Source: Pedobacter jeongneungensis (lineage in GTDB: Bacteria; Bacteroidota; Bacteroidia; Sphingobacteriales; Sphingobacteriaceae). From it: a stretch of DNA of 64,000 nucleotides. The number at the start of each line of letters is the position of its first letter. Position 1 is the first letter of the stretch. The position numbers were made by a program, and so were the translations under genes. Shown here piece by piece: positions 1 through 64,000 of this stretch. The stretch spans positions 496,001 through 560,000 of the forward strand of contig NZ_AYMG01000001.1 of the NCBI RefSeq assembly GCF_000633455.1, given 5' to 3'. The notes beneath the pieces were generated by a model. The model did not search any database. It saw only the letters and a list, made by a program, of their open reading frames with translations, and was not told where the DNA came from.

Positions 1-1
1 A

Positions 2-1114
2 TTAAGTGAAGATCATGCTTACCGCAAACATCCTGATTGGTTTTTTACCTATGGAGGCAAAAAGCAGTTCGATCCGGGCATTCCGGAGGTGAGGGAGTAC
101 ATTGTGCAGGTTATTTTAGATGTGGTAAAGGGATATGATGTAGATGGTATCCATTTCGATGATTATTTTTATCCCTATAAGGTAGAAGGACAGACGATTA
201 ACGATGGAAATACCTTTTATAAATACCCCAATAACTTCTCGGATATTAAAGACTGGAGACGTAATAATGTCGACTTGTTGATTAAAGAACTGGATGATAG
301 CATCCACCATTATAAGAAATGGGTAAAATTCGGGATTAGCCCATTTGGTATCTGGAAAAATAAATACGAAGATCCCGAAGGTTCTGCAACCAGTGGATTA
401 TCTAATTATGCCGAACTTTTTGCCGATAGCCGTAAATGGGTAAGAGAAGGGTGGGTAGATTATATCAATCCGCAGATTTATTTTACGTTCACCAGAAGAG
501 TGGCACCATATGGTGTTTTGGTTGATTGGTGGAGCAATAATACTTATGGCAGGCACGTGTACATTGGGCAGGGTGCTTACCTGGTTAACTCAAGAGCTGA
601 AGCAGCCTGGAAAAACCTGAGTGAAATTCCCAACCAGATCAGGTACCTCAGAGATAATAACAGGATTCAGGGAAGCGTATTTTTTAGTTCTAAATCCTTA
701 AGTACCGTTGCCAAAGCAGTTGGCGATTCGTTAAAGAACGATTTATATAAATATCCGGCTTTACCGCCGCAGATGCCTTGGTTGGATGAAGTGCCACCAA
801 ACGAGCCGCAGGCCTTAACTGCGGATGCTTTAAAGGATGGCGTACATTTAAAATGGCAACTTCCATTAAAAGCTAAAGACGGAGAAACGGCTTCGGGTTT
901 TGTAATTTACCGGTTTAGCGAAGGAGAGAAAATTTCGGTACTCGACCCTAAAAATATCATCAAAATAAGCTTTGAAGATTACCTCTCCTTTATCGATACG
1001 AATGTAGAAAGTGGAAAGCGATACAGCTATCTGGTAACTGCGCTTGATCGTCTAAAAAATGAAGGTGAACCCAGTGGACCTGTTGGTGTAGAAGTGCCTT
1101 TGGCAAAAGAATAG
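2..1114 (+). CDS. GHL10-type glycoside hydrolase-like protein, 5' truncated by window edge
   Basis: The reading frame is open from base 2, so the true start lies before the window. A GTG at 89 is only an internal codon: the residues before it (for example the FDPGIPEVREYI stretch) belong to the conserved fold. The motif DGIHFDDYFYPY and the following WRRNNV segment are typical of the GHL10/DUF187 (YddW-like) family, TIM-barrel proteins related to glycosidases and often lipoproteins or exported. The last 110 or so residues look like a fibronectin type III module (from PNEPQALTADALKDGVHLKW to the end). Substrate is unknown; some members act on cell-wall glycans, which would fit the amino-sugar genes downstream, but that is inference. 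Confidence 0.8.
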   Translation, partial: LSEDHAYRKHPDWFFTYGGKKQFDPGIPEVREYIVQVILDVVKGYDVDGIHFDDYFYPYKVEGQTINDGNTFYKYPNNFSDIKDWRRNNVDLLIKELDDSIHHYKKWVKFGISPFGIWKNKYEDPEGSATSGLSNYAELFADSRKWVREGWVDYINPQIYFTFTRRVAPYGVLVDWWSNNTYGRHVYIGQGAYLVNSRAEAAWKNLSEIPNQIRYLRDNNRIQGSVFFSSKSLSTVAKAVGDSLKNDLYKYPALPPQMPWLDEVPPNEPQALTADALKDGVHLKWQLPLKAKDGETASGFVIYRFSEGEKISVLDPKNIIKISFEDYLSFIDTNVESGKRYSYLVTALDRLKNEGEPSGPVGVEVPLAKE

Positions 1115-1145
1115 AAGAACCTCGGGTTTACTACCCTTAGAGGCC

Positions 1146-1230
1146 ATCATTTCGAGCGGAGCGCAACGTAGTCGAGAAATCTGCCTTGATAGCTCTCTCC
1201 ATTCCACTGCGTTTCAGTCGAGATGACGTC
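1146..1230. repeat. Imperfect inverted repeat, TCATTTCGAGC...TCGAGATGACG type
   Basis: The 3' intergenic region between the glycosidase-like gene and the convergent LacI gene holds an element that starts TCATTTCGAGCGGAG and ends CAGTCGAGATGACG, with a weakly paired interior (GTCGAGAAATCT). It shares the outer form (TCAT...ATGACG) with other intergenic repeats in this window. It may also form a stem in RNA and act as a weak bidirectional terminator, but there is no clear T-run. Confidence 0.55.
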
Positions 1231-1238
1231 GCCTCATT

Positions 1239-2255
1239 TCAACCTTTTTTATCAGTAGATTCTCTTTCTATAATACTTGGGTTAAGTATAATATGTTCCA
1301 TTTTGGCATAAGGATTCTCCTGACTGATCATTTTGAGGAACATTTTGGCGCATTCTTTACCCATTTGCGAAGCATGCTGATCAATGGTTGATAAGCTGGG
1401 TGTGATGTAGGCTGAAAAGGCCTCGTTGGCAAAACCGATTACGCCAATTTCTGGTGGTGTTTCACCAATCTCTTTAAGTTTTTGGATTACACCCAGGGCC
1501 GTAAAATCGTCTCCCGCTATAATGGCATCGGGTTTATGGTTGCGCATCAGTTTACCTGCGCCAAAACGGCCATCTTTTATAGACAGTCCCCCAAAAATTA
1601 AATGATCCGTTATAACTGGTAGTTTATGGTCCGCAAGTGCTGCCTTGTATCCCTCTAAACGGTCGTTAAAGATTTTAACCTGATGTGCTGTAGTTACAAA
1701 GGCAATTTTTTTAAAGCCTTTATCAATTAAATGTTTAGTGGCAATATAACCTGCCTTAAAATCATCAAGTGTGATGGTGGGTACTTTTAAACCGGCATTT
1801 ACACGGTCGAAAAGGATAAGGGGTTTATTCTGTTCAATAATTTCGGCAAAGTGGGAAACATCTTTTGTTTCTAACGATAATGAGGCCATAATGCCATCTA
1901 CCTGTGCCTCCAATAGCGTTCTTACGCCATTAACTTCGTTTTCTACAGATTCATTTGATTGATAAATAATTACCCTGTAGCCGCTGTCTTTCAGGCCATC
2001 TTCTATACAATGAATAATGGAAGCAAAAAAATGGGCCTGTACACTAGGTACAATTACGCCGATAATGTGGGTTTTTCCGGATTTTAATGCAGAAGCAAGT
2101 TTATTTGGGCTGTAGTTTAGCTTTTTGGCCATTTCTACTACGGCCTTTCTTGTGGTATCGCTTATTGCGGGGAAGCCACTTAATGCCCTCGAAACAGTTG
2201 ATACCGTAATGTTAAGCGCATTAGCAATATCATATATAGTGGTTTTCTTTTTCAA
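1239..2255 (-). CDS. LacI family transcriptional regulator
   Basis: A 338-residue, full-length LacI-family repressor. The N-terminus carries the family helix-turn-helix (TIYDIANALNITVSTVSRAL, about residues 6-25), followed by the hinge region with SPNKLASALKSGKT and the periplasmic-binding-like sensor domain (HIIGVIVPSVQAHFFASII; GVIGFANEAFSAYITPSLST near the end). The ligand is not readable from sequence. It lies 38 bp downstream of the NagX-like gene on the same strand and is probably co-transcribed with it. LacI-type repressors bind CG-centred palindromes; two such sites are visible at 6242-6251 and 30765-30778 and are candidate targets, by inference only. Confidence 0.93.
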   Translation of the reverse strand: MKKKTTIYDIANALNITVSTVSRALSGFPAISDTTRKAVVEMAKKLNYSPNKLASALKSGKTHIIGVIVPSVQAHFFASIIHCIEDGLKDSGYRVIIYQSNESVENEVNGVRTLLEAQVDGIMASLSLETKDVSHFAEIIEQNKPLILFDRVNAGLKVPTITLDDFKAGYIATKHLIDKGFKKIAFVTTAHQVKIFNDRLEGYKAALADHKLPVITDHLIFGGLSIKDGRFGAGKLMRNHKPDAIIAGDDFTALGVIQKLKEIGETPPEIGVIGFANEAFSAYITPSLSTIDQHASQMGKECAKMFLKMISQENPYAKMEHIILNPSIIERESTDKKG

Positions 2256-2293
2256 TTAGTCGGTAAATTCATCAAAATTAACAGGTAAAATTA

Positions 2294-3454
2294 CTAAACC
2301 TTAATAATAATGTTCTTTTTATACATGAAATACAGTAAAATATAAAATCCCAGTACATAAGTAATTGCCCAAACCAAAGAAGCATTTATCGGGCTGAAAA
2401 ATGGGGTATAGCAAGTTTCGTAAAACCTAACCAGTAACCCGGTTTTGGTGCCATCTGGTTTAGTTAGCTGGATCAGGTTGAGTACTCTGGGGGCCAATCC
2501 TGCCAGAAAGAACACCGTGATGGCATTTACCCCATAAACCACAAATGGAGTGGTAAATTTTTTATAACCCTGAACATCAATAATCCAATAACAAAGCGCC
2601 AGCGCGATGGAAGCAAATCCACCTGCGTACAATACATAAGAACTGGTCCACAGGGCCTTATTAATCGGAAATTGTAAATCCCATAACAAGCCTAAAATAA
2701 CTGCTGCAATTCCCGTGGTAAAAAGCCAGGCTACCTTAGTTGGATTGTCTACATCTTTTCTGCGCATCCAAACCCCTACCAGGATACCAAAAAGGCAGGT
2801 GCCTATTGCAGGTAATGTACTTAAAATGCCTTCCGGGTCCCATGTTTTTGAAGATGCCCAGGTATGTGCTTCGGTTAAAATTCCACGGTCAATCCAGGCG
2901 GCCAAATTGGTTTCTTTTTCCAGGTTGGGATAACCTACGCCTGGAACTGGGATGAACGTCATTAATGCCCAATAAACGGCAAGTATTATAATTAATGCTC
3001 TAAAAATGTTTTTGGTAGAAACTTTAATGAAAATAATGCTGCTGATGATAAATACAATACCTATTCTTTGTAAAACGCCCAATAGCCTGACGGTTTGGAA
3101 AGCTTCCCAAATGGATTTATCGTCTATAATGGCGCTGATGATTTTACCGAAAATAGCCAGGAAAAAACCAAGCAGATATAAAATAATGCTCCGCTTAACC
3201 GCTTTGATAATCGTTTTTTGATGTGTAGCCGGATCTGCTTTGCTACTGCTCATGGCAAAAGCGATTGATACACCCACTATCCATAAAAAGAAAGGGAAGA
3301 TCAAATCGGTAGGGGTGCAGCCGTTCCATTCAGCATGCTCTAAAGGTGCGTAAATGTGGCCCCAACTGCCCGGATTGTTCACTAAAATCATTGCGGCTAC
3401 TGTTAATCCCCTAAAAAAATCAAGAGATAGCAATCGTTGTTTAGGTTCGGTCAT
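2294..3454 (-). CDS. NagX-like/YeiB-like multi-pass membrane protein (DUF5009, acyltransferase-like)
   Basis: 386 residues with about ten hydrophobic segments. The N-terminal RLLSLDFFRGLTVAAMILVN motif is characteristic of the COG4299/DUF5009 group, related to the human lysosomal heparan-alpha-glucosaminide N-acetyltransferase and to NagX, which occurs in bacterial N-acetylglucosamine use clusters. The usual HAEWNGCTPTDLIFPFFLWI segment follows at about residues 40-60. Its biochemical role in bacteria (transport or trans-membrane acetylation of amino sugars) is not settled. Placement beside a LacI regulator and near nagB and anmK supports an amino-sugar role. The ATG at 3454 is followed by a charged residue run then the first membrane segment, which suits this start. 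Confidence 0.85.
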   Translation of the reverse strand: MTEPKQRLLSLDFFRGLTVAAMILVNNPGSWGHIYAPLEHAEWNGCTPTDLIFPFFLWIVGVSIAFAMSSSKADPATHQKTIIKAVKRSIILYLLGFFLAIFGKIISAIIDDKSIWEAFQTVRLLGVLQRIGIVFIISSIIFIKVSTKNIFRALIIILAVYWALMTFIPVPGVGYPNLEKETNLAAWIDRGILTEAHTWASSKTWDPEGILSTLPAIGTCLFGILVGVWMRRKDVDNPTKVAWLFTTGIAAVILGLLWDLQFPINKALWTSSYVLYAGGFASIALALCYWIIDVQGYKKFTTPFVVYGVNAITVFFLAGLAPRVLNLIQLTKPDGTKTGLLVRFYETCYTPFFSPINASLVWAITYVLGFYILLYFMYKKNIIIKV

Positions 3455-4145
3455 GGTGAGTTGGTTTGGATTGAGCTAACTAATTTAGAGTATTGTTTTT
3501 AGAAAGAGAAATAAATAAGAAGTTGGGGCGCAAATGATCTGTCATCCTGAACAACGTGAATGATATTTTTTAAGTGTGGTTAGTGATTCTTCGTTAACAG
3601 GCTGTGCTACCATAGACAGAATTCAAAAAAAGGTCGTCATTGCGAGGAGGAACGACGAAGCAATCTATCATGCTAGTGATCCTTGCTATAAAGATTGCTT
3701 CGTTCGCTGAAAAAGCCTTCTCAGCAATGACGATCCCTTGGGAGATTTATTTCCATTATATTCTACTGTCATTTATATTGATTTTTATAAATAATTACCC
3801 CTCAGCATGACAGCCTGGGTATAGATTTTTATTTTTTGCCACGGATGCTCAAAAACACGAAGAGATTTGATTAAGCCAGATTATTTTCCTGAAGAAAGGC
3901 CTGGATCACAACGGCAAAGGCTTATGTTCAATAAACCTGACCGACAGCGTTATCCCGATTTAAGATTAATTTGTTTTACCGGTTTTTTATCAGGATTAAG
4001 CAAAGGGCAGGGCTAAAAGGACCGAAGCACCACGGACACTGCTTTCCAAAAAAAGAGATTTTGGATAATTAGACTTTAATTATGTTGGTTGGTGTGAAAC
4101 CAACCAATGGGAGGGTGCTACGCTCAGCATGATAACTTTGTGGGC
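3455..4145. other. Long intergenic region without a recognisable gene
   Basis: About 690 bp between two minus-strand genes. It contains the upstream region of the NagX-like gene and a roughly 100-bp inverted repeat at 3633-3733. The remainder (about 3740-4140) has no reading frame with a recognisable domain on either strand. A stretch near 3840-3865 (CCACGGATGCTCAAAAACACG) is of a type of low-information sequence that is common between genes. Confidence 0.5.
3633..3733 (-). repeat. GTCATTGCGAGG...CAATGAC intergenic repeat, copy A
   Basis: About 100 bp, bounded by CGTCATTGCGAGGAGGAACG and CTTCTCAGCAATGACG. Read as its reverse complement it aligns over nearly its whole length, including the asymmetric centre with AAGGATCAC, to the copy at 30561-30657. 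The element is therefore a defined unit with an orientation, not just a chance hairpin. It also shares its arms with the copy at 35890-35974. Confidence 0.75.
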
Positions 4146-4180
4146 AAAAAAAAACCTGCTTTGCGTTAACAAAGCAGGTT
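4146..4180 (-). terminator. Rho-independent terminator of the nagB fusion gene
   Basis: Perfect 11-bp stem AACCTGCTTTG / CAAAGCAGGTT with a 6-nt loop. The A-run at 4146-4154 becomes a T-run on the minus strand. It lies 16 bp beyond the stop codon of the minus-strand gene. Confidence 0.9.
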
Positions 4181-4196
4181 TAATATTTATTTTAAA

Positions 4197-6122
4197 CTAG
4201 TCTTCAAACTTCCAGCGTACAAAAGCTTCCATCGCTTCGTACTCTGCAAGGCCAAGTTCATCATAAGCCTTTGCCGTATCACGGTTACGGTCTTCAGCAC
4301 GTTGCCAGAATTCCCTTGCATCATCACCTGGGAAAACGGCTCTGTCTTTTTGACTTTGGTGTTTAAAAATTGCATATTTCTTGCGTTCCAGTTCCTGCGG
4401 TGAAATTGGAACAGCCATTTCGATTTCGTAGGTTTCGAACTCTTGCCATGCACCACGGTACATCCATAACCAACAGTCCTGTGCCCAGGCTTCAGTTTTG
4501 CGTAAACGTTTTAATGCGGCAAGTATAATATTGAAACAAACGATGTGCGTGCCGTGTGGATCTTCGAAATCGCCCGCTGCGTAAATCTGATGTGGTTTAA
4601 CTTTTTGTAAAAGTTCTATCGTAAGTTCGACATCAGCATCCGTTACCGGGTTTTTCTGCACTTTGCCACTTTCGTAAAACGGAAGTGCCTGGAAATGGAT
4701 ATGGTCATCCTCTAAGCCGCAATAACGTGCCCCAGCAATAGCTTCTCCTTTTCTAATCAGTCCTTTAACCGTTTGGATCTCTGGCGTATCTACCTGGTTT
4801 GGCTTTTTGTGCTCAATAAAGGTTCTCATTTTATTGTACAGATCCTTTAAATGAGTATTGTCCATGCCCATTTTCTCGGTAAAATCTACGTTGAATTCAA
4901 CAAAACGCAGCGCATCATCATCCCAAACTGCCGTATTGCCCGAAGTTTGGTAAGCCACGTGTACATCATGTTTCTGGTCAACCAGGCGCAAGAATGTACC
5001 GCCCATTGAAATTACATCATCATCAGGGTGTGGAGAGAAGATAATTACACGTTTTTTTGCTGGTTCGGCTCTTTCCGGACGTTGAGAGTCGTCGGCATTT
5101 GGTTTACCACCTGGCCAACCCGTAATGGTGTGCTGTAATTTATTAAAAATATGAATGTTGATGTTGTAAACCGGCCCTTTTTCGGTAGCCAGTTGCGCCA
5201 TACCATTGTTGTTATAATCGTCTTCCGTTAATTTTAAGATCGGTTTTTTAAGGGTATTGGCCAACCAGATTACCGCTTTGCGGATCAATGCATCTGTCCA
5301 AACACAATCTTTAACCAGCCATGGTGTATCAAAACGGGTCAGTTCTGAAGCTGCAGGAGCATCTAGGATAAATTCTACATTTTCAGAAAGCTGTAGGTAA
5401 GTTGCTGGTACTTCGCCCGAAATTTCGCCTTCAACGGCTTTTTTAATGATCGAAGCTTTTTTACGGCTCCAGGCCATTAATATAATTTCCCTTGCTTTAA
5501 AAATGGTACCAATACCCATGGTGATGGCTTTGGTTGGTACAAAGCTTTTTCCACCGAAATCGCGTGCGGCATCACGGCGGGTAAGGTCATCTAAAGTAAC
5601 TAAACGGGTGCCCGAGTTTGGTGCAGAACCCGGCTCGTTAAATCCGATGTGACCGGTACGTCCTATACCCAAAATCTGGATATCAAGTCCGCCAAGATCA
5701 CCGATTTTCTTTTCATACTCCAAACAAAATGCAGGGATATCCTCAAGTGCAAGTGTTCCGTCAGGAATGTGAACGTTTTTTCTGTCAATGTCGATATGAT
5801 CGAAAAGATTTTCGTTCATAAAAGTAACGTAACTCTGTACGGCCGTAGGTGCCATTGGATAGTATTCATCCAGGTTGAAAGTAATTACGTTTTTAAAACT
5901 TAAACCCTCTTCTTTGTGCAGTCTAACCAGTTCGGCATAAACGGCAATTGGGGTAACACCTGTTGCTAAGCCCAGTACTGCAGGTGCGTTGTTTGCTTGT
6001 TTTGTTTTAATGAGCCCGGCAATGCGGTGTGCTACATTAATGGAAGCAATTTTTGGATTTTCGAACACGCTTACGGGTAATTTTTCGAAACGTGTCTCCT
6101 CCAGTAAATTTAATCTAGCCAT
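4197..6122 (-). CDS. nagB: Glucosamine-6-phosphate deaminase fused to PIG-L (LmbE-like) deacetylase domain
   Basis: 641 residues, more than twice the usual NagB length (about 260). Residues 1 to about 270 are NagB: LGLATGVTPIAVYAEL phosphate-binding turn, FNLDEYYPM with the catalytic Asp, and GIGRTGHIGFNEPGS. The C-terminal part from about residue 355 is a PIG-L/LmbE zinc deacetylase: VIIFSPHPDDDVISMGG (PHPDDD at 364-369) and the later DPHGTHIVCF histidines. NagB converts glucosamine-6-P to fructose-6-P and ammonia; the second domain could remove an acetyl group from a related sugar, which would make one protein do both deacetylation and deamination. This fused form is known in Bacteroidota, and the two-step idea is inference. 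Divergent from anmK. Confidence 0.93.
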   Translation of the reverse strand: MARLNLLEETRFEKLPVSVFENPKIASINVAHRIAGLIKTKQANNAPAVLGLATGVTPIAVYAELVRLHKEEGLSFKNVITFNLDEYYPMAPTAVQSYVTFMNENLFDHIDIDRKNVHIPDGTLALEDIPAFCLEYEKKIGDLGGLDIQILGIGRTGHIGFNEPGSAPNSGTRLVTLDDLTRRDAARDFGGKSFVPTKAITMGIGTIFKAREIILMAWSRKKASIIKKAVEGEISGEVPATYLQLSENVEFILDAPAASELTRFDTPWLVKDCVWTDALIRKAVIWLANTLKKPILKLTEDDYNNNGMAQLATEKGPVYNINIHIFNKLQHTITGWPGGKPNADDSQRPERAEPAKKRVIIFSPHPDDDVISMGGTFLRLVDQKHDVHVAYQTSGNTAVWDDDALRFVEFNVDFTEKMGMDNTHLKDLYNKMRTFIEHKKPNQVDTPEIQTVKGLIRKGEAIAGARYCGLEDDHIHFQALPFYESGKVQKNPVTDADVELTIELLQKVKPHQIYAAGDFEDPHGTHIVCFNIILAALKRLRKTEAWAQDCWLWMYRGAWQEFETYEIEMAVPISPQELERKKYAIFKHQSQKDRAVFPGDDAREFWQRAEDRNRDTAKAYDELGLAEYEAMEAFVRWKFED

Positions 6123-6241
6123 GTTTTTTATATGGATTTTAATGTACGGAGCAGTAAATATAGACAGTTATACGCGATTTGTAACAAAGGATATTTACTT
6201 TTATTGGAAGTATTTACATAAAATTCGATTAAAGGGGCAGA

Positions 6242-6251
6242 CAAACGTTTG
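6242..6251. promoter_or_regulatory. Candidate LacI-family operator (CAAACGTTTG)
   Basis: Perfect 10-bp CG-centred palindrome in the divergent nagB-anmK intergenic region, 22 bp before the anmK start. The core equals that of PurR/LacI-family operators (CAAACGTTTG). The LacI gene at 1239-2255 is the only family member in the window. Short length means chance occurrence cannot be excluded. Confidence 0.45.
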
Positions 6252-6273
6252 ATCTTTTTAACATAAAATCAAT

Positions 6274-7470
6274 ATGAACGCACAGATTCAAAAGTTGTAT
6301 AGCAAAGCAGCAAAACCAGAACGTTTTATTATTGGGTTAATGAGCGGAACTTCTATGGATGGATTGGATATTGCACTCTGTTCGGTTAAAGGAAGTGGAC
6401 CAGATACAAATATCCAGTTGCTGAAATTTAAAACGGGCGAATATACTGATGATTTCAGGGCAAAGATAAAGGCTGTTTTTTCAAAAAAGGAAGTTGATTT
6501 ACAGCTGGTTTGCCTGATGAATGAACATATTGCAAATACACACGCTGCGCTCATAAACGAAGCCCTTTTAGTGTGGGGTATCCGAAATGAGGATGTTGAC
6601 TTTATTGCCAGTCACGGACAGACCATTTTCCATGCGCCAAAATCTTTACATCAACTGGCCGATTATCCTAACGGCACGCTACAGATAGGCGATGGTGATC
6701 ATATTGCCATAAAAACAGGAATTATTACCCTTTCTGATTTCAGGCAGAAACATTTGGCAGCAGGAGGAGAAGGTGCGCCTTTGGCAGTTTATGGCGATTA
6801 CCTGATGTTTTCGAAAGCTGGTGAAGACCGCGTAATGCTGAACATAGGGGGCATTGCAAATTTTACTTACCTGCCAGGCAGTATGGATGCCAGTGCGGTT
6901 TTTTCGACAGATGTTGGTCCGGGTAATACCTTGATGGATCAGTACATGCAAAAGCATTTTAATCTGTTTTATGATAAAAATGCAGCTGTGGCCTTAACGG
7001 GCAAAGCAAATCCTCAACTTTTATCCTCTTTGCTGGATTGTAATTTCTTTGGTCTTGATTTTCCTAAAACCACAGGACCAGAATTATTTAACCTTGAATA
7101 TTTAATAAAAGCCCAGAAAGCATCTTTAACGACAAATTTGAGTGAAGAAGATGTAATGGCTACCTTATGTCACTTTTCTGCAGAAACCATTGCCAATGCC
7201 ATAAAACGCTGTTTTGGTATGGATGCCCGTGTGCAGGTTTTTATGAGCGGAGGCGGGATGCATAATCCTTTACTGGTAAAATTGCTTCAAACTAAATTGC
7301 CATTTTGTAATTTCTTAACTACTGATGATTTAAACATTAATCCCGATGCTAAAGAGGCTGTTTTATTTGCTATACTGGCCAATGAAACGCTTTGTGGCAA
7401 ACCGATCAACTTTGGCGATAGGCAAGGGGTGCCTTCTGTTTGTATGGGTAAGATTAGTTTGCCTGAGTAA
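6274..7470 (+). CDS. anmK: Anhydro-N-acetylmuramic acid kinase
   Basis: 398 residues, the normal AnmK length. The ATP-binding turn is FIIGLMSGTSMDGLDIAL (about residues 19-33); further family motifs are FIASHGQTIFHAP, RQKHLAAGGEGAPLAVYGD, MLNIGGIANFTYLPG, and TDVGPGNTLMD. The enzyme cleaves and phosphorylates 1,6-anhydro-MurNAc to MurNAc-6-phosphate in the cytoplasm during cell-wall recycling. It is transcribed divergently from the nagB fusion gene with 151 bp between starts, so both ends of the amino-sugar pathway may share control through the palindrome at 6242. No MurQ etherase is seen in the window. Confidence 0.96.
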   Translation: MNAQIQKLYSKAAKPERFIIGLMSGTSMDGLDIALCSVKGSGPDTNIQLLKFKTGEYTDDFRAKIKAVFSKKEVDLQLVCLMNEHIANTHAALINEALLVWGIRNEDVDFIASHGQTIFHAPKSLHQLADYPNGTLQIGDGDHIAIKTGIITLSDFRQKHLAAGGEGAPLAVYGDYLMFSKAGEDRVMLNIGGIANFTYLPGSMDASAVFSTDVGPGNTLMDQYMQKHFNLFYDKNAAVALTGKANPQLLSSLLDCNFFGLDFPKTTGPELFNLEYLIKAQKASLTTNLSEEDVMATLCHFSAETIANAIKRCFGMDARVQVFMSGGGMHNPLLVKLLQTKLPFCNFLTTDDLNINPDAKEAVLFAILANETLCGKPINFGDRQGVPSVCMGKISLPE

Positions 7471-7613
7471 AAGTTGAGTCTATAGTTCATAGTCTAAAGT
7501 CCCAAGTTTTGAGTCCAGATTTACTTTTCAACATTACAGCTTTTCAACTTTTAACATTACAACCTTCGAACTTTTCAACATTCTAACCTTTCAACATTCT
7601 TTGTGTGGTATTT

Positions 7614-7632
7614 TGTTAAATTTGTTTTAACA
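7614..7632. promoter_or_regulatory. Inverted repeat upstream of the first susC
   Basis: TGTTAAA, 5 nt, TTTAACA: a perfect 7-bp inverted repeat 28 bp before the susC start. It overlaps TAAATTTG (7617-7624), which matches the Bacteroidota -7 box TAnnTTTG. Such overlap would suit a repressor site. No regulator is assigned. Confidence 0.35.
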
Positions 7633-7660
7633 CTAATCTTCTAACACAAAACCAAATTTT

Positions 7661-10600
7661 ATGGAAAAAAGTTACCTAAAATGGTCAACAGGATTTTTTG
7701 CGATTTTGTTGATCCCATTTATGCTGCTTCTGTTTACAGAAACGGCTCAGGCACAGAATAAGCGCTATACCATTAATGGTAAAGTAAGTGATGCCTCAAA
7801 TAACGAAGCCATCCCTGGCGTTGTGGTTAAAATCCTCAATACAAGTTTAGCAACCAGTACCAATGCTAACGGAGGCTATGCTTTTGCGGTAGATTTAGCT
7901 CCCGGCAAATACCAGGTTCAGTTTTCTTACGTAGGTTACAAAAGTAAAGTTCAGGCAGTAGATCTTGGTACAAGCGATCAGGTTCAGTTAAGTGCTGCCC
8001 TAAGTGCCGATGCTGTTGGTTTGGATGAAGTAATTGTAACCGGAACATCACAGGGAACCACCCGAAAAGAATTGGGAAGCTATGTAAGTACTGTTAAAGG
8101 CGATGACCTGAACAAAGCACCTAGCGGAAACGTGTTGTCATCACTGCAGGGAAAAACGGCAGGTGCACAAATCAGCCAAAACTCAGGTGATCCTGCCGGT
8201 GGATTATCGGTTCGTTTAAGAGGAATCAGCTCTGTAAACTCTTCATCAGAGCCGCTTTACATTATTGATGGGGTAATTGTTAACAATTCAACAACCAGGG
8301 TTACCAATACTTCAAGCAACTATGACGGTGGAAACTTTGTTGGCAGTATCGGACAAAACAGAATGGTTGATATTAACCCGGCAGATATTGAGCGGATCGA
8401 AGTACTTAACGGCGCTGCCGCTGCTGCCATTTACGGATCGAGGGCAAACTCAGGCGTGATTCAGATTTTTACCAAAAAAGGAGTAAGCGGTGCGGCTCAG
8501 GTTAATTTTAGTACAAGTTTAACATTAAGCCATTTACGTAAACAGATTGATGTAAACCAATCGCCGGTAAGGTTTGGTACGCCAACAAACGCGCCCACAC
8601 AAGATGTGATCCAAACCGTTGGCGATCCGCCATTTCTGCAGCCCAATACCATCCCTGTAACCCGTTACAATTATCAGGATTATATTTTTCAATCGGCCAC
8701 AGGTACCGATAATACAATTTCTGTTTCTGGTGGTAACGAAAACACCAAATATTACACTTCTGCTGCTTATTTTAGTAACCAGGGGATTATTAAAAATACC
8801 GATTTTACACGCTATAATTTCAGGGCAAACATCGATCAGAAAATTACTGAATGGGCAAAACTAAGTGCTGGTTTAAATTATATCCGCAGCTCAGCCAACG
8901 AAAAGCCAGACGGAAACTCGTTCTTTTCGCCCATGAATTCGGTCACCATTATTGGTAATTTTCATGATATTTTTGCAAGAGATGCGAATGGCAATTTACT
9001 TGCTGTTGGCGAGCGCGGCAGGGTAAACCCTGTTTCGGTAATCGAAGATATTAAGCAACGCCAGGAAACCAACCGCATTATTGCCAATGCGAACTTAAAA
9101 TTATATCCGGTAAAAAACCTGACATTAGATTTTACTTTGGGGGTTGATAACTCCGGACAAAGCGGCTCAACATATATTCCTCCGTTTGCATACAACGTAA
9201 ACCCCGATTTTTATGGTGGAGGTGCTGCCTTAGATGGTACCCTTAATGGTTATGCAAGTGCGGCAACCAATAATGCCTTTCAATTTAATAATGAATTTAA
9301 TGCAACCTATCAGGCCAAATTATCCGATCTGATTTCATCAACCACTCAGGTTGGTTATTCGTTTCAATACGAAAAAACCAAATATCAGCTGGTAAACGGC
9401 AGAGGTTTGGCTCCATTAATCGAAACGGTAAATGCTGCGGCAACACAATTGCCAAGTGTTGATGGAAGAACCGAACTTTCGGTTAGTGGCGGTTATGTTC
9501 AACAGAACTTTAAGTACAAAGATCATTTATTTGTTACCGGTGCCCTAAGGGTAGATCAGTCTTCTGTTTTTGGATCTGCTAACCGTACACAGGAATATTT
9601 AAAAGGAAGTTTAAGTTATGTGCTTTCGTCGGCCGATTACTGGAAAAGTTTTGGTGTTTCCGGCTGGTGGGATACCTTTAAAATCAGGGCAGCTTATGGC
9701 GAATCGGGTAATTTAACCGGTATTGGGGCTTATGACAGGATAAACGCTTATTCTACACAATCTTTCCTGGGCAGGGCCTCCCTGTTTTCGAGCGCAACTC
9801 TGGCAAACGAAAATGTTAAGCCAGAGCGTCAGCGCGAACTCGAACTGGGAACAGATTTATCATTTTTTAAAAACAGGTTTGGAATACAGTTTAACTGGTA
9901 CAATAAAAAAGTAAGCGATTTATTAATTGCCAGCGTACAGGCTCCTTCAACCGGATTTTCCAGCCTGTTAGATAATATCGGTTCGTTAAGAAATAAAGGA
10001 ATTGAGCTGGTATTGAACGGAACACCTGTTAATGGAAAGGATTTTAAATGGAATACTTCAGTTGTGTTTAACAGAAATAGAAATACAGCACTTAATGTTG
10101 GTGGTTTAAGGTTATTCAGCACAAATCCGGGTGCTCCGGTAGCCATTATAAATGATGAAGCAATTGGTGTTTTCTATGGAACTTTTTTTGCCCGTAACCC
10201 CGATGGCAGTTTGTTAACCAATGCTGCGGGCATCCCTCAGATTGAAAAAGGAATTCAAAATACGGCCACCACATTTACCCCTCAGCGGGATGCGAATGGC
10301 CTGCCAACAGGAACCACGCTGCGTAAAGTAATTGGTAATCCAAATCCGGATTATAACATGTCATTTGTGAACGATTTTACCTATAAAAGATTGAATTTAC
10401 ATGTGCAGTTTGATGCGGTACAGGGAGGCGATGTTTGGAATGCTGACTGGAGAACCCGCCAGGGTGTTGGAAACGGTAAAGTAGCCGAGCAAGAACAGAT
10501 GGGGCAATTGCCAAGGGGATATGTTGCCGGTGTTTATGCCATTGAAGAATGGAGGATTGATGATGGATCTTTTGTTAAGTTAAGAGAAATTTCATTAAGC

Positions 10601-10798
10601 TATAACGTTGGTAAGCTGAAATTTTTAAGAGACCTTACCGTAACGGTAAGCGGAAGAAACTTGATCTCATGGGATAATTACAAAGGTTATGATCCGGAGT
10701 TAAATTCGGGCGGACAATCGACTATATTGAGAAATATAGATTTTGGTTCGGTGCCCATTCCCCGCACTTTCAGTTTGGGTTTACAAGTTAAATTATAA
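7661..10798 (+). CDS. SusC/RagA family TonB-dependent outer-membrane transporter 1
   Basis: 1045 residues. A signal peptide ends at about residue 31 (TETAQAQ), followed by a carboxypeptidase-regulatory-like domain (about 36-118, KRYTINGKVSDASNNEAIPGV), the TonB box/plug region (LDEVIVTGTSQGTTRKELG; NPADIERIEVLNGAAAAAIYGSRANSGVIQIFTKKG), and a C-terminal 22-strand barrel ending VPIPRTFSLGLQVKL with the terminal hydrophobic residue typical of outer-membrane barrels. It would import a polymer fragment or peptide together with the SusD partner 17 bp downstream. The substrate cannot be read from sequence, and no polysaccharide-degrading enzyme is linked. It does not share the TTGCG boxes found before the other two susC genes, so is probably controlled separately. 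Confidence 0.95.
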   Translation: MEKSYLKWSTGFFAILLIPFMLLLFTETAQAQNKRYTINGKVSDASNNEAIPGVVVKILNTSLATSTNANGGYAFAVDLAPGKYQVQFSYVGYKSKVQAVDLGTSDQVQLSAALSADAVGLDEVIVTGTSQGTTRKELGSYVSTVKGDDLNKAPSGNVLSSLQGKTAGAQISQNSGDPAGGLSVRLRGISSVNSSSEPLYIIDGVIVNNSTTRVTNTSSNYDGGNFVGSIGQNRMVDINPADIERIEVLNGAAAAAIYGSRANSGVIQIFTKKGVSGAAQVNFSTSLTLSHLRKQIDVNQSPVRFGTPTNAPTQDVIQTVGDPPFLQPNTIPVTRYNYQDYIFQSATGTDNTISVSGGNENTKYYTSAAYFSNQGIIKNTDFTRYNFRANIDQKITEWAKLSAGLNYIRSSANEKPDGNSFFSPMNSVTIIGNFHDIFARDANGNLLAVGERGRVNPVSVIEDIKQRQETNRIIANANLKLYPVKNLTLDFTLGVDNSGQSGSTYIPPFAYNVNPDFYGGGAALDGTLNGYASAATNNAFQFNNEFNATYQAKLSDLISSTTQVGYSFQYEKTKYQLVNGRGLAPLIETVNAAATQLPSVDGRTELSVSGGYVQQNFKYKDHLFVTGALRVDQSSVFGSANRTQEYLKGSLSYVLSSADYWKSFGVSGWWDTFKIRAAYGESGNLTGIGAYDRINAYSTQSFLGRASLFSSATLANENVKPERQRELELGTDLSFFKNRFGIQFNWYNKKVSDLLIASVQAPSTGFSSLLDNIGSLRNKGIELVLNGTPVNGKDFKWNTSVVFNRNRNTALNVGGLRLFSTNPGAPVAIINDEAIGVFYGTFFARNPDGSLLTNAAGIPQIEKGIQNTATTFTPQRDANGLPTGTTLRKVIGNPNPDYNMSFVNDFTYKRLNLHVQFDAVQGGDVWNADWRTRQGVGNGKVAEQEQMGQLPRGYVAGVYAIEEWRIDDGSFVKLREISLSYNVGKLKFLRDLTVTVSGRNLISWDNYKGYDPELNSGGQSTILRNIDFGSVPIPRTFSLGLQVKL

Positions 10799-10815
10799 TC
10801 GTTAAAGGAATTTTT

Positions 10816-12111
10816 ATGAAAATTTTAAAAAATAATATTTCGACAAATATAACCTGTTTAACACTTTCGTTAGCGTTGTGCTTAGCCTCGTGTACAAAAG
10901 AATATCAGGATCCATCAAGGGCAAAAACCGATGTAGCTTTAGGTTCTCAACAAGGATTAACTGCGGTAGCCATTGGTTTGCAACGTGTTTATACCTTAAG
11001 CAGAACTGGTGTAGTGTTTAATTCTGTTGCCGCAAATGGCTTTGTAACCAATGAGCTTAGGTTGCTTAACACCGGGAATATTCCCGAATTGCAGTTGAGT
11101 ACCGGGGGAAGCGCTGTAGATGGAACAAATACCATTTTGTTTAACCTTTGGGCAAGCGCCAATAAAATTGTGTACGATGCTGATTTAGTGATTGCTAACG
11201 CCGGCAATTTGGGAGATAAGGGATATGCCTCAGGGTTAATTGCCTATTCGAGTATATTTAAAGCCCTGGCCATTGGCAATATGGCACAATACTGGGAAAA
11301 AATCCCTGATGGCACGGGCAAAAATGTAGCATACATCACCCGTTCTGCCGGATTCGTAAAAGCAATTGCCGTTTTGGATAATGCTTTAACTGTTATTGCC
11401 GCAAACCCAATTTCTGCCGGTTTTTTAAGCAATGCACCCACTGACGTAAATATTGTAAATACGATACATGCATTAAAGGCCAGGTATGCATTATTTGCGG
11501 GGAATTACACACTTGCATTAACTGAAGCAACAGCTGTTGATTTAACAAAAGCATCATTTTTTAAGTTTGATGCTACATCTCCAAATGCATTGTTCAGCGT
11601 TGTTTCTTCCAATAATGTTTTTCAGCCTTTAAATGCAAACCTGGGCCTTACCGGAGCAAATGTTCCTGACGCAACCGATAAAAGAATTCCTTTTTATACC
11701 TTAATGGCCGGATCGCCTGCAACCTTGCGTATGAGTGGTTTCGCGACCGCAACAGCAAGCCCCTTCCCGATTTATTTGCCAGGCGAGATTATTTTAATAA
11801 AAGCCGAAGCACTTGCCAGGCAGCCGGATTTAATTAATTCATTAATTGAACTGAATAAGGTAGTAACCAAAACCTCTGATCTTTTTGGGGTGGCCGCTGC
11901 ATTACCTCCGTTGGTTGGGCCTTACACGCAACAACAATTGCTCGATCTGATTTACAAACACCGTTCGATTGAATTGTATGCATCAGGCTTAAAAATCGAA
12001 GATATGAGAAGATTTAATCAGCCATTAACAGATCGTAAACGGAATTTTTTCCCTTATCCTTTCCAGGAGCGGGATAACAATACCAATACCCCTGCTGATC
12101 CTGCTTTTTAA
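10816..12111 (+). CDS. SusD/RagB-like surface nutrient-binding lipoprotein 1
   Basis: 431 residues, somewhat shorter than most SusD proteins. The lipoprotein signal ends LCLASC (Cys26), followed by TKEYQDPSRA. The C-terminal part has the family features EIILIKAEALARQPDLINSLIELNKV and LLDLIYKHRSIELYASGLKIEDMRRF, then NFFPYPFQERDNN. Family members cap the SusC barrel on the cell surface and bind the substrate. It follows its SusC by 17 bp and forms a two-gene operon ending in the terminator at 12122. Confidence 0.9.
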   Translation: MKILKNNISTNITCLTLSLALCLASCTKEYQDPSRAKTDVALGSQQGLTAVAIGLQRVYTLSRTGVVFNSVAANGFVTNELRLLNTGNIPELQLSTGGSAVDGTNTILFNLWASANKIVYDADLVIANAGNLGDKGYASGLIAYSSIFKALAIGNMAQYWEKIPDGTGKNVAYITRSAGFVKAIAVLDNALTVIAANPISAGFLSNAPTDVNIVNTIHALKARYALFAGNYTLALTEATAVDLTKASFFKFDATSPNALFSVVSSNNVFQPLNANLGLTGANVPDATDKRIPFYTLMAGSPATLRMSGFATATASPFPIYLPGEIILIKAEALARQPDLINSLIELNKVVTKTSDLFGVAAALPPLVGPYTQQQLLDLIYKHRSIELYASGLKIEDMRRFNQPLTDRKRNFFPYPFQERDNNTNTPADPAF

Positions 12112-12121
12112 TAAATTAACC

Positions 12122-12152
12122 AAAAAGGTTCCGATATTTCGGGACCTTTTTT
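12122..12152. terminator. Bidirectional terminator between SusD1 and the DeoR gene
   Basis: Stem AAAAAGGTTCCGA with TTCGGGACCTTTTTTT (one G-T pair), flanked by an A-run on one side and a T-run on the other. It sits between convergent genes and can serve both. Confidence 0.85.
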
Positions 12153-12898
12153 TATAAAATATTCAGCTCTTTTTCGCGGTAGCGCGAAAGCGATTCGTGG
12201 CCTAAATCCAGCTCTGTAATCAAATGGCTAATACTTTCTATCGGGCAAACCCTTAACCTCAGCGCAATATCCAGTTTCTCGGAAATACAAAGTACGGCTG
12301 TTCTTTTTGCACAAGCCAGCATGGCTTTTTTAAGCTGGTTAATTTCCCAGTAAGTATCTGTTAAACCTTCATCAGGGTGGATGGCACTGGTGCCCATTAA
12401 ACATAAATCGGCCTTTATTTCTGCTAACTGCGTAATAACCTGTCCGCCGTAAGTAACCTGCGAATTTTTAGAAAACAGGCCGCCGATCAAAATCACTTCA
12501 ATATTATTGTATTTAGCCAGCTCTACCGCAACCAGCGGACTAATGGTGAAAAACGTAGCCGTTAAGCCCTGTGGAAGTAGTTTTACAAACTCTAAAATCG
12601 TTGTTCCGCCACCCGTTAAAACCACCATGCCATCCTTTATTAGCTGAACTGCTTTTTTACCGATTGCTATTTTGCTGTCTCTGGCGTATACCGTACTATC
12701 ATCAAAAGAACTGTGGTACGATTTGGATAAAGCACCTCCATGTACCTTATAAAGCAGGTTTTCATCAACAAGTTCCTGTAAATCTCTTCTGATGGTATCT
12801 TCTGAAACATTGAGTAATTGGACCAGATCAGAGGTTAATACGCGGTTGTGCAAATTAATCTGACGCATGATGAAGTCGTGACGTTCTTTTTTCAGCAT
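12152..12898 (-). CDS. DeoR/GlpR family transcriptional regulator
   Basis: 248 residues. The N-terminus has the DeoR winged helix-turn-helix (RVLTSDLVQLLNVSEDTIRRDL, residues 19-40, then LLYKVHGGAL). The C-terminal DeoRC sensor domain includes KAVQLIKDGMVVLTGGGTTILEF and ADLCLMGTSAIHPDEGLTD. Family members usually respond to phosphorylated sugars. It is transcribed divergently from the second SusC/SusD operon. The 242-bp shared upstream region contains TTGCG boxes repeated at 10-bp steps plus a 12-bp palindrome, and the same box layout occurs before the third susC. This regulator is the natural candidate to bind them. Confidence 0.93.
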   Translation of the reverse strand: MLKKERHDFIMRQINLHNRVLTSDLVQLLNVSEDTIRRDLQELVDENLLYKVHGGALSKSYHSSFDDSTVYARDSKIAIGKKAVQLIKDGMVVLTGGGTTILEFVKLLPQGLTATFFTISPLVAVELAKYNNIEVILIGGLFSKNSQVTYGGQVITQLAEIKADLCLMGTSAIHPDEGLTDTYWEINQLKKAMLACAKRTAVLCISEKLDIALRLRVCPIESISHLITELDLGHESLSRYREKELNIL

Positions 12899-12953
12899 AA
12901 GTAGGTGTTTGGTTTTAAACGAATGTATAAAAGATTTTTAGATTTTTTAAATA

Positions 12954-12980
12954 TTGCGTGTTTTTGCGTTTTGTTGCAAT
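12954..12980. promoter_or_regulatory. Triple 10-bp-phased TTGC boxes (distal), susC2
   Basis: TTGCG at 12954, TTGCG at 12964 and TTGCA at 12974: three boxes at exact 10-bp spacing, that is, on one face of the helix. The layout is repeated at 18759/18769/18779 before susC3. Tandem direct half-sites are known for DeoR-family operators. Confidence 0.6.
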
Positions 12981-12989
12981 AAAATATTG

Positions 12990-13001
12990 TGCGTTAACGC
13001 A
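12990..13001. promoter_or_regulatory. 12-bp palindrome in the DeoR-susC2 region
   Basis: TGCGTTAACGCA is a perfect palindrome containing TGCGT half-sites like those of the adjacent phased boxes. It could be an additional site for the same regulator. It has no equivalent before susC3. Confidence 0.45.
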
Positions 13002-13067
13002 ATAAATCTTTTTCATTTGTTCTTATTGTCAAAAACATTCAGCATATTTACTTAACTAACATCAAAA

Positions 13068-13084
13068 CTGCGTGAATTTGCGTG
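13068..13084. promoter_or_regulatory. Double 10-bp-phased TGCG boxes (proximal), susC2
   Basis: CTGCG at 13068 and TTGCG at 13078, 114 bp after the distal array and 73 bp before the susC2 start. The equivalent pair before susC3 is ATGCG 18872 and CTGCG 18882, 113 bp after its distal array. Confidence 0.55.
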
Positions 13085-13140
13085 TTTTGACTAGCCGGAA
13101 AACAAACAACAACCTGTAACTAAATTCTTACTGACTAATT

Positions 13141-16100
13141 ATGATGAAAAAACTACTTTTTAGTTTTATCGGTATCATGCTGTCTGCCCAAATTTTTGCG
13201 CAGCAGATAATTATTACCGGTAAAGTCAGCTCTGCTGACGGGCCAATTCCCGGTGTCTCCATCCGGGTAAAAGGAGGCAGCACCGTTTCGCAAACCAGCA
13301 ACACCGGAAATTATTCCATTAAAGCATCAAAAACCGATGTATTGGTGTTCTCCTATGTTGGGTATAAAACTGTAGAGCGTACTGTAGGCGCCAACACAGC
13401 CATTAATGTTACCCTTTTAGCCGATGCCGGCAACCTGAATGAAGTAGTTGTTACGGCTTATGGGATTGACCGCGATGTTAAATCGCTGGGTTATTCTACC
13501 CCAAAAGTTTCTGGAGCGGAAGTAGCTGAAACCCAGCGGAACGATTTTTTTGGTGGATTACAGGGGCGTGTACCGGGTTTATCGATCAATAGTACCAATG
13601 GAAACCCCGGTGCTTCTGCGCAAATTGTACTGCGTGGTTTCGTATCAATTAGTGGCGATAACAATGCGCTTATCGTAGTAGATGGGGTACCAATTAATAA
13701 CAGTACATTGAACCAAACCCGCGAACTCGTTTCGGGCGCAGCAAACAGAGATCAGGATTATTCGAACAGAGGGATGGATATCAATCCCAACGACATCGAA
13801 AGTTATGTGATTATGAAAGGTCCCGAAGCTACTGCATTATACGGGAGTGCGGGTGCCAGCGGCGCGATTTTAATCACTACAAAAAAAGGCAAAGCGGGGC
13901 GTGGAAGCATCAATTACAGCAACTCGTTTAGGATAGAGCAACTGAATAAATTTCCGGAAATACAGACCAAGTACAACACTGGGGTTTCTAACGGCGTTTA
14001 CGATGGTGGTTCATCTAACTTTTTTGGCCCTGCATTTTTGCCTAATACACCGCTTTACGATAACATCCACAATTTTTTCGAGACGGGATTTACGCAAAAA
14101 CACAATTTATCATTTGAAGGTGGAACCGATAAATTCTCTTATCGCTGGTCTAATGAATATACCGATTCGAAGGGAACAATCCCCACAACAAGTTACACCA
14201 GAATTTCCTCAAGAGTAACAGCTGTTGGTACCATTTCGCCGGTTTTAAAACTAACCACTACCTTCAATTACATCAATTCCAATAATGATAAGGCTAACAA
14301 AGGCGCTAATGGTTCGCTATTGCAGTTGATGCGTTTTAGTTCGGCTTATAACGTTCAGGATTATCAGGATGCTAACGGAAACCGGCTTTTGCACCTGGCC
14401 AGCATTTATTCGGAGTTTGATAATCCCCTTTGGGATGTGATTAAAAACGTAAATAATGATAAAGTTAACCGTTTGATTGCCAATACCAATGTAGAGCTGA
14501 CGCCTTTAAAATGGCTGCGTATCAATGGGATCATTGGTGCCGATATTGCCAATACTAAAGGCTTATCGGTATATCATGCGCAATCTTACCGGGGTTCGGG
14601 TTCGTCTTCAGCTCCAACAGGCGGTACGGTAATGACTTATGATCAACTGGCCAAAGTATTTAACGGATCGTTAACCGCTACAGCCAAACATAAATTCGGC
14701 GATTTTAACAATACTTATGTAATTGGTGCTACTTTTAACGATTACAATTCTACCACCGATTCTCAGCGTGGTACGAACATGTACGATCCCAATTTTTACA
14801 GTATTAACAATACATTGCCAACTACACAGCGTACATTAACCTATGTAAACCGCTACCGTACCGTAGGTGCTTTTGCACAAGCCATTATGGGTTATAAAAC
14901 ATTACTGTATCTAACCTTGTCGGGCAGGGTTGATGGTGCTTCGCGCTTGATGCCGAACAATCCATATTTTGCCTATCCATCTGCAAGTTTAGCCTTTAAT
15001 TTTACTGATCTGGCCAGTATTAAAACAGCTCTGCCCTGGTTGGATAATGGTAAATTAAGAGCTTCTTACGCCTTAACGGGTAAGGAGCCATGGAGGGAAT
15101 ATTCTACTGGTACGAACTATGAGGCCAAAAGGTTTACAGGAGGAGGTTATGCCTATTCTTACTATGGCGGTAACCCGAACTTAAAGCCAGAGGTGTCAGA
15201 AAATTTCGAGATCGGTACTGAAATGCAGTTCCTGAAAAACCGCATCGGATTGGATTTTAACTATTACAATCTGCTGAGCAAAGACCAAATCATTAATCCC
15301 CGTTTAAGTTATGGTACGGGTTTCGTTTTAGAGATGATGAACGGTGGGACCGTACGTAACCGCGGTATCGAGGTGCAGCTAACCGGTAATCCGATCAAGG
15401 GAAAAGACTTTAACTGGAATACTACTTTAAATTTTACCCGCAACCGTGGTGTGGTATTATCATTGGCAAATGAACTTCCTGAGCTTTACGAGTCTGATAC
15501 CTGGGTGGTTGGCGACATTAGAAGTGCAGTGCATCCGGGTTACAGCACAGGTGCCATCAGCGGTACCAGGTTTGCCCGTAATGATAGGGGCGATATCCTG
15601 ATCAATCCATCATCAGGTTTACCATCGGTTACTGATACCCAGTTTTATCCTATCGGCGACAGGAATCCAAAATTTACTTTGGGTTTCGTAAACAGGTTTA
15701 GCTATAAAGGCTTTAATCTCTCTTTCTTATGGGATTTCAGGTATGGTGGCGATGTGGTTAACGGCACCGAATATGCTTCTTACATTAAAGGGATCAGTAT
15801 TAAGACATTGGATAGGGAAGTGCCCAGGATTATTACAGGCGTATTGAACGATGGTTTGCAGAATACCGCAAACCCAACGGTTAATACCATTTCTGTAACA
15901 CCATATTATGCTTCTAACTATTATTCTACAAATGTTGCACCAGAGATGTTTGTGGAAAGAAACATAAAAACACTCCGTTTAAGGGATGTTACTTTGGCTT
16001 ACGATTTTCCGCCGTCATTAGTTAAGCGTATCGGGTTTATCCAAAGCTTTGGCGCCTTTTTTACGGTGACCGATTCTATTTTGATTACCAATTATTCTGG

Positions 16101-16221
16101 TGGAGATCCGGAGAGTAATTCAAATTCGCCGGGTGTGGGCGGTATTGGTGGTTACGGTATTGATTATGGTAACGTGGGTAAGCCGATCGGTTTCAACGTA
16201 GGATTTAGGGTTAAATTATAG
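13141..16221 (+). CDS. SusC/RagA family TonB-dependent outer-membrane transporter 2
   Basis: 1026 residues. Signal peptide about 1-21 (MMKKLLFSFIGIML...FAQQ); an ATG three bases later is an equal alternative start. The regulatory-like domain follows directly (IIITGKVSSADGPIPGVSIRVKGG), then the plug with LNEVVVTAYGIDRDVKSLGYST and NPNDIESYVIMKGPEATALYGSAGASGAILITTKKG, then the barrel ending GKPIGFNVGFRVKL. First gene of a three-gene operon with a SusD-like and a DUF4397 lipoprotein. Its upstream region carries the TTGCG boxes shared with susC3 and is divergent from the DeoR gene. The substrate is unknown; DeoR control would suggest a sugar or polyol. Confidence 0.95.
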   Translation: MMKKLLFSFIGIMLSAQIFAQQIIITGKVSSADGPIPGVSIRVKGGSTVSQTSNTGNYSIKASKTDVLVFSYVGYKTVERTVGANTAINVTLLADAGNLNEVVVTAYGIDRDVKSLGYSTPKVSGAEVAETQRNDFFGGLQGRVPGLSINSTNGNPGASAQIVLRGFVSISGDNNALIVVDGVPINNSTLNQTRELVSGAANRDQDYSNRGMDINPNDIESYVIMKGPEATALYGSAGASGAILITTKKGKAGRGSINYSNSFRIEQLNKFPEIQTKYNTGVSNGVYDGGSSNFFGPAFLPNTPLYDNIHNFFETGFTQKHNLSFEGGTDKFSYRWSNEYTDSKGTIPTTSYTRISSRVTAVGTISPVLKLTTTFNYINSNNDKANKGANGSLLQLMRFSSAYNVQDYQDANGNRLLHLASIYSEFDNPLWDVIKNVNNDKVNRLIANTNVELTPLKWLRINGIIGADIANTKGLSVYHAQSYRGSGSSSAPTGGTVMTYDQLAKVFNGSLTATAKHKFGDFNNTYVIGATFNDYNSTTDSQRGTNMYDPNFYSINNTLPTTQRTLTYVNRYRTVGAFAQAIMGYKTLLYLTLSGRVDGASRLMPNNPYFAYPSASLAFNFTDLASIKTALPWLDNGKLRASYALTGKEPWREYSTGTNYEAKRFTGGGYAYSYYGGNPNLKPEVSENFEIGTEMQFLKNRIGLDFNYYNLLSKDQIINPRLSYGTGFVLEMMNGGTVRNRGIEVQLTGNPIKGKDFNWNTTLNFTRNRGVVLSLANELPELYESDTWVVGDIRSAVHPGYSTGAISGTRFARNDRGDILINPSSGLPSVTDTQFYPIGDRNPKFTLGFVNRFSYKGFNLSFLWDFRYGGDVVNGTEYASYIKGISIKTLDREVPRIITGVLNDGLQNTANPTVNTISVTPYYASNYYSTNVAPEMFVERNIKTLRLRDVTLAYDFPPSLVKRIGFIQSFGAFFTVTDSILITNYSGGDPESNSNSPGVGGIGGYGIDYGNVGKPIGFNVGFRVKL

Positions 16222-16229
16222 CGAATAAC

Positions 16230-17840
16230 ATGAAAAGATTATATAAATTATATATTGCTGCGGCAATATTGTTAATGGCCGGAGGATGTAAAAAATACCT
16301 CGATATCAATACCAATCCTGCAGTACCACAAACCAGTAAAGCAGAGTTGTTGCTTCCGCCGATTCTATTCCAGATGACAAACGGAACCTCGCAGGATTAC
16401 CGTTTTATTTGGAAAATTACACAAAATCTTATTGGGGCATCAACTGATGATGGATCTATTGCTTTTGAAAAACACACTTACATCCGTTCAAGCGATAACG
16501 GAGGGGTAATCTGGAGAATGACCTATGTCGATCTGGGCTTGAATCTCGAGAATTTAATTAATGATGCTGTCGCTAATCAAAAATATGAATATGCGGCAAT
16601 CGGTTATGCCATTAAAGCCTGGGCCTATCAGCAAACCACGGATCTGCATGGCCCGATTATTTTAGATGAAGCTTTTACGCCCGGGATGTTAAAATTTCCT
16701 TACCATGATCAACCGGAAGTTTATGCAAAAGTGCGTTTCTATTGTGAGCAGTCGCTAAAATATTCTGTGATGAAAAGTCCGTTAAACTATGCTACGCAAT
16801 TGGCCAGTGTTACCGGAGATGGGATTTATAAAGGAGACATGGCGAAATGGCGAAAATTTGTATATGCCATTTATGCATTGCAGTATAGCCATTTGATTAA
16901 CAAGCCTGAGTTTAAAGCCATGTATGCCGATAGCGTGGTTAAGTACACTAACTTATCTTTCGCCAACGAGGCCGAATCAGCAACGGTTTATTTTTCGGCT
17001 GCCAGTCAGGATGATACCAATCCTTTTGGTCCAACATTGGGCTATATTAACACCGCCGGAACAACTTCAGCTTATTATGGAAGGATTTCCACCACCATCT
17101 TAAATTATCTTGCCGGTGGAGTGAAGGGAACGCCTACGGTGAACCCAACAAGCTCGCTTGATCCGCGTTTAAGCAGAATGTTGCCTGCAAGTACAGCTGC
17201 CACTACTTTGGGCAGGTACATTGCCGGTGTTCCAACCCAGGGTAGCAGTACATCTGCGCTGCCAATTGTTTTTGGATCAATCCCAGCAGGTGCCACGATT
17301 TATAACGGAAAATATATTTTTGCCGATGCTGCAAGGTATCCCATCATGACTTATTCGCAATTGCGCTTTGCTAAAGCAGAGGCGTTATTTTTACAGGGGA
17401 AAACCGCAGATGCCTATACCGCATATAAAGAGGGGATTTCGGGGCACATGGTTTTTTGCAATACCTATGGCCGTTCTTCCAAAACGCCTGATCCCCTAAT
17501 TACCGATGCAGAGATTAATACCTATTTAACTTCTACTGAAGTTGCGCAAAGTGCTGCAACATTAACGCTAGCCGATATTATGGGACAAAAATACATTGCA
17601 CAATGGGGATGGGCAGGTTTGGAGCAGTGGAATGACCTCCGGAAATATCATTACGATGCCAATGTTTTCAGGCAGTTTTATCAGATTCCGGCAGCAGATC
17701 TTTTGTTGGGTGGCAAATATGCCTACCGTTTCAGGCCACGTTATAATTCCGAGTATGTATGGAATACCGAAGAGTTGCGTAAGTGGGGTGGATTGGATAT
17801 TGATTATATGACTAAAGAAACCTGGTTTAGTCAGCCGTAA
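16230..17840 (+). CDS. SusD-like_2 family surface lipoprotein 2
   Basis: 536 residues with a lipoprotein signal ending MAGGC (Cys20) and then KKYLDINTNPAVPQTSKAELLLPP, the characteristic start of the SusD-like_2 (SusD/RagB nutrient-binding) family. The C-terminal IMGQKYIAQWGWAGLEQWNDLRKYHYD and RFRPRYNSEYVWNTEELRKWGGL are also typical. It lies 8 bp after susC2 and so is translated with it. It differs in family from the other two SusD proteins in the window, which suggests a different type of ligand, possibly not a long polysaccharide. Confidence 0.92.
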   Translation: MKRLYKLYIAAAILLMAGGCKKYLDINTNPAVPQTSKAELLLPPILFQMTNGTSQDYRFIWKITQNLIGASTDDGSIAFEKHTYIRSSDNGGVIWRMTYVDLGLNLENLINDAVANQKYEYAAIGYAIKAWAYQQTTDLHGPIILDEAFTPGMLKFPYHDQPEVYAKVRFYCEQSLKYSVMKSPLNYATQLASVTGDGIYKGDMAKWRKFVYAIYALQYSHLINKPEFKAMYADSVVKYTNLSFANEAESATVYFSAASQDDTNPFGPTLGYINTAGTTSAYYGRISTTILNYLAGGVKGTPTVNPTSSLDPRLSRMLPASTAATTLGRYIAGVPTQGSSTSALPIVFGSIPAGATIYNGKYIFADAARYPIMTYSQLRFAKAEALFLQGKTADAYTAYKEGISGHMVFCNTYGRSSKTPDPLITDAEINTYLTSTEVAQSAATLTLADIMGQKYIAQWGWAGLEQWNDLRKYHYDANVFRQFYQIPAADLLLGGKYAYRFRPRYNSEYVWNTEELRKWGGLDIDYMTKETWFSQP

Positions 17841-17864
17841 AGTTTTATTTTAAAGCATATTAAC

Positions 17865-18662
17865 ATGAAGATATTTTCTAATTTATTCGCCTGCCTGTTT
17901 ATTGCTATGGCTTTAACAGGTTGTACTAAAAATGTACTCGATTATGGCGAAACCGAAAAGTTGACCAGCGATCAGGCACTGTTAAAGGTAAATTACGCCT
18001 CCTATTATTATAATAACAGGGCCATAGCCATTAAAATTAACGATAAAAGGGTAAGTAGCGTAATTACTGCCCGTACACCATTTCCTGGTGGTGGGTACAA
18101 CACAGGGGGGAGTTCTACTGCCGATTTTCTTGCGGTAAACCCAGGCAATTTGAAACTCTCCATTATCCTTCCAAAAAAGAAAGACGACGGAACAGATTCA
18201 CTGGTACTGTACAGCACCACGTTTCAGATCCAGGCAGGCAAAAACTATGTTGCCCACATCACAGATACAGCTGCTTTTACTAAAAATGTATTAACAGAAG
18301 AAAGTTTCGTTAGGCCTGATACGGCATATTGTAAATACAGGTTTATCAACCTGATGCCTAATGTTCCATCGGTAGATCTGTATTATGGAACCAGTGCCAC
18401 TGATAACACAAAAGACTCGCTGATTGCTGGGAATGTAAATTATCTGAACATTACCAATGAGATTAAACTAAGGTCTGCGCAATCAAAAACCTGGAAAATC
18501 AGGCCGGCAGGGGCAGCCGTAACCACAGCAACGGTTCTGGCGAATTATACCAGTGCGAGTACCTTTTTAAACCAAAGGGTTTATACCATTTTTGCGAGTG
18601 GCTACAATGGCATTAGTACTGCACCGCGGAGGCCTTATGTATCCTTCTTTTTGATAAGATAA
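17865..18662 (+). CDS. DUF4397 domain lipoprotein
   Basis: 265 residues with a lipobox ALTGC (Cys20). The body matches the DUF4397 pattern of two similar beta-rich halves: LLKVNYASYYYNNRAIAIKIN...GGSSTADFLAVNPGNLKLSI and YCKYRFINLMPNVPSVDLYYG...NYLNITNEIKLRSAQSKTWKIRPAG. Function is not known; these lipoproteins often follow SusC/SusD pairs and may be additional surface binding proteins. It starts 24 bp after the susD2 stop, is the last gene of the operon, and is followed by a strong terminator. Confidence 0.85.
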   Translation: MKIFSNLFACLFIAMALTGCTKNVLDYGETEKLTSDQALLKVNYASYYYNNRAIAIKINDKRVSSVITARTPFPGGGYNTGGSSTADFLAVNPGNLKLSIILPKKKDDGTDSLVLYSTTFQIQAGKNYVAHITDTAAFTKNVLTEESFVRPDTAYCKYRFINLMPNVPSVDLYYGTSATDNTKDSLIAGNVNYLNITNEIKLRSAQSKTWKIRPAGAAVTTATVLANYTSASTFLNQRVYTIFASGYNGISTAPRRPYVSFFLIR

Positions 18663-18683
18663 TTTTCTCTCTTTCATTTAGTT

Positions 18684-18719
18684 TAAGCCACCGCTAAATT
18701 TTAGCGGTGGCTTTTTTTG
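18684..18719 (+). terminator. Rho-independent terminator of the susC2 operon
   Basis: Stem AAGCCACCGCTAAA / TTTAGCGGTGGCTT followed by TTTTTT; the two arms are perfectly complementary. Confidence 0.93.
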
Positions 18720-18758
18720 TTAAAAATAATTTTATTAAAGATATCAGAACCTATTTAA

Positions 18759-18785
18759 TTGCGCCTTTATGCGGTTTTTTGCAAT
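18759..18785. promoter_or_regulatory. Triple 10-bp-phased TGC boxes (distal), susC3
   Basis: TTGCG 18759, ATGCG 18769 and TTGCA 18779, the same spacing and order (two TGCG boxes then TTGCAATAA) as at 12954 before susC2. Surrounding sequence is otherwise not conserved, which argues for a functional site instead of a simple duplication. Confidence 0.6.
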
Positions 18786-18871
18786 AATATCAAACTAATT
18801 ACAATATAAAGCCTCTGAATATTTGTAAATAAGTGGAAAACAATTATGATATTTACTTAAAATTCAGGAAT

Positions 18872-18888
18872 ATGCGGTATTCTGCGTG
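18872..18888. promoter_or_regulatory. Double 10-bp-phased TGCG boxes (proximal), susC3
   Basis: ATGCG 18872 and CTGCG 18882 (then TGTTTATGA), matching CTGCG/TTGCG and TGTTTTGA before susC2. The boxes lie 60 bp before the susC3 start. Confidence 0.55.
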
Positions 18889-18931
18889 TTTATGAATCCG
18901 AACTAACAACAAACATCATTAACTAGTGTTT

Positions 18932-21900
18932 ATGAAAAAAAAATTACTATCAATCTTTTTTGGTGTGTTTTTGCTGGTGGCTCACGCCATTGCGCAACAA
19001 AGCACCATTACGGGTAAGGTTACATCAGAAGATGGACCAATACCAGGGGTTTCTGTTAAAATAAAAACAGGAACCACAGTAGTACAAACTGATGGCAATG
19101 GAGTTTATTCCATAAAAGCCAGCAAAGGCGAAACCCTCGTATTTTCTTTTATTGGTTATGTAAGTCAGGAGAAAACCGTGAGTGACAGCAATACCATTAA
19201 TGTGGCATTGGCTTCCGAGTCGAAAGGACTACAAGAGGTTGTAGTTGTGGCTTTTGGTACGCAGAAAAAAGCAAACTTAACAGGGGCGGTAACAACGGTT
19301 GATGTTACCAAAACTTTTGGCAGTAAACCCTTAAACGATCCTACAAAAGCCTTACAGGGTATCGTTCCTGGTTTAACCATTACTTATGGAAACGGTGGGT
19401 TAACCTCTTCACCGAACATCAACATCAGGGGAGTTGGATCAATAAACGGAACCAGCAAACCATTGATTATTGTAGACAATGTGGAAACACCTGATCTTTC
19501 GATTATTAACCCGGCCGACATTGAAAGTGTTTCTGTATTAAAAGATGCGGCATCAACTTCAATTTATGGAGCAAGGGCCGCATTTGGCGTGGTCTTAATC
19601 AAGACCAAATCGGGTAAGAAAAACCAGCCGACAAAAATAGTTTACACCAACAACTTCTCGTGGAACAAACCAACGATACTGGCCGATTTTGCCAACCCTG
19701 TTGACGAATTGCAGGCCCTTTATGATGCATCGGTTAGGGCAGGTACAACTTCGCCCGAAACTTTTGGTATGCAGTTAACCAAGCTCAGGGATGGTATTGC
19801 AAACTGGCAAAATAAATATGCTGCTACGAATACTGGAAATGATATGATATTGGGTCAGGATTTTGATTACGTAGATGGGCGTGTTTATTTCTACAAGGTG
19901 TGGCATCCTAAAAAGGAAATGCTGAAAGATTATACCGCTCAATCAAATCATAATTTAAGCTTACAGGGTGGAAGCGATAAAATCGGCTATTATTTATCTG
20001 GCGGTTATGCAAATGAGGGTGGTATCTTCAAATTAAATCCTGATGAGCTTACTAAATACAACATCAGCGGTTCGATAAATGTGGCGGCAACCAAATGGTT
20101 GGATGTTGATGCTAAATTCTTATACAGGAACTTTAAATATGATTATCCATATCAATACCAAAATTACTGGTATTACTTTTGGCGTTGGGGTTCTTATTTT
20201 CCTTATGGTAAATATAACGGAAACTATTTCAGGCATACTCCTGCCTATCTGGCAAATGCGCAAACATCTAGTGTTACCGAAAATTATAGCCGGGTAGATT
20301 TGGGTGCAACCATTAAAATTACCAAAGATTTAAGTATTCGTGCTGATTACACCTTGGGTAGAACAAATGCATTAAGGCATGAAGTTGGTGGACCAATTAA
20401 TGCAATTGATTTTTGGACAGCAGGTACACCACCGCTTCTGGCAAATATTGCAACAGCAGCGCAGGATGTGGTGAGTTACGGTGAAACCAGAAATATGGTG
20501 AATACGCTAAATGCTTATGCCACTTATCAAAAAACTCTTGCTACCGATCATAATATTAAAATTACCGCTGGTGTAAACTCCGAAAATTATGACAACGTCC
20601 AGTTTACAGCGGCAAGAAACACCATTTTAGACCCTACAAGACCAGAACTTTCTTTAGCAGTAGGTACGCAACTGGCCAGTGGTATACATGGCAGCACAAT
20701 TAATGGTGTTCCATACCCTGTTGGAGCATATGCAGGTTATTTTGGCCGTTTTAATTACGATTACAAAGGGAAATACCTGTTGGAGTTAAATGGAAGATAC
20801 GACGGTTCTTCTGCATTTTCCAAATTGGATAGATGGGGCTTTTTCCCTTCTGCTTCTGCGGGTTACCGTTTAACCGAAGAAAAATTTATGAGCTTTATCA
20901 AGCCATATGTTGATGAGGTTAAATTTAGGGCCTCTTATGGTTCGGTTGGTAACCAAAATGTTGGTGGCCAGTATTATATCCCGTCAATGGCTGCATCAGG
21001 TGTTAATTGGATCACGCCTACTGGAACAACATTAACTACGGGTATTGCAGCACCCATTCCGGTTGCCCAGTCGTTAACCTGGGAGAAAATTCAAACACTT
21101 GATTTTGGTACCGACATCCGTTTACTGAAAAACCTTGTTGGTTTATCGGTTGATTATTATCAACGCGATACCAAAGGCATGTTGCAGCAGTCTTCTGTTC
21201 CGGCTACTTTTGGATCTGCAGGCCCCAGAATTAATGCAGGAAATTTTAGAAACCGTGGTTACGAAATCAGTTTAGATTTAAATTATCCGGTTAGCCAGGA
21301 TCTTAACCTATATGCTACCCTAACCCTGGCAGATAATAAAACAGTATTTACAAAATGGAACAACCCATCTAATTTAATTTATCAGAATAATCCAAACTAT
21401 CAGAACGCTGGTTTTTATGTAGGGCAGCAATATGGTGAAATCTGGGGATTCGAAACAGAAGGTTTTTTTCAATCTGCAGACGAAGTGAAAAACTCTGCTA
21501 GTCAGGTGGCTTTGCAAAATGGAAACTTTGTTTACGGGGTGGGTGATGTTAAGTACAAAGATTTAAATGGCGATGGCGTAATTAACCAAGGTAAGGGAAC
21601 AGCTGATGATCATGGTGATTTAAAAGTGATTGGCAATAGTCAGCCCAGGTATCAGTACAGTGCCCGTTTAGGTGGAACTTTTAAAGGCTTTGATATCGAT
21701 GTATATATTCAGGGCGTAGGAAAGCGCGATTATTGGGGTCTGGGTACCATGATTATCCCTGCTTATGGCAATGCCGATATTATGTATGCTAACCAACTAG
21801 ACTTCTGGACACCTTCAAATCCAAACGCATTTTATCCACGTCCATATATTGGCAATAGTGCAACCAAAATTGCTCAATTTCCTGCAAGTGGAAACAACTT

Positions 21901-22162
21901 CTACCCCCAATCTAAATATTTATTAAACCTGGCTTATGCCCGTTTAAAGAATGTAACCATAGGCTATACCTTACCAAATAACTGGTTGAAAAAATATGGT
22001 GTAGAGAAATTTAGAATTTACGTGAGTGGACAAAATCTGGCAACAATTTCAAACGTGGGTGCACCAATAGATCCTGAAATGACAGATGGAGAAGCTGGCT
22101 ACACAGGCCGTACCTTTCCGTTTAACAGACAATATTCTTTCGGTGTTAACTTAACATTATAA
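18932..22162 (+). CDS. SusC/RagA family TonB-dependent outer-membrane transporter 3
   Basis: 1076 residues from the ATG at 18932. A GTG two codons earlier (18926) is less likely, since the ATG begins MKKKLLSIFFGVFLLVAHA, a standard signal peptide. The regulatory-like domain begins QQSTITGKVTSEDGPIPGVSVKI and is very like that of susC2. The plug has LQEVVVVAFGTQKKANLTGAVTTVD and NPADIESVSVLKDAASTSIYGARAAFGVVLIKTKSG. The barrel ends GRTFPFNRQYSFGVNLTL. It pairs with the SusD gene 8 bp downstream. The shared upstream boxes suggest control by the DeoR protein encoded 6 kb away. Confidence 0.95.
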   Translation: MKKKLLSIFFGVFLLVAHAIAQQSTITGKVTSEDGPIPGVSVKIKTGTTVVQTDGNGVYSIKASKGETLVFSFIGYVSQEKTVSDSNTINVALASESKGLQEVVVVAFGTQKKANLTGAVTTVDVTKTFGSKPLNDPTKALQGIVPGLTITYGNGGLTSSPNINIRGVGSINGTSKPLIIVDNVETPDLSIINPADIESVSVLKDAASTSIYGARAAFGVVLIKTKSGKKNQPTKIVYTNNFSWNKPTILADFANPVDELQALYDASVRAGTTSPETFGMQLTKLRDGIANWQNKYAATNTGNDMILGQDFDYVDGRVYFYKVWHPKKEMLKDYTAQSNHNLSLQGGSDKIGYYLSGGYANEGGIFKLNPDELTKYNISGSINVAATKWLDVDAKFLYRNFKYDYPYQYQNYWYYFWRWGSYFPYGKYNGNYFRHTPAYLANAQTSSVTENYSRVDLGATIKITKDLSIRADYTLGRTNALRHEVGGPINAIDFWTAGTPPLLANIATAAQDVVSYGETRNMVNTLNAYATYQKTLATDHNIKITAGVNSENYDNVQFTAARNTILDPTRPELSLAVGTQLASGIHGSTINGVPYPVGAYAGYFGRFNYDYKGKYLLELNGRYDGSSAFSKLDRWGFFPSASAGYRLTEEKFMSFIKPYVDEVKFRASYGSVGNQNVGGQYYIPSMAASGVNWITPTGTTLTTGIAAPIPVAQSLTWEKIQTLDFGTDIRLLKNLVGLSVDYYQRDTKGMLQQSSVPATFGSAGPRINAGNFRNRGYEISLDLNYPVSQDLNLYATLTLADNKTVFTKWNNPSNLIYQNNPNYQNAGFYVGQQYGEIWGFETEGFFQSADEVKNSASQVALQNGNFVYGVGDVKYKDLNGDGVINQGKGTADDHGDLKVIGNSQPRYQYSARLGGTFKGFDIDVYIQGVGKRDYWGLGTMIIPAYGNADIMYANQLDFWTPSNPNAFYPRPYIGNSATKIAQFPASGNNFYPQSKYLLNLAYARLKNVTIGYTLPNNWLKKYGVEKFRIYVSGQNLATISNVGAPIDPEMTDGEAGYTGRTFPFNRQYSFGVNLTL

Positions 22163-22170
22163 TAAGAACG

Positions 22171-23823
22171 ATGAAATTAACTAAATCAATACTATATCTA
22201 TCATTTATTGCAATTCTGGGCATTAGCTGTTCTAAAGACTTAAATATAGATACACCAGATCAGTTTTCTGATGATAACTTCTGGACAAGTGAAAATAATG
22301 TGCGTACCTATAACTGGGGTTTTTATGCCCTGTTTACCGGTTTTGGAACAGGTACAACCGCCGATTTTTATTTTTCTACCTTAACGGATGATCAGGATGC
22401 GGCAACCTTTCAAAATTTTGCATTAACAGCACCAACTACTTCAGCCGATTGGGACTGGACCTACGTGCGCAAAGCCAATATTATGCTAGAACGTACCAGC
22501 AAGGTGCCGATGAGCGATGAAGCGAAAAAACACTGGAACGGGATTGCTAAATTTTTTAGGGCGATGGATTACTTCAGTAAAGTTAAAACTTTTGGTGGTG
22601 TGCCTTACATCGGTAAATCGTTGGATATTTCTCAAACCGATGTAATTTACAAACCCCGCGATAGCCGTCAATTGGTAATGGACAGTGTTTTAAGTGATAT
22701 TAATTATGCTGTAGAAAATATCCGTGTTAACGACGGCGATAACGTTGTAAACCGCGATGTTGCCTTGGCTTTGAAAGCCAGGATCTGTCTTTTTGAAGGT
22801 TCTTACAGGGTTTATCATACCGAATTAGCATTGCCAGATGCAGATAAATTTTTAACACAGGGTAAAGATGCCTGCGAAAAATTAATGACTGGTAAATATC
22901 TCCTTAATGCGGATTACAGAAGTATTTACAGTTCAATGGATCTGGCCGGAAACAAAGAAGTATTACTTTATAAAAAATATCTGGCCGGTGTATTAACGCA
23001 CTCTGTAATCGGTTATACCAACAGTACCACTCAAATGAGCGGTTTAACAAAATCAGCTGTTGATGCTTATCCTGCAATTGATGGTTTACCAATTGGGCAA
23101 TCGCCACTTTATCAGGGCGACAATACCATTACTACGCTTAGGGCAAACCGTGATAACCGCTTATTAGGCACAATCGATAACTTTTTGTGTTACAACGGTA
23201 CTTTGGTAAATGGTTACAGCTCGAGCACCGGTTACCGTCCTTCTAAATTTTTAAACCCGGCTTCCAACCAGCTGGCACCTTATAACGAAACGGATGCGCC
23301 GATTTTTTACTATCCTGAGGTTTTACTTAATTATGGAGAAATTACAGCAATCCTTGATCAATTAGGCAAACTTACTTTTACCCAGGCTGATATGGATAAA
23401 TCAATTAACCTTTTAAGAACCCGGGCAGGGATTACCAAGCTAACTGTTACCGGTGGAGGAAATGTAGCTGCGGGAGGAACTGCTGTTGCCGATCCGAAAA
23501 GAGATGCTGATGTTTCTGCTTTAATGTGGGAAATAAGACGCGAGCGCAGAGTAGAATTAATGATGAATGGATTTAGATACCAGGATTTGATGCGCTGGAA
23601 AAAAGGTGAATATCTGGATAGAGCAAAAAATGTAGAAGCTTTCTTAGGTGCCAAAGTACCAGATAACGGTAAGGTGTTAAGAAATGCACAAGGCTATATT
23701 GTGCCTTATGCTACAACTTTAACCAGAACATTTGTTGATCCAAAAAATTATTTGTCGGCAATTCCTACCGGTCAAATTAGTTTGTATCCTGCAAATACAC
23801 TGCAGCAAAATCCAGGCTGGTAA
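22171..23823 (+). CDS. SusD/RagB family surface lipoprotein 3
   Basis: 550 residues. Lipobox ILGISC (Cys20), then SKDLNIDTPDQFSDDNFWTSENNVRTYNWGFYALF, a classical RagB/SusD beginning. Internal TPR-like helices include RKANIMLERTSKVP and WNGIAKFFRAMDYFSKVKTFGGVPY; the C-terminal IRRERRVELMMNGFRYQDLMRWKKGEYL is the family's usual end motif. It binds the ligand of SusC3 on the cell surface. The operon ends with the terminator at 23844, which also serves the convergent phosphoesterase gene. Confidence 0.95.
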   Translation: MKLTKSILYLSFIAILGISCSKDLNIDTPDQFSDDNFWTSENNVRTYNWGFYALFTGFGTGTTADFYFSTLTDDQDAATFQNFALTAPTTSADWDWTYVRKANIMLERTSKVPMSDEAKKHWNGIAKFFRAMDYFSKVKTFGGVPYIGKSLDISQTDVIYKPRDSRQLVMDSVLSDINYAVENIRVNDGDNVVNRDVALALKARICLFEGSYRVYHTELALPDADKFLTQGKDACEKLMTGKYLLNADYRSIYSSMDLAGNKEVLLYKKYLAGVLTHSVIGYTNSTTQMSGLTKSAVDAYPAIDGLPIGQSPLYQGDNTITTLRANRDNRLLGTIDNFLCYNGTLVNGYSSSTGYRPSKFLNPASNQLAPYNETDAPIFYYPEVLLNYGEITAILDQLGKLTFTQADMDKSINLLRTRAGITKLTVTGGGNVAAGGTAVADPKRDADVSALMWEIRRERRVELMMNGFRYQDLMRWKKGEYLDRAKNVEAFLGAKVPDNGKVLRNAQGYIVPYATTLTRTFVDPKNYLSAIPTGQISLYPANTLQQNPGW

Positions 23824-23843
23824 TGTAATTTGAAATAATTGAT

Positions 23844-23880
23844 AACCTCCTCAAATTAATTTTTGAGGAGGTTTTTTTTA
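23844..23880. terminator. Bidirectional terminator after susD3
   Basis: Stem AACCTCCTCAAA / TTTGAGGAGGTT with a short AT loop and a T-run on the plus strand; AT-rich flanks allow use from both sides between convergent genes. Confidence 0.9.
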
Positions 23881-23886
23881 TACCTG

Positions 23887-25719
23887 TTATTTTGTTTTTA
23901 ACCATACCACTTTACCATCCATGGTGCTGGCCAGGATATTTTTACTGTCAATCACATTCACGGTATTGATCATCGAGTTATCTATTTTATGTGCCCACAC
24001 TGTACTTTGCTGTTTAGGATCAATGGCGTAAATCACGCCGTTTTTTGTGCCGAAAAATACCTTTCCATCTTTTTCGATTAACATGGAAGGAACGTGCTCA
24101 TAACCAAAACCAACATTATAACGCCATAAAATACCCGGATCTTGCGACTGTGCTTTGTAGGCTACAATTTCATCCTGCATGGTTTTGCCGTAAATAACGG
24201 TGCTATCTGCTGACTGGCCAATCGATTCGCGGACCGTAGCTTCTTTGTTCCGCCATAGCGTACTGCCGTTTTTTGCGTCAATGGCCGTTAAATAACGGTC
24301 GGGAGCAGCAATATACACAATACCCTGATAAGCAACTGGCGTTACCATCGCCGGCGAAAACATTCTGTTGGCCTGTCCATTGTTCCATTTCCAGAGCAGG
24401 TTCCCTGTGTTGATCTCGAGGGCGTAGAGATGCCTGCCCCACGATCCAAAAATAATTTTGCCCTGATAAATAAGCGGTTTGCCCACTATAGTACCTTCAA
24501 CTGCTGCAAAAGCCCAGATTTCTTTTCCTGTTTTAACATCCAGGGCCCTAAAAGTATTATCGCTGCCACCAATGTATACTTGTTGGCCGTTAACCACTGG
24601 CGATCCCAGTACCGAATTCGCTGTTTCCTTATGCCAGATTTCTTTTCCGTTTTTAGCATTCAGCGCATAAATGGTTCCATCGCCCGAACCTAAAATAACG
24701 GTTCCGTTCACTGCCACAGGAGAAGAGTAGATAGCACCTTTGGTTTTAAATGTCCATACTTTTTTGCCGGTATTCTTGTTTAAGGCCTCAACCAAACCCA
24801 AGCTGTTTCCAAAAATAACGTTGTTTGCAGCATAAGCTGGTGTGTTTACCACATTGGCGTTTGAGTGATAAGACCAAACTTCTTTCGTATCCTGATATTT
24901 ATTGTTGAGGGCAAAATCGGGACGTTCGTATTTTTTCTGATCAGCTGCAAAAGTTTTCAACGCAATTTTTCGCCATACCGGAAGGATATCCTGCGTTGGT
25001 TTTTTGGTCTGAAAAAATACCGTGTCTTTGGTCATGCTCACAATATTGTATCCGCCAATGCTGTCTTTCGCCCTTAAATTGGAACGTCCCATAGTAGCTT
25101 CAATGCCTTCAAAATTGTAAGGATGGTTGTTATGGCCATGGCCACATATCGCATATTGAATGTTGTATTTCTTCAAACGATCTGTGGCTTCATACCAGTT
25201 GTCTAAACTATTATCCAGTGGGTAGTGGTTGGCAAAAACTATGGGCATATTTTTAGGTGTGGCTTTAAGCACACTATCTAACCAAACCGTGGCATCTCTT
25301 GGGATATGTCCGTCACTCATCCGCACATAAGGCCCCGAAGCACAGGCAATAAAACGGTAGCCATTATGATCGAAAACAAATTTATCGCCGCCAAACTCTT
25401 TTATGAAATTTACACCTCCTGATTCCGACCAACCTGTATCGTGGTTACCTGGGATAATGTGGTAAGGTTTGTTTAATTTTGAAAGGATGTCTTTTGCCAG
25501 TCTAAGTTCATTATTGGTGCCCATTTCGGTAATGTCACCAGTAATAATTACAAAATCGATGTCTTTTAATGTGTTAAGGTCTGCAACGGTTCTGTTTAGG
25601 TCTTCTTCCCCTGTCGGCGAACCCACATGTGTATCAGTTACAAAAGCATATTTAAAATTCTGGGCTTTTACAGAGAGCGATAAGAGAATAGCAAACAGTA
25701 AAAGAATGCGGTGTTTCAT
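23887..25719 (-). CDS. Secreted calcineurin-like phosphoesterase fused to a PQQ-type beta-propeller
   Basis: 610 residues with a signal peptide (MKHRILLLFAILLSLSVKAQ). Residues 22 to about 245 are a metallophosphoesterase with all family metal motifs: D29-x-H31, GD62xxE, GNHD (91-94), NHYP and GHGHNNHP. From about residue 290 there are repeated tryptophan-containing propeller blades (KKVWTFKTKGAIYSSPVAVNGTVILGSGDG and several like it), the PQQ/WD-like beta-propeller type without need for PQQ itself. Probably a periplasmic or surface enzyme acting on a phosphodiester or phosphomonoester; the propeller may bind a partner or substrate. It converges on susC3-susD3. No TTGCG boxes are seen upstream, so co-regulation is not supported. 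Confidence 0.88.
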   Translation of the reverse strand: MKHRILLLFAILLSLSVKAQNFKYAFVTDTHVGSPTGEEDLNRTVADLNTLKDIDFVIITGDITEMGTNNELRLAKDILSKLNKPYHIIPGNHDTGWSESGGVNFIKEFGGDKFVFDHNGYRFIACASGPYVRMSDGHIPRDATVWLDSVLKATPKNMPIVFANHYPLDNSLDNWYEATDRLKKYNIQYAICGHGHNNHPYNFEGIEATMGRSNLRAKDSIGGYNIVSMTKDTVFFQTKKPTQDILPVWRKIALKTFAADQKKYERPDFALNNKYQDTKEVWSYHSNANVVNTPAYAANNVIFGNSLGLVEALNKNTGKKVWTFKTKGAIYSSPVAVNGTVILGSGDGTIYALNAKNGKEIWHKETANSVLGSPVVNGQQVYIGGSDNTFRALDVKTGKEIWAFAAVEGTIVGKPLIYQGKIIFGSWGRHLYALEINTGNLLWKWNNGQANRMFSPAMVTPVAYQGIVYIAAPDRYLTAIDAKNGSTLWRNKEATVRESIGQSADSTVIYGKTMQDEIVAYKAQSQDPGILWRYNVGFGYEHVPSMLIEKDGKVFFGTKNGVIYAIDPKQQSTVWAHKIDNSMINTVNVIDSKNILASTMDGKVVWLKTK

Positions 25720-25735
25720 AGTTGTTTTTTGTTAA

Positions 25736-26180
25736 ATTGTTTTACTATAAAAATCGACATTTTTTAGGGCTTAAACGGGCTTGTAATGCCAATTTTACGT
25801 GTTAAGTTAGGGTTAAATTGAGTCCGAAGTCTGATGACGGATGTCCGAAGTTTTAATACCTTACAGCGACAGGTTTAAACAGGTTATTACTTTTTGAACA
25901 TTGAATTTAATCATTAGTCCCATATCTTCATGCGAACCGAAGTGCTTGATTGGTGAGGCAGCGTGAAGCAATCTTTTCAGTCTGAAATGCCTCCCCAAGG
26001 CAAGCCTTTCAGGGAGGCATTCTGAGGCCAGGCGACCTGCACTTTCCGAACTTTAATAAACACAAATTGAGCAATCGTTTTTTGGCGCGTTTAAAATTCT
26101 GTGTTAATCAGTGTTTTGCGTGGCCATATAAGTTTCAATGAACTTATTCTTGAAAAAAACTTTTTTAAATCAACATTCCC
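25736..26180. other. Intergenic region without a gene, holding an inverted repeat
   Basis: About 450 bp between two minus-strand genes. The most structured part is 25986-26021, AATGCCTCCC with GGGAGGCATT around a 16-nt spacer, inside a 100-bp stretch (about 25935-26050) that also contains GAAGCAATCTTTT, a string seen in the GTCATTGCGAGG repeats. I see no open reading frame with recognisable content. Confidence 0.45.
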
Positions 26181-26183
26181 GCA

Positions 26184-26210
26184 ACAAAAAAGGCGGCCAT
26201 TGGCCGCCCT
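26184..26210 (-). terminator. Rho-independent terminator of the beta-barrel gene
   Basis: Minus-strand stem GGCGGCC / GGCCGCC with a 3-nt loop followed by a T-run (A-run at 26186-26191 on the plus strand), 22 bp beyond the stop codon. Confidence 0.88.
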
Positions 26211-26232
26211 TATACTTGTTCTCTTGTAAAAA

Positions 26233-26835
26233 CTACAAAATCTTAAACCCTAAACTCAATTGAAAAAGGTTTGGTTTCTGAGTGTATTTTTCACTTTTAC
26301 TGATATTTGATAAACCCGCTTCATAGCGTAAATCAACCGAAATACTACCTACATCTACACCCGCACCAAACTGTGCGCCCAATGCCTGGTTTTTGTAATT
26401 GCTAAAATCTGTTGCCTGTTGGTAAGCTGAGCTAAAAGTCGAATTTTCATCCAGGATAAATGAAATTACCGGGCCGGCCATTACACGGAAGTTTAAGTTT
26501 TTGGCACCGAATTTTGTTCCAAATAAAACAGGAATATCCAAAGTGGTGAACTTTACTTTTCCTTCAGCAGATACTTCGTTGCCGTTATCCTGTTGGATGC
26601 TGATAAATTTGTTGCCTTTACTGCCAATGTAAGCCTCAGGTTGTACATAAAAGCTGGCACCTCCAATACGTGCCCAGGCACCGATCTGATAGCCTAAACG
26701 GTTTTCTTCGCTTGCAAAATCTGCATTTAATTTGGCTAAATTTACACCTGCTTTAACCCCCAGGTTAAACGTTTGTGCCTTTGATGTTGCCCAACCCAGG
26801 GTTAGGAAAACAATAGAGAAGATAAGTTTTTTCAT
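26233..26835 (-). CDS. Outer-membrane beta-barrel protein (PorT-like family)
   Basis: 200 residues. A signal peptide (MKKLIFSIVFLTLGWATSKA) is followed by FNLGVKAGVNLAKLNADF, and the chain is made of alternating short amphipathic strands such as GYQIGAWARIGGASFYVQPEAYIG and FTTLDIPVLFGTKFGAKNLNFRVMAGPVIS, ending in LFQLSLGFKIL. This is the pattern of small 8- to 10-strand outer-membrane barrels (OMP_b-brl_2/PorT-like). These proteins are numerous in Bacteroidota and mostly of unknown function; a PorSS role should not be assumed. Confidence 0.85.
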   Translation of the reverse strand: MKKLIFSIVFLTLGWATSKAQTFNLGVKAGVNLAKLNADFASEENRLGYQIGAWARIGGASFYVQPEAYIGSKGNKFISIQQDNGNEVSAEGKVKFTTLDIPVLFGTKFGAKNLNFRVMAGPVISFILDENSTFSSAYQQATDFSNYKNQALGAQFGAGVDVGSISVDLRYEAGLSNISKSEKYTQKPNLFQLSLGFKIL

Positions 26836-27086
26836 GTTGTTTAATTGTTTTTAAGTTATAAACCGTAAACGGCGCTCTTGCGAATTTTGTGTGTGTGTTT
26901 TGTTCTTATGGTTTCTTTTCAAAATACGCCTAGCGGTTACTGTTCCGGAATTTGGTTTTATAACGCGCTTTTAACACAATTATCGTGCAAAAATTTCTCA
27001 CTGATGTCTACTTTTTTTGTCAGATCGCATAAAAAGGTATTAACCTGAGTAAATATTTTTTACTTTTGCATCAAATAAAATATGCC

Positions 27087-27302
27087 ATGGCTAACTTTCA
27101 ACTTACTTCAGAAACTGCATTTAAGGTAAAAACTAAGTTTTTAAGGAAATACCGCGATTTAGCGAACGAGCCTTTAGAGTTTACCCCTGGCAAAGAAGAC
27201 CAGTTGATTGAAGATTTAATGCGTTTGGTTAAGCGTGACCGCACTTATATCGAATTTACCATTCAAAAAGCATTGGCTGATACCAAAGGCAACAGACTTT
27301 AA
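27087..27302 (+). CDS. Small conserved protein of unknown function, 71 aa
   Basis: A longer frame would start with TTG at 27066, but that codon is inside the promoter-like TACTTTTGC (27061-27069, match to TAnnTTTG), so ATG 27087 is the start. The product (MANFQLTSETAFKVKTKFLR...ALADTKGNRL) is soluble, charged, predicted helical and without signal peptide or cysteine. The frame is well defended, has its own promoter, and is followed by a compact 180-bp gap. I do not recognise a domain; I have an impression that similar short proteins occur in relatives, but that would need a search. Confidence 0.65.
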   Translation: MANFQLTSETAFKVKTKFLRKYRDLANEPLEFTPGKEDQLIEDLMRLVKRDRTYIEFTIQKALADTKGNRL

Positions 27303-27333
27303 TCTGTTTTTTATTGCTTTATCCTTCCTTTTT

Positions 27334-27355
27334 AGCGTAACGCTTAATTTACGCT
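27334..27355. repeat. Short inverted repeat after the 71-aa gene
   Basis: AGCGTAA and TTACGCT, perfect 7-bp arms around 8 nt, 32 bp after the stop. There is no T-run, so it is a weak terminator candidate or an RNA 3' stem. Confidence 0.35.
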
Positions 27356-27483
27356 TGCGCCAAATATGCTGTTTTTAATATTTACGGCTTTTTGTACATT
27401 TACTTTCGTACTATATCAATAAATAACTTTCCAAAAACAGGCTTTTAATTCGTTCTGTGCTACTGGAATAAATACATAAGGGA

Positions 27484-29175
27484 ATGAAGAAACTAAAATA
27501 TGGTCTTTTAGCAGCTGGCTTTGGTGTTGCTGTTTTGTCTTTTTCTTTTAAAGAAGATTTGTTTCTGGTTTCTAAAAACCTGGATATTTTTGCCTCACTC
27601 TATAAAGAAATCAACATCAATTATGTTGATGATACCAATGCCCCTAAGTTGATGAAAACAGGAATCGATGCCATGTTGGATAGCTTAGATCCTTATACCG
27701 AATACGTTCCCGAATCGGAAATTGAAGATTATAAACTGAAATATGTAAGTACCCAATACGGTGGTATTGGTGCAGGTACCGTTTTTATTGATGGTAAACT
27801 ATTTATTAACGAAGTAAGCGAAGGTTACCCGGCAAATAAAAGTGATATAAAAGCCGGTGATCAGGTGCTGAGCATCAATGGGATTGCTGTTAAGGGCAAA
27901 GACCGTCCTGAGGTGAGCCAGTTACTGCGCGGACCAAAAGGAACTGCGGTTGATTTGCTGATAATCAGAGATGGAAAGGAGATTACTAAAAAAATCGTTC
28001 GCGAAGAAATCAAACAACCAAATGTTTCCTATTCAGGCATGGTTGGCGATGGTATTGGTTATATCAAACTCGATAAATTTCTCGAAAATTCTGGTCAGGA
28101 AGTTAAAGATGCCTTATTGGCCATTCAAAAAGAAAACCCTAAAGGTGTGGTACTGGATTTAAGGAATAACGGTGGTGGTATTTTACAAGAGGCTGTTAAA
28201 ATTGTAAACCTTTTTATCAATAAAGACCAGCTCGTAGTAACTCAAAAAGGTAAAAATGTAGAGAAAACCATTACCTATAAAACGCTTTCGGCGCCAATTT
28301 CTACCTCAGTGCCTTTGGTGGTGCTGGTAAATGGAAATTCAGCTTCTGCGTCTGAAATTGTTGCCGGTTCCTTACAGGATTTAGACCGTGCCATCGTTAT
28401 CGGACAACGCAGCTATGGAAAAGGATTGGTACAACAAACCTTCAATTTGCCTTATAACAGCCTGGTTAAGGTAACTGTAGCCAAATATTATACGCCATCG
28501 GGCAGGTGCATCCAAAAGCTGGATTATGCCCATAAAAATGCAGAAGGCGTAGCCGAACGTTTTGCCGATTCTACCATGGTGATGTACCAGACCAAAGCCG
28601 GCAGAAATGTGTACAGCGGTAACGGCGTTTATCCTGATATTGTAGTTAATGCAGATAAATTGAGCCCAATTACCATTTCGATGCTTAATAAAAGCCTTTT
28701 CTTTAACTATGCAAACCTGTATAGAAAAGAAAAACCAGGTTTGGCATCCGCTAAAACTTTCCAGTTATCAGATGCTGATTATGCAGTTTTTGCCAACAGC
28801 CTGGCCGATAAAGATTTAACTTATCTGAGCCGTACCGAGAGATTGCTTTCTGATTTACGTGCCGAAGCCGAAAAAGAAAACAAATCAGCAGAAGTAAAAA
28901 CCGATCTTGAAAACCTGAAATACAAACTTACTTCTTCCAAAAAAACCGATTTGGTAAGCCATAAAGCTGAAATCAAAAGGGTATTGGAAACACAGATTGT
29001 GAGCCGTTATTTTTACGAAAAAGGAAGAATCGAGCAGAGTTTCCAGTATGACAAAGAACTGGCTGCAGCCAAGAACTTGTTTACCAATCAATTACAGATT
29101 CTCGCCATCTTAAAAGGTGATGGAAATTACAAAGTGATCGGTAAACCCACAAAAGCCACTGCTTCCATAGATTAA
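27484..29175 (+). CDS. S41 family carboxyl-terminal processing protease (CtpA-type)
   Basis: 563 residues. The N-terminus has a single hydrophobic segment (KYGLLAAGFGVAVLSFSF), a signal or anchor. A PDZ domain spans about residues 90-165 (YGGIGAGTVFIDGKLFINEVSEGYPANKSDIKAGDQVLSINGI). The protease core contains GIGYIKLDKFLENSG, VVLDLRNNGGGILQEAVKIV, the nucleophile loop NGNSASASEIVAGSL with Ser288, and RSYGKGLVQ with Lys313; the 25-residue Ser-Lys spacing equals that of characterised CtpA/CtpB. The C-terminal extension of about 200 charged residues is typical of the Bacteroidota form. It would trim or degrade periplasmic proteins. The fucosidase gene follows 28 bp later; the link is probably only positional. 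Confidence 0.95.
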   Translation: MKKLKYGLLAAGFGVAVLSFSFKEDLFLVSKNLDIFASLYKEININYVDDTNAPKLMKTGIDAMLDSLDPYTEYVPESEIEDYKLKYVSTQYGGIGAGTVFIDGKLFINEVSEGYPANKSDIKAGDQVLSINGIAVKGKDRPEVSQLLRGPKGTAVDLLIIRDGKEITKKIVREEIKQPNVSYSGMVGDGIGYIKLDKFLENSGQEVKDALLAIQKENPKGVVLDLRNNGGGILQEAVKIVNLFINKDQLVVTQKGKNVEKTITYKTLSAPISTSVPLVVLVNGNSASASEIVAGSLQDLDRAIVIGQRSYGKGLVQQTFNLPYNSLVKVTVAKYYTPSGRCIQKLDYAHKNAEGVAERFADSTMVMYQTKAGRNVYSGNGVYPDIVVNADKLSPITISMLNKSLFFNYANLYRKEKPGLASAKTFQLSDADYAVFANSLADKDLTYLSRTERLLSDLRAEAEKENKSAEVKTDLENLKYKLTSSKKTDLVSHKAEIKRVLETQIVSRYFYEKGRIEQSFQYDKELAAAKNLFTNQLQILAILKGDGNYKVIGKPTKATASID

Positions 29176-29203
29176 AAACCTAACCAGATATACCACCAAC
29201 CTT

Positions 29204-30529
29204 ATGAAAAAATTAGCAATAATCGGCTTAATGCTCTGTTTTGCGATACAGTTAAATGCGCAGGATTATTTACCTGCCGCATCAAATTTAAAGCAGCGTA
29301 CCTGGTTTGCCGATGCCCGTTTTGGTCTGTTTATTCACTGGGGCCCTTTCAGTATTCCCGGAAGTGGCGAATGGGTAATGAACGAGCGGAAACTTAATGT
29401 TCATAATTATACCAACCTTAAAGATTTTTTCAATCCTGTTGAATTTAATGCAGCGCAATGGGTAAGTATGGCGAAAAATGCCGGAATGAAATACATTACG
29501 CTCATTACCAGGCATCATGATGGTTTTAGCATGTGGGATACCAAATATTCCGATTTCAACATCATGAGTACCCCTTACAAAAAGGATATTGTAAAAATGA
29601 TGGCTGATGAATGCCATAAACAAGGCATACAGTTATACTTATATTATTCTTTGTTAGATTGGCGCAGGGAAGATTATCCGCACGAAACCGGTCGCACGGG
29701 GCAAAATTCTGGTCGGACGGGTAAAGGCGATTACGCCAGTTACTTACAGTTTATGAAAAACCAGCTCACCGAATTATTGACCAATTATGGCGAAATAGGA
29801 GGGATCTGGTTTGACGGCCATTGGGATCAGACCGAGCCGGAAGGATCCAAAGACAGAACCTCACGCATCGACTGGAAATACAATGAAATTTATGGTTTGA
29901 TCCACAAATTGCAGCCACAGTGCATGATTGGTAATAACCATCACTTAACGCCATTTGCAGGCGAAGATTTCCAGATGTTCGAACGCGATTTGCCAGGCGA
30001 GAACAAATCGGGTTTGAGTTTTCAAAAAGCTTCCGATCAATTGCCGCTCGAAACCTGCGAAACCATTTCCAATTCATGGGGATATAACCTGAGCGATACT
30101 TATTACAAATCGAACAAAGAGTTGGTAAACATGTTGGTTAAAGCCGCAAGTTTGGGTTCTAACCTTTTATTGAACATTGGCCCGATGCCGAGTGGTAAAA
30201 TCCAGCCGGAGTTTCAGGACCGTTTGGCAGGTTTAGGCGATTGGCTTAAAGTATATGGCGAAAGTATTTACAGTACAAAAGCAGGTTTTATAAAACCGCA
30301 GGCCTGGGGAAGCATTACGCAAAGCGATAATAAAGTTTACATCCACATTGTAGATGGAAAAACCACTACGCTTAACCTGGAAAACGTTCCGCTGAAGAAA
30401 ATTAAAAAAGCATATTTATTAAAAGATAAAAGTGCGGTAAATTTCACTTTCAAAAAATCGAAATTAACGCTTACAACTACGCCAAATACAACAGAACCCG
30501 ACCAGGTAATTGTTTTGGAGATTGGGTAA
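29204..30529 (+). CDS. GH29 alpha-L-fucosidase
   Basis: 441 residues. Signal peptide MKKLAIIGLMLCFAIQLNAQ. The catalytic barrel begins WFADARFGLFIHWGPFSIPGSGEWVMN and continues with MKYITLITRHHDGFSMWDTKYSDFNI and IGGIWFDGHWDQ; Asp204 in WFDG sits at the family's nucleophile position. The acid/base residue is not conserved in position in GH29 and I cannot place it. The C-terminal 90 residues form a short beta domain. The enzyme hydrolyses terminal alpha-fucosyl links in glycans, in the periplasm or at the surface. First of three glycosidases in the same direction (GH29, GH92, GH2), although a 290-bp gap follows, so the latter two may have their own promoter. Confidence 0.94.
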   Translation: MKKLAIIGLMLCFAIQLNAQDYLPAASNLKQRTWFADARFGLFIHWGPFSIPGSGEWVMNERKLNVHNYTNLKDFFNPVEFNAAQWVSMAKNAGMKYITLITRHHDGFSMWDTKYSDFNIMSTPYKKDIVKMMADECHKQGIQLYLYYSLLDWRREDYPHETGRTGQNSGRTGKGDYASYLQFMKNQLTELLTNYGEIGGIWFDGHWDQTEPEGSKDRTSRIDWKYNEIYGLIHKLQPQCMIGNNHHLTPFAGEDFQMFERDLPGENKSGLSFQKASDQLPLETCETISNSWGYNLSDTYYKSNKELVNMLVKAASLGSNLLLNIGPMPSGKIQPEFQDRLAGLGDWLKVYGESIYSTKAGFIKPQAWGSITQSDNKVYIHIVDGKTTTLNLENVPLKKIKKAYLLKDKSAVNFTFKKSKLTLTTTPNTTEPDQVIVLEIG

Positions 30530-30560
30530 AAAGATCTTTGTCATCCTGAGCGCTATTCCC

Positions 30561-30657
30561 GTCATTGCGAGAAGGCTTTTTCAGCCGACGAAGCAATCTT
30601 TCTTGTAAGGATCACGAGCATGAAAGATTGCTTCGTCGTTCCTCCTCGCAATGACGA
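30561..30657 (+). repeat. GTCATTGCGAGG...CAATGAC intergenic repeat, copy B
   Basis: Bounded by GTCATTGCGAGAAGGC and CCTCCTCGCAATGACGAC. It aligns end to end with the reverse complement of the element at 3633-3733, including the AAGGATCAC centre, with only scattered differences. It lies downstream of the fucosidase gene and may also form a transcript-ending stem. Confidence 0.75.
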
Positions 30658-30764
30658 CTGTTTTTATTGAGCTTTGTCGATAGTAACGGGTTGTATTTCC
30701 TCCGATAGTTATCGAAATAACGGTCATTTTATATAATTCTTCCCCCTTTTATGAGAAAAATAAC

Positions 30765-30778
30765 GTAAAACGTTTTAC
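30765..30778. promoter_or_regulatory. Candidate LacI-family operator before the GH92 gene
   Basis: GTAAAACGTTTTAC is a perfect 14-bp CG-centred palindrome, the form of LacI/CcpA-type operators, 41 bp upstream of the GH92 start and so close to the expected promoter. No regulator gene is adjacent. The LacI protein encoded at 1239-2255 is a candidate, but other genomic LacI proteins are equally possible. Confidence 0.55.
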
Positions 30779-30819
30779 TTTTAGATTTTTAAATCTATAG
30801 TAGGAAATTATAAGCACAC

Positions 30820-33075
30820 ATGCAGTTCAGGAAAACCTCATCGATTCTATTTCTAACCTCTCTATTTACATTTAATGCCTTTGCGCAGCAAAAAACCAAA
30901 CTCACCCAATATGTAGACCCATTGATCGGATCGGCAAAACACGGGCACGTTTTTGTAGGGGCCAATGTTCCTTTTGGGGCTGTACAGCTCGGGCCAAACA
31001 ACATTTTTGAAGGCTGGGACTGGTGCAGTGGCTACAATTATATCAGTAACACCATTACCGGATTCGCACACACCCATTTAAGCGGTACAGGTATTGGCGA
31101 TCTGGGCGATATTTCGATCATGCCTGCAACGGGTAAATTATTGCTCGAGAAAGGTAAAACTGCAGACGATGAAAATGGTTATCTATCTAAATTTTCTCAT
31201 CAAAATGAAGTAGCAAAAGCAGGTTACTACAGTGTATTACTTGATAAATACCAAATTAAAGCAGAATTAACCGCAACCGAAAGGGTAGGTTTTCATCAAT
31301 ATACCTTTAAAAAAGGAGCCGAAAATCCGCACATCATCATCGATTTAATCGAAGGCATTGGTTGGGACAAACCAGTTTCAGCATCATTTAAACAGCTGGA
31401 TGCGACAACCATTATTGGACATAGAAATTCGAAAGGCTGGTCTGACGATCAGCGCCTTTATTTCGTAATCAAGTTGTCTCAACCGATTAAAAATCTCGTG
31501 CTATATGATAGTACGGTAGTTAAAAGCGGTACCGAATTGTCAGGCAAAAAGTTAAAGGCTGTTGTTAATTTTGATGCCATTAAGAATGAAAAATTACAGA
31601 TTAAAGTAGCTTTATCTCCAGTAAGTTCAGAAAATGCCGTTTTAAACTTAAAAAAGGAGCTTCCGGGTTGGGATTTTGCCGCTACAGTTAAAAACAGCGA
31701 TGCAAAATGGGAAAAAGAACTGTCGAAAGTTAATATTGGCGCCTCTAACACGACCAAAAAAGTGTTTTATACTGCCTTATACCATACCATGATTGCGCCA
31801 TCTTTATTTAACGATGTGAACAAAGATTATCGCGGAACAGATAAAAAGGTATATAAGAATGCAAATTTTAATAATCTCACTACCTTTTCGCTATGGGATA
31901 CGTACAGAGCGGCTAATCCATTGTACACCATCCTGCATCAGGATAAAGTGAGCGATGTGGTTAATACCATGCTGGCCATTTATAAGCAACAGGGAAAATT
32001 ACCCGTTTGGCATTTAATGGGCAGCGAAACCAATACGATGGTGGGTTATCATGCCGTTCCGGTTATTGTAGACGCTTATTTAAAAGGATACAGGGGTTTT
32101 GATGTAAACCTTGCTTTTGAAGCTGTTAAACAATCGGCCATGCAAAAAACCGATGGCATCGATTATATCCAGCAACTTAAATATATTCCGGCTGATAAGG
32201 TGAATGAATCGGTGGCAAAAGCTTTAGAATACGCCATTGATGATTATTGCATCGCGATGTTTGCTAAAGCATTGAACAAAACCAAAGATTATCAATATTT
32301 CAGCAAAAGAGCACAGCTGTACAAAGAATACTTTGATAAAGATGTGCAGTTTATGAGAGGAAAATTAGCTGATGGTACCTGGAGAACACCTTTTAGCCCT
32401 GTAGCTTCTAAACACCGTGAAGATGACTATACTGAAGGAAATGCATGGCAATACACCTGGTTGGTGCCTCAGGATGTTGAAGGTTTAATTAAGTTATTTG
32501 GTGGCGACAAAGCATTTGTAAATAAATTAGATTCTTTGTTTTCGGTAAAGGCCGAGCTTGGCGAAAATAGTTCGCCTGATATTTCTGGTTTGATTGGAAA
32601 TTACGCACAGGGAAATGAGCCTGGTCATCACATTACTTATTTGTATGCTTATGCTGGTCAGCCATGGAAAACAGCCGACCTGATCCGTAAAATCGATCAC
32701 GATTTTTATTCTTCAAAGCCGGATGGATTATGCGGTAACGAGGATGTAGGCCAGATGAGTGCCTGGTATGTTTTTACTGCCATGGGTTTTTATCCGGTTA
32801 ATCCGGCAAATGGCGCTTACGTTTTCGGAACACCTTTGCTTAACGATGCCACCATTACCTTGGCGGGGAATAAAAAGTTCAGCATCAAAGTGATTGATAA
32901 CAGCGCGGAGAACAAATACATTCAGAAAATTGTATTGAACGGTAAACCTTACACCAAATCGTATATTCTTCATAAAGCTATTGCAGCTGGTGGAAATATT
33001 CAGATTTACATGGGAAATAAACCATCCGAAACCTGGGGCATAAAACCTGAGGACAGGCCAGTTTCAACTAAATAA
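30820..33075 (+). CDS. GH92 family alpha-mannosidase-type glycosidase
   Basis: 751 residues with a signal peptide ending NAFAQQ. The order of motifs follows GH92: YVDPLIGSAKHGHVFVGANVPFGAVQLGP at the start, GFAHTHLSGTGIGDLGDISIMPATG, the (alpha/alpha)6 domain FSLWDTYRAANPLYTILHQD, the acid residue in GNEPGHHITYLY (Glu600), and GNEDVGQMSAWYVFTAMGFYPV with the putative base region at 640-642. GH92 enzymes are calcium-dependent exo-alpha-mannosidases, often acting on alpha-1,2-mannose of N-glycans or fungal mannan. Linkage specificity cannot be predicted. The CG-centred palindrome upstream suggests LacI-type control. Confidence 0.95.
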   Translation: MQFRKTSSILFLTSLFTFNAFAQQKTKLTQYVDPLIGSAKHGHVFVGANVPFGAVQLGPNNIFEGWDWCSGYNYISNTITGFAHTHLSGTGIGDLGDISIMPATGKLLLEKGKTADDENGYLSKFSHQNEVAKAGYYSVLLDKYQIKAELTATERVGFHQYTFKKGAENPHIIIDLIEGIGWDKPVSASFKQLDATTIIGHRNSKGWSDDQRLYFVIKLSQPIKNLVLYDSTVVKSGTELSGKKLKAVVNFDAIKNEKLQIKVALSPVSSENAVLNLKKELPGWDFAATVKNSDAKWEKELSKVNIGASNTTKKVFYTALYHTMIAPSLFNDVNKDYRGTDKKVYKNANFNNLTTFSLWDTYRAANPLYTILHQDKVSDVVNTMLAIYKQQGKLPVWHLMGSETNTMVGYHAVPVIVDAYLKGYRGFDVNLAFEAVKQSAMQKTDGIDYIQQLKYIPADKVNESVAKALEYAIDDYCIAMFAKALNKTKDYQYFSKRAQLYKEYFDKDVQFMRGKLADGTWRTPFSPVASKHREDDYTEGNAWQYTWLVPQDVEGLIKLFGGDKAFVNKLDSLFSVKAELGENSSPDISGLIGNYAQGNEPGHHITYLYAYAGQPWKTADLIRKIDHDFYSSKPDGLCGNEDVGQMSAWYVFTAMGFYPVNPANGAYVFGTPLLNDATITLAGNKKFSIKVIDNSAENKYIQKIVLNGKPYTKSYILHKAIAAGGNIQIYMGNKPSETWGIKPEDRPVSTK

Positions 33076-33081
33076 TTAGAT

Positions 33082-33153
33082 TTTGTCACGTTGAGCTTGT
33101 CGAAACGCCTCAAACAGTATTGTGGAAAGTCCTTCGACAAGCTCAGGATGACA
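33082..33153. repeat. Intergenic inverted repeat GTCACGTTGAGC...GCTCAGGATGAC
   Basis: The arms GTCACGTTGAGCTTGTCGAA and TTCGACAAGCTCAGGATGAC (about 20 nt each, a few mismatches) surround about 30 nt. It sits directly after the GH92 stop codon. It shares the outer GTCA...TGAC form with the other repeat families, but the sequence of its arms differs. Confidence 0.7.
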
Positions 33154-33225
33154 ATTCTAGATTTATGATATATCCTCAATAAAAAATAATCATAAAACAT
33201 GATCAACTATAAGAAAATCAACTAT

Positions 33226-35832
33226 ATGAAGAAACTATTTCTACTCCTTTTACTTTGTTCGAGCCTATTCGTAAATGCGCAGCAGCGTTACGAATTAAAT
33301 TCGGGCTGGATTTGCACCAATATCAAAGATGCAAATGCATCGGGCTTAGAAATTTCGAAAGCAGGTTTTTCGATTAACAATTGGATGCCTGCAACTGTTC
33401 CCGGAACGGTTTTAACCACTTTATTGAACAATAAAAAAGTGCCCGATCCATTTTATGGGATGAACAACGAAAAGATTCCTGATGTATACAAAACCGGAAA
33501 TGATTATTATACCTACTGGTTTGTAAAAGATTTTGAAGAACGCGCCACAAGTAACGAACAGGTTTGGCTACAGTTTAGGGGAATAAATTACAAAGCAGAA
33601 ATTTACCTGAACGGAAAAAAAGTAAACCCCAAAACACAGGTTGGGATGCACCTTAGGGCACAATATAACATCACCAAACTATTGTCTGCTAATGGAAAAA
33701 ACAGATTGGCCGTTATCGTTTATCCGCCAGATTTTCCAGGCAATCCAAATGGAGGCCAGGGCGGTGATGGAACCATTGCCAAAGGTTTAACTACACAATA
33801 TACTGCAGGTTGGGACTGGATTCAACCCACCCGCGACCGTAATACCGGAATCTGGGATAAAGTAACTATCGAAAAAACCAAAAGCATCAATATCCAGAAT
33901 CCACAGGTCATTACTTTGGTGCCGGGCAAACGTTTACCGGAGGGAAAACAAAATCCTGCTACGGTTAAAGTTTCAGTTGAAGTTGAAAACCCTACCAATC
34001 AGCCTGTTTCAGGTATTTTACAATATCAGATTGCTGGAAAGCTGGTTAAACAGCCAACAACCATCGCAGCAAATAAAACAACTATTGTTAAACTTCCTGA
34101 TTTACAGCTCGAAAACCCAAAATTGTGGTGGCCAAGTGGTTATGGTGCGCAAAATCTTTATGATGTAAAAATTGAATTTGTTGCAGCTAACCAAACATTG
34201 GATCAGGAGCAGCTTAAAGTTGGCGTACGCCAAATCGATAATATCTGGAACGAGCATACCAAAAGTATGGGTGCTTTTGTAAATGGACAAAAGATTTTTA
34301 TTAAAGGAGGTAACTGGATCATTTCTGATGCGATGTTACGCTTTAGCGATGCCCGTTACGATGCAGAAATCCGTTACCATAAAGATATGAATCTTAATCT
34401 GATCCGTATCTGGGGTGGAGCAATCCTCGAAAGACCTGAGTTTTACAATGCCTGCGATAAATATGGTTTATTGGTTTTTCAGGATTTTTGGTTCAGTGGC
34501 GATTGTAACGGCCGTTGGGTAGACCCGATGAAAAAAGAAGATCAATGGACAAGGAGAAATTATCCTGATGACCACAACCTCACTCTAACTGCTATTGAAG
34601 ATCAGATCAAAATGATCAGAAACCATGCCTCGCTGGCTTTTTGGTGTGGTGGAAATGAAATTACGCCGCCAGAAGATATTTTAGAACCCCTAAAAAATGA
34701 GATCCTTCCACGTTTGGATGGCACCAGAAAACTTTTCGATTTCTCGAACAGTGATGAAATGTCATTCAACTCAATCGGTGGTAATGGTGATGGTCCTTAT
34801 GGGATACAGGATATTAAAACTTTCTGGGGTACGAAGACTTTCCCTTACAATTCGGAAGTTGGATCGGTAGGGGTAGGTGACTATGCTTCTTTGCTCCGTT
34901 TCATTCCAAAAGAAAACCTGATTGCGCCACAATACAAGGGCAAACCCGATTCGGTATGGGATTATCATAAATACATTTCTTACGAGCAATACCTGAATCC
35001 TTATGGCAAGCCAAAAAGTGCCGAAGATTTTGCGATGAAAGCCCAATTGGCCAATTACGACCAGTATAGGGCATTGATGGAAGGTTTTTCTAACAAAATG
35101 TGGGATTGGTACACCGGTTCTATTATCTGGAAAACCCAAAACCCATGGACGGCCATGCGTGGGCAGATGTATGATTATTACCTTGATCCGAATGCTTGTT
35201 TATATGGTTTGAGGAAAGGTAGTGAACCGTTACATGTGATGATGAATCCTTTAGATAGCATGGTTACCATTGTAAACAACGGATTTACTACTAAAAACAA
35301 CCTGATGGTGCAAGCAAAGGCCTATGATATGGATGGGAAAGATTATTTCTACTCTCAGGCCTTCAACTCGGTTGGTCCATCTTCGGTGAGGAGACTTTTT
35401 CCTATGAATGAGTTTTTAACCAAACTGGATAAAAAGGAAGGTTTATTTGTTTCGTTAAGGATTTTAGATCAGAAGCAAAATATTTTAAGTGAGAACATTT
35501 ATTGGCTGGCCGGAAAAGATGGCGAGTATTCAGGCTTGAAAAATATCAAAAAGACGCCATTAAAAATTGCGGCTGTTGATCAGAAAAACGGAAAAGTGGC
35601 TGTAACCCTAAGCAACGCAGCTGGAAATCCTGTCGCGTTTTTTAACCGTGTTGCTTTAATCAATGCGAATAGCAACGAGCGGATATTACCTAGCTTTTAT
35701 GATGATAATTATGTAAGCATTTTGCCGGGCGAAAGTAAAACGGTAACCGTAGAATATATCGGTAAACAAAGCAATTTAGCTGTAGAAGTGTATGGCTGGA
35801 ATGTAGAGAAGCAGAAAGTAAATATTCAATAG
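33226..35832 (+). CDS. GH2 family exo-glycosidase (beta-mannosidase / exo-beta-glucosaminidase type)
   Basis: 868 residues from ATG 33226, which starts MKKLFLLLLLCSSLFVNAQQ, a standard signal peptide; an in-frame ATG at 33199 adds nine residues and cannot be excluded. The N-terminal sugar-binding domain (GWICTNIKDANASG...NNWMPATVPGTVLTTLL), immunoglobulin-like domain and TIM barrel are present. The barrel has GGNWIISDAMLRFSDARYD and NLIRIWGGAILERPEFYNAC; the acid/base Glu lies in WCGGNEITPPEDI (Glu478 from this start). The overall architecture, with GDCNGRWVDP and the late FKRVA-like Ig domains, is that of GH2 mannosidases and CsxA-like exo-beta-D-glucosaminidases. Together with the GH29 and GH92 genes it suggests trimming of fucose- and mannose-containing glycans. 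Confidence 0.92.
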   Translation: MKKLFLLLLLCSSLFVNAQQRYELNSGWICTNIKDANASGLEISKAGFSINNWMPATVPGTVLTTLLNNKKVPDPFYGMNNEKIPDVYKTGNDYYTYWFVKDFEERATSNEQVWLQFRGINYKAEIYLNGKKVNPKTQVGMHLRAQYNITKLLSANGKNRLAVIVYPPDFPGNPNGGQGGDGTIAKGLTTQYTAGWDWIQPTRDRNTGIWDKVTIEKTKSINIQNPQVITLVPGKRLPEGKQNPATVKVSVEVENPTNQPVSGILQYQIAGKLVKQPTTIAANKTTIVKLPDLQLENPKLWWPSGYGAQNLYDVKIEFVAANQTLDQEQLKVGVRQIDNIWNEHTKSMGAFVNGQKIFIKGGNWIISDAMLRFSDARYDAEIRYHKDMNLNLIRIWGGAILERPEFYNACDKYGLLVFQDFWFSGDCNGRWVDPMKKEDQWTRRNYPDDHNLTLTAIEDQIKMIRNHASLAFWCGGNEITPPEDILEPLKNEILPRLDGTRKLFDFSNSDEMSFNSIGGNGDGPYGIQDIKTFWGTKTFPYNSEVGSVGVGDYASLLRFIPKENLIAPQYKGKPDSVWDYHKYISYEQYLNPYGKPKSAEDFAMKAQLANYDQYRALMEGFSNKMWDWYTGSIIWKTQNPWTAMRGQMYDYYLDPNACLYGLRKGSEPLHVMMNPLDSMVTIVNNGFTTKNNLMVQAKAYDMDGKDYFYSQAFNSVGPSSVRRLFPMNEFLTKLDKKEGLFVSLRILDQKQNILSENIYWLAGKDGEYSGLKNIKKTPLKIAAVDQKNGKVAVTLSNAAGNPVAFFNRVALINANSNERILPSFYDDNYVSILPGESKTVTVEYIGKQSNLAVEVYGWNVEKQKVNIQ

Positions 35833-35841
35833 ATAAATTTT

Positions 35842-35876
35842 CAGACCTCGCAGGTTTTCAAAACCTGCGAGGTCTA
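35842..35876. repeat. Near-perfect palindrome after the GH2 gene
   Basis: AGACCTCGCAGGTTTT and AAACCTGCGAGGTCT around a 2-3-nt centre. No T-run follows, so it is either a poor terminator or a short palindromic repeat unit. It is 10 bp after the GH2 stop. Confidence 0.6.
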
Positions 35877-35889
35877 AAATAACGGATCC

Positions 35890-35974
35890 GTCATTGCGAG
35901 GAACGAAGCAATCTTAATGCACTCGCTAATAGCGATCGTTGTAAGATTGCTTCGTCTTTCCTCCTCGCAATGAC
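35890..35974. repeat. GTCATTGCGAGG...CAATGAC intergenic repeat, copy C
   Basis: Bounded by CCGTCATTGCGAGGAACG and CCTCCTCGCAATGACG. The arms match copies A and B (GAAGCAATCTT ... AAGATTGCTTCG), but the centre is different (CACTCGCTAATAGCGATCG) and the unit is about 15 bp shorter. Confidence 0.7.
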
Positions 35975-35989
35975 GTCTGATTCTAATAG

Positions 35990-36020
35990 AAAAGGCCGCA
36001 AATTAATTTGCGGCCTTTTC
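35990..36020. terminator. Bidirectional terminator, ferredoxin end
   Basis: AAAAGGCCGCAAATT / AATTTGCGGCCTTTT: a perfect 15-bp palindromic stem, 20 bp beyond the ferredoxin stop on the minus strand. Confidence 0.85.
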
Positions 36021-36039
36021 TATTTATACTATTTACAAC

Positions 36040-36366
36040 TTAGCTTACGCCGTGTAACTTTACTTTTAATCCGTCCATATTGTTGTTTAACTGCAACTGG
36101 CAGGCTAAGCGCGAATTGGGTAACAGATCAGGTAAAGTATCCAACATGGCATACTCATCGTCTGTCATTTCATTAAGTTTTTCTTCACCTTCTAAAACAT
36201 CAACACAGCAAGTGGCACATAAAGCCATTCCGCCACAGGTGGCTAAAATATCATATTCTGATGCCTTTAAAAACTCCATAAGGCTTAAGCCCATATCGGT
36301 TGGGGCAACGTGTTCAGTAACCGAGCCATCCGGCTCTTGCATATATATGTTGATGTTATTTTCCAT
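36040..36366 (-). CDS. 2Fe-2S ferredoxin, adrenodoxin type
   Basis: 108 residues. The cluster ligands show the vertebrate/bacterial adrenodoxin spacing: Cys44 (ATCGG), Cys50, Cys53 (ALCATCC) and Cys89 (SRLACQL), with acidic surface residues between. Cytosolic one-electron carrier. It lies 43 bp downstream of the ferredoxin reductase gene on the same strand, so the two form an electron-transfer operon. The terminal acceptor (cytochrome P450, Fe-S assembly or a reductase) is not encoded nearby. Confidence 0.93.
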   Translation of the reverse strand: MENNINIYMQEPDGSVTEHVAPTDMGLSLMEFLKASEYDILATCGGMALCATCCVDVLEGEEKLNEMTDDEYAMLDTLPDLLPNSRLACQLQLNNNMDGLKVKLHGVS

Positions 36367-36409
36367 TTTTAGTTCTCTTGTTATTTGAATAGCAAATATA
36401 AGAGAAAGC

Positions 36410-37420
36410 TTAAAATTCTGAAACTCCGTTTACAGTTGTATATTTCATGGTGTATTTAACACCCGGATTCATATATGAATACGCGCTGTGACTCATTAAT
36501 GCCGCCTCGTGGAAACCACAAAGAATCAGTTTTAATTTATTGGTGTAGGTGTTGATATCACCAATGGCGTAAATGCCCGGGATATTGGTCGAATAATCAT
36601 CCACGTTAACTTCGATCGCACTTTTGTTGATATTTAAATTCCAATCTTCAATCGGGCCTAATTTAGGACTCAAACCAAACAAAGGAATTAAGTGATCGGC
36701 TTCAACAACTGTTTTTTCCATGGTGCGGTTCTGAACAATTTCAACCTGCTCTAATTTATCCGTTCCCTGTACAGCCTGAAGGTTGCTGTTTAAAACCAAA
36801 TTGATTTTACCACTTTCGGCCAATGCCATTACTTTCGATACTGAATCGGGTGCACCACGGAAACTTTCGCTCCTGTGAACCAATGTTAATTCAGAACAAA
36901 CTTCAGCTAAGTAAATCGTCCAGTCTAAAGCAGAGTCACCACCGCCGGCAATTACCATTTTCTGATCACGGTATTTTTCCGGATCAAGAATCATGTAATT
37001 TACACCTTTGCCATTCTCAAATTTCTCTAAGTTTTCTACAGCAGGTTTACGTGGCTCAAAGCAGCCTAAGCCACCAGCAATAACCACAACTTTAGCTTCG
37101 ATAACGGTACCCATGTTCGTGGTTAAAACGAAATCGGCTTCGCCACGTTTTTCTAAACCTTCTATACGCTCGCCTAAAGTAAAGGTAGGATGGAAAGGTT
37201 TGGCCTGCTCCATTAAGTTATCGATAAGTTCCTGAGCCAGCACAGATGGGTAACCTGGAATATCGTATATCGGTTTTTTAGGATAAATTTCAGACAGCTG
37301 ACCACCAACCTGAGGAAGGTAATCAATTAAATGACAACGCATTTTTAATAAACCGGCTTCAAAAATGGCAAATAAACCAACCGGACCAGCGCCTATTACG
37401 GCTATATCAGTAGTGATCAT
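36410..37420 (-). CDS. Ferredoxin--NADP+ reductase, thioredoxin-reductase-like type
   Basis: 336 residues. FAD-binding IAVIGAGPVGLFAIFEAGLL (residues 7-26) and the NADPH-binding VIAGGGDSALDWTIYL (about 156-171) are clear; PGIYAIGDINTYTNKLKLILCGFHEAA binds the flavin near the C-terminus. No CxxC redox motif is present at the NADPH domain, which separates this group from true thioredoxin reductases. It passes electrons between NADPH and the ferredoxin encoded just downstream. The 335-bp region upstream contains its promoter and an inverted repeat. Confidence 0.93.
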   Translation of the reverse strand: MITTDIAVIGAGPVGLFAIFEAGLLKMRCHLIDYLPQVGGQLSEIYPKKPIYDIPGYPSVLAQELIDNLMEQAKPFHPTFTLGERIEGLEKRGEADFVLTTNMGTVIEAKVVVIAGGLGCFEPRKPAVENLEKFENGKGVNYMILDPEKYRDQKMVIAGGGDSALDWTIYLAEVCSELTLVHRSESFRGAPDSVSKVMALAESGKINLVLNSNLQAVQGTDKLEQVEIVQNRTMEKTVVEADHLIPLFGLSPKLGPIEDWNLNINKSAIEVNVDDYSTNIPGIYAIGDINTYTNKLKLILCGFHEAALMSHSAYSYMNPGVKYTMKYTTVNGVSEF

Positions 37421-37756
37421 TAAAGAAAAATTTGACGCAAAGTTACAAAATAAAGTCTTATCAATTCTGCTATTTAGAAATATTCTAGATAATTTTGCAA
37501 TCCTATTATATTCAGTATTTTATATGCTTTGAGCTAATTGAAAACAAAAGTTAAAGGTTTTTAGTGATTTAAAGCAAATTATAATTGGTCTATGGGTTTA
37601 GTGGGGAATTGATTCTTTTTCATCCAAATGGAATAAGCTGCTAGGGATCGTCATTCCCAACCCGATAGCTATCGGGTTGGGAATCGTAATGCTGTAGTTA
37701 TTAAGATTCCCGCCTTCGCGGGAAAGACGACCTTTTTCAAAACAATAAAAAACGCA
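37421..37756. other. Divergence-free intergenic region, promoter of the reductase plus a repeat
   Basis: 336 bp between two minus-strand genes. It contains a repeat element at 37649-37732; the rest is AT-rich and without a gene. Confidence 0.5.
37649..37732 (+). repeat. CGTCATTCCC...intergenic repeat, copy 1
   Basis: Starts CGTCATTCCCAACCCGATAG, includes the perfect stem CCCGATAGCTATCGGG and ends GATTCCCGCC...GCGGGAAAGACGACC. A second copy in the same orientation is at 52331-52418, with matching AAGATTCCCGCC.. GCGGGAATGACGACC. Confidence 0.75.
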
Positions 37757-39883
37757 CTACCAACTCATCCCCAAATTCTGAAACACAAAACTCCATACAT
37801 CTGCAGCTTCTTCGATCAGTTTTGTGGTAGGCTTGCCAGCGCCATGGCCGGCTTTGGTTTCAATCCTGATTAAAACCGGGTTTTCGCCTTTATATTTTTC
37901 CTGTAAGGTTGCCGCAAATTTGAAAGAATGGGCAGGTACCACTCGGTCATCATGATCGGCTGTAGTAATTAGGGTTGCGGGATAATTAACACCGCTTTTT
38001 ATATTATGAAGCGGCGAGTATTTAATCAGGTAATCGAAATCCTCCTTTTTATCACTGGTTCCGTACTCAACTGCCCAGCCCCAGCCAACGGTAAATTTGT
38101 GGTAACGAAGCATATCCAATACGCCAACGGCAGGTAAAGCCACTTTAAAAAGATCAGGCCGTTGAGTCATGCAGGCACCAACCAAAAGTCCGCCGTTTGA
38201 GCCACCCGAAATGGCAATTTTAGATGAATTGGTATATTTTTCTTTCACCAGGTACTCGGCTGCGGCAATAAAATCGTCAAATACATTTTGTTTTTTAGCC
38301 AACATGCCGCCTTTATGCCAGGCTTCGCCATACTCACTTCCACCGCGCAAACTAGGCTGAACGTAAATGCCGCCGCGCTCCAAAAACAACATGCGCGATA
38401 AACTGAATGCAGGTGTTAAACTGATCTGGAAACCTCCGTAAGCGTATAGGTAAACCGGGTTGTTGCCATCAAGTTTGATCCCTTTTTTATGCACGATGAA
38501 CATGGGGACCTTAGTACCATCTTTAGAAGGGTAAAATACCTGTTTGGTTTCGTAATCGTCGGTATTGAACTTCAGTTCTGATTTTTTGTATAAAATAGAT
38601 TCAGCTTTAGCCACATCATAACGGTAAATGTTGCTAGGAGTGGTAAAATTGGTAAAAGTATAGAAGAATTCTTTATCTTCTTTGTACCCTCCAAAACCAC
38701 CAACCGTGCCTATGGCAGGAAGTTTTACGTCGCCAATTTTCTTACCGGTTAAATCAAATTGAATAATATTTGTGCTGGCATCTTTTAAATAGGTTGCCCA
38801 GAGGAATCCGCCGCCAGTCCCAATACCTTCTAGCGCCAGCTTAGATTCCGGAATGATTTTCTGCCAGTTTTTCGGGTCTGCATTTTTTGGATCGACCAGA
38901 ACAACCTGTTTATTTTCAGCGCCCAAATCTGTATTCACCAGTAATTTGTCGCCTACATTATCAACAACACTATGGTTATGTTCATAACCCTTAATCAGCG
39001 GTGCTATTTTGCTGGCTGGTGTTTTTAAATCCTGATAATATAATGCATTTCCTGATGTACCTGCACTGGCATACACTACTAAAAAGCGCTCATCTTCGGT
39101 AACACTGGCGCCAAAATAAAGGTTAGGATTGGTTTTGTCTTCAAAAATTAACTGATCATTTTTCTGCGAATCACCCAATTTGTGGAAATACACCTTTTGG
39201 TATTTATTGGCAGCCGAAAGGTCGGTTCCTTTAGCGGGTTCATCAAATTTGCTATAATAAAAACCATCACCTTTCCAGGCTGCGCCCGAAAATTTGGTCC
39301 ATTTCAGTTCGTCGCCCAATTTCATCTTGGTGGCAATTTCCATTACATAAATATTGCTCCAGTCTGATCCGGCCTGCGCCACAGAATAAGCAAGGTATTT
39401 TTTATCGTGAGAAAAACCAAGAAGTGAAACAGCCGCAGTACCATCTGCGGTAAGCGTATTTGGATCGAGAAAAACCTCCTCTTTTCCATCCAATCCCTTT
39501 TTAATAAACCAGATGCTTTGGTTTTGCAGCCCATCGTTTTTGGTAAAGAAATAATATTCGCCAACCTTAAATGGAGCTGATTCTTTCGGATAGTTCCAGA
39601 TTTCAGTTAAACGCTTTTTAATATCTGCACGGTAAGGAATTTGATCCAGGTAGTTTTGGGTTACTTTATTTTCGGCAATTACCCAGGCTTTGGTTTCGGC
39701 AGAGGTGTCATTTTCAAGCCAACGGTAAGGATCGGCGATGGTGGTGCCGAAGTAATTGTCTTTAGTGTCGTCTTTTTTGGTTTCTGGATATTTCATCAAT
39801 GTTATTTTTTCTGCTGGTTTTTTGCCCTGGTTACAGGCGAAAAGGCTTAATGCAAATAAGGATAATAGAAATTGTTTTTTCAT
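37757..39883 (-). CDS. Prolyl oligopeptidase family serine peptidase (S9A), lipoprotein
   Basis: 708 residues. The signal MKKQFLLSLFALSLFAC (Cys17) points to a lipoprotein. Residues 30-430 form the seven-bladed propeller, starting with YPETKKDDTKDNYFGTTIADPYRWLEND, as in prolyl oligopeptidase. The C-terminal alpha/beta-hydrolase has the nucleophile in ISGGSNGGLLVGACMTQRPDLF (Ser562), the Asp in TADHDDRVVPAHS (Asp645 by homology) and the His in KAGHGAGKPT (His680). It cleaves short peptides after proline and would act outside the inner membrane. No linked genes; an 37649-37732 repeat follows. Confidence 0.95.
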   Translation of the reverse strand: MKKQFLLSLFALSLFACNQGKKPAEKITLMKYPETKKDDTKDNYFGTTIADPYRWLENDTSAETKAWVIAENKVTQNYLDQIPYRADIKKRLTEIWNYPKESAPFKVGEYYFFTKNDGLQNQSIWFIKKGLDGKEEVFLDPNTLTADGTAAVSLLGFSHDKKYLAYSVAQAGSDWSNIYVMEIATKMKLGDELKWTKFSGAAWKGDGFYYSKFDEPAKGTDLSAANKYQKVYFHKLGDSQKNDQLIFEDKTNPNLYFGASVTEDERFLVVYASAGTSGNALYYQDLKTPASKIAPLIKGYEHNHSVVDNVGDKLLVNTDLGAENKQVVLVDPKNADPKNWQKIIPESKLALEGIGTGGGFLWATYLKDASTNIIQFDLTGKKIGDVKLPAIGTVGGFGGYKEDKEFFYTFTNFTTPSNIYRYDVAKAESILYKKSELKFNTDDYETKQVFYPSKDGTKVPMFIVHKKGIKLDGNNPVYLYAYGGFQISLTPAFSLSRMLFLERGGIYVQPSLRGGSEYGEAWHKGGMLAKKQNVFDDFIAAAEYLVKEKYTNSSKIAISGGSNGGLLVGACMTQRPDLFKVALPAVGVLDMLRYHKFTVGWGWAVEYGTSDKKEDFDYLIKYSPLHNIKSGVNYPATLITTADHDDRVVPAHSFKFAATLQEKYKGENPVLIRIETKAGHGAGKPTTKLIEEAADVWSFVFQNLGMSW

Positions 39884-40120
39884 AGTGAAACAGATTTATT
39901 TACTAATATATGTCTTTTTTTTCTTCGGGTTGATTTCACAGATTTTGGAATTACGCTGATTATTGATTTGCCTGGGCATCCAAAACATTTCAACTTTTAA
40001 ACATTGCAACCATACAACATTTCTTTTTTCCTTCGGATTGATTTCACAGGTTATTGTGCTTTGATCTTTCAGCTTTACTCTCTAAGCTTTCCATTTTTTT
40101 CTTTTACCTTTGAAGAATCC

Positions 40121-40870
40121 ATGGCTAAGAATATTTATTTTGCTTCCGATTTTCATTTAGGCACACCAAATTACGCTGAAAGCCGTGCCCGTGAAGCGCG
40201 TATTGTGAGCTGGTTGGATTTTATAACGCCAAATTGTAGCGAACTCTTTTTAATGGGCGATATTTTCGATTTTTGGTTCGAATATGCCACTGTAGTGCCG
40301 AAAGGTTTTATCCGTTTGCAGGGTAAACTGGCCGCCATGGCCGATGCAAGGATAAAAATCTATTTTTTTAAAGGTAACCACGACATGTGGGTGCGCGATT
40401 ATTTTACCCGGGAAATCGGGATGGAAATTATCAGTGATGAGCTGATTATTGAACGTGGTGGGAAGAAATTTTACCTGCACCATGGCGATGGTTTAGGGCC
40501 AGGAGATAATAAGTATAAATTTTTAAGAAAGATTTTTAGAAGTAAAGTTTGTCAGTGGTTGTTTGCGCGTTTGCATCCAAATTTAGGGATCGGCATTGCC
40601 AATGGCTGGAGTAAAGGAAGCAGGGCCGCACAAACCGAAAAAGAGGTGTTTTTAGGAGAAGATAGAGAATGGCTAGCCATTTATGCCAAAGAACAACTGC
40701 AGAAAGCACATTTCGATTATTTTATTTTCGGGCACAGGCACCTGCCGCTCGATATTGATTTGGGCAACGGGAGCAGGTATGTAAATATCGGCGAGTGGCT
40801 CAACTATAGTTCTTATGGGGTTTTTGACGGTGAGAATTTAAGACTTGAATACTATAGCCCAAAACCGTAA
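40121..40870 (+). CDS. UDP-2,3-diacylglucosamine diphosphatase (LpxH-like)
   Basis: 249 residues from the ATG at 40121. Longer frames starting at 40004 are rejected because a -7 type box (TACCTTTG, 40105-40112) immediately precedes this ATG. Metal motifs in order: ASDFHLG (D9, H11), GDIFDFWFEY, KGNHDMWVRDYF, LHHGDGLGPGD and FGHRHLPLD. This is the calcineurin-like LpxH group that removes UMP from UDP-2,3-diacylglucosamine in lipid A synthesis, at the inner face of the cytoplasmic membrane. The specific assignment rests on motif order and length. Confidence 0.9.
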   Translation: MAKNIYFASDFHLGTPNYAESRAREARIVSWLDFITPNCSELFLMGDIFDFWFEYATVVPKGFIRLQGKLAAMADARIKIYFFKGNHDMWVRDYFTREIGMEIISDELIIERGGKKFYLHHGDGLGPGDNKYKFLRKIFRSKVCQWLFARLHPNLGIGIANGWSKGSRAAQTEKEVFLGEDREWLAIYAKEQLQKAHFDYFIFGHRHLPLDIDLGNGSRYVNIGEWLNYSSYGVFDGENLRLEYYSPKP

Positions 40871-41334
40871 TGTTTTTTGCTTTTGGAAAGCAAAGTCTGT
40901 AGCATTTATTTAATGTTATTCGGGCTTTAGGTTATAGTCCCGATTAGAAAAAAGTCGGGAGCTGCCACTGCATCCGATAGCTATCGGATCCCGTTTAGGC
41001 ACCCCGGTTTCTGCTGCTATTTAGGGTTGCAATGTGCCTAAAATGCACTGTTCTTTGTATCTAAACCTGATAAAACGAAAAGCCCGGAGCGAGGAACGTA
41101 GCGAGGACTTGAAGTGATAGCGGGACTATCAGCCGCCACTGGCACTTCACCCTCCATTTTCTAATTTTTTATAAAACCATTCTTTTGCTTAATGTCGCTA
41201 CAGTTAACCGATTTAAACAGTTAACCAATTAACCATTCTCGCCAAACAAACTAATTCAGCTTTTTTCCTTATTTTTGCATTTCCTGAATTTTTGGGTATA
41301 TGCCAGCCTTCGGGAAATTTCAACAAGAATAAAT
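40871..41334. other. 464-bp intergenic region with a structured repeat-like element
   Basis: Nothing coding is visible. Between about 40930 and 41165 lies a sequence rich in short inverted pairs: TCCCGATT...AGTCGGGA, CATCCGATAGCTATCGGAT, and AAAGCCCGGAGCGAGGAACG ... GGACTTGAAGTGATAGCGGGACT. The final part (about 41075-41145) resembles a long intergenic repeat that I have seen in other Bacteroidota genomes. Upstream of prfA a -7 type box TATTTTTG (41270-41277) is present. Confidence 0.5.
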
Positions 41335-42408
41335 ATGTTAGATAAATTAGAAGCTATAAAGCTGCGTTGGGAAGATGTGGAAGAATCGTTGAGCAATCCG
41401 GATGTTATTCAGGATATGAAACGTTTTGCGGCTTTAAATAAAGAATATAAAGACTTGGGCAAAATTGTAGATGAGTACAAAATCTACAAAAATGTGATGA
41501 GTAACATTGATGCCAATAAAGAAATTTTAGCTACTGAAAAAGATGCTGAAATGCGCGAAATGGCAAAGGAGGAGCTTGATATGTTGTTAAAACAACAGGA
41601 AGAAATGGAAAGCAATATCCGCCTGATGTTGATTCCTAAAGATCCTGAAGATGCCAAAAATGCCGTATTTGAGATCCGAGGCGGTACCGGCGGCGATGAA
41701 GCCGCTTTATTTGCCGGCGATTTATACCGCATGTACACCCGTTATTTTGAAACTAAAGGCTGGAAAGTGGAGACCGTTGATGTAACCGAAGGTACTGCCG
41801 GTGGTTATAAAGAGGTGATCTTAAAAGTGAATGGCGATGATGTTTATGGTCAGTTAAAGTACGAAAGTGGCGTGCATCGTGTGCAGCGTGTACCTGATAC
41901 CGAAACGCAGGGGCGTGTACATACCTCAGCAGCATCAGTAGCGGTTTTGCCGGAAGCAGAAGAAATTGATCTTTACATTAACCCAGCCGATATTGAACTG
42001 CAAACTTCGCGTTCAGGCGGTGCCGGTGGACAGAATGTAAACAAGGTAGAAACCAAAGTGCAGTTAACGCACAAGCCGTCGGGTATTGTGGTGGTGTGCC
42101 AGCAGGAACGTTCGCAATTGGGTAACCGTGTAATTGCAATGGAGATGTTGCGTAGTAAACTTTACGATATTGAATTGCAGAAAAAGAATGGTGATATTGC
42201 TGCAAAACGTAAAACAATGGTATCAACCGGCGATCGTTCAGCAAAGATCAGAACCTATAACTATCCTCAGGGGCGTGTTACCGAACACCGCATCGGATTA
42301 ACGATGTACAACCTTCCAAGTATTATGGATGGAGATATCCAGGAGATCATTGATGCACTCCAGTTTGCTGAAAATGCAGAAAAAATGCAGGAAGGCGCTG
42401 TAGGTTAG
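41335..42408 (+). CDS. prfA: Peptide chain release factor 1
   Basis: 357 residues from ATG 41335 ([19 protein letters not shown]); the frame is open further upstream but the extra residues (MHFLNFWVY...) include promoter DNA and are not part of the protein. The stop-codon reading motif PxT is present (P187-D188-T189 in [13 protein letters not shown]), the RF1 pattern for UAA/UAG. The catalytic GGQ (231-233) sits in [24 protein letters not shown]. Cytosolic, ends translation. A second release factor (RF2) is not in the window. A tRNA-Asp gene begins about 100 bp downstream but with its own promoter. Confidence 0.98.
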
Positions 42409-42434
42409 GTAGTTAAATATTTTTGAAAAAAAAG

Positions 42435-42466
42435 TTTGCGAATTAAGATATAGTCTCTATATTTGC
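42435..42466 (+). promoter_or_regulatory. Promoter of tRNA-Asp copy 1
   Basis: TTTG (42435-42438), 19 bp, TATATTTGC (42458-42466): an exact match to the Bacteroidota sigma-ABfr type TTTG-N19-TAnnTTTG, 45 bp before the tRNA. Confidence 0.8.
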
Positions 42467-42511
42467 AACCTCGAAAGAGACGAGAGGTTCGAACTTTAAA
42501 GAAGAACAAAA

Positions 42512-42585
42512 GGAGTGGTAGTTCAGCTGGTTAGAATGCCTGCCTGTCACGCAGGAGGTCGCGGGTTCGAGTCCCGTCCATTCCG
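42512..42585 (+). tRNA. tRNA-Asp (GTC), copy 1
   Basis: 74 nt. Acceptor stem GGAGTGG pairs with CCATTCC (one G-T pair); anticodon stem CCTGC/GCAGG with loop CTGTCAC (anticodon GTC at 42546-42548); T-arm GCGGGTTCGAGTCCCGT. CCA is not encoded. Followed by a rho-independent terminator and preceded by a consensus promoter. Confidence 0.97.
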
Positions 42586-42589
42586 CAAC

Positions 42590-42624
42590 AAAAGCCTTAA
42601 CTTGCAAAAGTTGAGGCTTTTTTG
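42590..42624 (+). terminator. Terminator of tRNA-Asp copy 1
   Basis: Hairpin AAAGCCTTAACTT / AGTTGAGGCTTT followed by TTTTG, 4 bp after the tRNA. The identical unit recurs after copy 2 and with one change after the tRNA remnant. Confidence 0.9.
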
Positions 42625-42635
42625 TTAAAAACTCT

Positions 42636-43409
42636 TTATTTAGCTGGCTCGAATATTTCGACTTTTCCGGAGCTCATATCATAAACGCCTCCAACAATAA
42701 TTATTTCGCCATTTGCTTCCATTTCTCTCAAGATGGTACTTCTATTTAAGATTTCCCGGATAGATAGTTTAACGTTTTCATCGCAAACCGTTTCTACGAA
42801 CAATGGATTTGAAGAAATGGATTTGCCTTTAAAGGTGGTTTTAGCGCTAATAACAGCAGGATTAATTTTTTTGAGAAGCTTGGTGATGTTGCCCAGCTTT
42901 ACACCATCTATTGCGGATTTAATTGCGCCACAGTATTCGTGCCCCAGCACCATTACAAGCTTGGCTCCTGAAACTTTGCAGGCATATTCCATGCTTCCTA
43001 AAATATCTTCATTAACAATGTTCCCTGCAACTCTGGCAACAAATAGATTCCCAATCCCGCTGTGAAAAATATCTTCTACGGGTACTCTCGAATCGAGACA
43101 CGAAAGTATAACTGCTTTTGGATATTGGCCTAGCGAGGCTTTTCTTACCCTTTCGGTAGTGTTGCGAATCGTTAAATTATCTTTTGTAAAATCCAGATTG
43201 CCTTGCTGTAAACGCTTGAGAACATCTGCAGGGCTAAGTTTCAATTGTTGTTCTTTTGTTAGAACATCTGAAATCAAAATGTCCTCCTTTGCAATTGTAA
43301 GCGTATCTTCTTGGTCTATTTCTTCAGGATTTATGTTTGAATCGTTTTGCCTGCATGCATTTAAGCCCATGCTTGTAATGAATAATAATGCTAAAAAAAA
43401 TGTTCTCAT
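42636..43409 (-). CDS. Beta-class carbonic anhydrase with lipoprotein signal
   Basis: 257 residues. Zinc ligands C104, D106 (with R108 in SCLDSRVP), H157 and C160 (LGHEYCGAIKSA) give the canonical beta-carbonic anhydrase site. The N-terminus MRTFFLALLFITSMGLNAC (Cys19) is a lipoprotein signal, followed by about 40 acidic linker residues, so the enzyme would be outside the cytoplasm, on the periplasmic side or surface, unlike the common cytosolic form. It hydrates CO2 to bicarbonate and could supply a periplasmic pH or CO2 function. It lies between two copies of the tRNA-Asp unit on the opposite strand. Confidence 0.92.
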   Translation of the reverse strand: MRTFFLALLFITSMGLNACRQNDSNINPEEIDQEDTLTIAKEDILISDVLTKEQQLKLSPADVLKRLQQGNLDFTKDNLTIRNTTERVRKASLGQYPKAVILSCLDSRVPVEDIFHSGIGNLFVARVAGNIVNEDILGSMEYACKVSGAKLVMVLGHEYCGAIKSAIDGVKLGNITKLLKKINPAVISAKTTFKGKSISSNPLFVETVCDENVKLSIREILNRSTILREMEANGEIIIVGGVYDMSSGKVEIFEPAK

Positions 43410-43584
43410 GTGTGATGGAAATAGTAATTAAATTTATAAAAAATTTAATATCGTTGTGTTTACACGGCCAATTAGTTTTTAGCTTAGCTTGCTACTGGAT
43501 AAAATATTATTAGTGAAATTCAGTAAGTTACGGGTTTGTGCCGTAAAATATCCAAGAGTATAGTGACAAACTGATAATTGTCCC

Positions 43585-43593
43585 TATATTTGC
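43585..43593 (+). promoter_or_regulatory. -7 box of tRNA-Asp copy 2
   Basis: TATATTTGC, the same as for copy 1, followed by a 5' leader (GAGGTTCGAACTTTAAAGA.. AACAAAAG) that also matches copy 1. The -33 element is weaker here. Confidence 0.65.
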
Positions 43594-43637
43594 AATCCCG
43601 AAAGGGGAAAGAGGTTCGAACTTTAAAGAGAACAAAA

Positions 43638-43711
43638 GGAGTGGTAGTTCAGCTGGTTAGAATGCCTGCCTGTCACGCAGGAGGTCGCGGGTTCGAGTCC
43701 CGTCCATTCCG
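43638..43711 (+). tRNA. tRNA-Asp (GTC), copy 2
   Basis: Identical over all 74 nt to copy 1 (GGAGTGG...CCATTCCG, anticodon GTC). The leader and terminator also match, so the whole transcription unit of about 170 bp was duplicated, with the carbonic anhydrase gene between. Confidence 0.97.
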
Positions 43712-43715
43712 CGAT

Positions 43716-43750
43716 AAAAGCCTTAACTTGCAAAAGTTGAGGCTTTTTTG
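43716..43750 (+). terminator. Terminator of tRNA-Asp copy 2
   Basis: Same hairpin and T-run as after copy 1 (AAAGCCTTAACTT / AGTTGAGGCTTTTTT). Confidence 0.9.
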
Positions 43751-43769
43751 TTTCCAACGATTTGATCTT

Positions 43770-44054
43770 ATGGGATTCTATGTTTACATCATTCAAAGTC
43801 TTGCCGATAACTCCTATTACAAAGGCTTTACAGAGAATCCAATAAATAGGTTAGTTCAGCATAATAATGGAGGTTCTAAGTATACGGGCACTAAATTACC
43901 CTGGCGCTTTGTTTATCTGGAAGAAGTAGAGACGAAAAAGGAAGGGTTGATCCGTGAAAAAGCGTTAAAGAAATATGGTCATCACCAAATTATACGGTTA
44001 ATCAGCTCAGAAAAGAATCAATTATTAAAAATATTAGGTAATTCAACGGACTAG
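43770..44054 (+). CDS. GIY-YIG domain protein (UPF0213/YhbQ-like)
   Basis: 94 residues from ATG 43770. Frames that begin further upstream would translate the tRNA gene and are wrong. The GIY-YIG signature appears as GFYVYIIQSL ... SYYKGFT at the N-terminus, with the conserved Asn/His (RLVQHNNGGSKYTGTKLPWRFVYLEE), Arg and Glu (REKALKKYGHHQIIRLI). This is the short, single-domain form of the endonuclease fold. Function of such proteins is not well known; they may process DNA structures. It begins right after the terminator of tRNA-Asp copy 2, without a clear own promoter, and is followed by a tRNA-like remnant. Confidence 0.85.
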   Translation: MGFYVYIIQSLADNSYYKGFTENPINRLVQHNNGGSKYTGTKLPWRFVYLEEVETKKEGLIREKALKKYGHHQIIRLISSEKNQLLKILGNSTD

Positions 44055-44079
44055 AAACGCAAGTCTGCGATCTGTTGGT

Positions 44080-44125
44080 TAGGAGGTCGCGGGTTCGAGT
44101 CCTCCCGACCTTCGGTTGGGACAAC
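44080..44125 (+). pseudogene. tRNA-Asp-like 3' remnant
   Basis: A stretch AGGAGGTCGCGGGTTCGAGT C (44081-44101 region) is identical to the part of tRNA-Asp from the anticodon stem 3' arm through the T-loop. The T-stem and acceptor are then lost: the next bases CTCCCGACCTTCGGTTGGGAC form a separate hairpin. There is no matching D-arm or acceptor upstream, so this is not a working tRNA. A tRNA-Asp-type terminator follows directly. Confidence 0.6.
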
Positions 44126-44160
44126 AAAAGCCTTAACTTGCAAAAGTTAGGGCTTTTTTG
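44126..44160 (+). terminator. Terminator of the tRNA-like remnant unit
   Basis: AAAGCCTTAACTT / AGTTAGGGCTTTTTT; one base change against the terminators of tRNA-Asp copies 1 and 2. Also lies after the GIY-YIG gene and could end its transcript. Confidence 0.8.
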
Positions 44161-44191
44161 TTTGATCAGGTTAATACCAATAATATATCTA

Positions 44192-44752
44192 TCACTCTGT
44201 GGCTTGAGTACGCAATGCTGCAAACTGATCAAAAGTCAGTTTTGGATTCTTATCCATGAAAAGAAAATGTTTATCGGTATTTCCCCTTAAATACAGTTCC
44301 GATTTATCATAAATGGCCGTATAAAGCTCCTGGCTTGTTGTATAAATATCAGCAATAGCATTTCCCTTTAAAATGATCTGGAGGAATTTAACAGATAAAA
44401 TTCCTTGTGTTTTAACCATAGCATTTTCGTCGGCCTCTATTCTATAGAGTTCGTTTACATAAACAATGATTTTGCCCAGTACGGTACTGGTTCCAGTAAT
44501 GGATAGTATTTCTCCCTGTTGTGTTACCCTGGCGTTTCCTTCATTATCATCAGCGTAAGAAATGCCAACGTCAGGCCTTTGGATCAGGATCACTTCAATA
44601 TTCCCTTTTATTAAGATTTTCCTGAAAGGAGCAATCTTCTCAGTTTTTATGGGTTTATCTTCTACAGCGCTGGCAGTTGTCGGAAAAATATAGGTCAATA
44701 ATAAAATTAAGACTGATACCATGGCAATTTGGGATTTTAAGTAAGCTTTCAT
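44192..44752 (-). CDS. GIN (DUF2807) domain exported protein
   Basis: 186 residues with a signal peptide (about 1-29, MKAYLKSQIAMVSVLILLL...ASA). The remainder forms a repetitive beta-structure: FRKILIKGNIEVILIQRPDVGISYADDNEGNARVTQQGEILSITG and QIILKGNAIADIYTTSQELYTAIYDKSELYLRG, matching the head GIN domain family of putative auto-transporter adhesins, in which beta rungs stack. It is shorter than many family members. Role unknown; probably an envelope protein. Its upstream gap (44753-45065) has GAAC half-sites. Confidence 0.7.
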   Translation of the reverse strand: MKAYLKSQIAMVSVLILLLTYIFPTTASAVEDKPIKTEKIAPFRKILIKGNIEVILIQRPDVGISYADDNEGNARVTQQGEILSITGTSTVLGKIIVYVNELYRIEADENAMVKTQGILSVKFLQIILKGNAIADIYTTSQELYTAIYDKSELYLRGNTDKHFLFMDKNPKLTFDQFAALRTQATE

Positions 44753-45065
44753 AGCGTGTTTTATTTTAATTGTTAATTAATAAATTGTTAGGCGATACTG
44801 AGCATTTGTTTCTTTTGGCGATTATATCGTTTGATTGCATGTTAACGAACGAAGTGCCAAAACAATTATATGTAATTATTTATCTGATAATCAATTGTTT
44901 ATGAATTTTTTGAGACTATTTTAGTGTTCATTATCGAACAGTCCGAACTTGGGATCGAACAACTTTTATCGATTATTGATTTCAAATTGCCGCGGAATGG
45001 AGTCAAATTGTATTGTATTTTTTATAAATTGACGTATTGAAACTCAATCTTAACCATTAATTATA
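44753..45065. other. Divergent intergenic region with GAAC half-sites
   Basis: 313 bp between the GIN protein (minus) and the antiporter (plus). GTTCATTATCGAAC (44926-44939) is an inverted GTTC-N6-GAAC pair; further CGAAC half-sites follow at 44944 and 44956. A repressor/activator site is possible. No coding sequence is visible. Confidence 0.4.
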
Positions 45066-46649
45066 ATGCATACCATTTTACCTTTTTTGCTTGCCATGGT
45101 AGCCATCATTGTGCTGTTAAATATGTGGGCCACCAAACTCAAAATCGCTTATCCGATTTTATTGGTTGTTGGTGGCTTGCTGATCAGTTTCATACCCGGG
45201 TTGCCGAAGGTAAAAATCGATCCCAACCTTATATTTTTTATATTTCTTCCCCCGTTATTATTTGAAGCTGCCTGGGCAATCTCTTTTAAGGAAATGAAAA
45301 AATGGTGGCGCATTATCGGTAGTTTTGCCTTTCTGGTTGTTTTTTTTACCGCACTTTCTGTAGCACTGGTTACCAATTATCTTATTCCAGGGTTTACAAT
45401 CGCTATAGGATTTTTATTGGGGGGCATTGTTTCTCCACCCGATGCGGTGAGCACAGCAGCCATTACAAAATTTGTAAAGATTCCAAAATCTACGGCTGCT
45501 ATTCTGGAAGGAGAAAGTTTATTGAACGATGCTTCCTCATTAATTATCTTCCGTTTTGCATTGGTTGCAGTTGGCACAGGTCAGTTTATCTGGCAAGATG
45601 CAGCTGGCAGCTTTTTGTGGATGGTAATTGGCGGTGCAGGCATTGGTTTATTGTTAGGTTGGGTATTTGTTAGGCTGCATAAGTATTTACCTACCGATGC
45701 GCCTTCTGATATTGCATTGATGCTCATAGAACCTTATTTTATGTACTGGATAGCAGAGCAGGTACATAGTTCTGGCGTGCTGGCGGTAGTAAGTGGCGGA
45801 TTATTTATGTCGGCCAGGAGATTGGTGTTTTTAAGCAGCACCAGCCGCATTAAGGCATTAAGTGTATGGGAAAGTTTTATATTTATTTTAAATGGCGTCG
45901 TCTTTTTAATTATTGGGCTGGAGCTTCCTGAAATCAGGGATGGACTGCGTTCACAAGGTATTCCCTTAAGTACCGCTATCGGCTATGGCTTATTGGTTAC
46001 GGGAGTATTGATTGCGGCCCGGATCATCAGCTCTTATGCTGCCATGTTTGCTACACTTATTTTCCGCCCAAGCGTTACACCCGCTGCGCGTTCCAGGAGG
46101 ACACTGATGTTTATGCCGCTATTGCTCGGCTGGACGGGTATGCGTGGAGTAGTTTCATTAGCCGCAGCTTTGGCAATACCTTTAACATTCGATAACGGAA
46201 AGGCCTTTCCACAAAGAGACTTGATCTTGTTCATCACTTTTGTGGTGATATTGCTTACACTCCTGGTACAAGGCCTTACGCTTCCATCCATTATAAAGCG
46301 TACAGGAGCCTTTGGTTTTATATTTAATCAGGAAAATGAAGAAACGGTTAAACAAAACATGAAACAGGGTTTAAAACAACACAGTTATCAGTTTCTTAAA
46401 AATAAATACGACAAGGAATTGAATGGACATGCCGGTTTGGAAAAATTGTTAAGGCATTGGGAAGAAAAATCGAAAGCCAGCGATGACAGCTGGATGAACG
46501 AACAGGTAAAAACCATTTTTATCCAGATGCTCGAAAGTCAACGGGAATATCTTACGGCGCTGAATAAAGATCCTGCTATTAATGAGGAAATCATCCGCCA
46601 TCAATTGTACCAGATCGACCTTGAAGAGGAAAGATTGAGGGTTATTTGA
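45066..46649 (+). CDS. Na+/H+ antiporter, CPA1 (NhaP/NHE-like) family
   Basis: 527 residues, about 12 membrane segments in residues 1-415 then a soluble tail of about 110 residues. Motifs of the CPA1 family: FIFLPPLLFEAAWAIS, GGIVSPPDAVSTAAI (Asp126) and the ion-binding GESLLNDASSLIIFRFAL (Asn154-Asp155), plus GWTGMRGVVSLAAALAIP. It exchanges Na+ (or K+) for protons across the inner membrane, for pH and salt balance. The C-terminal tail is charged and predicted helical (RHWEEKSKASDDSWMNEQVK). Monocistronic as far as can be seen. Confidence 0.94.
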   Translation: MHTILPFLLAMVAIIVLLNMWATKLKIAYPILLVVGGLLISFIPGLPKVKIDPNLIFFIFLPPLLFEAAWAISFKEMKKWWRIIGSFAFLVVFFTALSVALVTNYLIPGFTIAIGFLLGGIVSPPDAVSTAAITKFVKIPKSTAAILEGESLLNDASSLIIFRFALVAVGTGQFIWQDAAGSFLWMVIGGAGIGLLLGWVFVRLHKYLPTDAPSDIALMLIEPYFMYWIAEQVHSSGVLAVVSGGLFMSARRLVFLSSTSRIKALSVWESFIFILNGVVFLIIGLELPEIRDGLRSQGIPLSTAIGYGLLVTGVLIAARIISSYAAMFATLIFRPSVTPAARSRRTLMFMPLLLGWTGMRGVVSLAAALAIPLTFDNGKAFPQRDLILFITFVVILLTLLVQGLTLPSIIKRTGAFGFIFNQENEETVKQNMKQGLKQHSYQFLKNKYDKELNGHAGLEKLLRHWEEKSKASDDSWMNEQVKTIFIQMLESQREYLTALNKDPAINEEIIRHQLYQIDLEEERLRVI

Positions 46650-46741
46650 TTTACGAGTAGTATATCTTTACTATATACCTCTCTTATATTGTTGTAGCGT
46701 TTCTATGAATTTTACCGTTTTCATTAAAAACCAAATAGACA

Positions 46742-47161
46742 ATGAAGAAATTAACACTTTTATTAATCATGGGCATTGCCCTACTCAGCTGTAAAAAAAA
46801 TAAAACCACTTCCGAGTGTGGAGATAAAATATGTACTCAAGAGCTTGCCTCGGTAGTGATAAGATTTGTAGATAATAAAGGTGAAGGTGCCGAAGTAAAG
46901 GATTTTAGTGTAATCAATCAAAGAACTGGAGAAAGTTTAAAGGCCAATTCGAGTATTTACACCAGTACCGTAAAAGGTGCTTTTATTGTGATTGATGATG
47001 GTAATAAATCACAATTATCAGAAGGTGGAGACGACTTAAAAATTACCGGGACATCTGCGACAACCAATCAAGCAAAATCTGTTGTAATTAAAGCAAGCGG
47101 AGGTAAATGTGCCTGTCACATCAAAAAAATAACCGGACCAGACCAGGTTACTTTTGATTAG
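46742..47161 (+). CDS. Small lipoprotein of unknown function
   Basis: 139 residues. Lipobox ALLSC (Cys17) after a short signal. The mature part has a pair of Cys residues near the N-terminus (SECGDKICTQ) and two at the end (GGKCACHIKK), which could form disulfides. The middle (SVVIRFVDNKGEGAEVKDFSV...IVIDDGNKSQLSEGGDDLKITGTS) looks like an immunoglobulin-like beta domain. I do not recognise a named family. Confidence 0.7.
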   Translation: MKKLTLLLIMGIALLSCKKNKTTSECGDKICTQELASVVIRFVDNKGEGAEVKDFSVINQRTGESLKANSSIYTSTVKGAFIVIDDGNKSQLSEGGDDLKITGTSATTNQAKSVVIKASGGKCACHIKKITGPDQVTFD

Positions 47162-47197
47162 GATATTTTTCGCGTCCATAATAAAAATTATATGATA

Positions 47198-47227
47198 GGC
47201 CTAACTTTTAGAAGTTGGGCTTTTTTA
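47198..47227 (+). terminator. Terminator after the small lipoprotein gene
   Basis: GCCTAACTT / AAGTTGGGC (one G-T pair) with 4-nt loop and TTTTTT. Confidence 0.85.
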
Positions 47228-47389
47228 TTTTCAATAATCTGGTCAAATAGTAGCTTAAGGCAAAGTCTTATTAACCAGTTTGAAATGTGAAAATGTTTGA
47301 ATTAAGGACTTCTTTTTTACGGATATTTTGTTTAGTTTAGCTAAACAAAATCATTTATATGTAAACATTATTTTAACCTTAATTTAACT

Positions 47390-49060
47390 ATGAAAAAATC
47401 AAAGCTTTTACCATCCCTGGTTTATCTCATGATCCTGTCGTTGATTTCTTGTAAGAAGGCGGATACAGCTACTTCAGAGGAAAAAATTTCTGATCAACAA
47501 TCTTTAGCAAAAAATGCTTTGCTTGCAAAGCCCAAAAAAGTATTATTTATAGGTATTGATGGTTGTGTTTGGAAAGCCATTACAGCCTCAAATGCACCTA
47601 ATCTCAAAACGTTGATGGACCAATCGTACACCAGTACCAATGCCCTGGCTCAGGTACCAACCTGGTCATCTAATGGATGGTCAGCTTTGTTTACAGGAGT
47701 AGGTGTGGACAAGCATAAAGCATCCGATAATAGTTTTTCGGGATCAGACTTTGTAAACTACCCTTCTTTTTTCAGGCAGATTAAAACCAGCTTACCTGCA
47801 TTGCGTACCGCATCAATTGTAACCTGGTCGTCCATTAACGATTTTATTGTGGCTACTCAAGATGTAACGGTAAAGCAGAATAGTGCAAACGATAACGCAA
47901 CGGAAACCAGGATTATCCAGGAAATTACCACCAGTAATACAGATGTTGCGTTTTGCCATTTCGATGATGTAGATCATGCCGGGCACGCCAGTAATTATAG
48001 AACCACTACCCAAATGTATATGGATTCGGTAAAAGCAGTTGATGCACGCGTAGGAAGAATTTTAACGGCTTTAAAGGCAAGACCAACTTATAACAATGAA
48101 GATTGGCTCATTGTTGTTGCTACAGATCATGGTGGTGATCTTAGCCATGGTGGGGCCAGCTACCTGGAGCAAAATGCTTTTATCATTTTAAACAACAGTG
48201 CCATTTCGCCTCAACTGGTAAATGCATTACCAACCACCGCAACAGAATCAACACCACATAGCATCTCTACCGTCGATTTTAAAACCAATGTTTATGGTCA
48301 GCTGCCTGCCCTTGGTAATTTTAATCTTAGTGCAACCAGTAGTTTCACCATCGAGTTTAGGGCGAGGGCAACATCTGCTACTAGCGATCCGGTAATTATC
48401 GGCAATAAAAATTGGGCAAGTGGTTATAATAAAGGTATTATCATTTCTAATAGGAATGGAGTAATCAGGGCTAATTTTGGTGATGGTACCCACAGGCTTG
48501 ATGTTGATGGTGTTGATTTAACCGATCAGCTGTGGCATCAGGTAGCCATAGTGGTTAACCGCAGCACTCAAAAGGCAACTATATACGATGGTGGTGTGCA
48601 AGTTGCAGAAGGTAATATTTCTGCCGTAGGCGATTTAGAAAGCGGCACCACATTTAAAATAGGACAGGATGGTACGGGTAATTATAATCCTTACTTTACC
48701 GGCAATATTTCAGAAATCAGGTTGTTCAAATCGGCTTTACCTGCAAGCAGTATCAGTGCTTATAGTTTTACGGCCTTAACTTCGTCGCACCCACAAAATG
48801 CTGACCTGGTTTTGTACACTAAAGGAAATGAAGGCTCAGGAACAACCTATAACGGAAGTTTGGTTACACCTAAAATAGATATTCTGACCAAAAATAGCGC
48901 AACCATTACCTGGAGTGCCTTAACCACCCCGATATTCAAACGTAAAACAACAGATTATCATGGTGCGCCTTATTTATACAATGTAGCACCTACCATATTA
49001 AAATTCCTGGGTATAGCTAAGCCTGGTTATTACGATGGCAGTACGCTGATTAATTTTTAA
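47390..49060 (+). CDS. Alkaline-phosphatase/nucleotide-pyrophosphatase superfamily lipoprotein with inserted LamG domain
   Basis: 556 residues. Signal peptide and lipobox SLISC (Cys21). Phosphodiesterase-fold core: VLFIGIDGCVWKAI (metal Asp), PTWSSNGWSALFTGVG with the nucleophile region, HFDDVDHAGHAS and VATDHGGDLSHGG for metal binding. At about residue 290 the fold is interrupted by a LamG/concanavalin-like jelly roll (TVDFKTNVYGQLPALGNFNLSATSSFTIEFRARA... GNISEIRLFKSALPASSI), about 190 residues, then the phosphatase C-terminus resumes (GAPYLYNVAPTILKFLGI). The LamG could bind a glycan and hold the enzyme at its substrate. Lies just before the T6SS locus, convergent with TssK. Confidence 0.88.
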   Translation: MKKSKLLPSLVYLMILSLISCKKADTATSEEKISDQQSLAKNALLAKPKKVLFIGIDGCVWKAITASNAPNLKTLMDQSYTSTNALAQVPTWSSNGWSALFTGVGVDKHKASDNSFSGSDFVNYPSFFRQIKTSLPALRTASIVTWSSINDFIVATQDVTVKQNSANDNATETRIIQEITTSNTDVAFCHFDDVDHAGHASNYRTTTQMYMDSVKAVDARVGRILTALKARPTYNNEDWLIVVATDHGGDLSHGGASYLEQNAFIILNNSAISPQLVNALPTTATESTPHSISTVDFKTNVYGQLPALGNFNLSATSSFTIEFRARATSATSDPVIIGNKNWASGYNKGIIISNRNGVIRANFGDGTHRLDVDGVDLTDQLWHQVAIVVNRSTQKATIYDGGVQVAEGNISAVGDLESGTTFKIGQDGTGNYNPYFTGNISEIRLFKSALPASSISAYSFTALTSSHPQNADLVLYTKGNEGSGTTYNGSLVTPKIDILTKNSATITWSALTTPIFKRKTTDYHGAPYLYNVAPTILKFLGIAKPGYYDGSTLINF

Positions 49061-49081
49061 ACCAACACCATCATATAAATC

Positions 49082-49116
49082 AAAAAGCTGTATCCTCATT
49101 GAGGGTACAGCTTTTT
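49082..49116. terminator. Bidirectional terminator between the phosphatase gene and tssK
   Basis: AAAAAGCTGTA.CCTC / GAGG.TACAGCTTTTT, nearly perfect 16-bp stem with 3-nt loop and A/T-runs on both sides, between convergent genes. Confidence 0.9.
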
Positions 49117-49141
49117 GATAAATTTACTCCGAGAAATATTA

Positions 49142-50281
49142 TTAATCCAGCAAAGTCCAGGTTTTTCTGGCTTGTACTTGTTGTACAACCTGCTGTTCGG
49201 CAACCACAATGTTTTCTTTGCGTTGGCCAATATATTCTAGTCCGCTTAATTTATTCCAAAGCGCAACCAGTACATTCATAAATTCGTTAGCCATTACCAT
49301 ACTGTTATTAATCTGTTTATGATCATATACGAGTTCGATGGTTTTAGCCAAAAGCTCTTCAAAGTTTCCAGGGGTTACATCTTTCCACTCGTAAAAGTAT
49401 TTTAACAGTTCTTCTCTTTCACGTGGATCGATCAGTTTGATTGCCGTAAAAAAGATATGTGCCAGGCTCGAAAAATAACCGACCAAAACCACAGGCGATT
49501 CGCGGTGTGCGATGTTTCTGTATTCATAAAATAAACCTGCAATATAATCTACAATCTTCTCCGAAATCAGTCGGATATTTTTGCCAAGCGGTGTAATATT
49601 ATCCCTGCCTCCTGTTTTATCGATAATCTTGAATGCGGCCAATTGTAAATCGTTCAATAAAACGCTGAAAGATTCATAGTACCTGATTAATGCCGGATGA
49701 CTTGTTATCGTTGTGCTTGGTGGGATATAGCTGGTATTGATTGATAACCTTCCGTTTTCATAGTAAACCTGTCCGATGGTCAGAAAATAACTGTCTGCCG
49801 TTTGCGAGCCTACTTCACTTTCAGGTAAAACCGCAATAGAATAACCTTTGGCTAATTCAGGGTAACGGATTGGACTTTCATCAGGGCTTGGTGTGCCGGT
49901 GGGTACGCGGTTAAACGGGTTAACCACTAATAAAATAACATAGTTGCGGGGTTCTGATTGACCAAAATAATGGTTATGAACCAGTGTGTCCATATTATCA
50001 GATTGTACAATATCAATATGGCAACCCTCTGGCGTAACCGCATTACAATACCTTACACGCACCTCAATGTGGTTGGTTGCCTTTTCAATAATTTCGATAT
50101 CGTGCGAACTTTTGTAACCTGCAAATGGCGGCAAAAATCCGTAATTACTGTTGTTCAGCTGCAGCGATACGGCATCCCGTACAAAATCCTGCAAATAGAG
50201 ATCGCTTACGGTAAAGTGATCGCTGGAGAGCTTCATGCCATTAATCCAGTTGATGGATTTATATTTTAGCGGCTTTATCAT
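49142..50281 (-). CDS. tssK: Type VI secretion baseplate protein TssK
   Basis: 379 residues. The N-terminus MIKPLKYKSINWINGMKLSSDHF matches the Bacteroidota TssK, followed by a shell domain with NHIEVRVRYCNAVTPEGCHIDI and a C-terminal helical domain (VYDHKQINNSMVMANEFMNVLVALWNKLSGLEYIGQRK). TssK is a trimeric adaptor that connects the baseplate wedges to the membrane complex. It follows TssN by 21 bp on the same strand. Shorter than proteobacterial TssK (about 440 residues), as usual for T6SSiii. Confidence 0.9.
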   Translation of the reverse strand: MIKPLKYKSINWINGMKLSSDHFTVSDLYLQDFVRDAVSLQLNNSNYGFLPPFAGYKSSHDIEIIEKATNHIEVRVRYCNAVTPEGCHIDIVQSDNMDTLVHNHYFGQSEPRNYVILLVVNPFNRVPTGTPSPDESPIRYPELAKGYSIAVLPESEVGSQTADSYFLTIGQVYYENGRLSINTSYIPPSTTITSHPALIRYYESFSVLLNDLQLAAFKIIDKTGGRDNITPLGKNIRLISEKIVDYIAGLFYEYRNIAHRESPVVLVGYFSSLAHIFFTAIKLIDPREREELLKYFYEWKDVTPGNFEELLAKTIELVYDHKQINNSMVMANEFMNVLVALWNKLSGLEYIGQRKENIVVAEQQVVQQVQARKTWTLLD

Positions 50282-50302
50282 GGTAGATGTTTTTATTATA
50301 GA

Positions 50303-51196
50303 TTAGATAAAGATAGCACTTTCGCCAACTTCGTTAGGCTTATTTACATTTTCCGATACGCGTTTCGCATAAATTGTCATTTTTTCGGTAATGCCATTTT
50401 CAATAATGTCCAGATCCGGATCGATAAAGATATTCCGTTTAAAAAACGAAGTTTTGATAAAGAAAATCCATTTATAATTTTCCAGATCATCACCTTTAAA
50501 CTCGACAGGGCTTTTGGCAAACTTCAAATTGTAATCATCAATAAACTTATGGAACCAGATACCGAAGTTCATATTTTCTACCGCTTTTACCTTTACCTTT
50601 AAAGGTTCAGGGTCGCTGCTTTTTTTGTACAGCTCCAGTTCTAACACTAATAAACGGTTAAAATCTACATGGTCCATATTAATATCCAGTGGAGTATCAG
50701 GATATCTCCAGATCTTGTAAATTTCTGAAGGGATGCCCAATAAAGAAACATAGGCCCACCAAAAAATAAGCGGAACAAAAAAGCAGATGATGCTGCCTGC
50801 ACCAAACCAGCCAAAGTTTACCGAACTTAACCAGTTAAAGGCCAGCTGAAACAGATACACCGATAAAATGGCCGAAACCAAAGTGGCAAAAAAGATAAAT
50901 ACCTTGCGCTCCAGTAAATCTTTTGGATAGTATTTTGTTAATAAATAAACAAAGAGCGAGCCAGTTAAGATGTAGAAAATACAGCAGATAATGTAGCCCC
51001 AGGGCATGAAATTAAAGTTCAGAAAGCCCAAAAAACCCGGAATTGCTAAAATAATACCAATAAGCAGAACACTTACGATAAGTCTTTTGTTGTTGAGAAA
51101 CTGGTTCTTCTTGTTAATAATAGAAAGTATTGCCGTTGAAACCAAAAAGATCAGCGGAAATAAGAGAAAGCGAATAAAAAATGATTGAACGTCCAT
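50303..51196 (-). CDS. tssN: Type VI secretion inner-membrane protein TssN (Bacteroidota-specific)
   Basis: 297 residues. Five hydrophobic segments fill residues 5-160 (SFFIRFLLFPLIFLVST, LIVSVLLIGIILAIPGF, YIICCIFYILTGSLFVYL and two more); the C-terminal half is soluble, with LELELYKKSSDPEPLKVKVKAVENMNFGIWFHKF. TssN is one of the five proteins (TssN-TssR) that replace TssJLM as the membrane complex in T6SSiii. First gene of a two-gene unit with tssK and starts divergently from tssG, with 117 bp between. Confidence 0.88.
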   Translation of the reverse strand: MDVQSFFIRFLLFPLIFLVSTAILSIINKKNQFLNNKRLIVSVLLIGIILAIPGFLGFLNFNFMPWGYIICCIFYILTGSLFVYLLTKYYPKDLLERKVFIFFATLVSAILSVYLFQLAFNWLSSVNFGWFGAGSIICFFVPLIFWWAYVSLLGIPSEIYKIWRYPDTPLDINMDHVDFNRLLVLELELYKKSSDPEPLKVKVKAVENMNFGIWFHKFIDDYNLKFAKSPVEFKGDDLENYKWIFFIKTSFFKRNIFIDPDLDIIENGITEKMTIYAKRVSENVNKPNEVGESAIFI

Positions 51197-51313
51197 TAAT
51201 TTTTATAGATGTGATGTACTACAAATATAGTATCTTTAGTATTTGATTATAATCCTATTTTTTTTCGATAATATAAATTTAACCTATAACACATAACTAA
51301 GCTTAAAGTTTAA

Positions 51314-52252
51314 ATGAAAAAAGAAACTTTGATTAATAACGAACTCTTTACAGATTATAAAGCTGTAGCACATGCTGCAGACCTGATTGAACGTAAGGTA
51401 ATTGATGCAGATAGGATAGAAATTATACCACTTGGGCCTGATAAACGTGCCTTTGCCAAAGATATTGACAGTACCAATGTCTATTATTCGGAAAAAAGAA
51501 GGCATGATCGGATCCGCATTAATACCAACCGCGAAGGTTTGTATGATATGCTACCCGAAGGACTTTTCCACAGGCCGCCAACAGGCAGTGCTGGCATGGA
51601 TGAGGAATCGATGATAAAAGACATCAGGGATAGGAGAGAGGAAGAAAAGGAAGCCAGGTTATTTTTTACCCCCTTTGATGCTGAAATTAATTATGTAAGG
51701 ATCATGACCGAGTTGTATGAAAATATGCTCGATAAAAAAACAACTTATGCTGATCTGAGCCAGATTTTCGAATTTGGCTGGGATGAATTTAACCTGTTGA
51801 ATAAAGAACAGAGCATTATCTGGATGCACCTGCTGCCCGAAATCCAGCAGAAAAGAAACGATATCGATTTTGTATCAAAAGTGCTAACAGCACTGTTTAA
51901 CCTGCCTATTGCCATTGTAGATGCTACAGCAAATATTGCCCCGGTAAAAATTGCTGAAGAAATGCAGATGCAGCTTGGTGCAAGCGCATTGGGCATTGAT
52001 ACCATTATAGGCGACAGCTTTACACCAGAACACGAGGCTTATAACATCAATATTGGGCCAACTTCTCCACAAGAACTGATCAAATTTATTCCGGGGCAAA
52101 AGAACAGGGCTATTCTGGATATGGCCATCAGCTATTTAATGCCTGTAGATGCAGAAGTAAACGTAGAGCTTCTTACCGCACCCGATTATCAGGAAACTTT
52201 ATTAAGTGAAAATGGCGAAAGTGCTTTTTTAGGTTATACGGTGTATATTTAA
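51314..52252 (+). CDS. tssG: Type VI secretion baseplate protein TssG-like (Bacteroidota form)
   Basis: 312 residues, soluble. The middle RLFFTPFDAEINYVRIMTELYENMLDKK and the C-terminal GPTSPQELIKFIPGQKNRAILDMAISYLMPVDAEV...GESAFLGYTVYI fit the T6SSiii TssG, including the late LGYTV end like the LGxxxW end of canonical TssG. Similarity to classical TssG is low, so the name rests partly on cluster position (the only missing baseplate part beside K, E and F). A single-gene unit on the plus strand between two minus-strand blocks. TssG bridges TssF and TssE in the baseplate wedge. Confidence 0.72.
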   Translation: MKKETLINNELFTDYKAVAHAADLIERKVIDADRIEIIPLGPDKRAFAKDIDSTNVYYSEKRRHDRIRINTNREGLYDMLPEGLFHRPPTGSAGMDEESMIKDIRDRREEEKEARLFFTPFDAEINYVRIMTELYENMLDKKTTYADLSQIFEFGWDEFNLLNKEQSIIWMHLLPEIQQKRNDIDFVSKVLTALFNLPIAIVDATANIAPVKIAEEMQMQLGASALGIDTIIGDSFTPEHEAYNINIGPTSPQELIKFIPGQKNRAILDMAISYLMPVDAEVNVELLTAPDYQETLLSENGESAFLGYTVYI

Positions 52253-52330
52253 AGCCCGCCTGACTACAATTATAAACAGCGTTCGTTAATATTTATTCGT
52301 AATAATTAACTAGCCTTATGTATATGCGAT

Positions 52331-52418
52331 CGTCATTCCCAACCCGATAGCTATCGGGTTGATTGGGAACCTTAATACAATAAGCTTTAAGATTCCCGCC
52401 TGGGCGGGAATGACGACC
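52331..52418 (+). repeat. CGTCATTCCC...GAATGACGACC intergenic repeat, copy 2
   Basis: Same orientation as copy 1 at 37649-37732; includes CCCGATAGCTATCGGG and the end GATTCCCGCCTGGGCGGGAA TGACGACC. Placed between the convergent tssG and tssF genes, it may form a stem that helps end transcription. Confidence 0.75.
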
Positions 52419-52424
52419 TTCTTA

Positions 52425-54290
52425 CTAAACCGCCCTATACAAAGCTGGCTTTAACATTAACCGGTAATGCACATTCATGGTACTCCTCAGATTCAATTTT
52501 GCCAATGTTAAACTCAAAAGCTCTTCCCAATCTTGCGCATCGAGTTTAAGGTTGTCTGCCGGTTCGATCAAAATATCGGTAGTTTTAATAAATCCTGCAT
52601 TTGGTTTATTATCCATTATCAGGCCTTTGGCCAGGCTAATGCTTTTTAATTTATTCCCCAGTTCATAACGGCAAAAATTAATTACATCGGCCTTGGTAAT
52701 AATCCGGTCGGCAGTAGTTAACCCATACTTATAAGCCTGTACCCTGTTGGTTGCATTTAATCTCGATCGGCCACCTTTTGTTTGGCTTAGTAAAAAAATA
52801 CTCTCTGCGTTAACCTTATTGTTATCATATACCGCCAGACGGCTACCTGCATTAATATGATTGGCTTCTTCGGCCTGTGTAACCCAGATATCTAAAAATA
52901 AAATATCAGCATCATCAATCGGTTTCAATACAATATAACTGGGCAGTTCTTTTATATCTTTAAGAGCTGAACGGCTTTTTTGTTCAATGAGCGCAATATT
53001 TTGTTCCAGATTTTTAAGAATTGTGCTTAAAAAATCAGGTCCGTAGGCAGAAAATGCTGCTTTTTCATCGCGTAATAGTTCAAAGAGATAATCTACCAGT
53101 TCTTTTGCATTTCTGGTATCAAAACGCTCCGTACCCCCATACCTGATTGAAAAAGAACCATCGCCTTTTTCATTCTCGTTCGTGTAGGGGATTTCATTAT
53201 AACTTTTTCCCTTATTATCCTTCAGGTTTTCTACTGCCAGCATCTGGTCGAGCGCTTCAGTTTTAATAGGGATAATGTTGTTCATCGTTTTAAGCCTGTG
53301 TTTAATCTGGCTTAACCGTTTATTTACAACCGGGAATGCATTGATATAAATATGTAGTTCGTTCAGCATTTCCTGATTAATGGCCGCCGGAAAAACTACT
53401 TTAAGCCATTTTACCGAATCATCGATCTTATTTAGTGCTGCCGGTTGAAATAAGTTTGTAAACTCGGCAGGCAGCTCCTCAGTGTCGTCAATGTTGAAAT
53501 CGTTAAGGTCGCCAAGCGTAATAAACCTGTTGCTGTAAAATTGCAGCACATCGGCTTTAATCAGGTTGAGCAGTTGTTTATGTTGAAAAGGGGCCTGTAT
53601 CTTACCCGTTAATGGCTCATCCATAAAGCGTTCTGTATAGCCTGTGAGTTCGTTTTCTTTGTAAAACCATTTCCCTAACGATAACAGGTCGTAAGTGTTT
53701 TCAGGCACCGAATAGTTTTTCCAGTCGAAAAATAAATTCAGTTTATTAAAATCCATCCAGTTATTTATGCCGCTAAAGCCAATATAAAGGGTGTTTTTAT
53801 CCAGCAAAGTACCAGGCAGGGTATTATGGGCCGGTTGTTTGCCCATTTGTTCTACGTCAAAAAGCGTATTCCCGGTAGCAATATATTTTATCGAAGCATT
53901 ATTAACTTTTACATTATGGAGTGGACTAAAAAAAATGTCGGTTTTCTTTAGCTTATCATTTTCCTGCTGGATGTTTTTCTTAAAAGCAAACTGGCTATAT
54001 GGCGATAGGTAATCTTCCTGTTCAATAGGCCTTGCATGCATAATTGCATGTGCCGGTAAAGATGAAGTTAAATGATCGGGAGCCAGGATACGGCTGATCT
54101 TATCAAAGATTCTGTTCTCCAGGTTTTTTACATCATTGGCAACATTAAAAAGCTCGTTGCTTAGGGCTTCAATAATCAGCCTTACCAATGGGTCGAAGTC
54201 GTTACTGTCTTTAACATTCCAGAAATCTTCGGCATTTTTTACAATTCGGTTCCGGATTTCGTCTTTGGATGAATAAAAAACTGGTTTCAT
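52425..54290 (-). CDS. tssF: Type VI secretion baseplate protein TssF
   Basis: 621 residues. The N-terminus contains the TssF pattern DSNDFDPLVRLIIEALSNELFNVANDVKNLENRIFDKISRILAPDHLTSSLPAHAIMHARP, equivalent to the start of canonical TssF (VIP protein ImpG/VasA). The rest is large, mixed alpha/beta and lacks membrane segments. TssF pairs with TssG and TssE to form the baseplate wedge. It lies 27 bp downstream of tssE on the same strand; the two form an operon read away from tssO. Slightly longer than proteobacterial TssF (about 580-600). Confidence 0.88.
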   Translation of the reverse strand: MKPVFYSSKDEIRNRIVKNAEDFWNVKDSNDFDPLVRLIIEALSNELFNVANDVKNLENRIFDKISRILAPDHLTSSLPAHAIMHARPIEQEDYLSPYSQFAFKKNIQQENDKLKKTDIFFSPLHNVKVNNASIKYIATGNTLFDVEQMGKQPAHNTLPGTLLDKNTLYIGFSGINNWMDFNKLNLFFDWKNYSVPENTYDLLSLGKWFYKENELTGYTERFMDEPLTGKIQAPFQHKQLLNLIKADVLQFYSNRFITLGDLNDFNIDDTEELPAEFTNLFQPAALNKIDDSVKWLKVVFPAAINQEMLNELHIYINAFPVVNKRLSQIKHRLKTMNNIIPIKTEALDQMLAVENLKDNKGKSYNEIPYTNENEKGDGSFSIRYGGTERFDTRNAKELVDYLFELLRDEKAAFSAYGPDFLSTILKNLEQNIALIEQKSRSALKDIKELPSYIVLKPIDDADILFLDIWVTQAEEANHINAGSRLAVYDNNKVNAESIFLLSQTKGGRSRLNATNRVQAYKYGLTTADRIITKADVINFCRYELGNKLKSISLAKGLIMDNKPNAGFIKTTDILIEPADNLKLDAQDWEELLSLTLAKLNLRSTMNVHYRLMLKPALYRAV

Positions 54291-54317
54291 GTGTAGAATA
54301 TTTTGGGCGTTTTAGAT

Positions 54318-54752
54318 TTAGGTTGATAAAGGGCTGAGGAATAAAGCAGTATTAAAAAAATATTTTTCACCTGTGGTTTTTATCAGGGCCCGGACACTAA
54401 TATCTACCTTTTTTTTGATCTCTGTTATCTTACGTAGCGGATAAACATTTTCTACTTCCGTAATGCGTACTTCTACCGCGGTATTATATATTCTGAACTC
54501 GTAATCGGTGATTGATTTTAGCAACGATTTGCGGAATTTTTCCTCCCAGATGCTTTCACTCACGATTAATTCAAAATCAAGGTCCCATATCTCGCACCCG
54601 AAATCATTGTGGTACCGATGCTCCCCAAAGCGGGTAAAAATGATCAGTTCTATGTGGTTTGAAATCGATCTCCCGAGGTCAGCAGGCTGAAGCCCAGTGC
54701 CTGAGAAAACAGACTTAAATCTGAAGGGTTTGTTGTAAAAATTTTCAGACAT
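54318..54752 (-). CDS. tssE: Type VI secretion baseplate protein TssE (gp25-like)
   Basis: 144 residues of the GPW/gp25 type. Matching features: SISNHIELIIFTRFGEHRYHNDFGCEIWDLDF, with the family's E-R-R-like start of the baseplate plug; then EKFRKSLLKSITDYEFRI and EVRITEVENVYPLRKITEIKKKVDISVRALIKTTGE, the beta-rich end. Related to phage T4 gp25, which triggers sheath assembly. First gene of the tssE-tssF unit and divergent from tssO, with a 179-bp shared promoter region. A T4-like phage tail was rejected as origin because of the TssH and TssN-R neighbours. Confidence 0.9.
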   Translation of the reverse strand: MSENFYNKPFRFKSVFSGTGLQPADLGRSISNHIELIIFTRFGEHRYHNDFGCEIWDLDFELIVSESIWEEKFRKSLLKSITDYEFRIYNTAVEVRITEVENVYPLRKITEIKKKVDISVRALIKTTGEKYFFNTALFLSPLST

Positions 54753-54931
54753 AGATGGTTTGGCTTAAAGTTTGTTAAAAGTAAAAGAAATAAAATCGTT
54801 TTAATAACCAAACAACAAATATTAAAAATTGTTATAGTACAATGTTAATTTGAAAAAGTTTGTGCGATTTTTTGTGAGGTTGATGTCAGATTAATATGAT
54901 AACTAATACTATGTGAAATTATTAATGCTCT

Positions 54932-55453
54932 ATGAAACCCATTAACGCCATCGAAATTAGAACTGCTTATACCAGGTTTATTTTAAACTTTGTATTCCTG
55001 ACGCTTTTCTCCATCCTTTCTATTTATCTCTTTTTTGTTGCATCCGATTATGAGTATACTTTACTCGATAAAAAGGTGAAAGAGACCGAAAAGCTATCTT
55101 ATTTAAGAAAAGATATCAATACCAATTTCGACCTTATTCTACTCCGCTTTAAAGAACTTGCCCAATACCGCGATTATAACGCTAACGAAATGAGCAAACA
55201 GAGTATTTTGCTTGGCGATATTCAAAGTGCCAATAACAGGATAAAAGATCTTATATCCAAAAAAACACAAACCAGTCCGAGTTTCGAATTATACGAAAAA
55301 CTAAACAAAAATGTTGGCGCCATGGCCGATTTGCAAGATTCGCTCATTAATACGAGAGGCGACATTCAACGCTACAAAGAGCAGATTAACGATTGCCACC
55401 GCGCAAACCAGGCTGCAGCAAATAAAATTAAAAACGGAAGATTCGGCCGATAA
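54932..55453 (+). CDS. tssO: Type VI secretion TssO-like membrane protein 1
   Basis: 173 residues. A basic N-terminus and one membrane segment (about 17-36, FILNFVFLTLFSILSIYLFF) are followed by a helical, probably coiled-coil periplasmic domain (KKVKETEKLSYLRKDINTNFDLILLRF, then DSLINTRGDIQRYKEQINDCHRANQ). This fits TssO of the Bacteroidota membrane complex. The ATG context at 54932 is the first after the divergent promoter region. It is followed 10 bp later by a second protein of the same architecture. Identity as TssO rather than another small membrane part of the complex is based on size, topology and place. Confidence 0.78.
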   Translation: MKPINAIEIRTAYTRFILNFVFLTLFSILSIYLFFVASDYEYTLLDKKVKETEKLSYLRKDINTNFDLILLRFKELAQYRDYNANEMSKQSILLGDIQSANNRIKDLISKKTQTSPSFELYEKLNKNVGAMADLQDSLINTRGDIQRYKEQINDCHRANQAAANKIKNGRFGR

Positions 55454-55463
55454 TTTAAAGATT

Positions 55464-55949
55464 ATGATAAAATTAAGCATAAAAGAAAGGCGCGAACAAT
55501 TCTTGTTTTTTGTGGCGCTGTTTGTTTTTACCGTTGGGCTTTTAAGTTTTGGTATTTTTTATAGCAATACATCACGATACGAAATATCGAAAGAAGAGCT
55601 GGAGGTAAAGATCAATGAGAACGAAGCATTCGAAAGCATGGTGAAAGAAACTTCACCTACCATCGATACCACTTATAAACAGATTACCCGCTATAATCCA
55701 AACGTACAGGCAGTTTTTTTGAAAAACGATATACAAAACTCATTAGGTTCTATCAGGGCAGCGTTTGACCGTAAAGCGTCAGACTCTCGCTACAAAATAT
55801 TTGTTCAAACCGCACAGCTATACGACAGATTATTTTATGATAGACAGGAACAGAACAGAAACATTACAGATATCGAACTGCACAAAAGGCAACTAGACGA
55901 CTGCATTACCAACAGGCGCCAGTTGCAGCAAACCATGTCTGCACGATAA
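55464..55949 (+). CDS. Type VI secretion TssO-like membrane protein 2
   Basis: 161 residues from ATG 55464; frames from upstream starts overlap the preceding gene and are rejected. Same layout as the preceding protein: basic start (MIKLSIKERREQF), one membrane segment (about 13-33, LFFVALFVFTVGLLSFGIFYS), and a coiled periplasmic part with a related final motif (RNITDIELHKRQLDDCITNRRQLQQ vs. YKEQINDCHRANQAA). The shared DC motif near both C-termini suggests an ancient duplication, or a heteromer partner that could take a role otherwise missing here. It is not a lipoprotein, so does not look like TssQ. Confidence 0.72.
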   Translation: MIKLSIKERREQFLFFVALFVFTVGLLSFGIFYSNTSRYEISKEELEVKINENEAFESMVKETSPTIDTTYKQITRYNPNVQAVFLKNDIQNSLGSIRAAFDRKASDSRYKIFVQTAQLYDRLFYDRQEQNRNITDIELHKRQLDDCITNRRQLQQTMSAR

Positions 55950-55983
55950 ATATCCCAAAAACAACCTATAAAAAACGCTACCT

Positions 55984-56961
55984 ATGTCTGACACAAACAC
56001 CAAGCAAGTTAATTCAAATTCGCAGGGCTATGTTATTCTTTACATTTTATTAGCTGTATTGCTCTTAACAGGCCTGATTTTCTTATTTAAAAGTTCATTG
56101 TTCGAAAAAAGAGCAATTGATGCGCGAATTTTAAAAGATGAAATTTATTTAAACGAAGATTTAGTTTTCACCGATAATACCCCAAAGGCCTCAAAATGGT
56201 TATGGGAATTCGGAAATGGTGAAAAAGCCACTACCAAAACCGGTGCTTACCATTATACTAAACCTGATACTTACATTGTACGCCTAACTGTTGACGGGGA
56301 ACTCCGTCAGGAGTTTCCGGTAACGGTAAGAGATACCGTACACACACCGGTTATAGACAGTGTATTAACCATCAGCGGACCAACCGCCGGCCTGGTTAAC
56401 GAAGAAATCAGGTTGGAAGGTGATGGAGAAGGAAAAGATTTCGAATGGTCTTTCGGCGAAACCGGCCGGGTAGATGTTAAAGGAAAAACGGCCTTATACA
56501 CCTACCGAGCACCAGGTAAATATGTAGTTCGTTTGCGCTCAGATAAAAGCCGCAAACCTGCTTTCTTAAACATTTTGATTACCGATCCTAATGCCGAAAT
56601 CGTAGAAGATCTTGTTGCGCCTGGTGATGGTGAACGCAAAACCATTGATGATATCAGGGCACGCTTACAGGCCATCGCCAATGGTGCCGATTTTAATTCC
56701 AATTATTACTACCTCGTTAACAAATACATGTGCGGCAACGAAAAAGTAACGGTTAATGTAGAAATGAACGGTAAGAAAAAACAGACTGATATTTATTCAT
56801 ATTGTATGGGACTTACTTTTGGAGGCGAAATAGCCGTTGATGAAGCGCAGCTTACCATCAAACCAAATTCTACATGTGCGAGTTTAGTAAACATTAAACA
56901 ACATTCGGGAACCGCCCAGCCCGCGGCAACAACTGCTGATGCCCCGGCCAAAACAAAATAG
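55984..56961 (+). CDS. tssP: Type VI secretion protein TssP with PKD-like domains
   Basis: 325 residues. One N-terminal membrane segment (about 12-36, GYVILYILLAVLLLTGLIFLF), then two PKD-like beta domains: the first about residues 55-120 (KASKWLWEFGNGEKATTKTGAYHYTKPDTYIVRLTV), the second about 130-200 (KDFEWSFGETGRVDVKGKTALYTYRAPGKYVVRLRS). A C-terminal region contains two Cys (YMCGNEKVTV, YSYCMGLTF) and an Ala/Thr-rich tail. TssP anchors in the inner membrane and its periplasmic PKD part contributes to the T6SSiii membrane complex. In line with its neighbours in one operon (34 bp after the second TssO-like gene). Confidence 0.85.
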   Translation: MSDTNTKQVNSNSQGYVILYILLAVLLLTGLIFLFKSSLFEKRAIDARILKDEIYLNEDLVFTDNTPKASKWLWEFGNGEKATTKTGAYHYTKPDTYIVRLTVDGELRQEFPVTVRDTVHTPVIDSVLTISGPTAGLVNEEIRLEGDGEGKDFEWSFGETGRVDVKGKTALYTYRAPGKYVVRLRSDKSRKPAFLNILITDPNAEIVEDLVAPGDGERKTIDDIRARLQAIANGADFNSNYYYLVNKYMCGNEKVTVNVEMNGKKKQTDIYSYCMGLTFGGEIAVDEAQLTIKPNSTCASLVNIKQHSGTAQPAATTADAPAKTK

Positions 56962-56997
56962 ATTAACATCTCCTAATTTTAAGCTCATCTACAGATT

Positions 56998-59373
56998 ATG
57001 AAAAAATATTATGCCTTAACCATCCTGTTTTTAGGAATATCGTTTGCCTACGCACAGTCGCCGGCATCCTTTGGCAAAAAAGTTAAATACATGCCTAAAT
57101 CGTATGAAAGGCCATCCGAAACCATAAACGTTAACGATAATACCAGCAGCAGCAGTTTGCCCTGGATCGTTTTTTCCGACCGCGAAGATAACTATACCAC
57201 CACAGCCCCGGGCGGAAGCCTGATTATGAAAAAAATCAGTTTTATGGAGCCCTTCTATGTTTCTAAAGAAGAAAACGGATACCTGAAACTGATTAAATAT
57301 AAAGCAGGAATGATCAGGGGAAGAAAGATCAACGATAAAAAAAGTGCCATCAGTTATGGCTGGATCGCAAAATCGAAATTGCTTTTATGGCAACGCGCCT
57401 TCTCTAACCAGAAAACGGGTTATGCAGAAAAAGCCATCGGTATTGTTAACGGAAAAAATGCTTTAACCGAACCAAAATTCTATTTCGATACTACCGATTC
57501 CATTTTGGTTTATAATACGCCCGAACTTAAAGACAGGCGCACTAAAGTAAGGTTGCACGAAATTGCTTATATCTACAAAAAATCAGAAGATGGGAAAAAG
57601 TACCTGATCGGTTCTGATGATCAATTGGTTGCCGATACTGCTTTAAAGAGTATATATGGCTGGGTTTCTGCCGAAGCCGTACACAGTTGGGGCGACCGTT
57701 TGTACATTACTTCTGCGAAGCCAGGAAATTACGACAATGATGATTCTACCTCAACAGCCATCAGAAACGGAATCGATAAAGGAACTGCATTTGTAGTAGA
57801 CCCATTATTACCAAGAGAAAACCTGATTTTACGAAGCGTACCAGTAGTTTCTAATGATGAAGGCACCAACGTGGTGGGCATAGCAACCGATGTTTATAAT
57901 AAAAAAGACAATAAGATATTAACCATTAATGGTTCTGCGCTTTCGTATCAGGACTACCTGAACCTACGTAAAAATAAAACCAAGGTAAACGTAGTTTTTG
58001 TAGTAGATGGCGGTAGCCCGATGACCAAGTATTTTTCCGGAATGACCAATACCATTGCTTCTTTTGAAAATATTATGGGCGATTTTGGCAAAGGAACAAA
58101 AGTGAACTATGGAGGTGTGGTATACCGCGGTGAAAGTGGTTGTGCATTAAAAGGCATTTTTGTTAGCCCGATTCAAAATGATTACAGGCAGTTAATGACT
58201 TTCCTGTCAAATCAAGCCAAAAATACAGTAAGATGTAATGGAGAGGTAAGCGAAGAGCCTGTTTTCCAGGCAATAAAAACGGGACTGGGTTTGTTCAAGG
58301 CAAAAAAGAACGAAACCAACCTCATTATTTTGGTGGGTAGTACCGGAAATACCGGAGGAACCAATAATTACCTGATCAATGAAATGAGCGAACAGGTAGC
58401 CCTTGCCGATGCCCGTATTTTGGCCTTGCAGGTGTATAGCGATTTTAACCAATCATTCAACGATTTTGTTATCCAATCGCGTAAACTCGTTTCAGAGTCG
58501 GCTATCCGTTCTGCTGAATACAGGAAAAATACCATGGTAAAAGGTGAAGGCTTAAAAAGCTTTCAACCTTATAATACGAGTTTACAGGATTCAATTTCTT
58601 ACTATTTGGATTATCCTAAAAACAGTTTGATACAAGGTGGTGTGGTTTTCCCGACAAAAGGATCGGTTAATTCTAACCAGAGCATGACAATTGCCTTACG
58701 CCGTTTTGTAAAAGAAACCAGTTCGGATATCTATAACCAGATCAGCTCATTGGATAGCGCCTTCCGATTAACAGGTATATCACGTAAAAACCTATCAGCC
58801 GATGTGGAAGGTTTATTGCCTGAACCTGTTGGTGCAGAAGTAGCAGATCGTATGCCGCACAACGCTTTTAAATATTATAGTACAGCAAACTTATCAGCCG
58901 ATGCGGTGAAAAATAACCGTTCTACATTGCAGTATGCTATTGTTTTAAATAACATGGAGTACAAGCAGATTATAGATGTATTTTCGATTATGTTGGGGCA
59001 AAACCTCCAGGCCGATCAGTCTTCTTTCAGAAGCAAACTGGTTAAAAACTATGTCAAAATGCCAAAACAGATGCTCGGCATAAAAATATCCTCAGGTGAT
59101 ATCAAAAAAATGACTTTAGATAATTATATCAAATTGGTAACTGGTTTGCCTTTAAGTAACGAGTTTCTTGCAAAATACACCGTAAACGATTTAAAAAGCA
59201 CTTCAAAAATGCCATTAGATCAGTTTGAAAGTTATATCAAATTGTTAAGTCAATCTGTACAGCAGATTAAAAGGGCCACACAAATTGAGCAGCAGTTTAT
59301 TTCGAACGGCAAAATATATTATTACATCACTGAAAATAATTTTAACCCGGCAGTGTTGCCTACAACCAACTAA
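56998..59373 (+). CDS. tssR: Type VI secretion protein TssR with von Willebrand A-like domain
   Basis: 791 residues with a cleavable signal peptide (MKKYYALTILFLGISFAYAQ) and no lipobox. The N-terminal half (residues 20-320) is mixed and includes an SH3-like stretch (SFMEPFYVSKEENGYLKLIKYKAG). A VWA-like domain is at about 325-500, beginning VNVVFVVDGGSPMTKYFSGM; its metal site has Asp337 but the following Ser spacing departs from the DxSxS form. The C-terminal 250 residues are helical. TssR is the large periplasmic part of the T6SSiii membrane complex and is specific to Bacteroidota. Six bp before tssH. Confidence 0.87.
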   Translation: MKKYYALTILFLGISFAYAQSPASFGKKVKYMPKSYERPSETINVNDNTSSSSLPWIVFSDREDNYTTTAPGGSLIMKKISFMEPFYVSKEENGYLKLIKYKAGMIRGRKINDKKSAISYGWIAKSKLLLWQRAFSNQKTGYAEKAIGIVNGKNALTEPKFYFDTTDSILVYNTPELKDRRTKVRLHEIAYIYKKSEDGKKYLIGSDDQLVADTALKSIYGWVSAEAVHSWGDRLYITSAKPGNYDNDDSTSTAIRNGIDKGTAFVVDPLLPRENLILRSVPVVSNDEGTNVVGIATDVYNKKDNKILTINGSALSYQDYLNLRKNKTKVNVVFVVDGGSPMTKYFSGMTNTIASFENIMGDFGKGTKVNYGGVVYRGESGCALKGIFVSPIQNDYRQLMTFLSNQAKNTVRCNGEVSEEPVFQAIKTGLGLFKAKKNETNLIILVGSTGNTGGTNNYLINEMSEQVALADARILALQVYSDFNQSFNDFVIQSRKLVSESAIRSAEYRKNTMVKGEGLKSFQPYNTSLQDSISYYLDYPKNSLIQGGVVFPTKGSVNSNQSMTIALRRFVKETSSDIYNQISSLDSAFRLTGISRKNLSADVEGLLPEPVGAEVADRMPHNAFKYYSTANLSADAVKNNRSTLQYAIVLNNMEYKQIIDVFSIMLGQNLQADQSSFRSKLVKNYVKMPKQMLGIKISSGDIKKMTLDNYIKLVTGLPLSNEFLAKYTVNDLKSTSKMPLDQFESYIKLLSQSVQQIKRATQIEQQFISNGKIYYYITENNFNPAVLPTTN

Positions 59374-59378
59374 GGCAT

Positions 59379-61895
59379 ATGGCAGTTACAAATTTAAGCG
59401 AATCAGTAAAAACAGCCCTGCACATCGCACAATCTTTGGCTAAAGAGTACAGAAATGAGGTTTTTTCTGCCGCTCACCTGCTCAAAGGTTTGATGCATAA
59501 AGATGTTGGCCTGCGCTCATTCATTACCTCCATTGGTAAGGACGAAGAATACATTAGTGAATGGGCAGAAGTGCGGATTGATGAGCAGGCCAAATCGGCC
59601 AGTTTTACCGATACCGTAAGCGGAGCGCCAGAAATTGCTGTGATATTTGAAGAAGCAGATAATGTGCGCATTAAATTGGGATTGGATTTAATAACCCCGG
59701 TATGTGTTTTAACCGCATTGGCCAAGCCAGGAATTGGTTTTCAGCCCGATCAGTTAAAATCATTCCCGATAAAAGAACGCGAAATTTTAGACCTTTATGT
59801 AAAGGACGAAGAAATTTCGAGGGTGGTTTCTCCTGATAAAACAACCGCTGGTGCCGAAAATAAAGGTACAGGCAATGCCTTGTATAAATACTGTATCGAT
59901 CGTTTGCAAACGGTTCGTGATGGTAAAACAGATGAAATCATTGGGCGCGATAAAGAAACCCGGCAAATGATGGAAATCCTTTGTCGTAGAACCAAGCCAA
60001 ATGTAATTTTAACTGGGGACGCGGGTGTGGGTAAAACCGCCCTTGTTGATGGTTTCGCCATTGATATTGTAAACCAGAATGTACCCGAAAGTTTAAAACC
60101 CGTTCAGCTTTTTGAGCTCGATTTAGGTTCGTTAATTGCAGGCGCATCTTACAAGGGAGAAATAGAAGACCGTTTAAAAAACATCATCAAAGAAATCAAG
60201 CAGTTTGAAAAAGCGGTGCTTTTTATTGATGAAATCCATACTTTATTGGATAGTAAAGGCCCACTGGGTGCAGGTATTGGTAATTTATTAAAACCGGAAC
60301 TGGCGCGAGGCGAAATTACAGTAATCGGTGCCACAACCATTGATGAATACCGAAAAATTATTGAGCCAGAACAAGCTTTCAGCAGGCGTTTCGAGGTGTT
60401 GCAGGTAAACGAGCCTAATGAAGAAAGTACCATTAAAATGCTGCAGAAACTGGCTGTAAAATACGAAGAACACCATACGCTGAGTATTGAACCAGATGCT
60501 TTAGGCGAATGTGTACGTTTAGCCAAACGCTACATGAAAGACAGGCGTCTTCCCGATTCTGCCTTCGATCTGCTTGACAGAACCATGGCGGCCATGAAAA
60601 TGATGAACGATACTTCTGATCAGGTAATCGAAAGTTTAGAAACCGATTTAGAAGCTTTAAATGCAAATACAGAACAATCGGAAGCGGATAAATTTGCGGA
60701 TTACAAATGGCTTTACTCATTATTGCAGAATAAATTAAGTCCGGTTTTATTAGGGCGCTTAACCGATGAAACACAAACTGATGCTTTCGAAACTTCTGAT
60801 GAATATCAGGGTTACATCAACAGCAGTCTTCAGGAATTAAAAAAATACGCTGCAGAAAAAAGCGACCGCATTACCAAACAGGATATTGCCTCTATTGTAG
60901 CGTATAAAACAGGTATCCCAATGGGTAAACTGCAGGCTGGCGAAAAGGAAAAATTGCTCAATATGGAGCAATACCTTAAAAAACGTGTGGTAGGGCAGGA
61001 TCAGGCTTTAAAAGCTGTTTCTGATGCCATACTCGAATCGCGTAGTGGACTAAACAAAAAAGGACAGCCCATTGGATCATTCTTTTTATTGGGTCCAACC
61101 GGAACGGGAAAAACCGAACTGGCCAAATCAATCGCCGAATTCTTGTTTAACGATGAAAAAGCGATGATCCGCTTCGATATGTCCGAATTTAAAGAAGAAC
61201 ACAGTGCCGCACTGCTTTATGGTGCGCCTCCGGGCTACGTAGGTTACGAAGAAGGTGGTTTGTTGGTGAATAAAATCAGGCAACAACCTTATTCGGTATT
61301 GTTATTTGATGAAATTGAAAAAGCGCACCCTTCCGTTTTCGATACCTTTTTACAGATTCTGGACGAAGGCCACATGCACGACCGTTTGGGCAAAGAGGGC
61401 GATTTTAGCAATTCATTAATACTTTTTACATCGAACATCGGCAGCGAATGGATTGCAGAACAGATTGGTAAAGGTGTTATTCCGGCTTCTAACCAGCTCA
61501 TGGAAGTAATGGCGGGGCATTTCCGTCCTGAGTTTTTAGCCAGGATTTCAGAAATTGTTCCTTTTGCGCCAATTAACGAAAGCAATGTGGTACGTATTTT
61601 CGAAATCCAGTTGAGCAGTTTGGTACAATCGTTAAATAAGCTGGGTATTGAATTCGAAATTGCAGATGATGCTAAAAAAATGATTGCTTTAGATGGCTTT
61701 ACACCTAAGTATGGCGCAAGGCAGCTATCGGCAGTTATCCGTAATCTTTTACGTAGACCGATCTCCAAATACATCATTTCGGGTGAACTAAAAAAAGGAT
61801 CAAAGATTGTTGTCAGCAAACATCTGGAAGAAGATAAACTGGAATGGAATATTATTCAGCCAGAAGTTGTTACATTGGAACAAAAATTGAGTTAA
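59379..61895 (+). CDS. tssH: Type VI secretion sheath-disassembly ATPase TssH (ClpV)
   Basis: 838 residues. Clp N-terminal repeat domain (1-140, KTALHIAQSLAKEYRNEVFSAAHLLKGL), first AAA+ domain with Walker A GDAGVGKT (213-220) and Walker B LFIDEIHTLLDSKG, middle domain (about 400-540), and second AAA+ with Walker A GPTGTGKT (572-579) and LFDEIEKAHPSVFD. The order and the shortened middle domain fit ClpV and not ClpB; the position inside the T6SS operon decides this. It recycles contracted TssB/TssC sheath in the cytosol using ATP. Confidence 0.94.
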   Translation: MAVTNLSESVKTALHIAQSLAKEYRNEVFSAAHLLKGLMHKDVGLRSFITSIGKDEEYISEWAEVRIDEQAKSASFTDTVSGAPEIAVIFEEADNVRIKLGLDLITPVCVLTALAKPGIGFQPDQLKSFPIKEREILDLYVKDEEISRVVSPDKTTAGAENKGTGNALYKYCIDRLQTVRDGKTDEIIGRDKETRQMMEILCRRTKPNVILTGDAGVGKTALVDGFAIDIVNQNVPESLKPVQLFELDLGSLIAGASYKGEIEDRLKNIIKEIKQFEKAVLFIDEIHTLLDSKGPLGAGIGNLLKPELARGEITVIGATTIDEYRKIIEPEQAFSRRFEVLQVNEPNEESTIKMLQKLAVKYEEHHTLSIEPDALGECVRLAKRYMKDRRLPDSAFDLLDRTMAAMKMMNDTSDQVIESLETDLEALNANTEQSEADKFADYKWLYSLLQNKLSPVLLGRLTDETQTDAFETSDEYQGYINSSLQELKKYAAEKSDRITKQDIASIVAYKTGIPMGKLQAGEKEKLLNMEQYLKKRVVGQDQALKAVSDAILESRSGLNKKGQPIGSFFLLGPTGTGKTELAKSIAEFLFNDEKAMIRFDMSEFKEEHSAALLYGAPPGYVGYEEGGLLVNKIRQQPYSVLLFDEIEKAHPSVFDTFLQILDEGHMHDRLGKEGDFSNSLILFTSNIGSEWIAEQIGKGVIPASNQLMEVMAGHFRPEFLARISEIVPFAPINESNVVRIFEIQLSSLVQSLNKLGIEFEIADDAKKMIALDGFTPKYGARQLSAVIRNLLRRPISKYIISGELKKGSKIVVSKHLEEDKLEWNIIQPEVVTLEQKLS

Positions 61896-61951
61896 AACGT
61901 TAACTATTATATTATTAGAAAAAATTAATCGTAAACCTAAATCTACATACT

Positions 61952-62398
61952 ATGTTTAATTATGAAATTGGCGGTAACGAGCGGAAAATTGACACCTCAG
62001 AAGCTTTCGCAGAAATTGCCCACAACAAAACACTTTTTGTACAAAAACTTACCGATAACGAACCCATCAAGCCTGAAAAAGTAGAAGGATTAAAAACGGT
62101 GAAAGAAGTATTCGAACATTACAAACCAAATGTGAGGGTAGCCTTCGAAAAACAAGATGGATCTACCGTTGGCGAAACCATCAACTTTACCGATTTAAGC
62201 GATTTTGGTGTGAAAAACATTATCAACCAAAGTAACTACCTCACCAATGTTAACATCGAGAGAGAAATGTCGCTTAACGTAATCAAACAGTTAAAATCAA
62301 ACAAAACCTTAAAAGCTACACTTGATGACGAAGAAACAAAATCGGCCTTCATTAGTGCTTTAAAGAATTTTGTTGACGAATTGGAGCAGAATAAATAA
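61952..62398 (+). CDS. tssB: Type VI secretion sheath small subunit TssB
   Basis: 148 residues. Features of TssB/VipA: SEAFAEIAHNKTLFVQKL, VRVAFEKQDGSTVGETINFTDLSDFGVKNIINQSNYL and a helical end (SAFISALKNFVDELEQNK). With TssC it forms the contractile sheath in the cytosol. It starts 57 bp after tssH and ends 19 bp before tssC. The N-terminus (MFNYEIGGNERKID) is shorter than proteobacterial TssB. Confidence 0.93.
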   Translation: MFNYEIGGNERKIDTSEAFAEIAHNKTLFVQKLTDNEPIKPEKVEGLKTVKEVFEHYKPNVRVAFEKQDGSTVGETINFTDLSDFGVKNIINQSNYLTNVNIEREMSLNVIKQLKSNKTLKATLDDEETKSAFISALKNFVDELEQNK

Positions 62399-62416
62399 TC
62401 TTAACGCCGAAAAAAC

Positions 62417-63805
62417 ATGTCAAATCCTCAAGAATTAAAAGCAGACCAAAATACATCTGAAGCAGGTTTTAAATCCGCCGAAGTCAAAACCATAGAGAAA
62501 ACATCACTTAAAGATAACTTAGAAAAACTGGCTCGTGTTGGCGGTTTCGATTTGTTGGAAGCTACGGTTGATGGCCTTCAGAACTTAAACCCTGAACGTA
62601 AAGCCCGTAAACAGATTTTTTTAACCGGTGATGAAAAAAAGAAAGAACGCGAAGAGTTAAAAAAGAAAATCCAGCTTTGGATTGATGTGCTCGAATCTTC
62701 AACTTCGGTTGCTGATATGGTAGAAAAAAGCACCGAAAAACTGAATGCAGCAGAACAAAACCTGAGCAAAAATATCGGTACTGCCTTAGAAAGCACCAGA
62801 GAATTAGAGCAGGCTTATCGTTCGGTTCATTTATTTTATAAAAATACCGAATCTGATAAACTTAAAAATGTGGTGTTGTTAAATGCATCAATGGATCAGA
62901 TTAAAGATTTGGATAACCCACGTTTTATCGAATATGTGGATGATGAGTTAAAGCAAAATTACGACCGTTTAGACCTTCGCAAAAACTATTCTTTAATGGT
63001 GGTGCCAGGTTATATGGGTTCGAATAAAGTGGTAGAAAGATGGGGCAAAATAGCCCACAATAACAAAGCCATGCTGGTAACAGATTTTGCCGATCTGGAT
63101 CAGCCGGATGATGTACTTGATCTATTTACTGCCGCCAATCTTACCGGTGCTGATGCATTCAGATCGAACGTGATTATGACCTGTAACTGGTTAGTGGGCC
63201 GTGGTAAAGTTGCCGAAGTAGGTGAAGAAGATGATTTAACCGTGCCAGGCTCGGCTGCACTTGCGGGTAAAATGTATTATACCCTAATGTCGCAGGTTAC
63301 TGCAGGTAAAAAACATGGTGCTATAAACGAGGTAGATGGCGTAAAATTCGATCTAAAGAAAAGTGAAATATCTCATTTAGAAAGAGTAGGATTGGTGCCA
63401 ATGGTTAACGAATATGGTAAAGTAATGGCTTTCTCTGCTAAAACTTTGTTTAATGGCGATAACATTGGTTTGCAAACTTATTCTGTTGTGCGTGTATTTG
63501 ATTACGTAACCAAAGTATTGTTCGATTTCTTAAACAGAAGAGCTTTCGAAAACTGGACTTCTAAAACAGAACAGGACCTTCGCGGGCAGATTGTTAAGTT
63601 TTTAGATGGTATTCAGGGTGCAGACCGTTTGATTGAAAGATTTAAGATTATGCGCTTCGAAAGAGACGAACAACAAAAAGACAGAATCCACCTTGATATC
63701 CACATTACACCATATTTTCCTGCCAAAAGTTTTGTGGTAAAACTGGATGGACATAAAGGAGAAGATGAAAATACAACATGGAATACAGAGTATAATCAAC
63801 AATAG
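62417..63805 (+). CDS. tssC: Type VI secretion sheath large subunit TssC
   Basis: 462 residues. Matching TssC/VipB features: VVLLNASMDQIKDLDNPRFIEYVDDELKQNYDRLDLRKNYSLMVVPGYMGS in the middle, NVIMTCNWLVGRGKVAEVGEEDDLTVPGSAALAGKMYY, NEYGKVMAFSAKTLFNGDNIGLQTYSVVRVFDYVTKVLFDFLNRRAF, and the end YFPAKSFVVKLDGHKGEDENTTWNTE. Forms the outer sheath subunit with TssB. Last gene of the operon, as shown by the terminator after it. A distinctive Glu-Glu-Asp stretch (GEEDDL) may be part of the TssH binding face, by inference. Confidence 0.95.
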   Translation: MSNPQELKADQNTSEAGFKSAEVKTIEKTSLKDNLEKLARVGGFDLLEATVDGLQNLNPERKARKQIFLTGDEKKKEREELKKKIQLWIDVLESSTSVADMVEKSTEKLNAAEQNLSKNIGTALESTRELEQAYRSVHLFYKNTESDKLKNVVLLNASMDQIKDLDNPRFIEYVDDELKQNYDRLDLRKNYSLMVVPGYMGSNKVVERWGKIAHNNKAMLVTDFADLDQPDDVLDLFTAANLTGADAFRSNVIMTCNWLVGRGKVAEVGEEDDLTVPGSAALAGKMYYTLMSQVTAGKKHGAINEVDGVKFDLKKSEISHLERVGLVPMVNEYGKVMAFSAKTLFNGDNIGLQTYSVVRVFDYVTKVLFDFLNRRAFENWTSKTEQDLRGQIVKFLDGIQGADRLIERFKIMRFERDEQQKDRIHLDIHITPYFPAKSFVVKLDGHKGEDENTTWNTEYNQQ

Positions 63806-63825
63806 TTTTTGATTGCTGAAAATAA

Positions 63826-63853
63826 AAACCCAACCTTAGCGTTGGGTTTTTTT
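63826..63853 (+). terminator. Terminator of the tssO-tssC operon
   Basis: AAAACCCAAC / GTTGGGTTTT with a 6-nt loop and a T-run of 7, 20 bp after the tssC stop. Confidence 0.92.
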
Positions 63854-63928
63854 ATGGGTTATGCATAACACTTAACAAATTCTTTATAATTTTGTAATGC
63901 ATCGGCCAGATCAGATTAATCAAAAAAA

Positions 63929-64000
63929 ATGAAGCAAGTACTTATCCTGAATGGGGATATTGAAAAAAACGCATCTACAAATTTCCTGATTAACGCCTAT
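63929..64000 (+). CDS. Start of a probable flavodoxin-fold NAD(P)H oxidoreductase, cut by the window end
   Basis: Only 24 residues are visible (MKQVLILNGDIEKNASTNFL and four more). VLILNGDIEK is like the first strand and FMN loop of NAD(P)H quinone oxidoreductases and other flavodoxin-fold proteins (VLIINGSPR). A -7 type box TAATTTTG (63887-63894) lies upstream and a terminator separates it from tssC, so it is not part of the T6SS operon. Confidence 0.5.
   Translation, partial: MKQVLILNGDIEKNASTNFLINAY

Follow-up and report, generated by a model that had tools for sequence, protein, structure and literature searches.

Control of Sus-type loci is usually attributed to SusR-like proteins, hybrid two-component systems (HTCS) or sigma/anti-sigma pairs, sugar genes also having some regulators of conventional type (accessible text of PMC3878776). 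The window analysed here, a stretch of 64,000 nucleotides from Pedobacter jeongneungensis, contains two SusC operons whose upstream regions carry similar sets of short boxes, one of them next to a gene for a DeoR-family protein. This arrangement raises the question which protein reads the boxes and how it might control the two operons. The genes concerned are the following.

1239-2255: LacI-type gene
4197..6122, minus: glucosamine-6-phosphate deaminase-like/PIG-L fusion (nagB; NCBIfam NF002557, 1068 bits)
6274..7470, plus: AnmK, anhydro-N-acetylmuramic acid kinase (Pfam, 306.8 bits)
7661..12111, plus: susC1-susD1, convergent with deoR (Pfam)
12152..12898, minus: DeoR-family regulator (deoR), 248 aa, divergent from susC2 (Pfam HTH_DeoR, DeoRC)
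13141..16221, plus: susC2, SusC/RagA TonB-dependent transporter (TIGR04056, 605.6 bits)
16230..17840, plus: susD2, lipoprotein (SusD-like_2, 100 bits)
17865..18662, plus: DUF4397 protein, judged from the spacing to be probably the last gene of the susC2 operon
18685..18713, plus: terminator-like hairpin separating the susC2 operon from that of susC3 (13 pairs, 7 being G-C, followed by a run of T)
18932..22162, plus: susC3 (TIGR04056, 806.6 bits), with an ATG at 18932 (ORF list: GTG at 18926)
22171..23823, plus: susD3, lipoprotein (SusD_RagB, 100.6 bits)

PDB sequence searches with SusC2, SusD2 and SusD3 returned SusC/SusD relatives only, the best for SusC2 being BT2264 (5fq6). Among 26 scanned proteins of the window (44 ORFs) no HTCS or SusR protein was found, and neither these proteins nor SusC1-3 gave a Pfam match at E <= 0.001 to an STN domain or to sigma/anti-sigma components. 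The DeoR-type gene placed divergently to susC2 by the original prediction is borne out by HTH_DeoR and DeoRC scores of 55.8 bits (cut-off 21) and 113.2 bits (cut-off 31.8). The AlphaFold model of its product (pLDDT 88.3) has its best PDB match in E. coli DeoR (7l6l), in the fold of the C-terminal part, and the recognition-helix segment SEDTIRRD is nearly invariant in aligned orthologues down to 49% identity. None of the NCBIfam equivalog cut-offs was reached (bits/cut-off: GlpR_Halo 145/300, SrlR 106/350, AgaR 102/260, UlaR 68/244, DeoR 50/244).

Box clusters and a promoter-like core at susC2 and susC3

The control regions of both operons are composed of three elements, all on the plus strand.

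12954..12978, plus: candidate operator cluster A of susC2, TTGCG 12954, TTGCG 12964 and TTGCA 12974, in 10-bp steps, conserved genus-wide
13032..13055, plus: promoter-like core of susC2 with a putative promoter role, ATATTTAC at 13044-13051
13068..13087, plus: candidate operator cluster B of susC2, the pair CTGCG 13068 and TTGCG 13078 plus TGTTT, read from the letters and reflected in the consensus of aligned regions
18759..18783, plus: candidate operator cluster A of susC3, TTGCG 18759, ATGCG 18769 and TTGCA 18779, with no deoR adjoining
18837..18860, plus: promoter-like core of susC3, ATATTTAC at 18849-18856
18872..18891, plus: candidate operator cluster B of susC3, the pair ATGCG 18872 and CTGCG 18882 plus TGTTT, read from the letters

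All ten boxes, read off the letters, agree in position and sequence with those named originally, and the triple-to-pair separations were re-measured at the same values, 114 bp (susC2) and 113 bp (susC3). Cluster A of susC2 lies upstream of deoR, 55 bases from its start codon. Between susC2 and susC3, the triples are identical at 20 of 25 positions and the pairs at 15 of 20. The sequence between the clusters had been described as unlike, which holds for the spacer (20 of 53 positions identical; shuffle mean 16.5, with 333 of 2,000 shuffles as high) and fails for the promoter-like core, a third common element missed earlier that is identical at 20 of 24 positions and occupies the same place in both, its ATATTTAC starting 90 bp after the first box. 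Cluster B of susC2 starts 24 bp past the ATATT of the core, and the consensus of this cluster across aligned regions is aTGCGt.att.TGCGTGTTT. The Bacteroidetes -7 box is TAnnTTTG, to which the core offers no clean match; a sigma-70 scan gave 36 against 32.9 in shuffles, no excess, the sigma-70 model being unsuited to Bacteroidota. No RNA element was detected at the control regions by Rfam at gathering scores, the window holding only two tRNAs.

Since SusC2 and SusC3 share 35% identity across 393 aligned columns and 26% across 225, a recent duplication is not indicated, in agreement with the original view that the pattern is no recent copy; this divergence and the unlike spacers rule out a control region recently duplicated together with its gene. 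Chance or leftover homology as the source of the boxes has a negligible probability. In its favour, the motif in loose form does not reach significance inside the window: the triple with up to three mismatches has four matches (2.3 on average in shuffles, 17 of 100 of which reach that number), and the 13 TGCR pairs at 10 bp (shuffle mean 8.9; again 17 of 100 as high) are not over-represented, six of the 13 lying inside the susC2 and susC3 control regions. Against it, the 6.7-Mb genome contains three TGCR in 10-bp steps at two places only, exactly the susC2 and susC3 regions (reversed control, one match), and the relaxed pair pattern (two matches; reversed control, none) and the strict triple pattern select the same two places, the spacers being unrelated and the boxes conserved throughout the genus. 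The genome scan that had been proposed to see whether the motif is common at random thus found it rare, and a chance origin was rejected. With two matches in the 6.7-Mb genome, the layout was also ruled out as a general feature of susC promoters.

Conservation and spacing of the boxes

Across 59 genomes the strict triple has 34 matches (reversed control, one), of which 32 fall within the genus and 30 of these lie at most 7 kb from a deoR orthologue. It is present in 21 of 30 genus genomes with a deoR orthologue (in 20 beside deoR) versus none of six without (p 0.003, relatedness ignored), and the same arrangement is found next to deoR throughout Pedobacter, a genus of soil bacteria, 57 of 61 regions having clear boxes. 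The pattern accompanies deoR within the genus and, less strictly, in related genera. Chitinophagaceae have phased boxes at four of four deoR-susC loci (L081-L083 before deoR, L080 between deoR and susC). The original prediction had named random abundance in the genome and lack of conservation at orthologous loci as observations speaking against it; as the boxes are neither common at random nor unconserved, neither was encountered.

In 63 regions upstream of more distant deoR homologues, TGCR-TGCR steps of 10 bp occur 38 times, of 9 bp once and of 11 bp five times; 300 shuffles, made by single bases rather than dinucleotides and with one of the 63 anchors not an ATG, gave a mean of 0.9 and a maximum of five 10-bp steps. 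Such pairs are found in 16 of 18 homologues with an adjacent susC versus 3 of 44 without (table 16, 2, 3, 41; the L189 anchor is not an ATG), in a sample that covers part of the homologues, contains regions related to each other and includes second copies of deoR from the genus itself (L226 and L237). It is accordingly susC, and not deoR alone, that the boxes follow, and since 41 of 44 homologues without a neighbouring susC also lack the pairs, autoregulation of deoR is not general. Pure deoR autoregulation is further disfavoured by sites of the susC3 type, which have no deoR. Upstream of a 35%-identical paralogue (L139), TTGCA pairs each read TTGCAATATATTGCAA, a palindrome in which direct and inverted repeats are indistinguishable.

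The fixed cluster geometry claimed originally was confirmed as to the spacing, its point of reference being the promoter-like core between the clusters. In 57 of the 61 Pedobacter regions (L068, the second deoR of L142, L151 and L155 were left out for weak boxes; L154 repeats the genome of L072 and L156 that of L057), the core follows the triple at a distance of 87-91 bp (sd 0.7; 89-91 in 56 of 57). The distance from the deoR start to the triple drifts over 39-56 in 56 regions (sd 4.7; the value 82 of L078, whose anchor is not a start codon, was left out), and that from the pair to the susC start over 64-113 (sd 7.1). These core distances derive from the 57-region series and not from the consensus alignment of 65 rows, in which four appear misplaced (two at 101/102 bp, two core-to-pair values of 12).

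Triple-to-pair distances, surveyed in stretches of at least 66% A+T with degenerate boxes allowed, fall into three classes in 68 distinct triple-first regions, 93 (n=4), 104 (n=7) and 111-115 bp (n=57), with no others within 60-200 bp; the classes are separated by steps of about one helical turn. First clusters of two boxes gave 21 pairs scattered over 63-166 bp. The main class has a triple-to-core distance of about 90 bp and a core-to-pair distance of 23-24 bp, the 93-bp class 78 and 15 bp. Of 20 sites without deoR, 12 (from 10 genomes) are standard, with the core at 89-90 and the pair at 112-114 bp, three are of the 93-bp kind with pairs that include a degenerate box and were called only in the triple-to-pair survey, L098 stands at 104 without a core, and four are stray with neither. 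Few independent events underlie the spacing classes, and a spacing could be carried along without selection when susC cassettes undergo homologous exchange (L041/L042).

A candidate DeoR switch and its alternatives

We consider it probable, at roughly 0.7, that each susC promoter lies between DeoR operators and is repressed, probably via a loop, until an amino-sugar phosphate releases the protein. The boxes, their phasing, spacing classes and conservation and their association with deoR and with susC are observed; DeoR binding, repression, looping and the inducer are inferred. The TGCR boxes would be operators of the adjacent DeoR-family protein, three half-sites beginning some 90 bp ahead of the core and two some 23 bp past it (some 14 bp in the variant types). 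DeoR would probably act as a dimer or larger oligomer that places one winged helix on each half-site, fill both clusters and join them over about 108 bp centre to centre, shutting off susC2-susD2-DUF4397 and susC3-susD3; the triple adjoining deoR may also set the level of DeoR itself. The looping suggested originally is supported by the spacing classes, themselves of few independent origins, the loop itself being conjectural. A sugar phosphate would free DeoR, most likely that of an amino sugar (GlcNAc-6-P, GlcN-6-P or MurNAc-6-P). The nearby glucosamine-6-phosphate deaminase-like/PIG-L fusion hints at this inducer class, and an AnmK gene lies near deoR in many relatives. The upstream regions of the fusion (no TGCR pair found), of anmK (box-free) and of susC1 (no box clusters found) leave the case for an amino-sugar inducer indirect.

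DeoR might instead occupy both clusters with no loop between them, the pair being a plain repressor site immediately past the susC promoter and the triple a separate site for autorepression of deoR or a second block, with the fixed spacing due to contact with polymerase on one face of the helix or to inheritance. This is possible, if rather unlikely: P. frigidisoli (L068), where no susC-like gene was seen next to deoR and the pair is absent, has kept TTGCG/GTGCG boxes; the tightest distance of all is that from triple to core, as polymerase contact predicts; and spacing is transmissible by cassette exchange. The triple at susC3, however, has no deoR to autoregulate, and the 93-bp class shifts both core distances with a total that is still about two turns shorter. 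That DeoR is an activator, recruiting polymerase from a triple 90 bp upstream of the core with the pair as a secondary site, appears improbable. The fixed upstream distance would fit, the core is no good match to the Bacteroidetes promoter consensus, and the family includes a named activator (of the L-fucose operon, NF007720; 80 bits against a cut-off of 259), but the pair, which is well kept (consensus TGCGTGTTT), sits past the core, where transcription should be blocked, and several named NCBIfam relatives are called repressors. More improbable still is a different regulator reading the boxes, with DeoR a bystander. The link to DeoR rests wholly on co-occurrence and the window does contain the LacI-type gene; against this stand the genus genomes without a deoR orthologue, none of which has the strict triple, the phased boxes at the Chitinophagaceae loci and the tandem half-sites with a 10-11-bp step reported for DeoR-family proteins (PMC3870299, as far as its accessible text goes).

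Related systems and implications

In the accessible text of PMC3870299, predicted motifs of the DeoR-family RhaR are two imperfect direct repeats with a periodicity of 10-11 bp, and the 10-bp steps observed here fit such tandem direct half-sites of part of the family. RhaR regulons likewise join DeoR-family regulators of sugar genes to direct repeats; they comprise rhamnose catabolic and transport operons, and three-plus-two clusters around a SusC promoter were not seen in that text. E. coli AgaR operators are described as palindromes (accessible text of PMC4694137), so not every family member uses tandem half-sites, and the original statement on DeoR-type half-sites applies to part of the family. 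SusR sites of Bacteroides thetaiotaomicron lie 67 or 77 bp apart and HTCS repeats average 21 bp, according to the available part of PMC3878776. These systems share polysaccharide-utilisation operons and direct-repeat motifs with the present case, and SusR spacings also differ by about one turn, but the regulators are membrane sensors, unlike DeoR, and the word DeoR is absent from the main text of PMC3878776. Their spacings differ from the box step of 10 bp and the cluster distance of 93-115 bp found here.

The E. coli gal operon forms a GalR loop, for which HU is needed, between two palindromic operators about 113-114 bp apart around a promoter. This two-operator spacing resembles that of susC2 and susC3, whereas GalR is a LacI-family protein. 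Looping is also a property of the oligomeric E. coli DeoR-family repressors UlaR, DeoR and AgaR. In the accessible text of PMC10991401, UlaR is a tetramer on DNA, DeoR an octamer and AgaR forms tetramers. These proteins have other targets, and the similarity is at family level only, as the AgaR score indicates. DeoR regulator genes have been listed with Sus/TonB transporter genes, as here, by annotation alone and with neither operators nor mechanism in the accessible texts (PMC12118408, PMC3818352). The original view of the layout as undescribed is therefore retained for the two-cluster DeoR-box geometry at SusC promoters, which was not found in the open PMC papers searched, and not for DeoR genes in Sus-type loci as such. 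Within that literature, the data suggest that two-cluster helix-phased boxes at susC promoters are a so far undescribed control layout.

More tentatively, and at somewhat less than even odds, the locus may represent a DeoR switch that stays fixed while the SusCD slot beside it is exchangeable. A cytoplasmic repressor would here govern outer-membrane SusCD pairs, the two-cluster loop would be helically quantised (93, 104 or about 114 bp) and cassettes would be swapped beside the same deoR with core, operators and phase kept; newly swapped-in SusCD transporters would then at once come under the same amino-sugar signal. SusC/SusD pairs are among the main nutrient gates of Bacteroidota, and their loci would gain a further mode of control in a cytoplasmic DeoR switch whose operators have a defined geometry. 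This geometry would let targets be predicted from the sequences of dozens of Pedobacter genomes, and the natural spacing series of 93, 104 and 114 bp would serve direct tests of repression by looping.

Control regions of susC2 and susC3

Domain searches and inspection of the window yielded the following arrangement around deoR:

12152-12898, minus strand: deoR, a DeoR-family gene divergent from susC2-susD2-DUF4397 (domain searches)
13141-18662, plus strand: susC2-susD2-DUF4397 (domain searches)
18685-18713: terminator-like hairpin between the end of the DUF4397 gene and susC3-susD3
18932-23823: susC3-susD3, following the hairpin (domain searches)
27484-35832: genes for an S41 peptidase, an alpha-L-fucosidase, a GH92 protein and a GH2 protein with an exo-glucosaminidase-like Ig domain, downstream of susCD3

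The regions preceding susC2 and susC3 each contain three TGCR boxes at 10-bp steps (the triple) and, 113-114 bp further on, two boxes (the pair); the ten box positions of the original prediction were all exact when the window sequence was read again. The promoter-like core between the two clusters, with the consensus aAAAACAtTtAtgATATTtaC, was not part of that prediction. Triple, core and pair are alike in the two control regions, the similarity of the spacers not being above that of shuffled sequences. A perfect palindrome with box-like halves, TGCGTTAACGCA, is located between the triple and the core of susC2 (12990-13001) and was not seen at the same place in the relatives compared. Elsewhere in the window, a carbonic anhydrase gene is flanked by two genes for tRNA-Asp that score equally in Rfam (42512-42586 and 43638-43712), and the region 50303-51196 encodes a TssN-like protein (Pfam type VI secretion TssN, 295.7 bits).

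Within the window alone, the loose box motif is unremarkable according to a shuffle comparison. The genome-wide scan for 10-bp triples that had been suggested along with the boxes yielded two matches in 6.7 Mb, located only at the susC2 and susC3 promoters (reversed control, one match), and the pair followed by TGTTT was detected twice in the whole genome, at the same two promoters (control, none).

Conservation and geometry of the layout

A DeoR protein search of one genome collection resulted in 51 loci, comprising 47 orthologues of 75-98% identity from Pedobacter or, in one case, Sphingobacteriaceae, along with four loci of Chitinophagaceae. Upstream of deoR, both clusters were detected in 46 of these 51 loci; L068 and the Chitinophagaceae loci gave no such match. 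The scan of 59 genomes from the genus and class for strict triples gave 34 matches (reversed control, one), including 32 in the genus, 30 of which are located at most 7 kb from a deoR orthologue (exceptions in genomes G022 and G027); the two outside the genus belong to G048 and G050, where the deoR search gave no match. Strict pairs, a count that takes in some first and second boxes of triples, gave 27 matches (control, five), with 24 of the 25 genus matches near deoR. A deoR orthologue (E <= 1e-78) is present in 30 of 36 genus genomes, 21 of which contain a strict triple, adjoining deoR in 20, and the strict-triple scan gave no match in the six genus genomes without the orthologue.

The geometry was measured in those 57 of 61 regions that have clear boxes. 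The distance from the triple start to the core ATATT is 87-91 bp throughout (37 regions at 90 and 56 at 89-91; sd 0.7), and that from ATATT to the pair start is 23 or 24 bp in 49 regions, 13 or 14 in six, and 22 and 26 bp in one region each. The outer distances drift: the triple is 39-56 bp away from deoR in 56 regions, and the first open start codon of susC follows the pair at 64-113 bp. Among 20 rows of sites that lack an adjacent deoR, 12, from 10 genomes, have the core at 89-90 and the pair at 112-114; the others comprise four stray matches, three sites with a 93-bp spacing and a single site at 104.

A search of the AT-rich parts of deoR loci for phased clusters provided 89 distinct cluster pairs, 68 of which have a three-box first cluster with spacings of 93 bp (4), 104 bp (7) or 111-115 bp (57) and none at other values in the range of 60-200 bp. 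The other 21 scatter between 63 and 166 bp, including six at 102-104 bp, the distance from box two to the pair in the standard layout. The 93-bp variant, found in L102, L104 and L106 and at second sites of the deoR loci L033, L044, L057 and L065, is divided by its core into halves of 78 and 15 bp, versus 90 and 23-24 bp in the main kind, and its total is 20-21 bp or about two turns shorter, as predicted by a loop or face-of-helix constraint. Most sites of the 104-bp kind belong to a single type of susC cassette, which has apparently been transferred from species to species, so that few independent spacing events are represented; on the deoR tree this cassette requires four label changes, three of them forced by well-supported branches. 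At L143:3941-4060, a triple and a pair at 104 bp face away from the adjoining susC, the layout being inverted relative to that gene.

The SusCD cassettes beside deoR differ between close species, while deoR, the triple and the spacing are retained. Across the 47 loci L033-L079, the susC gene adjoining deoR shows 86-96% identity to SusC2 in 11 loci, 59-62% in five and 38-49% in 27, is best matched by SusC3 (38%) in two and by SusC1 in one, and is absent in one, despite which deoR keeps its 75-98% identity. The deoR genes of L041 and L042 are sisters on the tree (support 100/99) with triples differing at one base, whereas SusC2 identity is 47% versus 95% and the triple-to-pair spacing 104 versus 111. 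By visual inspection, the cassettes appear to be exchanged at a point between the triple and the core.

Phased boxes beyond close orthologues

Homologues of deoR at E <= 1e-50 are present in 88 of 151 family genomes and in 19 of 25 genera, including the own genus. A distant set of 63 upstream regions was compiled from 59 regions of homologues with about 50-58% identity and the four Chitinophagaceae. Among TGCR-TGCR distances within 300 bp, 10 bp occurred 38 times (shuffle mean 0.9, maximum 5), the neighbouring steps of 9 and 11 bp being found once and five times, respectively, and a 10-bp pair is present in 21 of the 63 regions. When susC was scored within 600 bp upstream in 62 regions (the 59 and three more), the 10-bp pair was found in 16 of 18 regions with susC versus 3 of 44 without (15/17 versus 3/42 in the first 59 alone), and therefore the boxes belong with the deoR-susC arrangement. 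In Chitinophagaceae, phased boxes precede a deoR gene that is itself followed by susC in the same orientation (L081-L083) or lie between deoR and susC (L080).

The DeoR protein and a model of susC control

The predicted DeoR model (pLDDT 88) matches in its C-terminal domain the fold of E. coli DeoR best, followed by eIF2B-type and ribose-5-phosphate isomerase folds, by which the modelled domain is predicted to be a sensor of sugar-phosphate type. The aligned orthologues and a paralogue with 35% identity have nearly the same recognition segment, SEDTIRRDL, which differs (SSVTIRKDL) in a GlpR-like paralogue adjoining FAD-oxidase and FGGY-kinase genes. The 35%-identity paralogue (L139, contig 17 of the same genome) is divergent from a 5'-nucleotidase gene, and its upstream region carries the palindrome TTGCAATATATTGCAA twice, at a distance of 42 bp (L139:3006-3063).

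The 10-bp box steps resemble the 10-11 bp direct repeats predicted as motifs of DeoR-family RhaR proteins (PMC3870299), though for E. coli AgaR the operators are described as palindromes (PMC4694137). A reconstruction for B. thetaiotaomicron assigned polysaccharide loci to SusR-like, HTCS and sigma/anti-sigma control and sugar pathways to NrtR, Crp, GntR, LacI, ROK and AraC regulators, DeoR being absent from its main text (PMC3878776). A DeoR gene is mentioned inside a probable Sus-type locus (PMC12118408), and in a figure legend the regulators of contigs carrying SusC/SusD include genes of the DeoR family (PMC3818352), no operators being described in either place. In open PMC papers, the literature covered here, no description of the three-plus-two box layout at SusC promoters was found.

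Many loci of the genus, and also several other genera, have genes for a NagB-like protein and AnmK in the vicinity of deoR, and in L186 and L188 the gene divergent from deoR encodes an amidohydrolase with a match to a NagA-type N-terminal domain, scoring above the Pfam cut-off in L186 and below it in L188. The glycoside hydrolase and peptidase genes downstream of susCD3 resemble those of a glycoprotein-glycan locus. Our best guess for the signal, and no more than a guess, is an amino-sugar phosphate formed when glycoprotein or peptidoglycan is broken down.

The boxes, their spacing and their association with deoR and susC are observed in the sequences; we infer that DeoR binds the boxes and represses the susC promoters, probably by looping. 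The protein would occupy the triple upstream of the core and the pair beyond it, bridge the approximately 108 bp between the clusters and thereby keep the polymerase off the core, and a sugar phosphate would free it from its operators.
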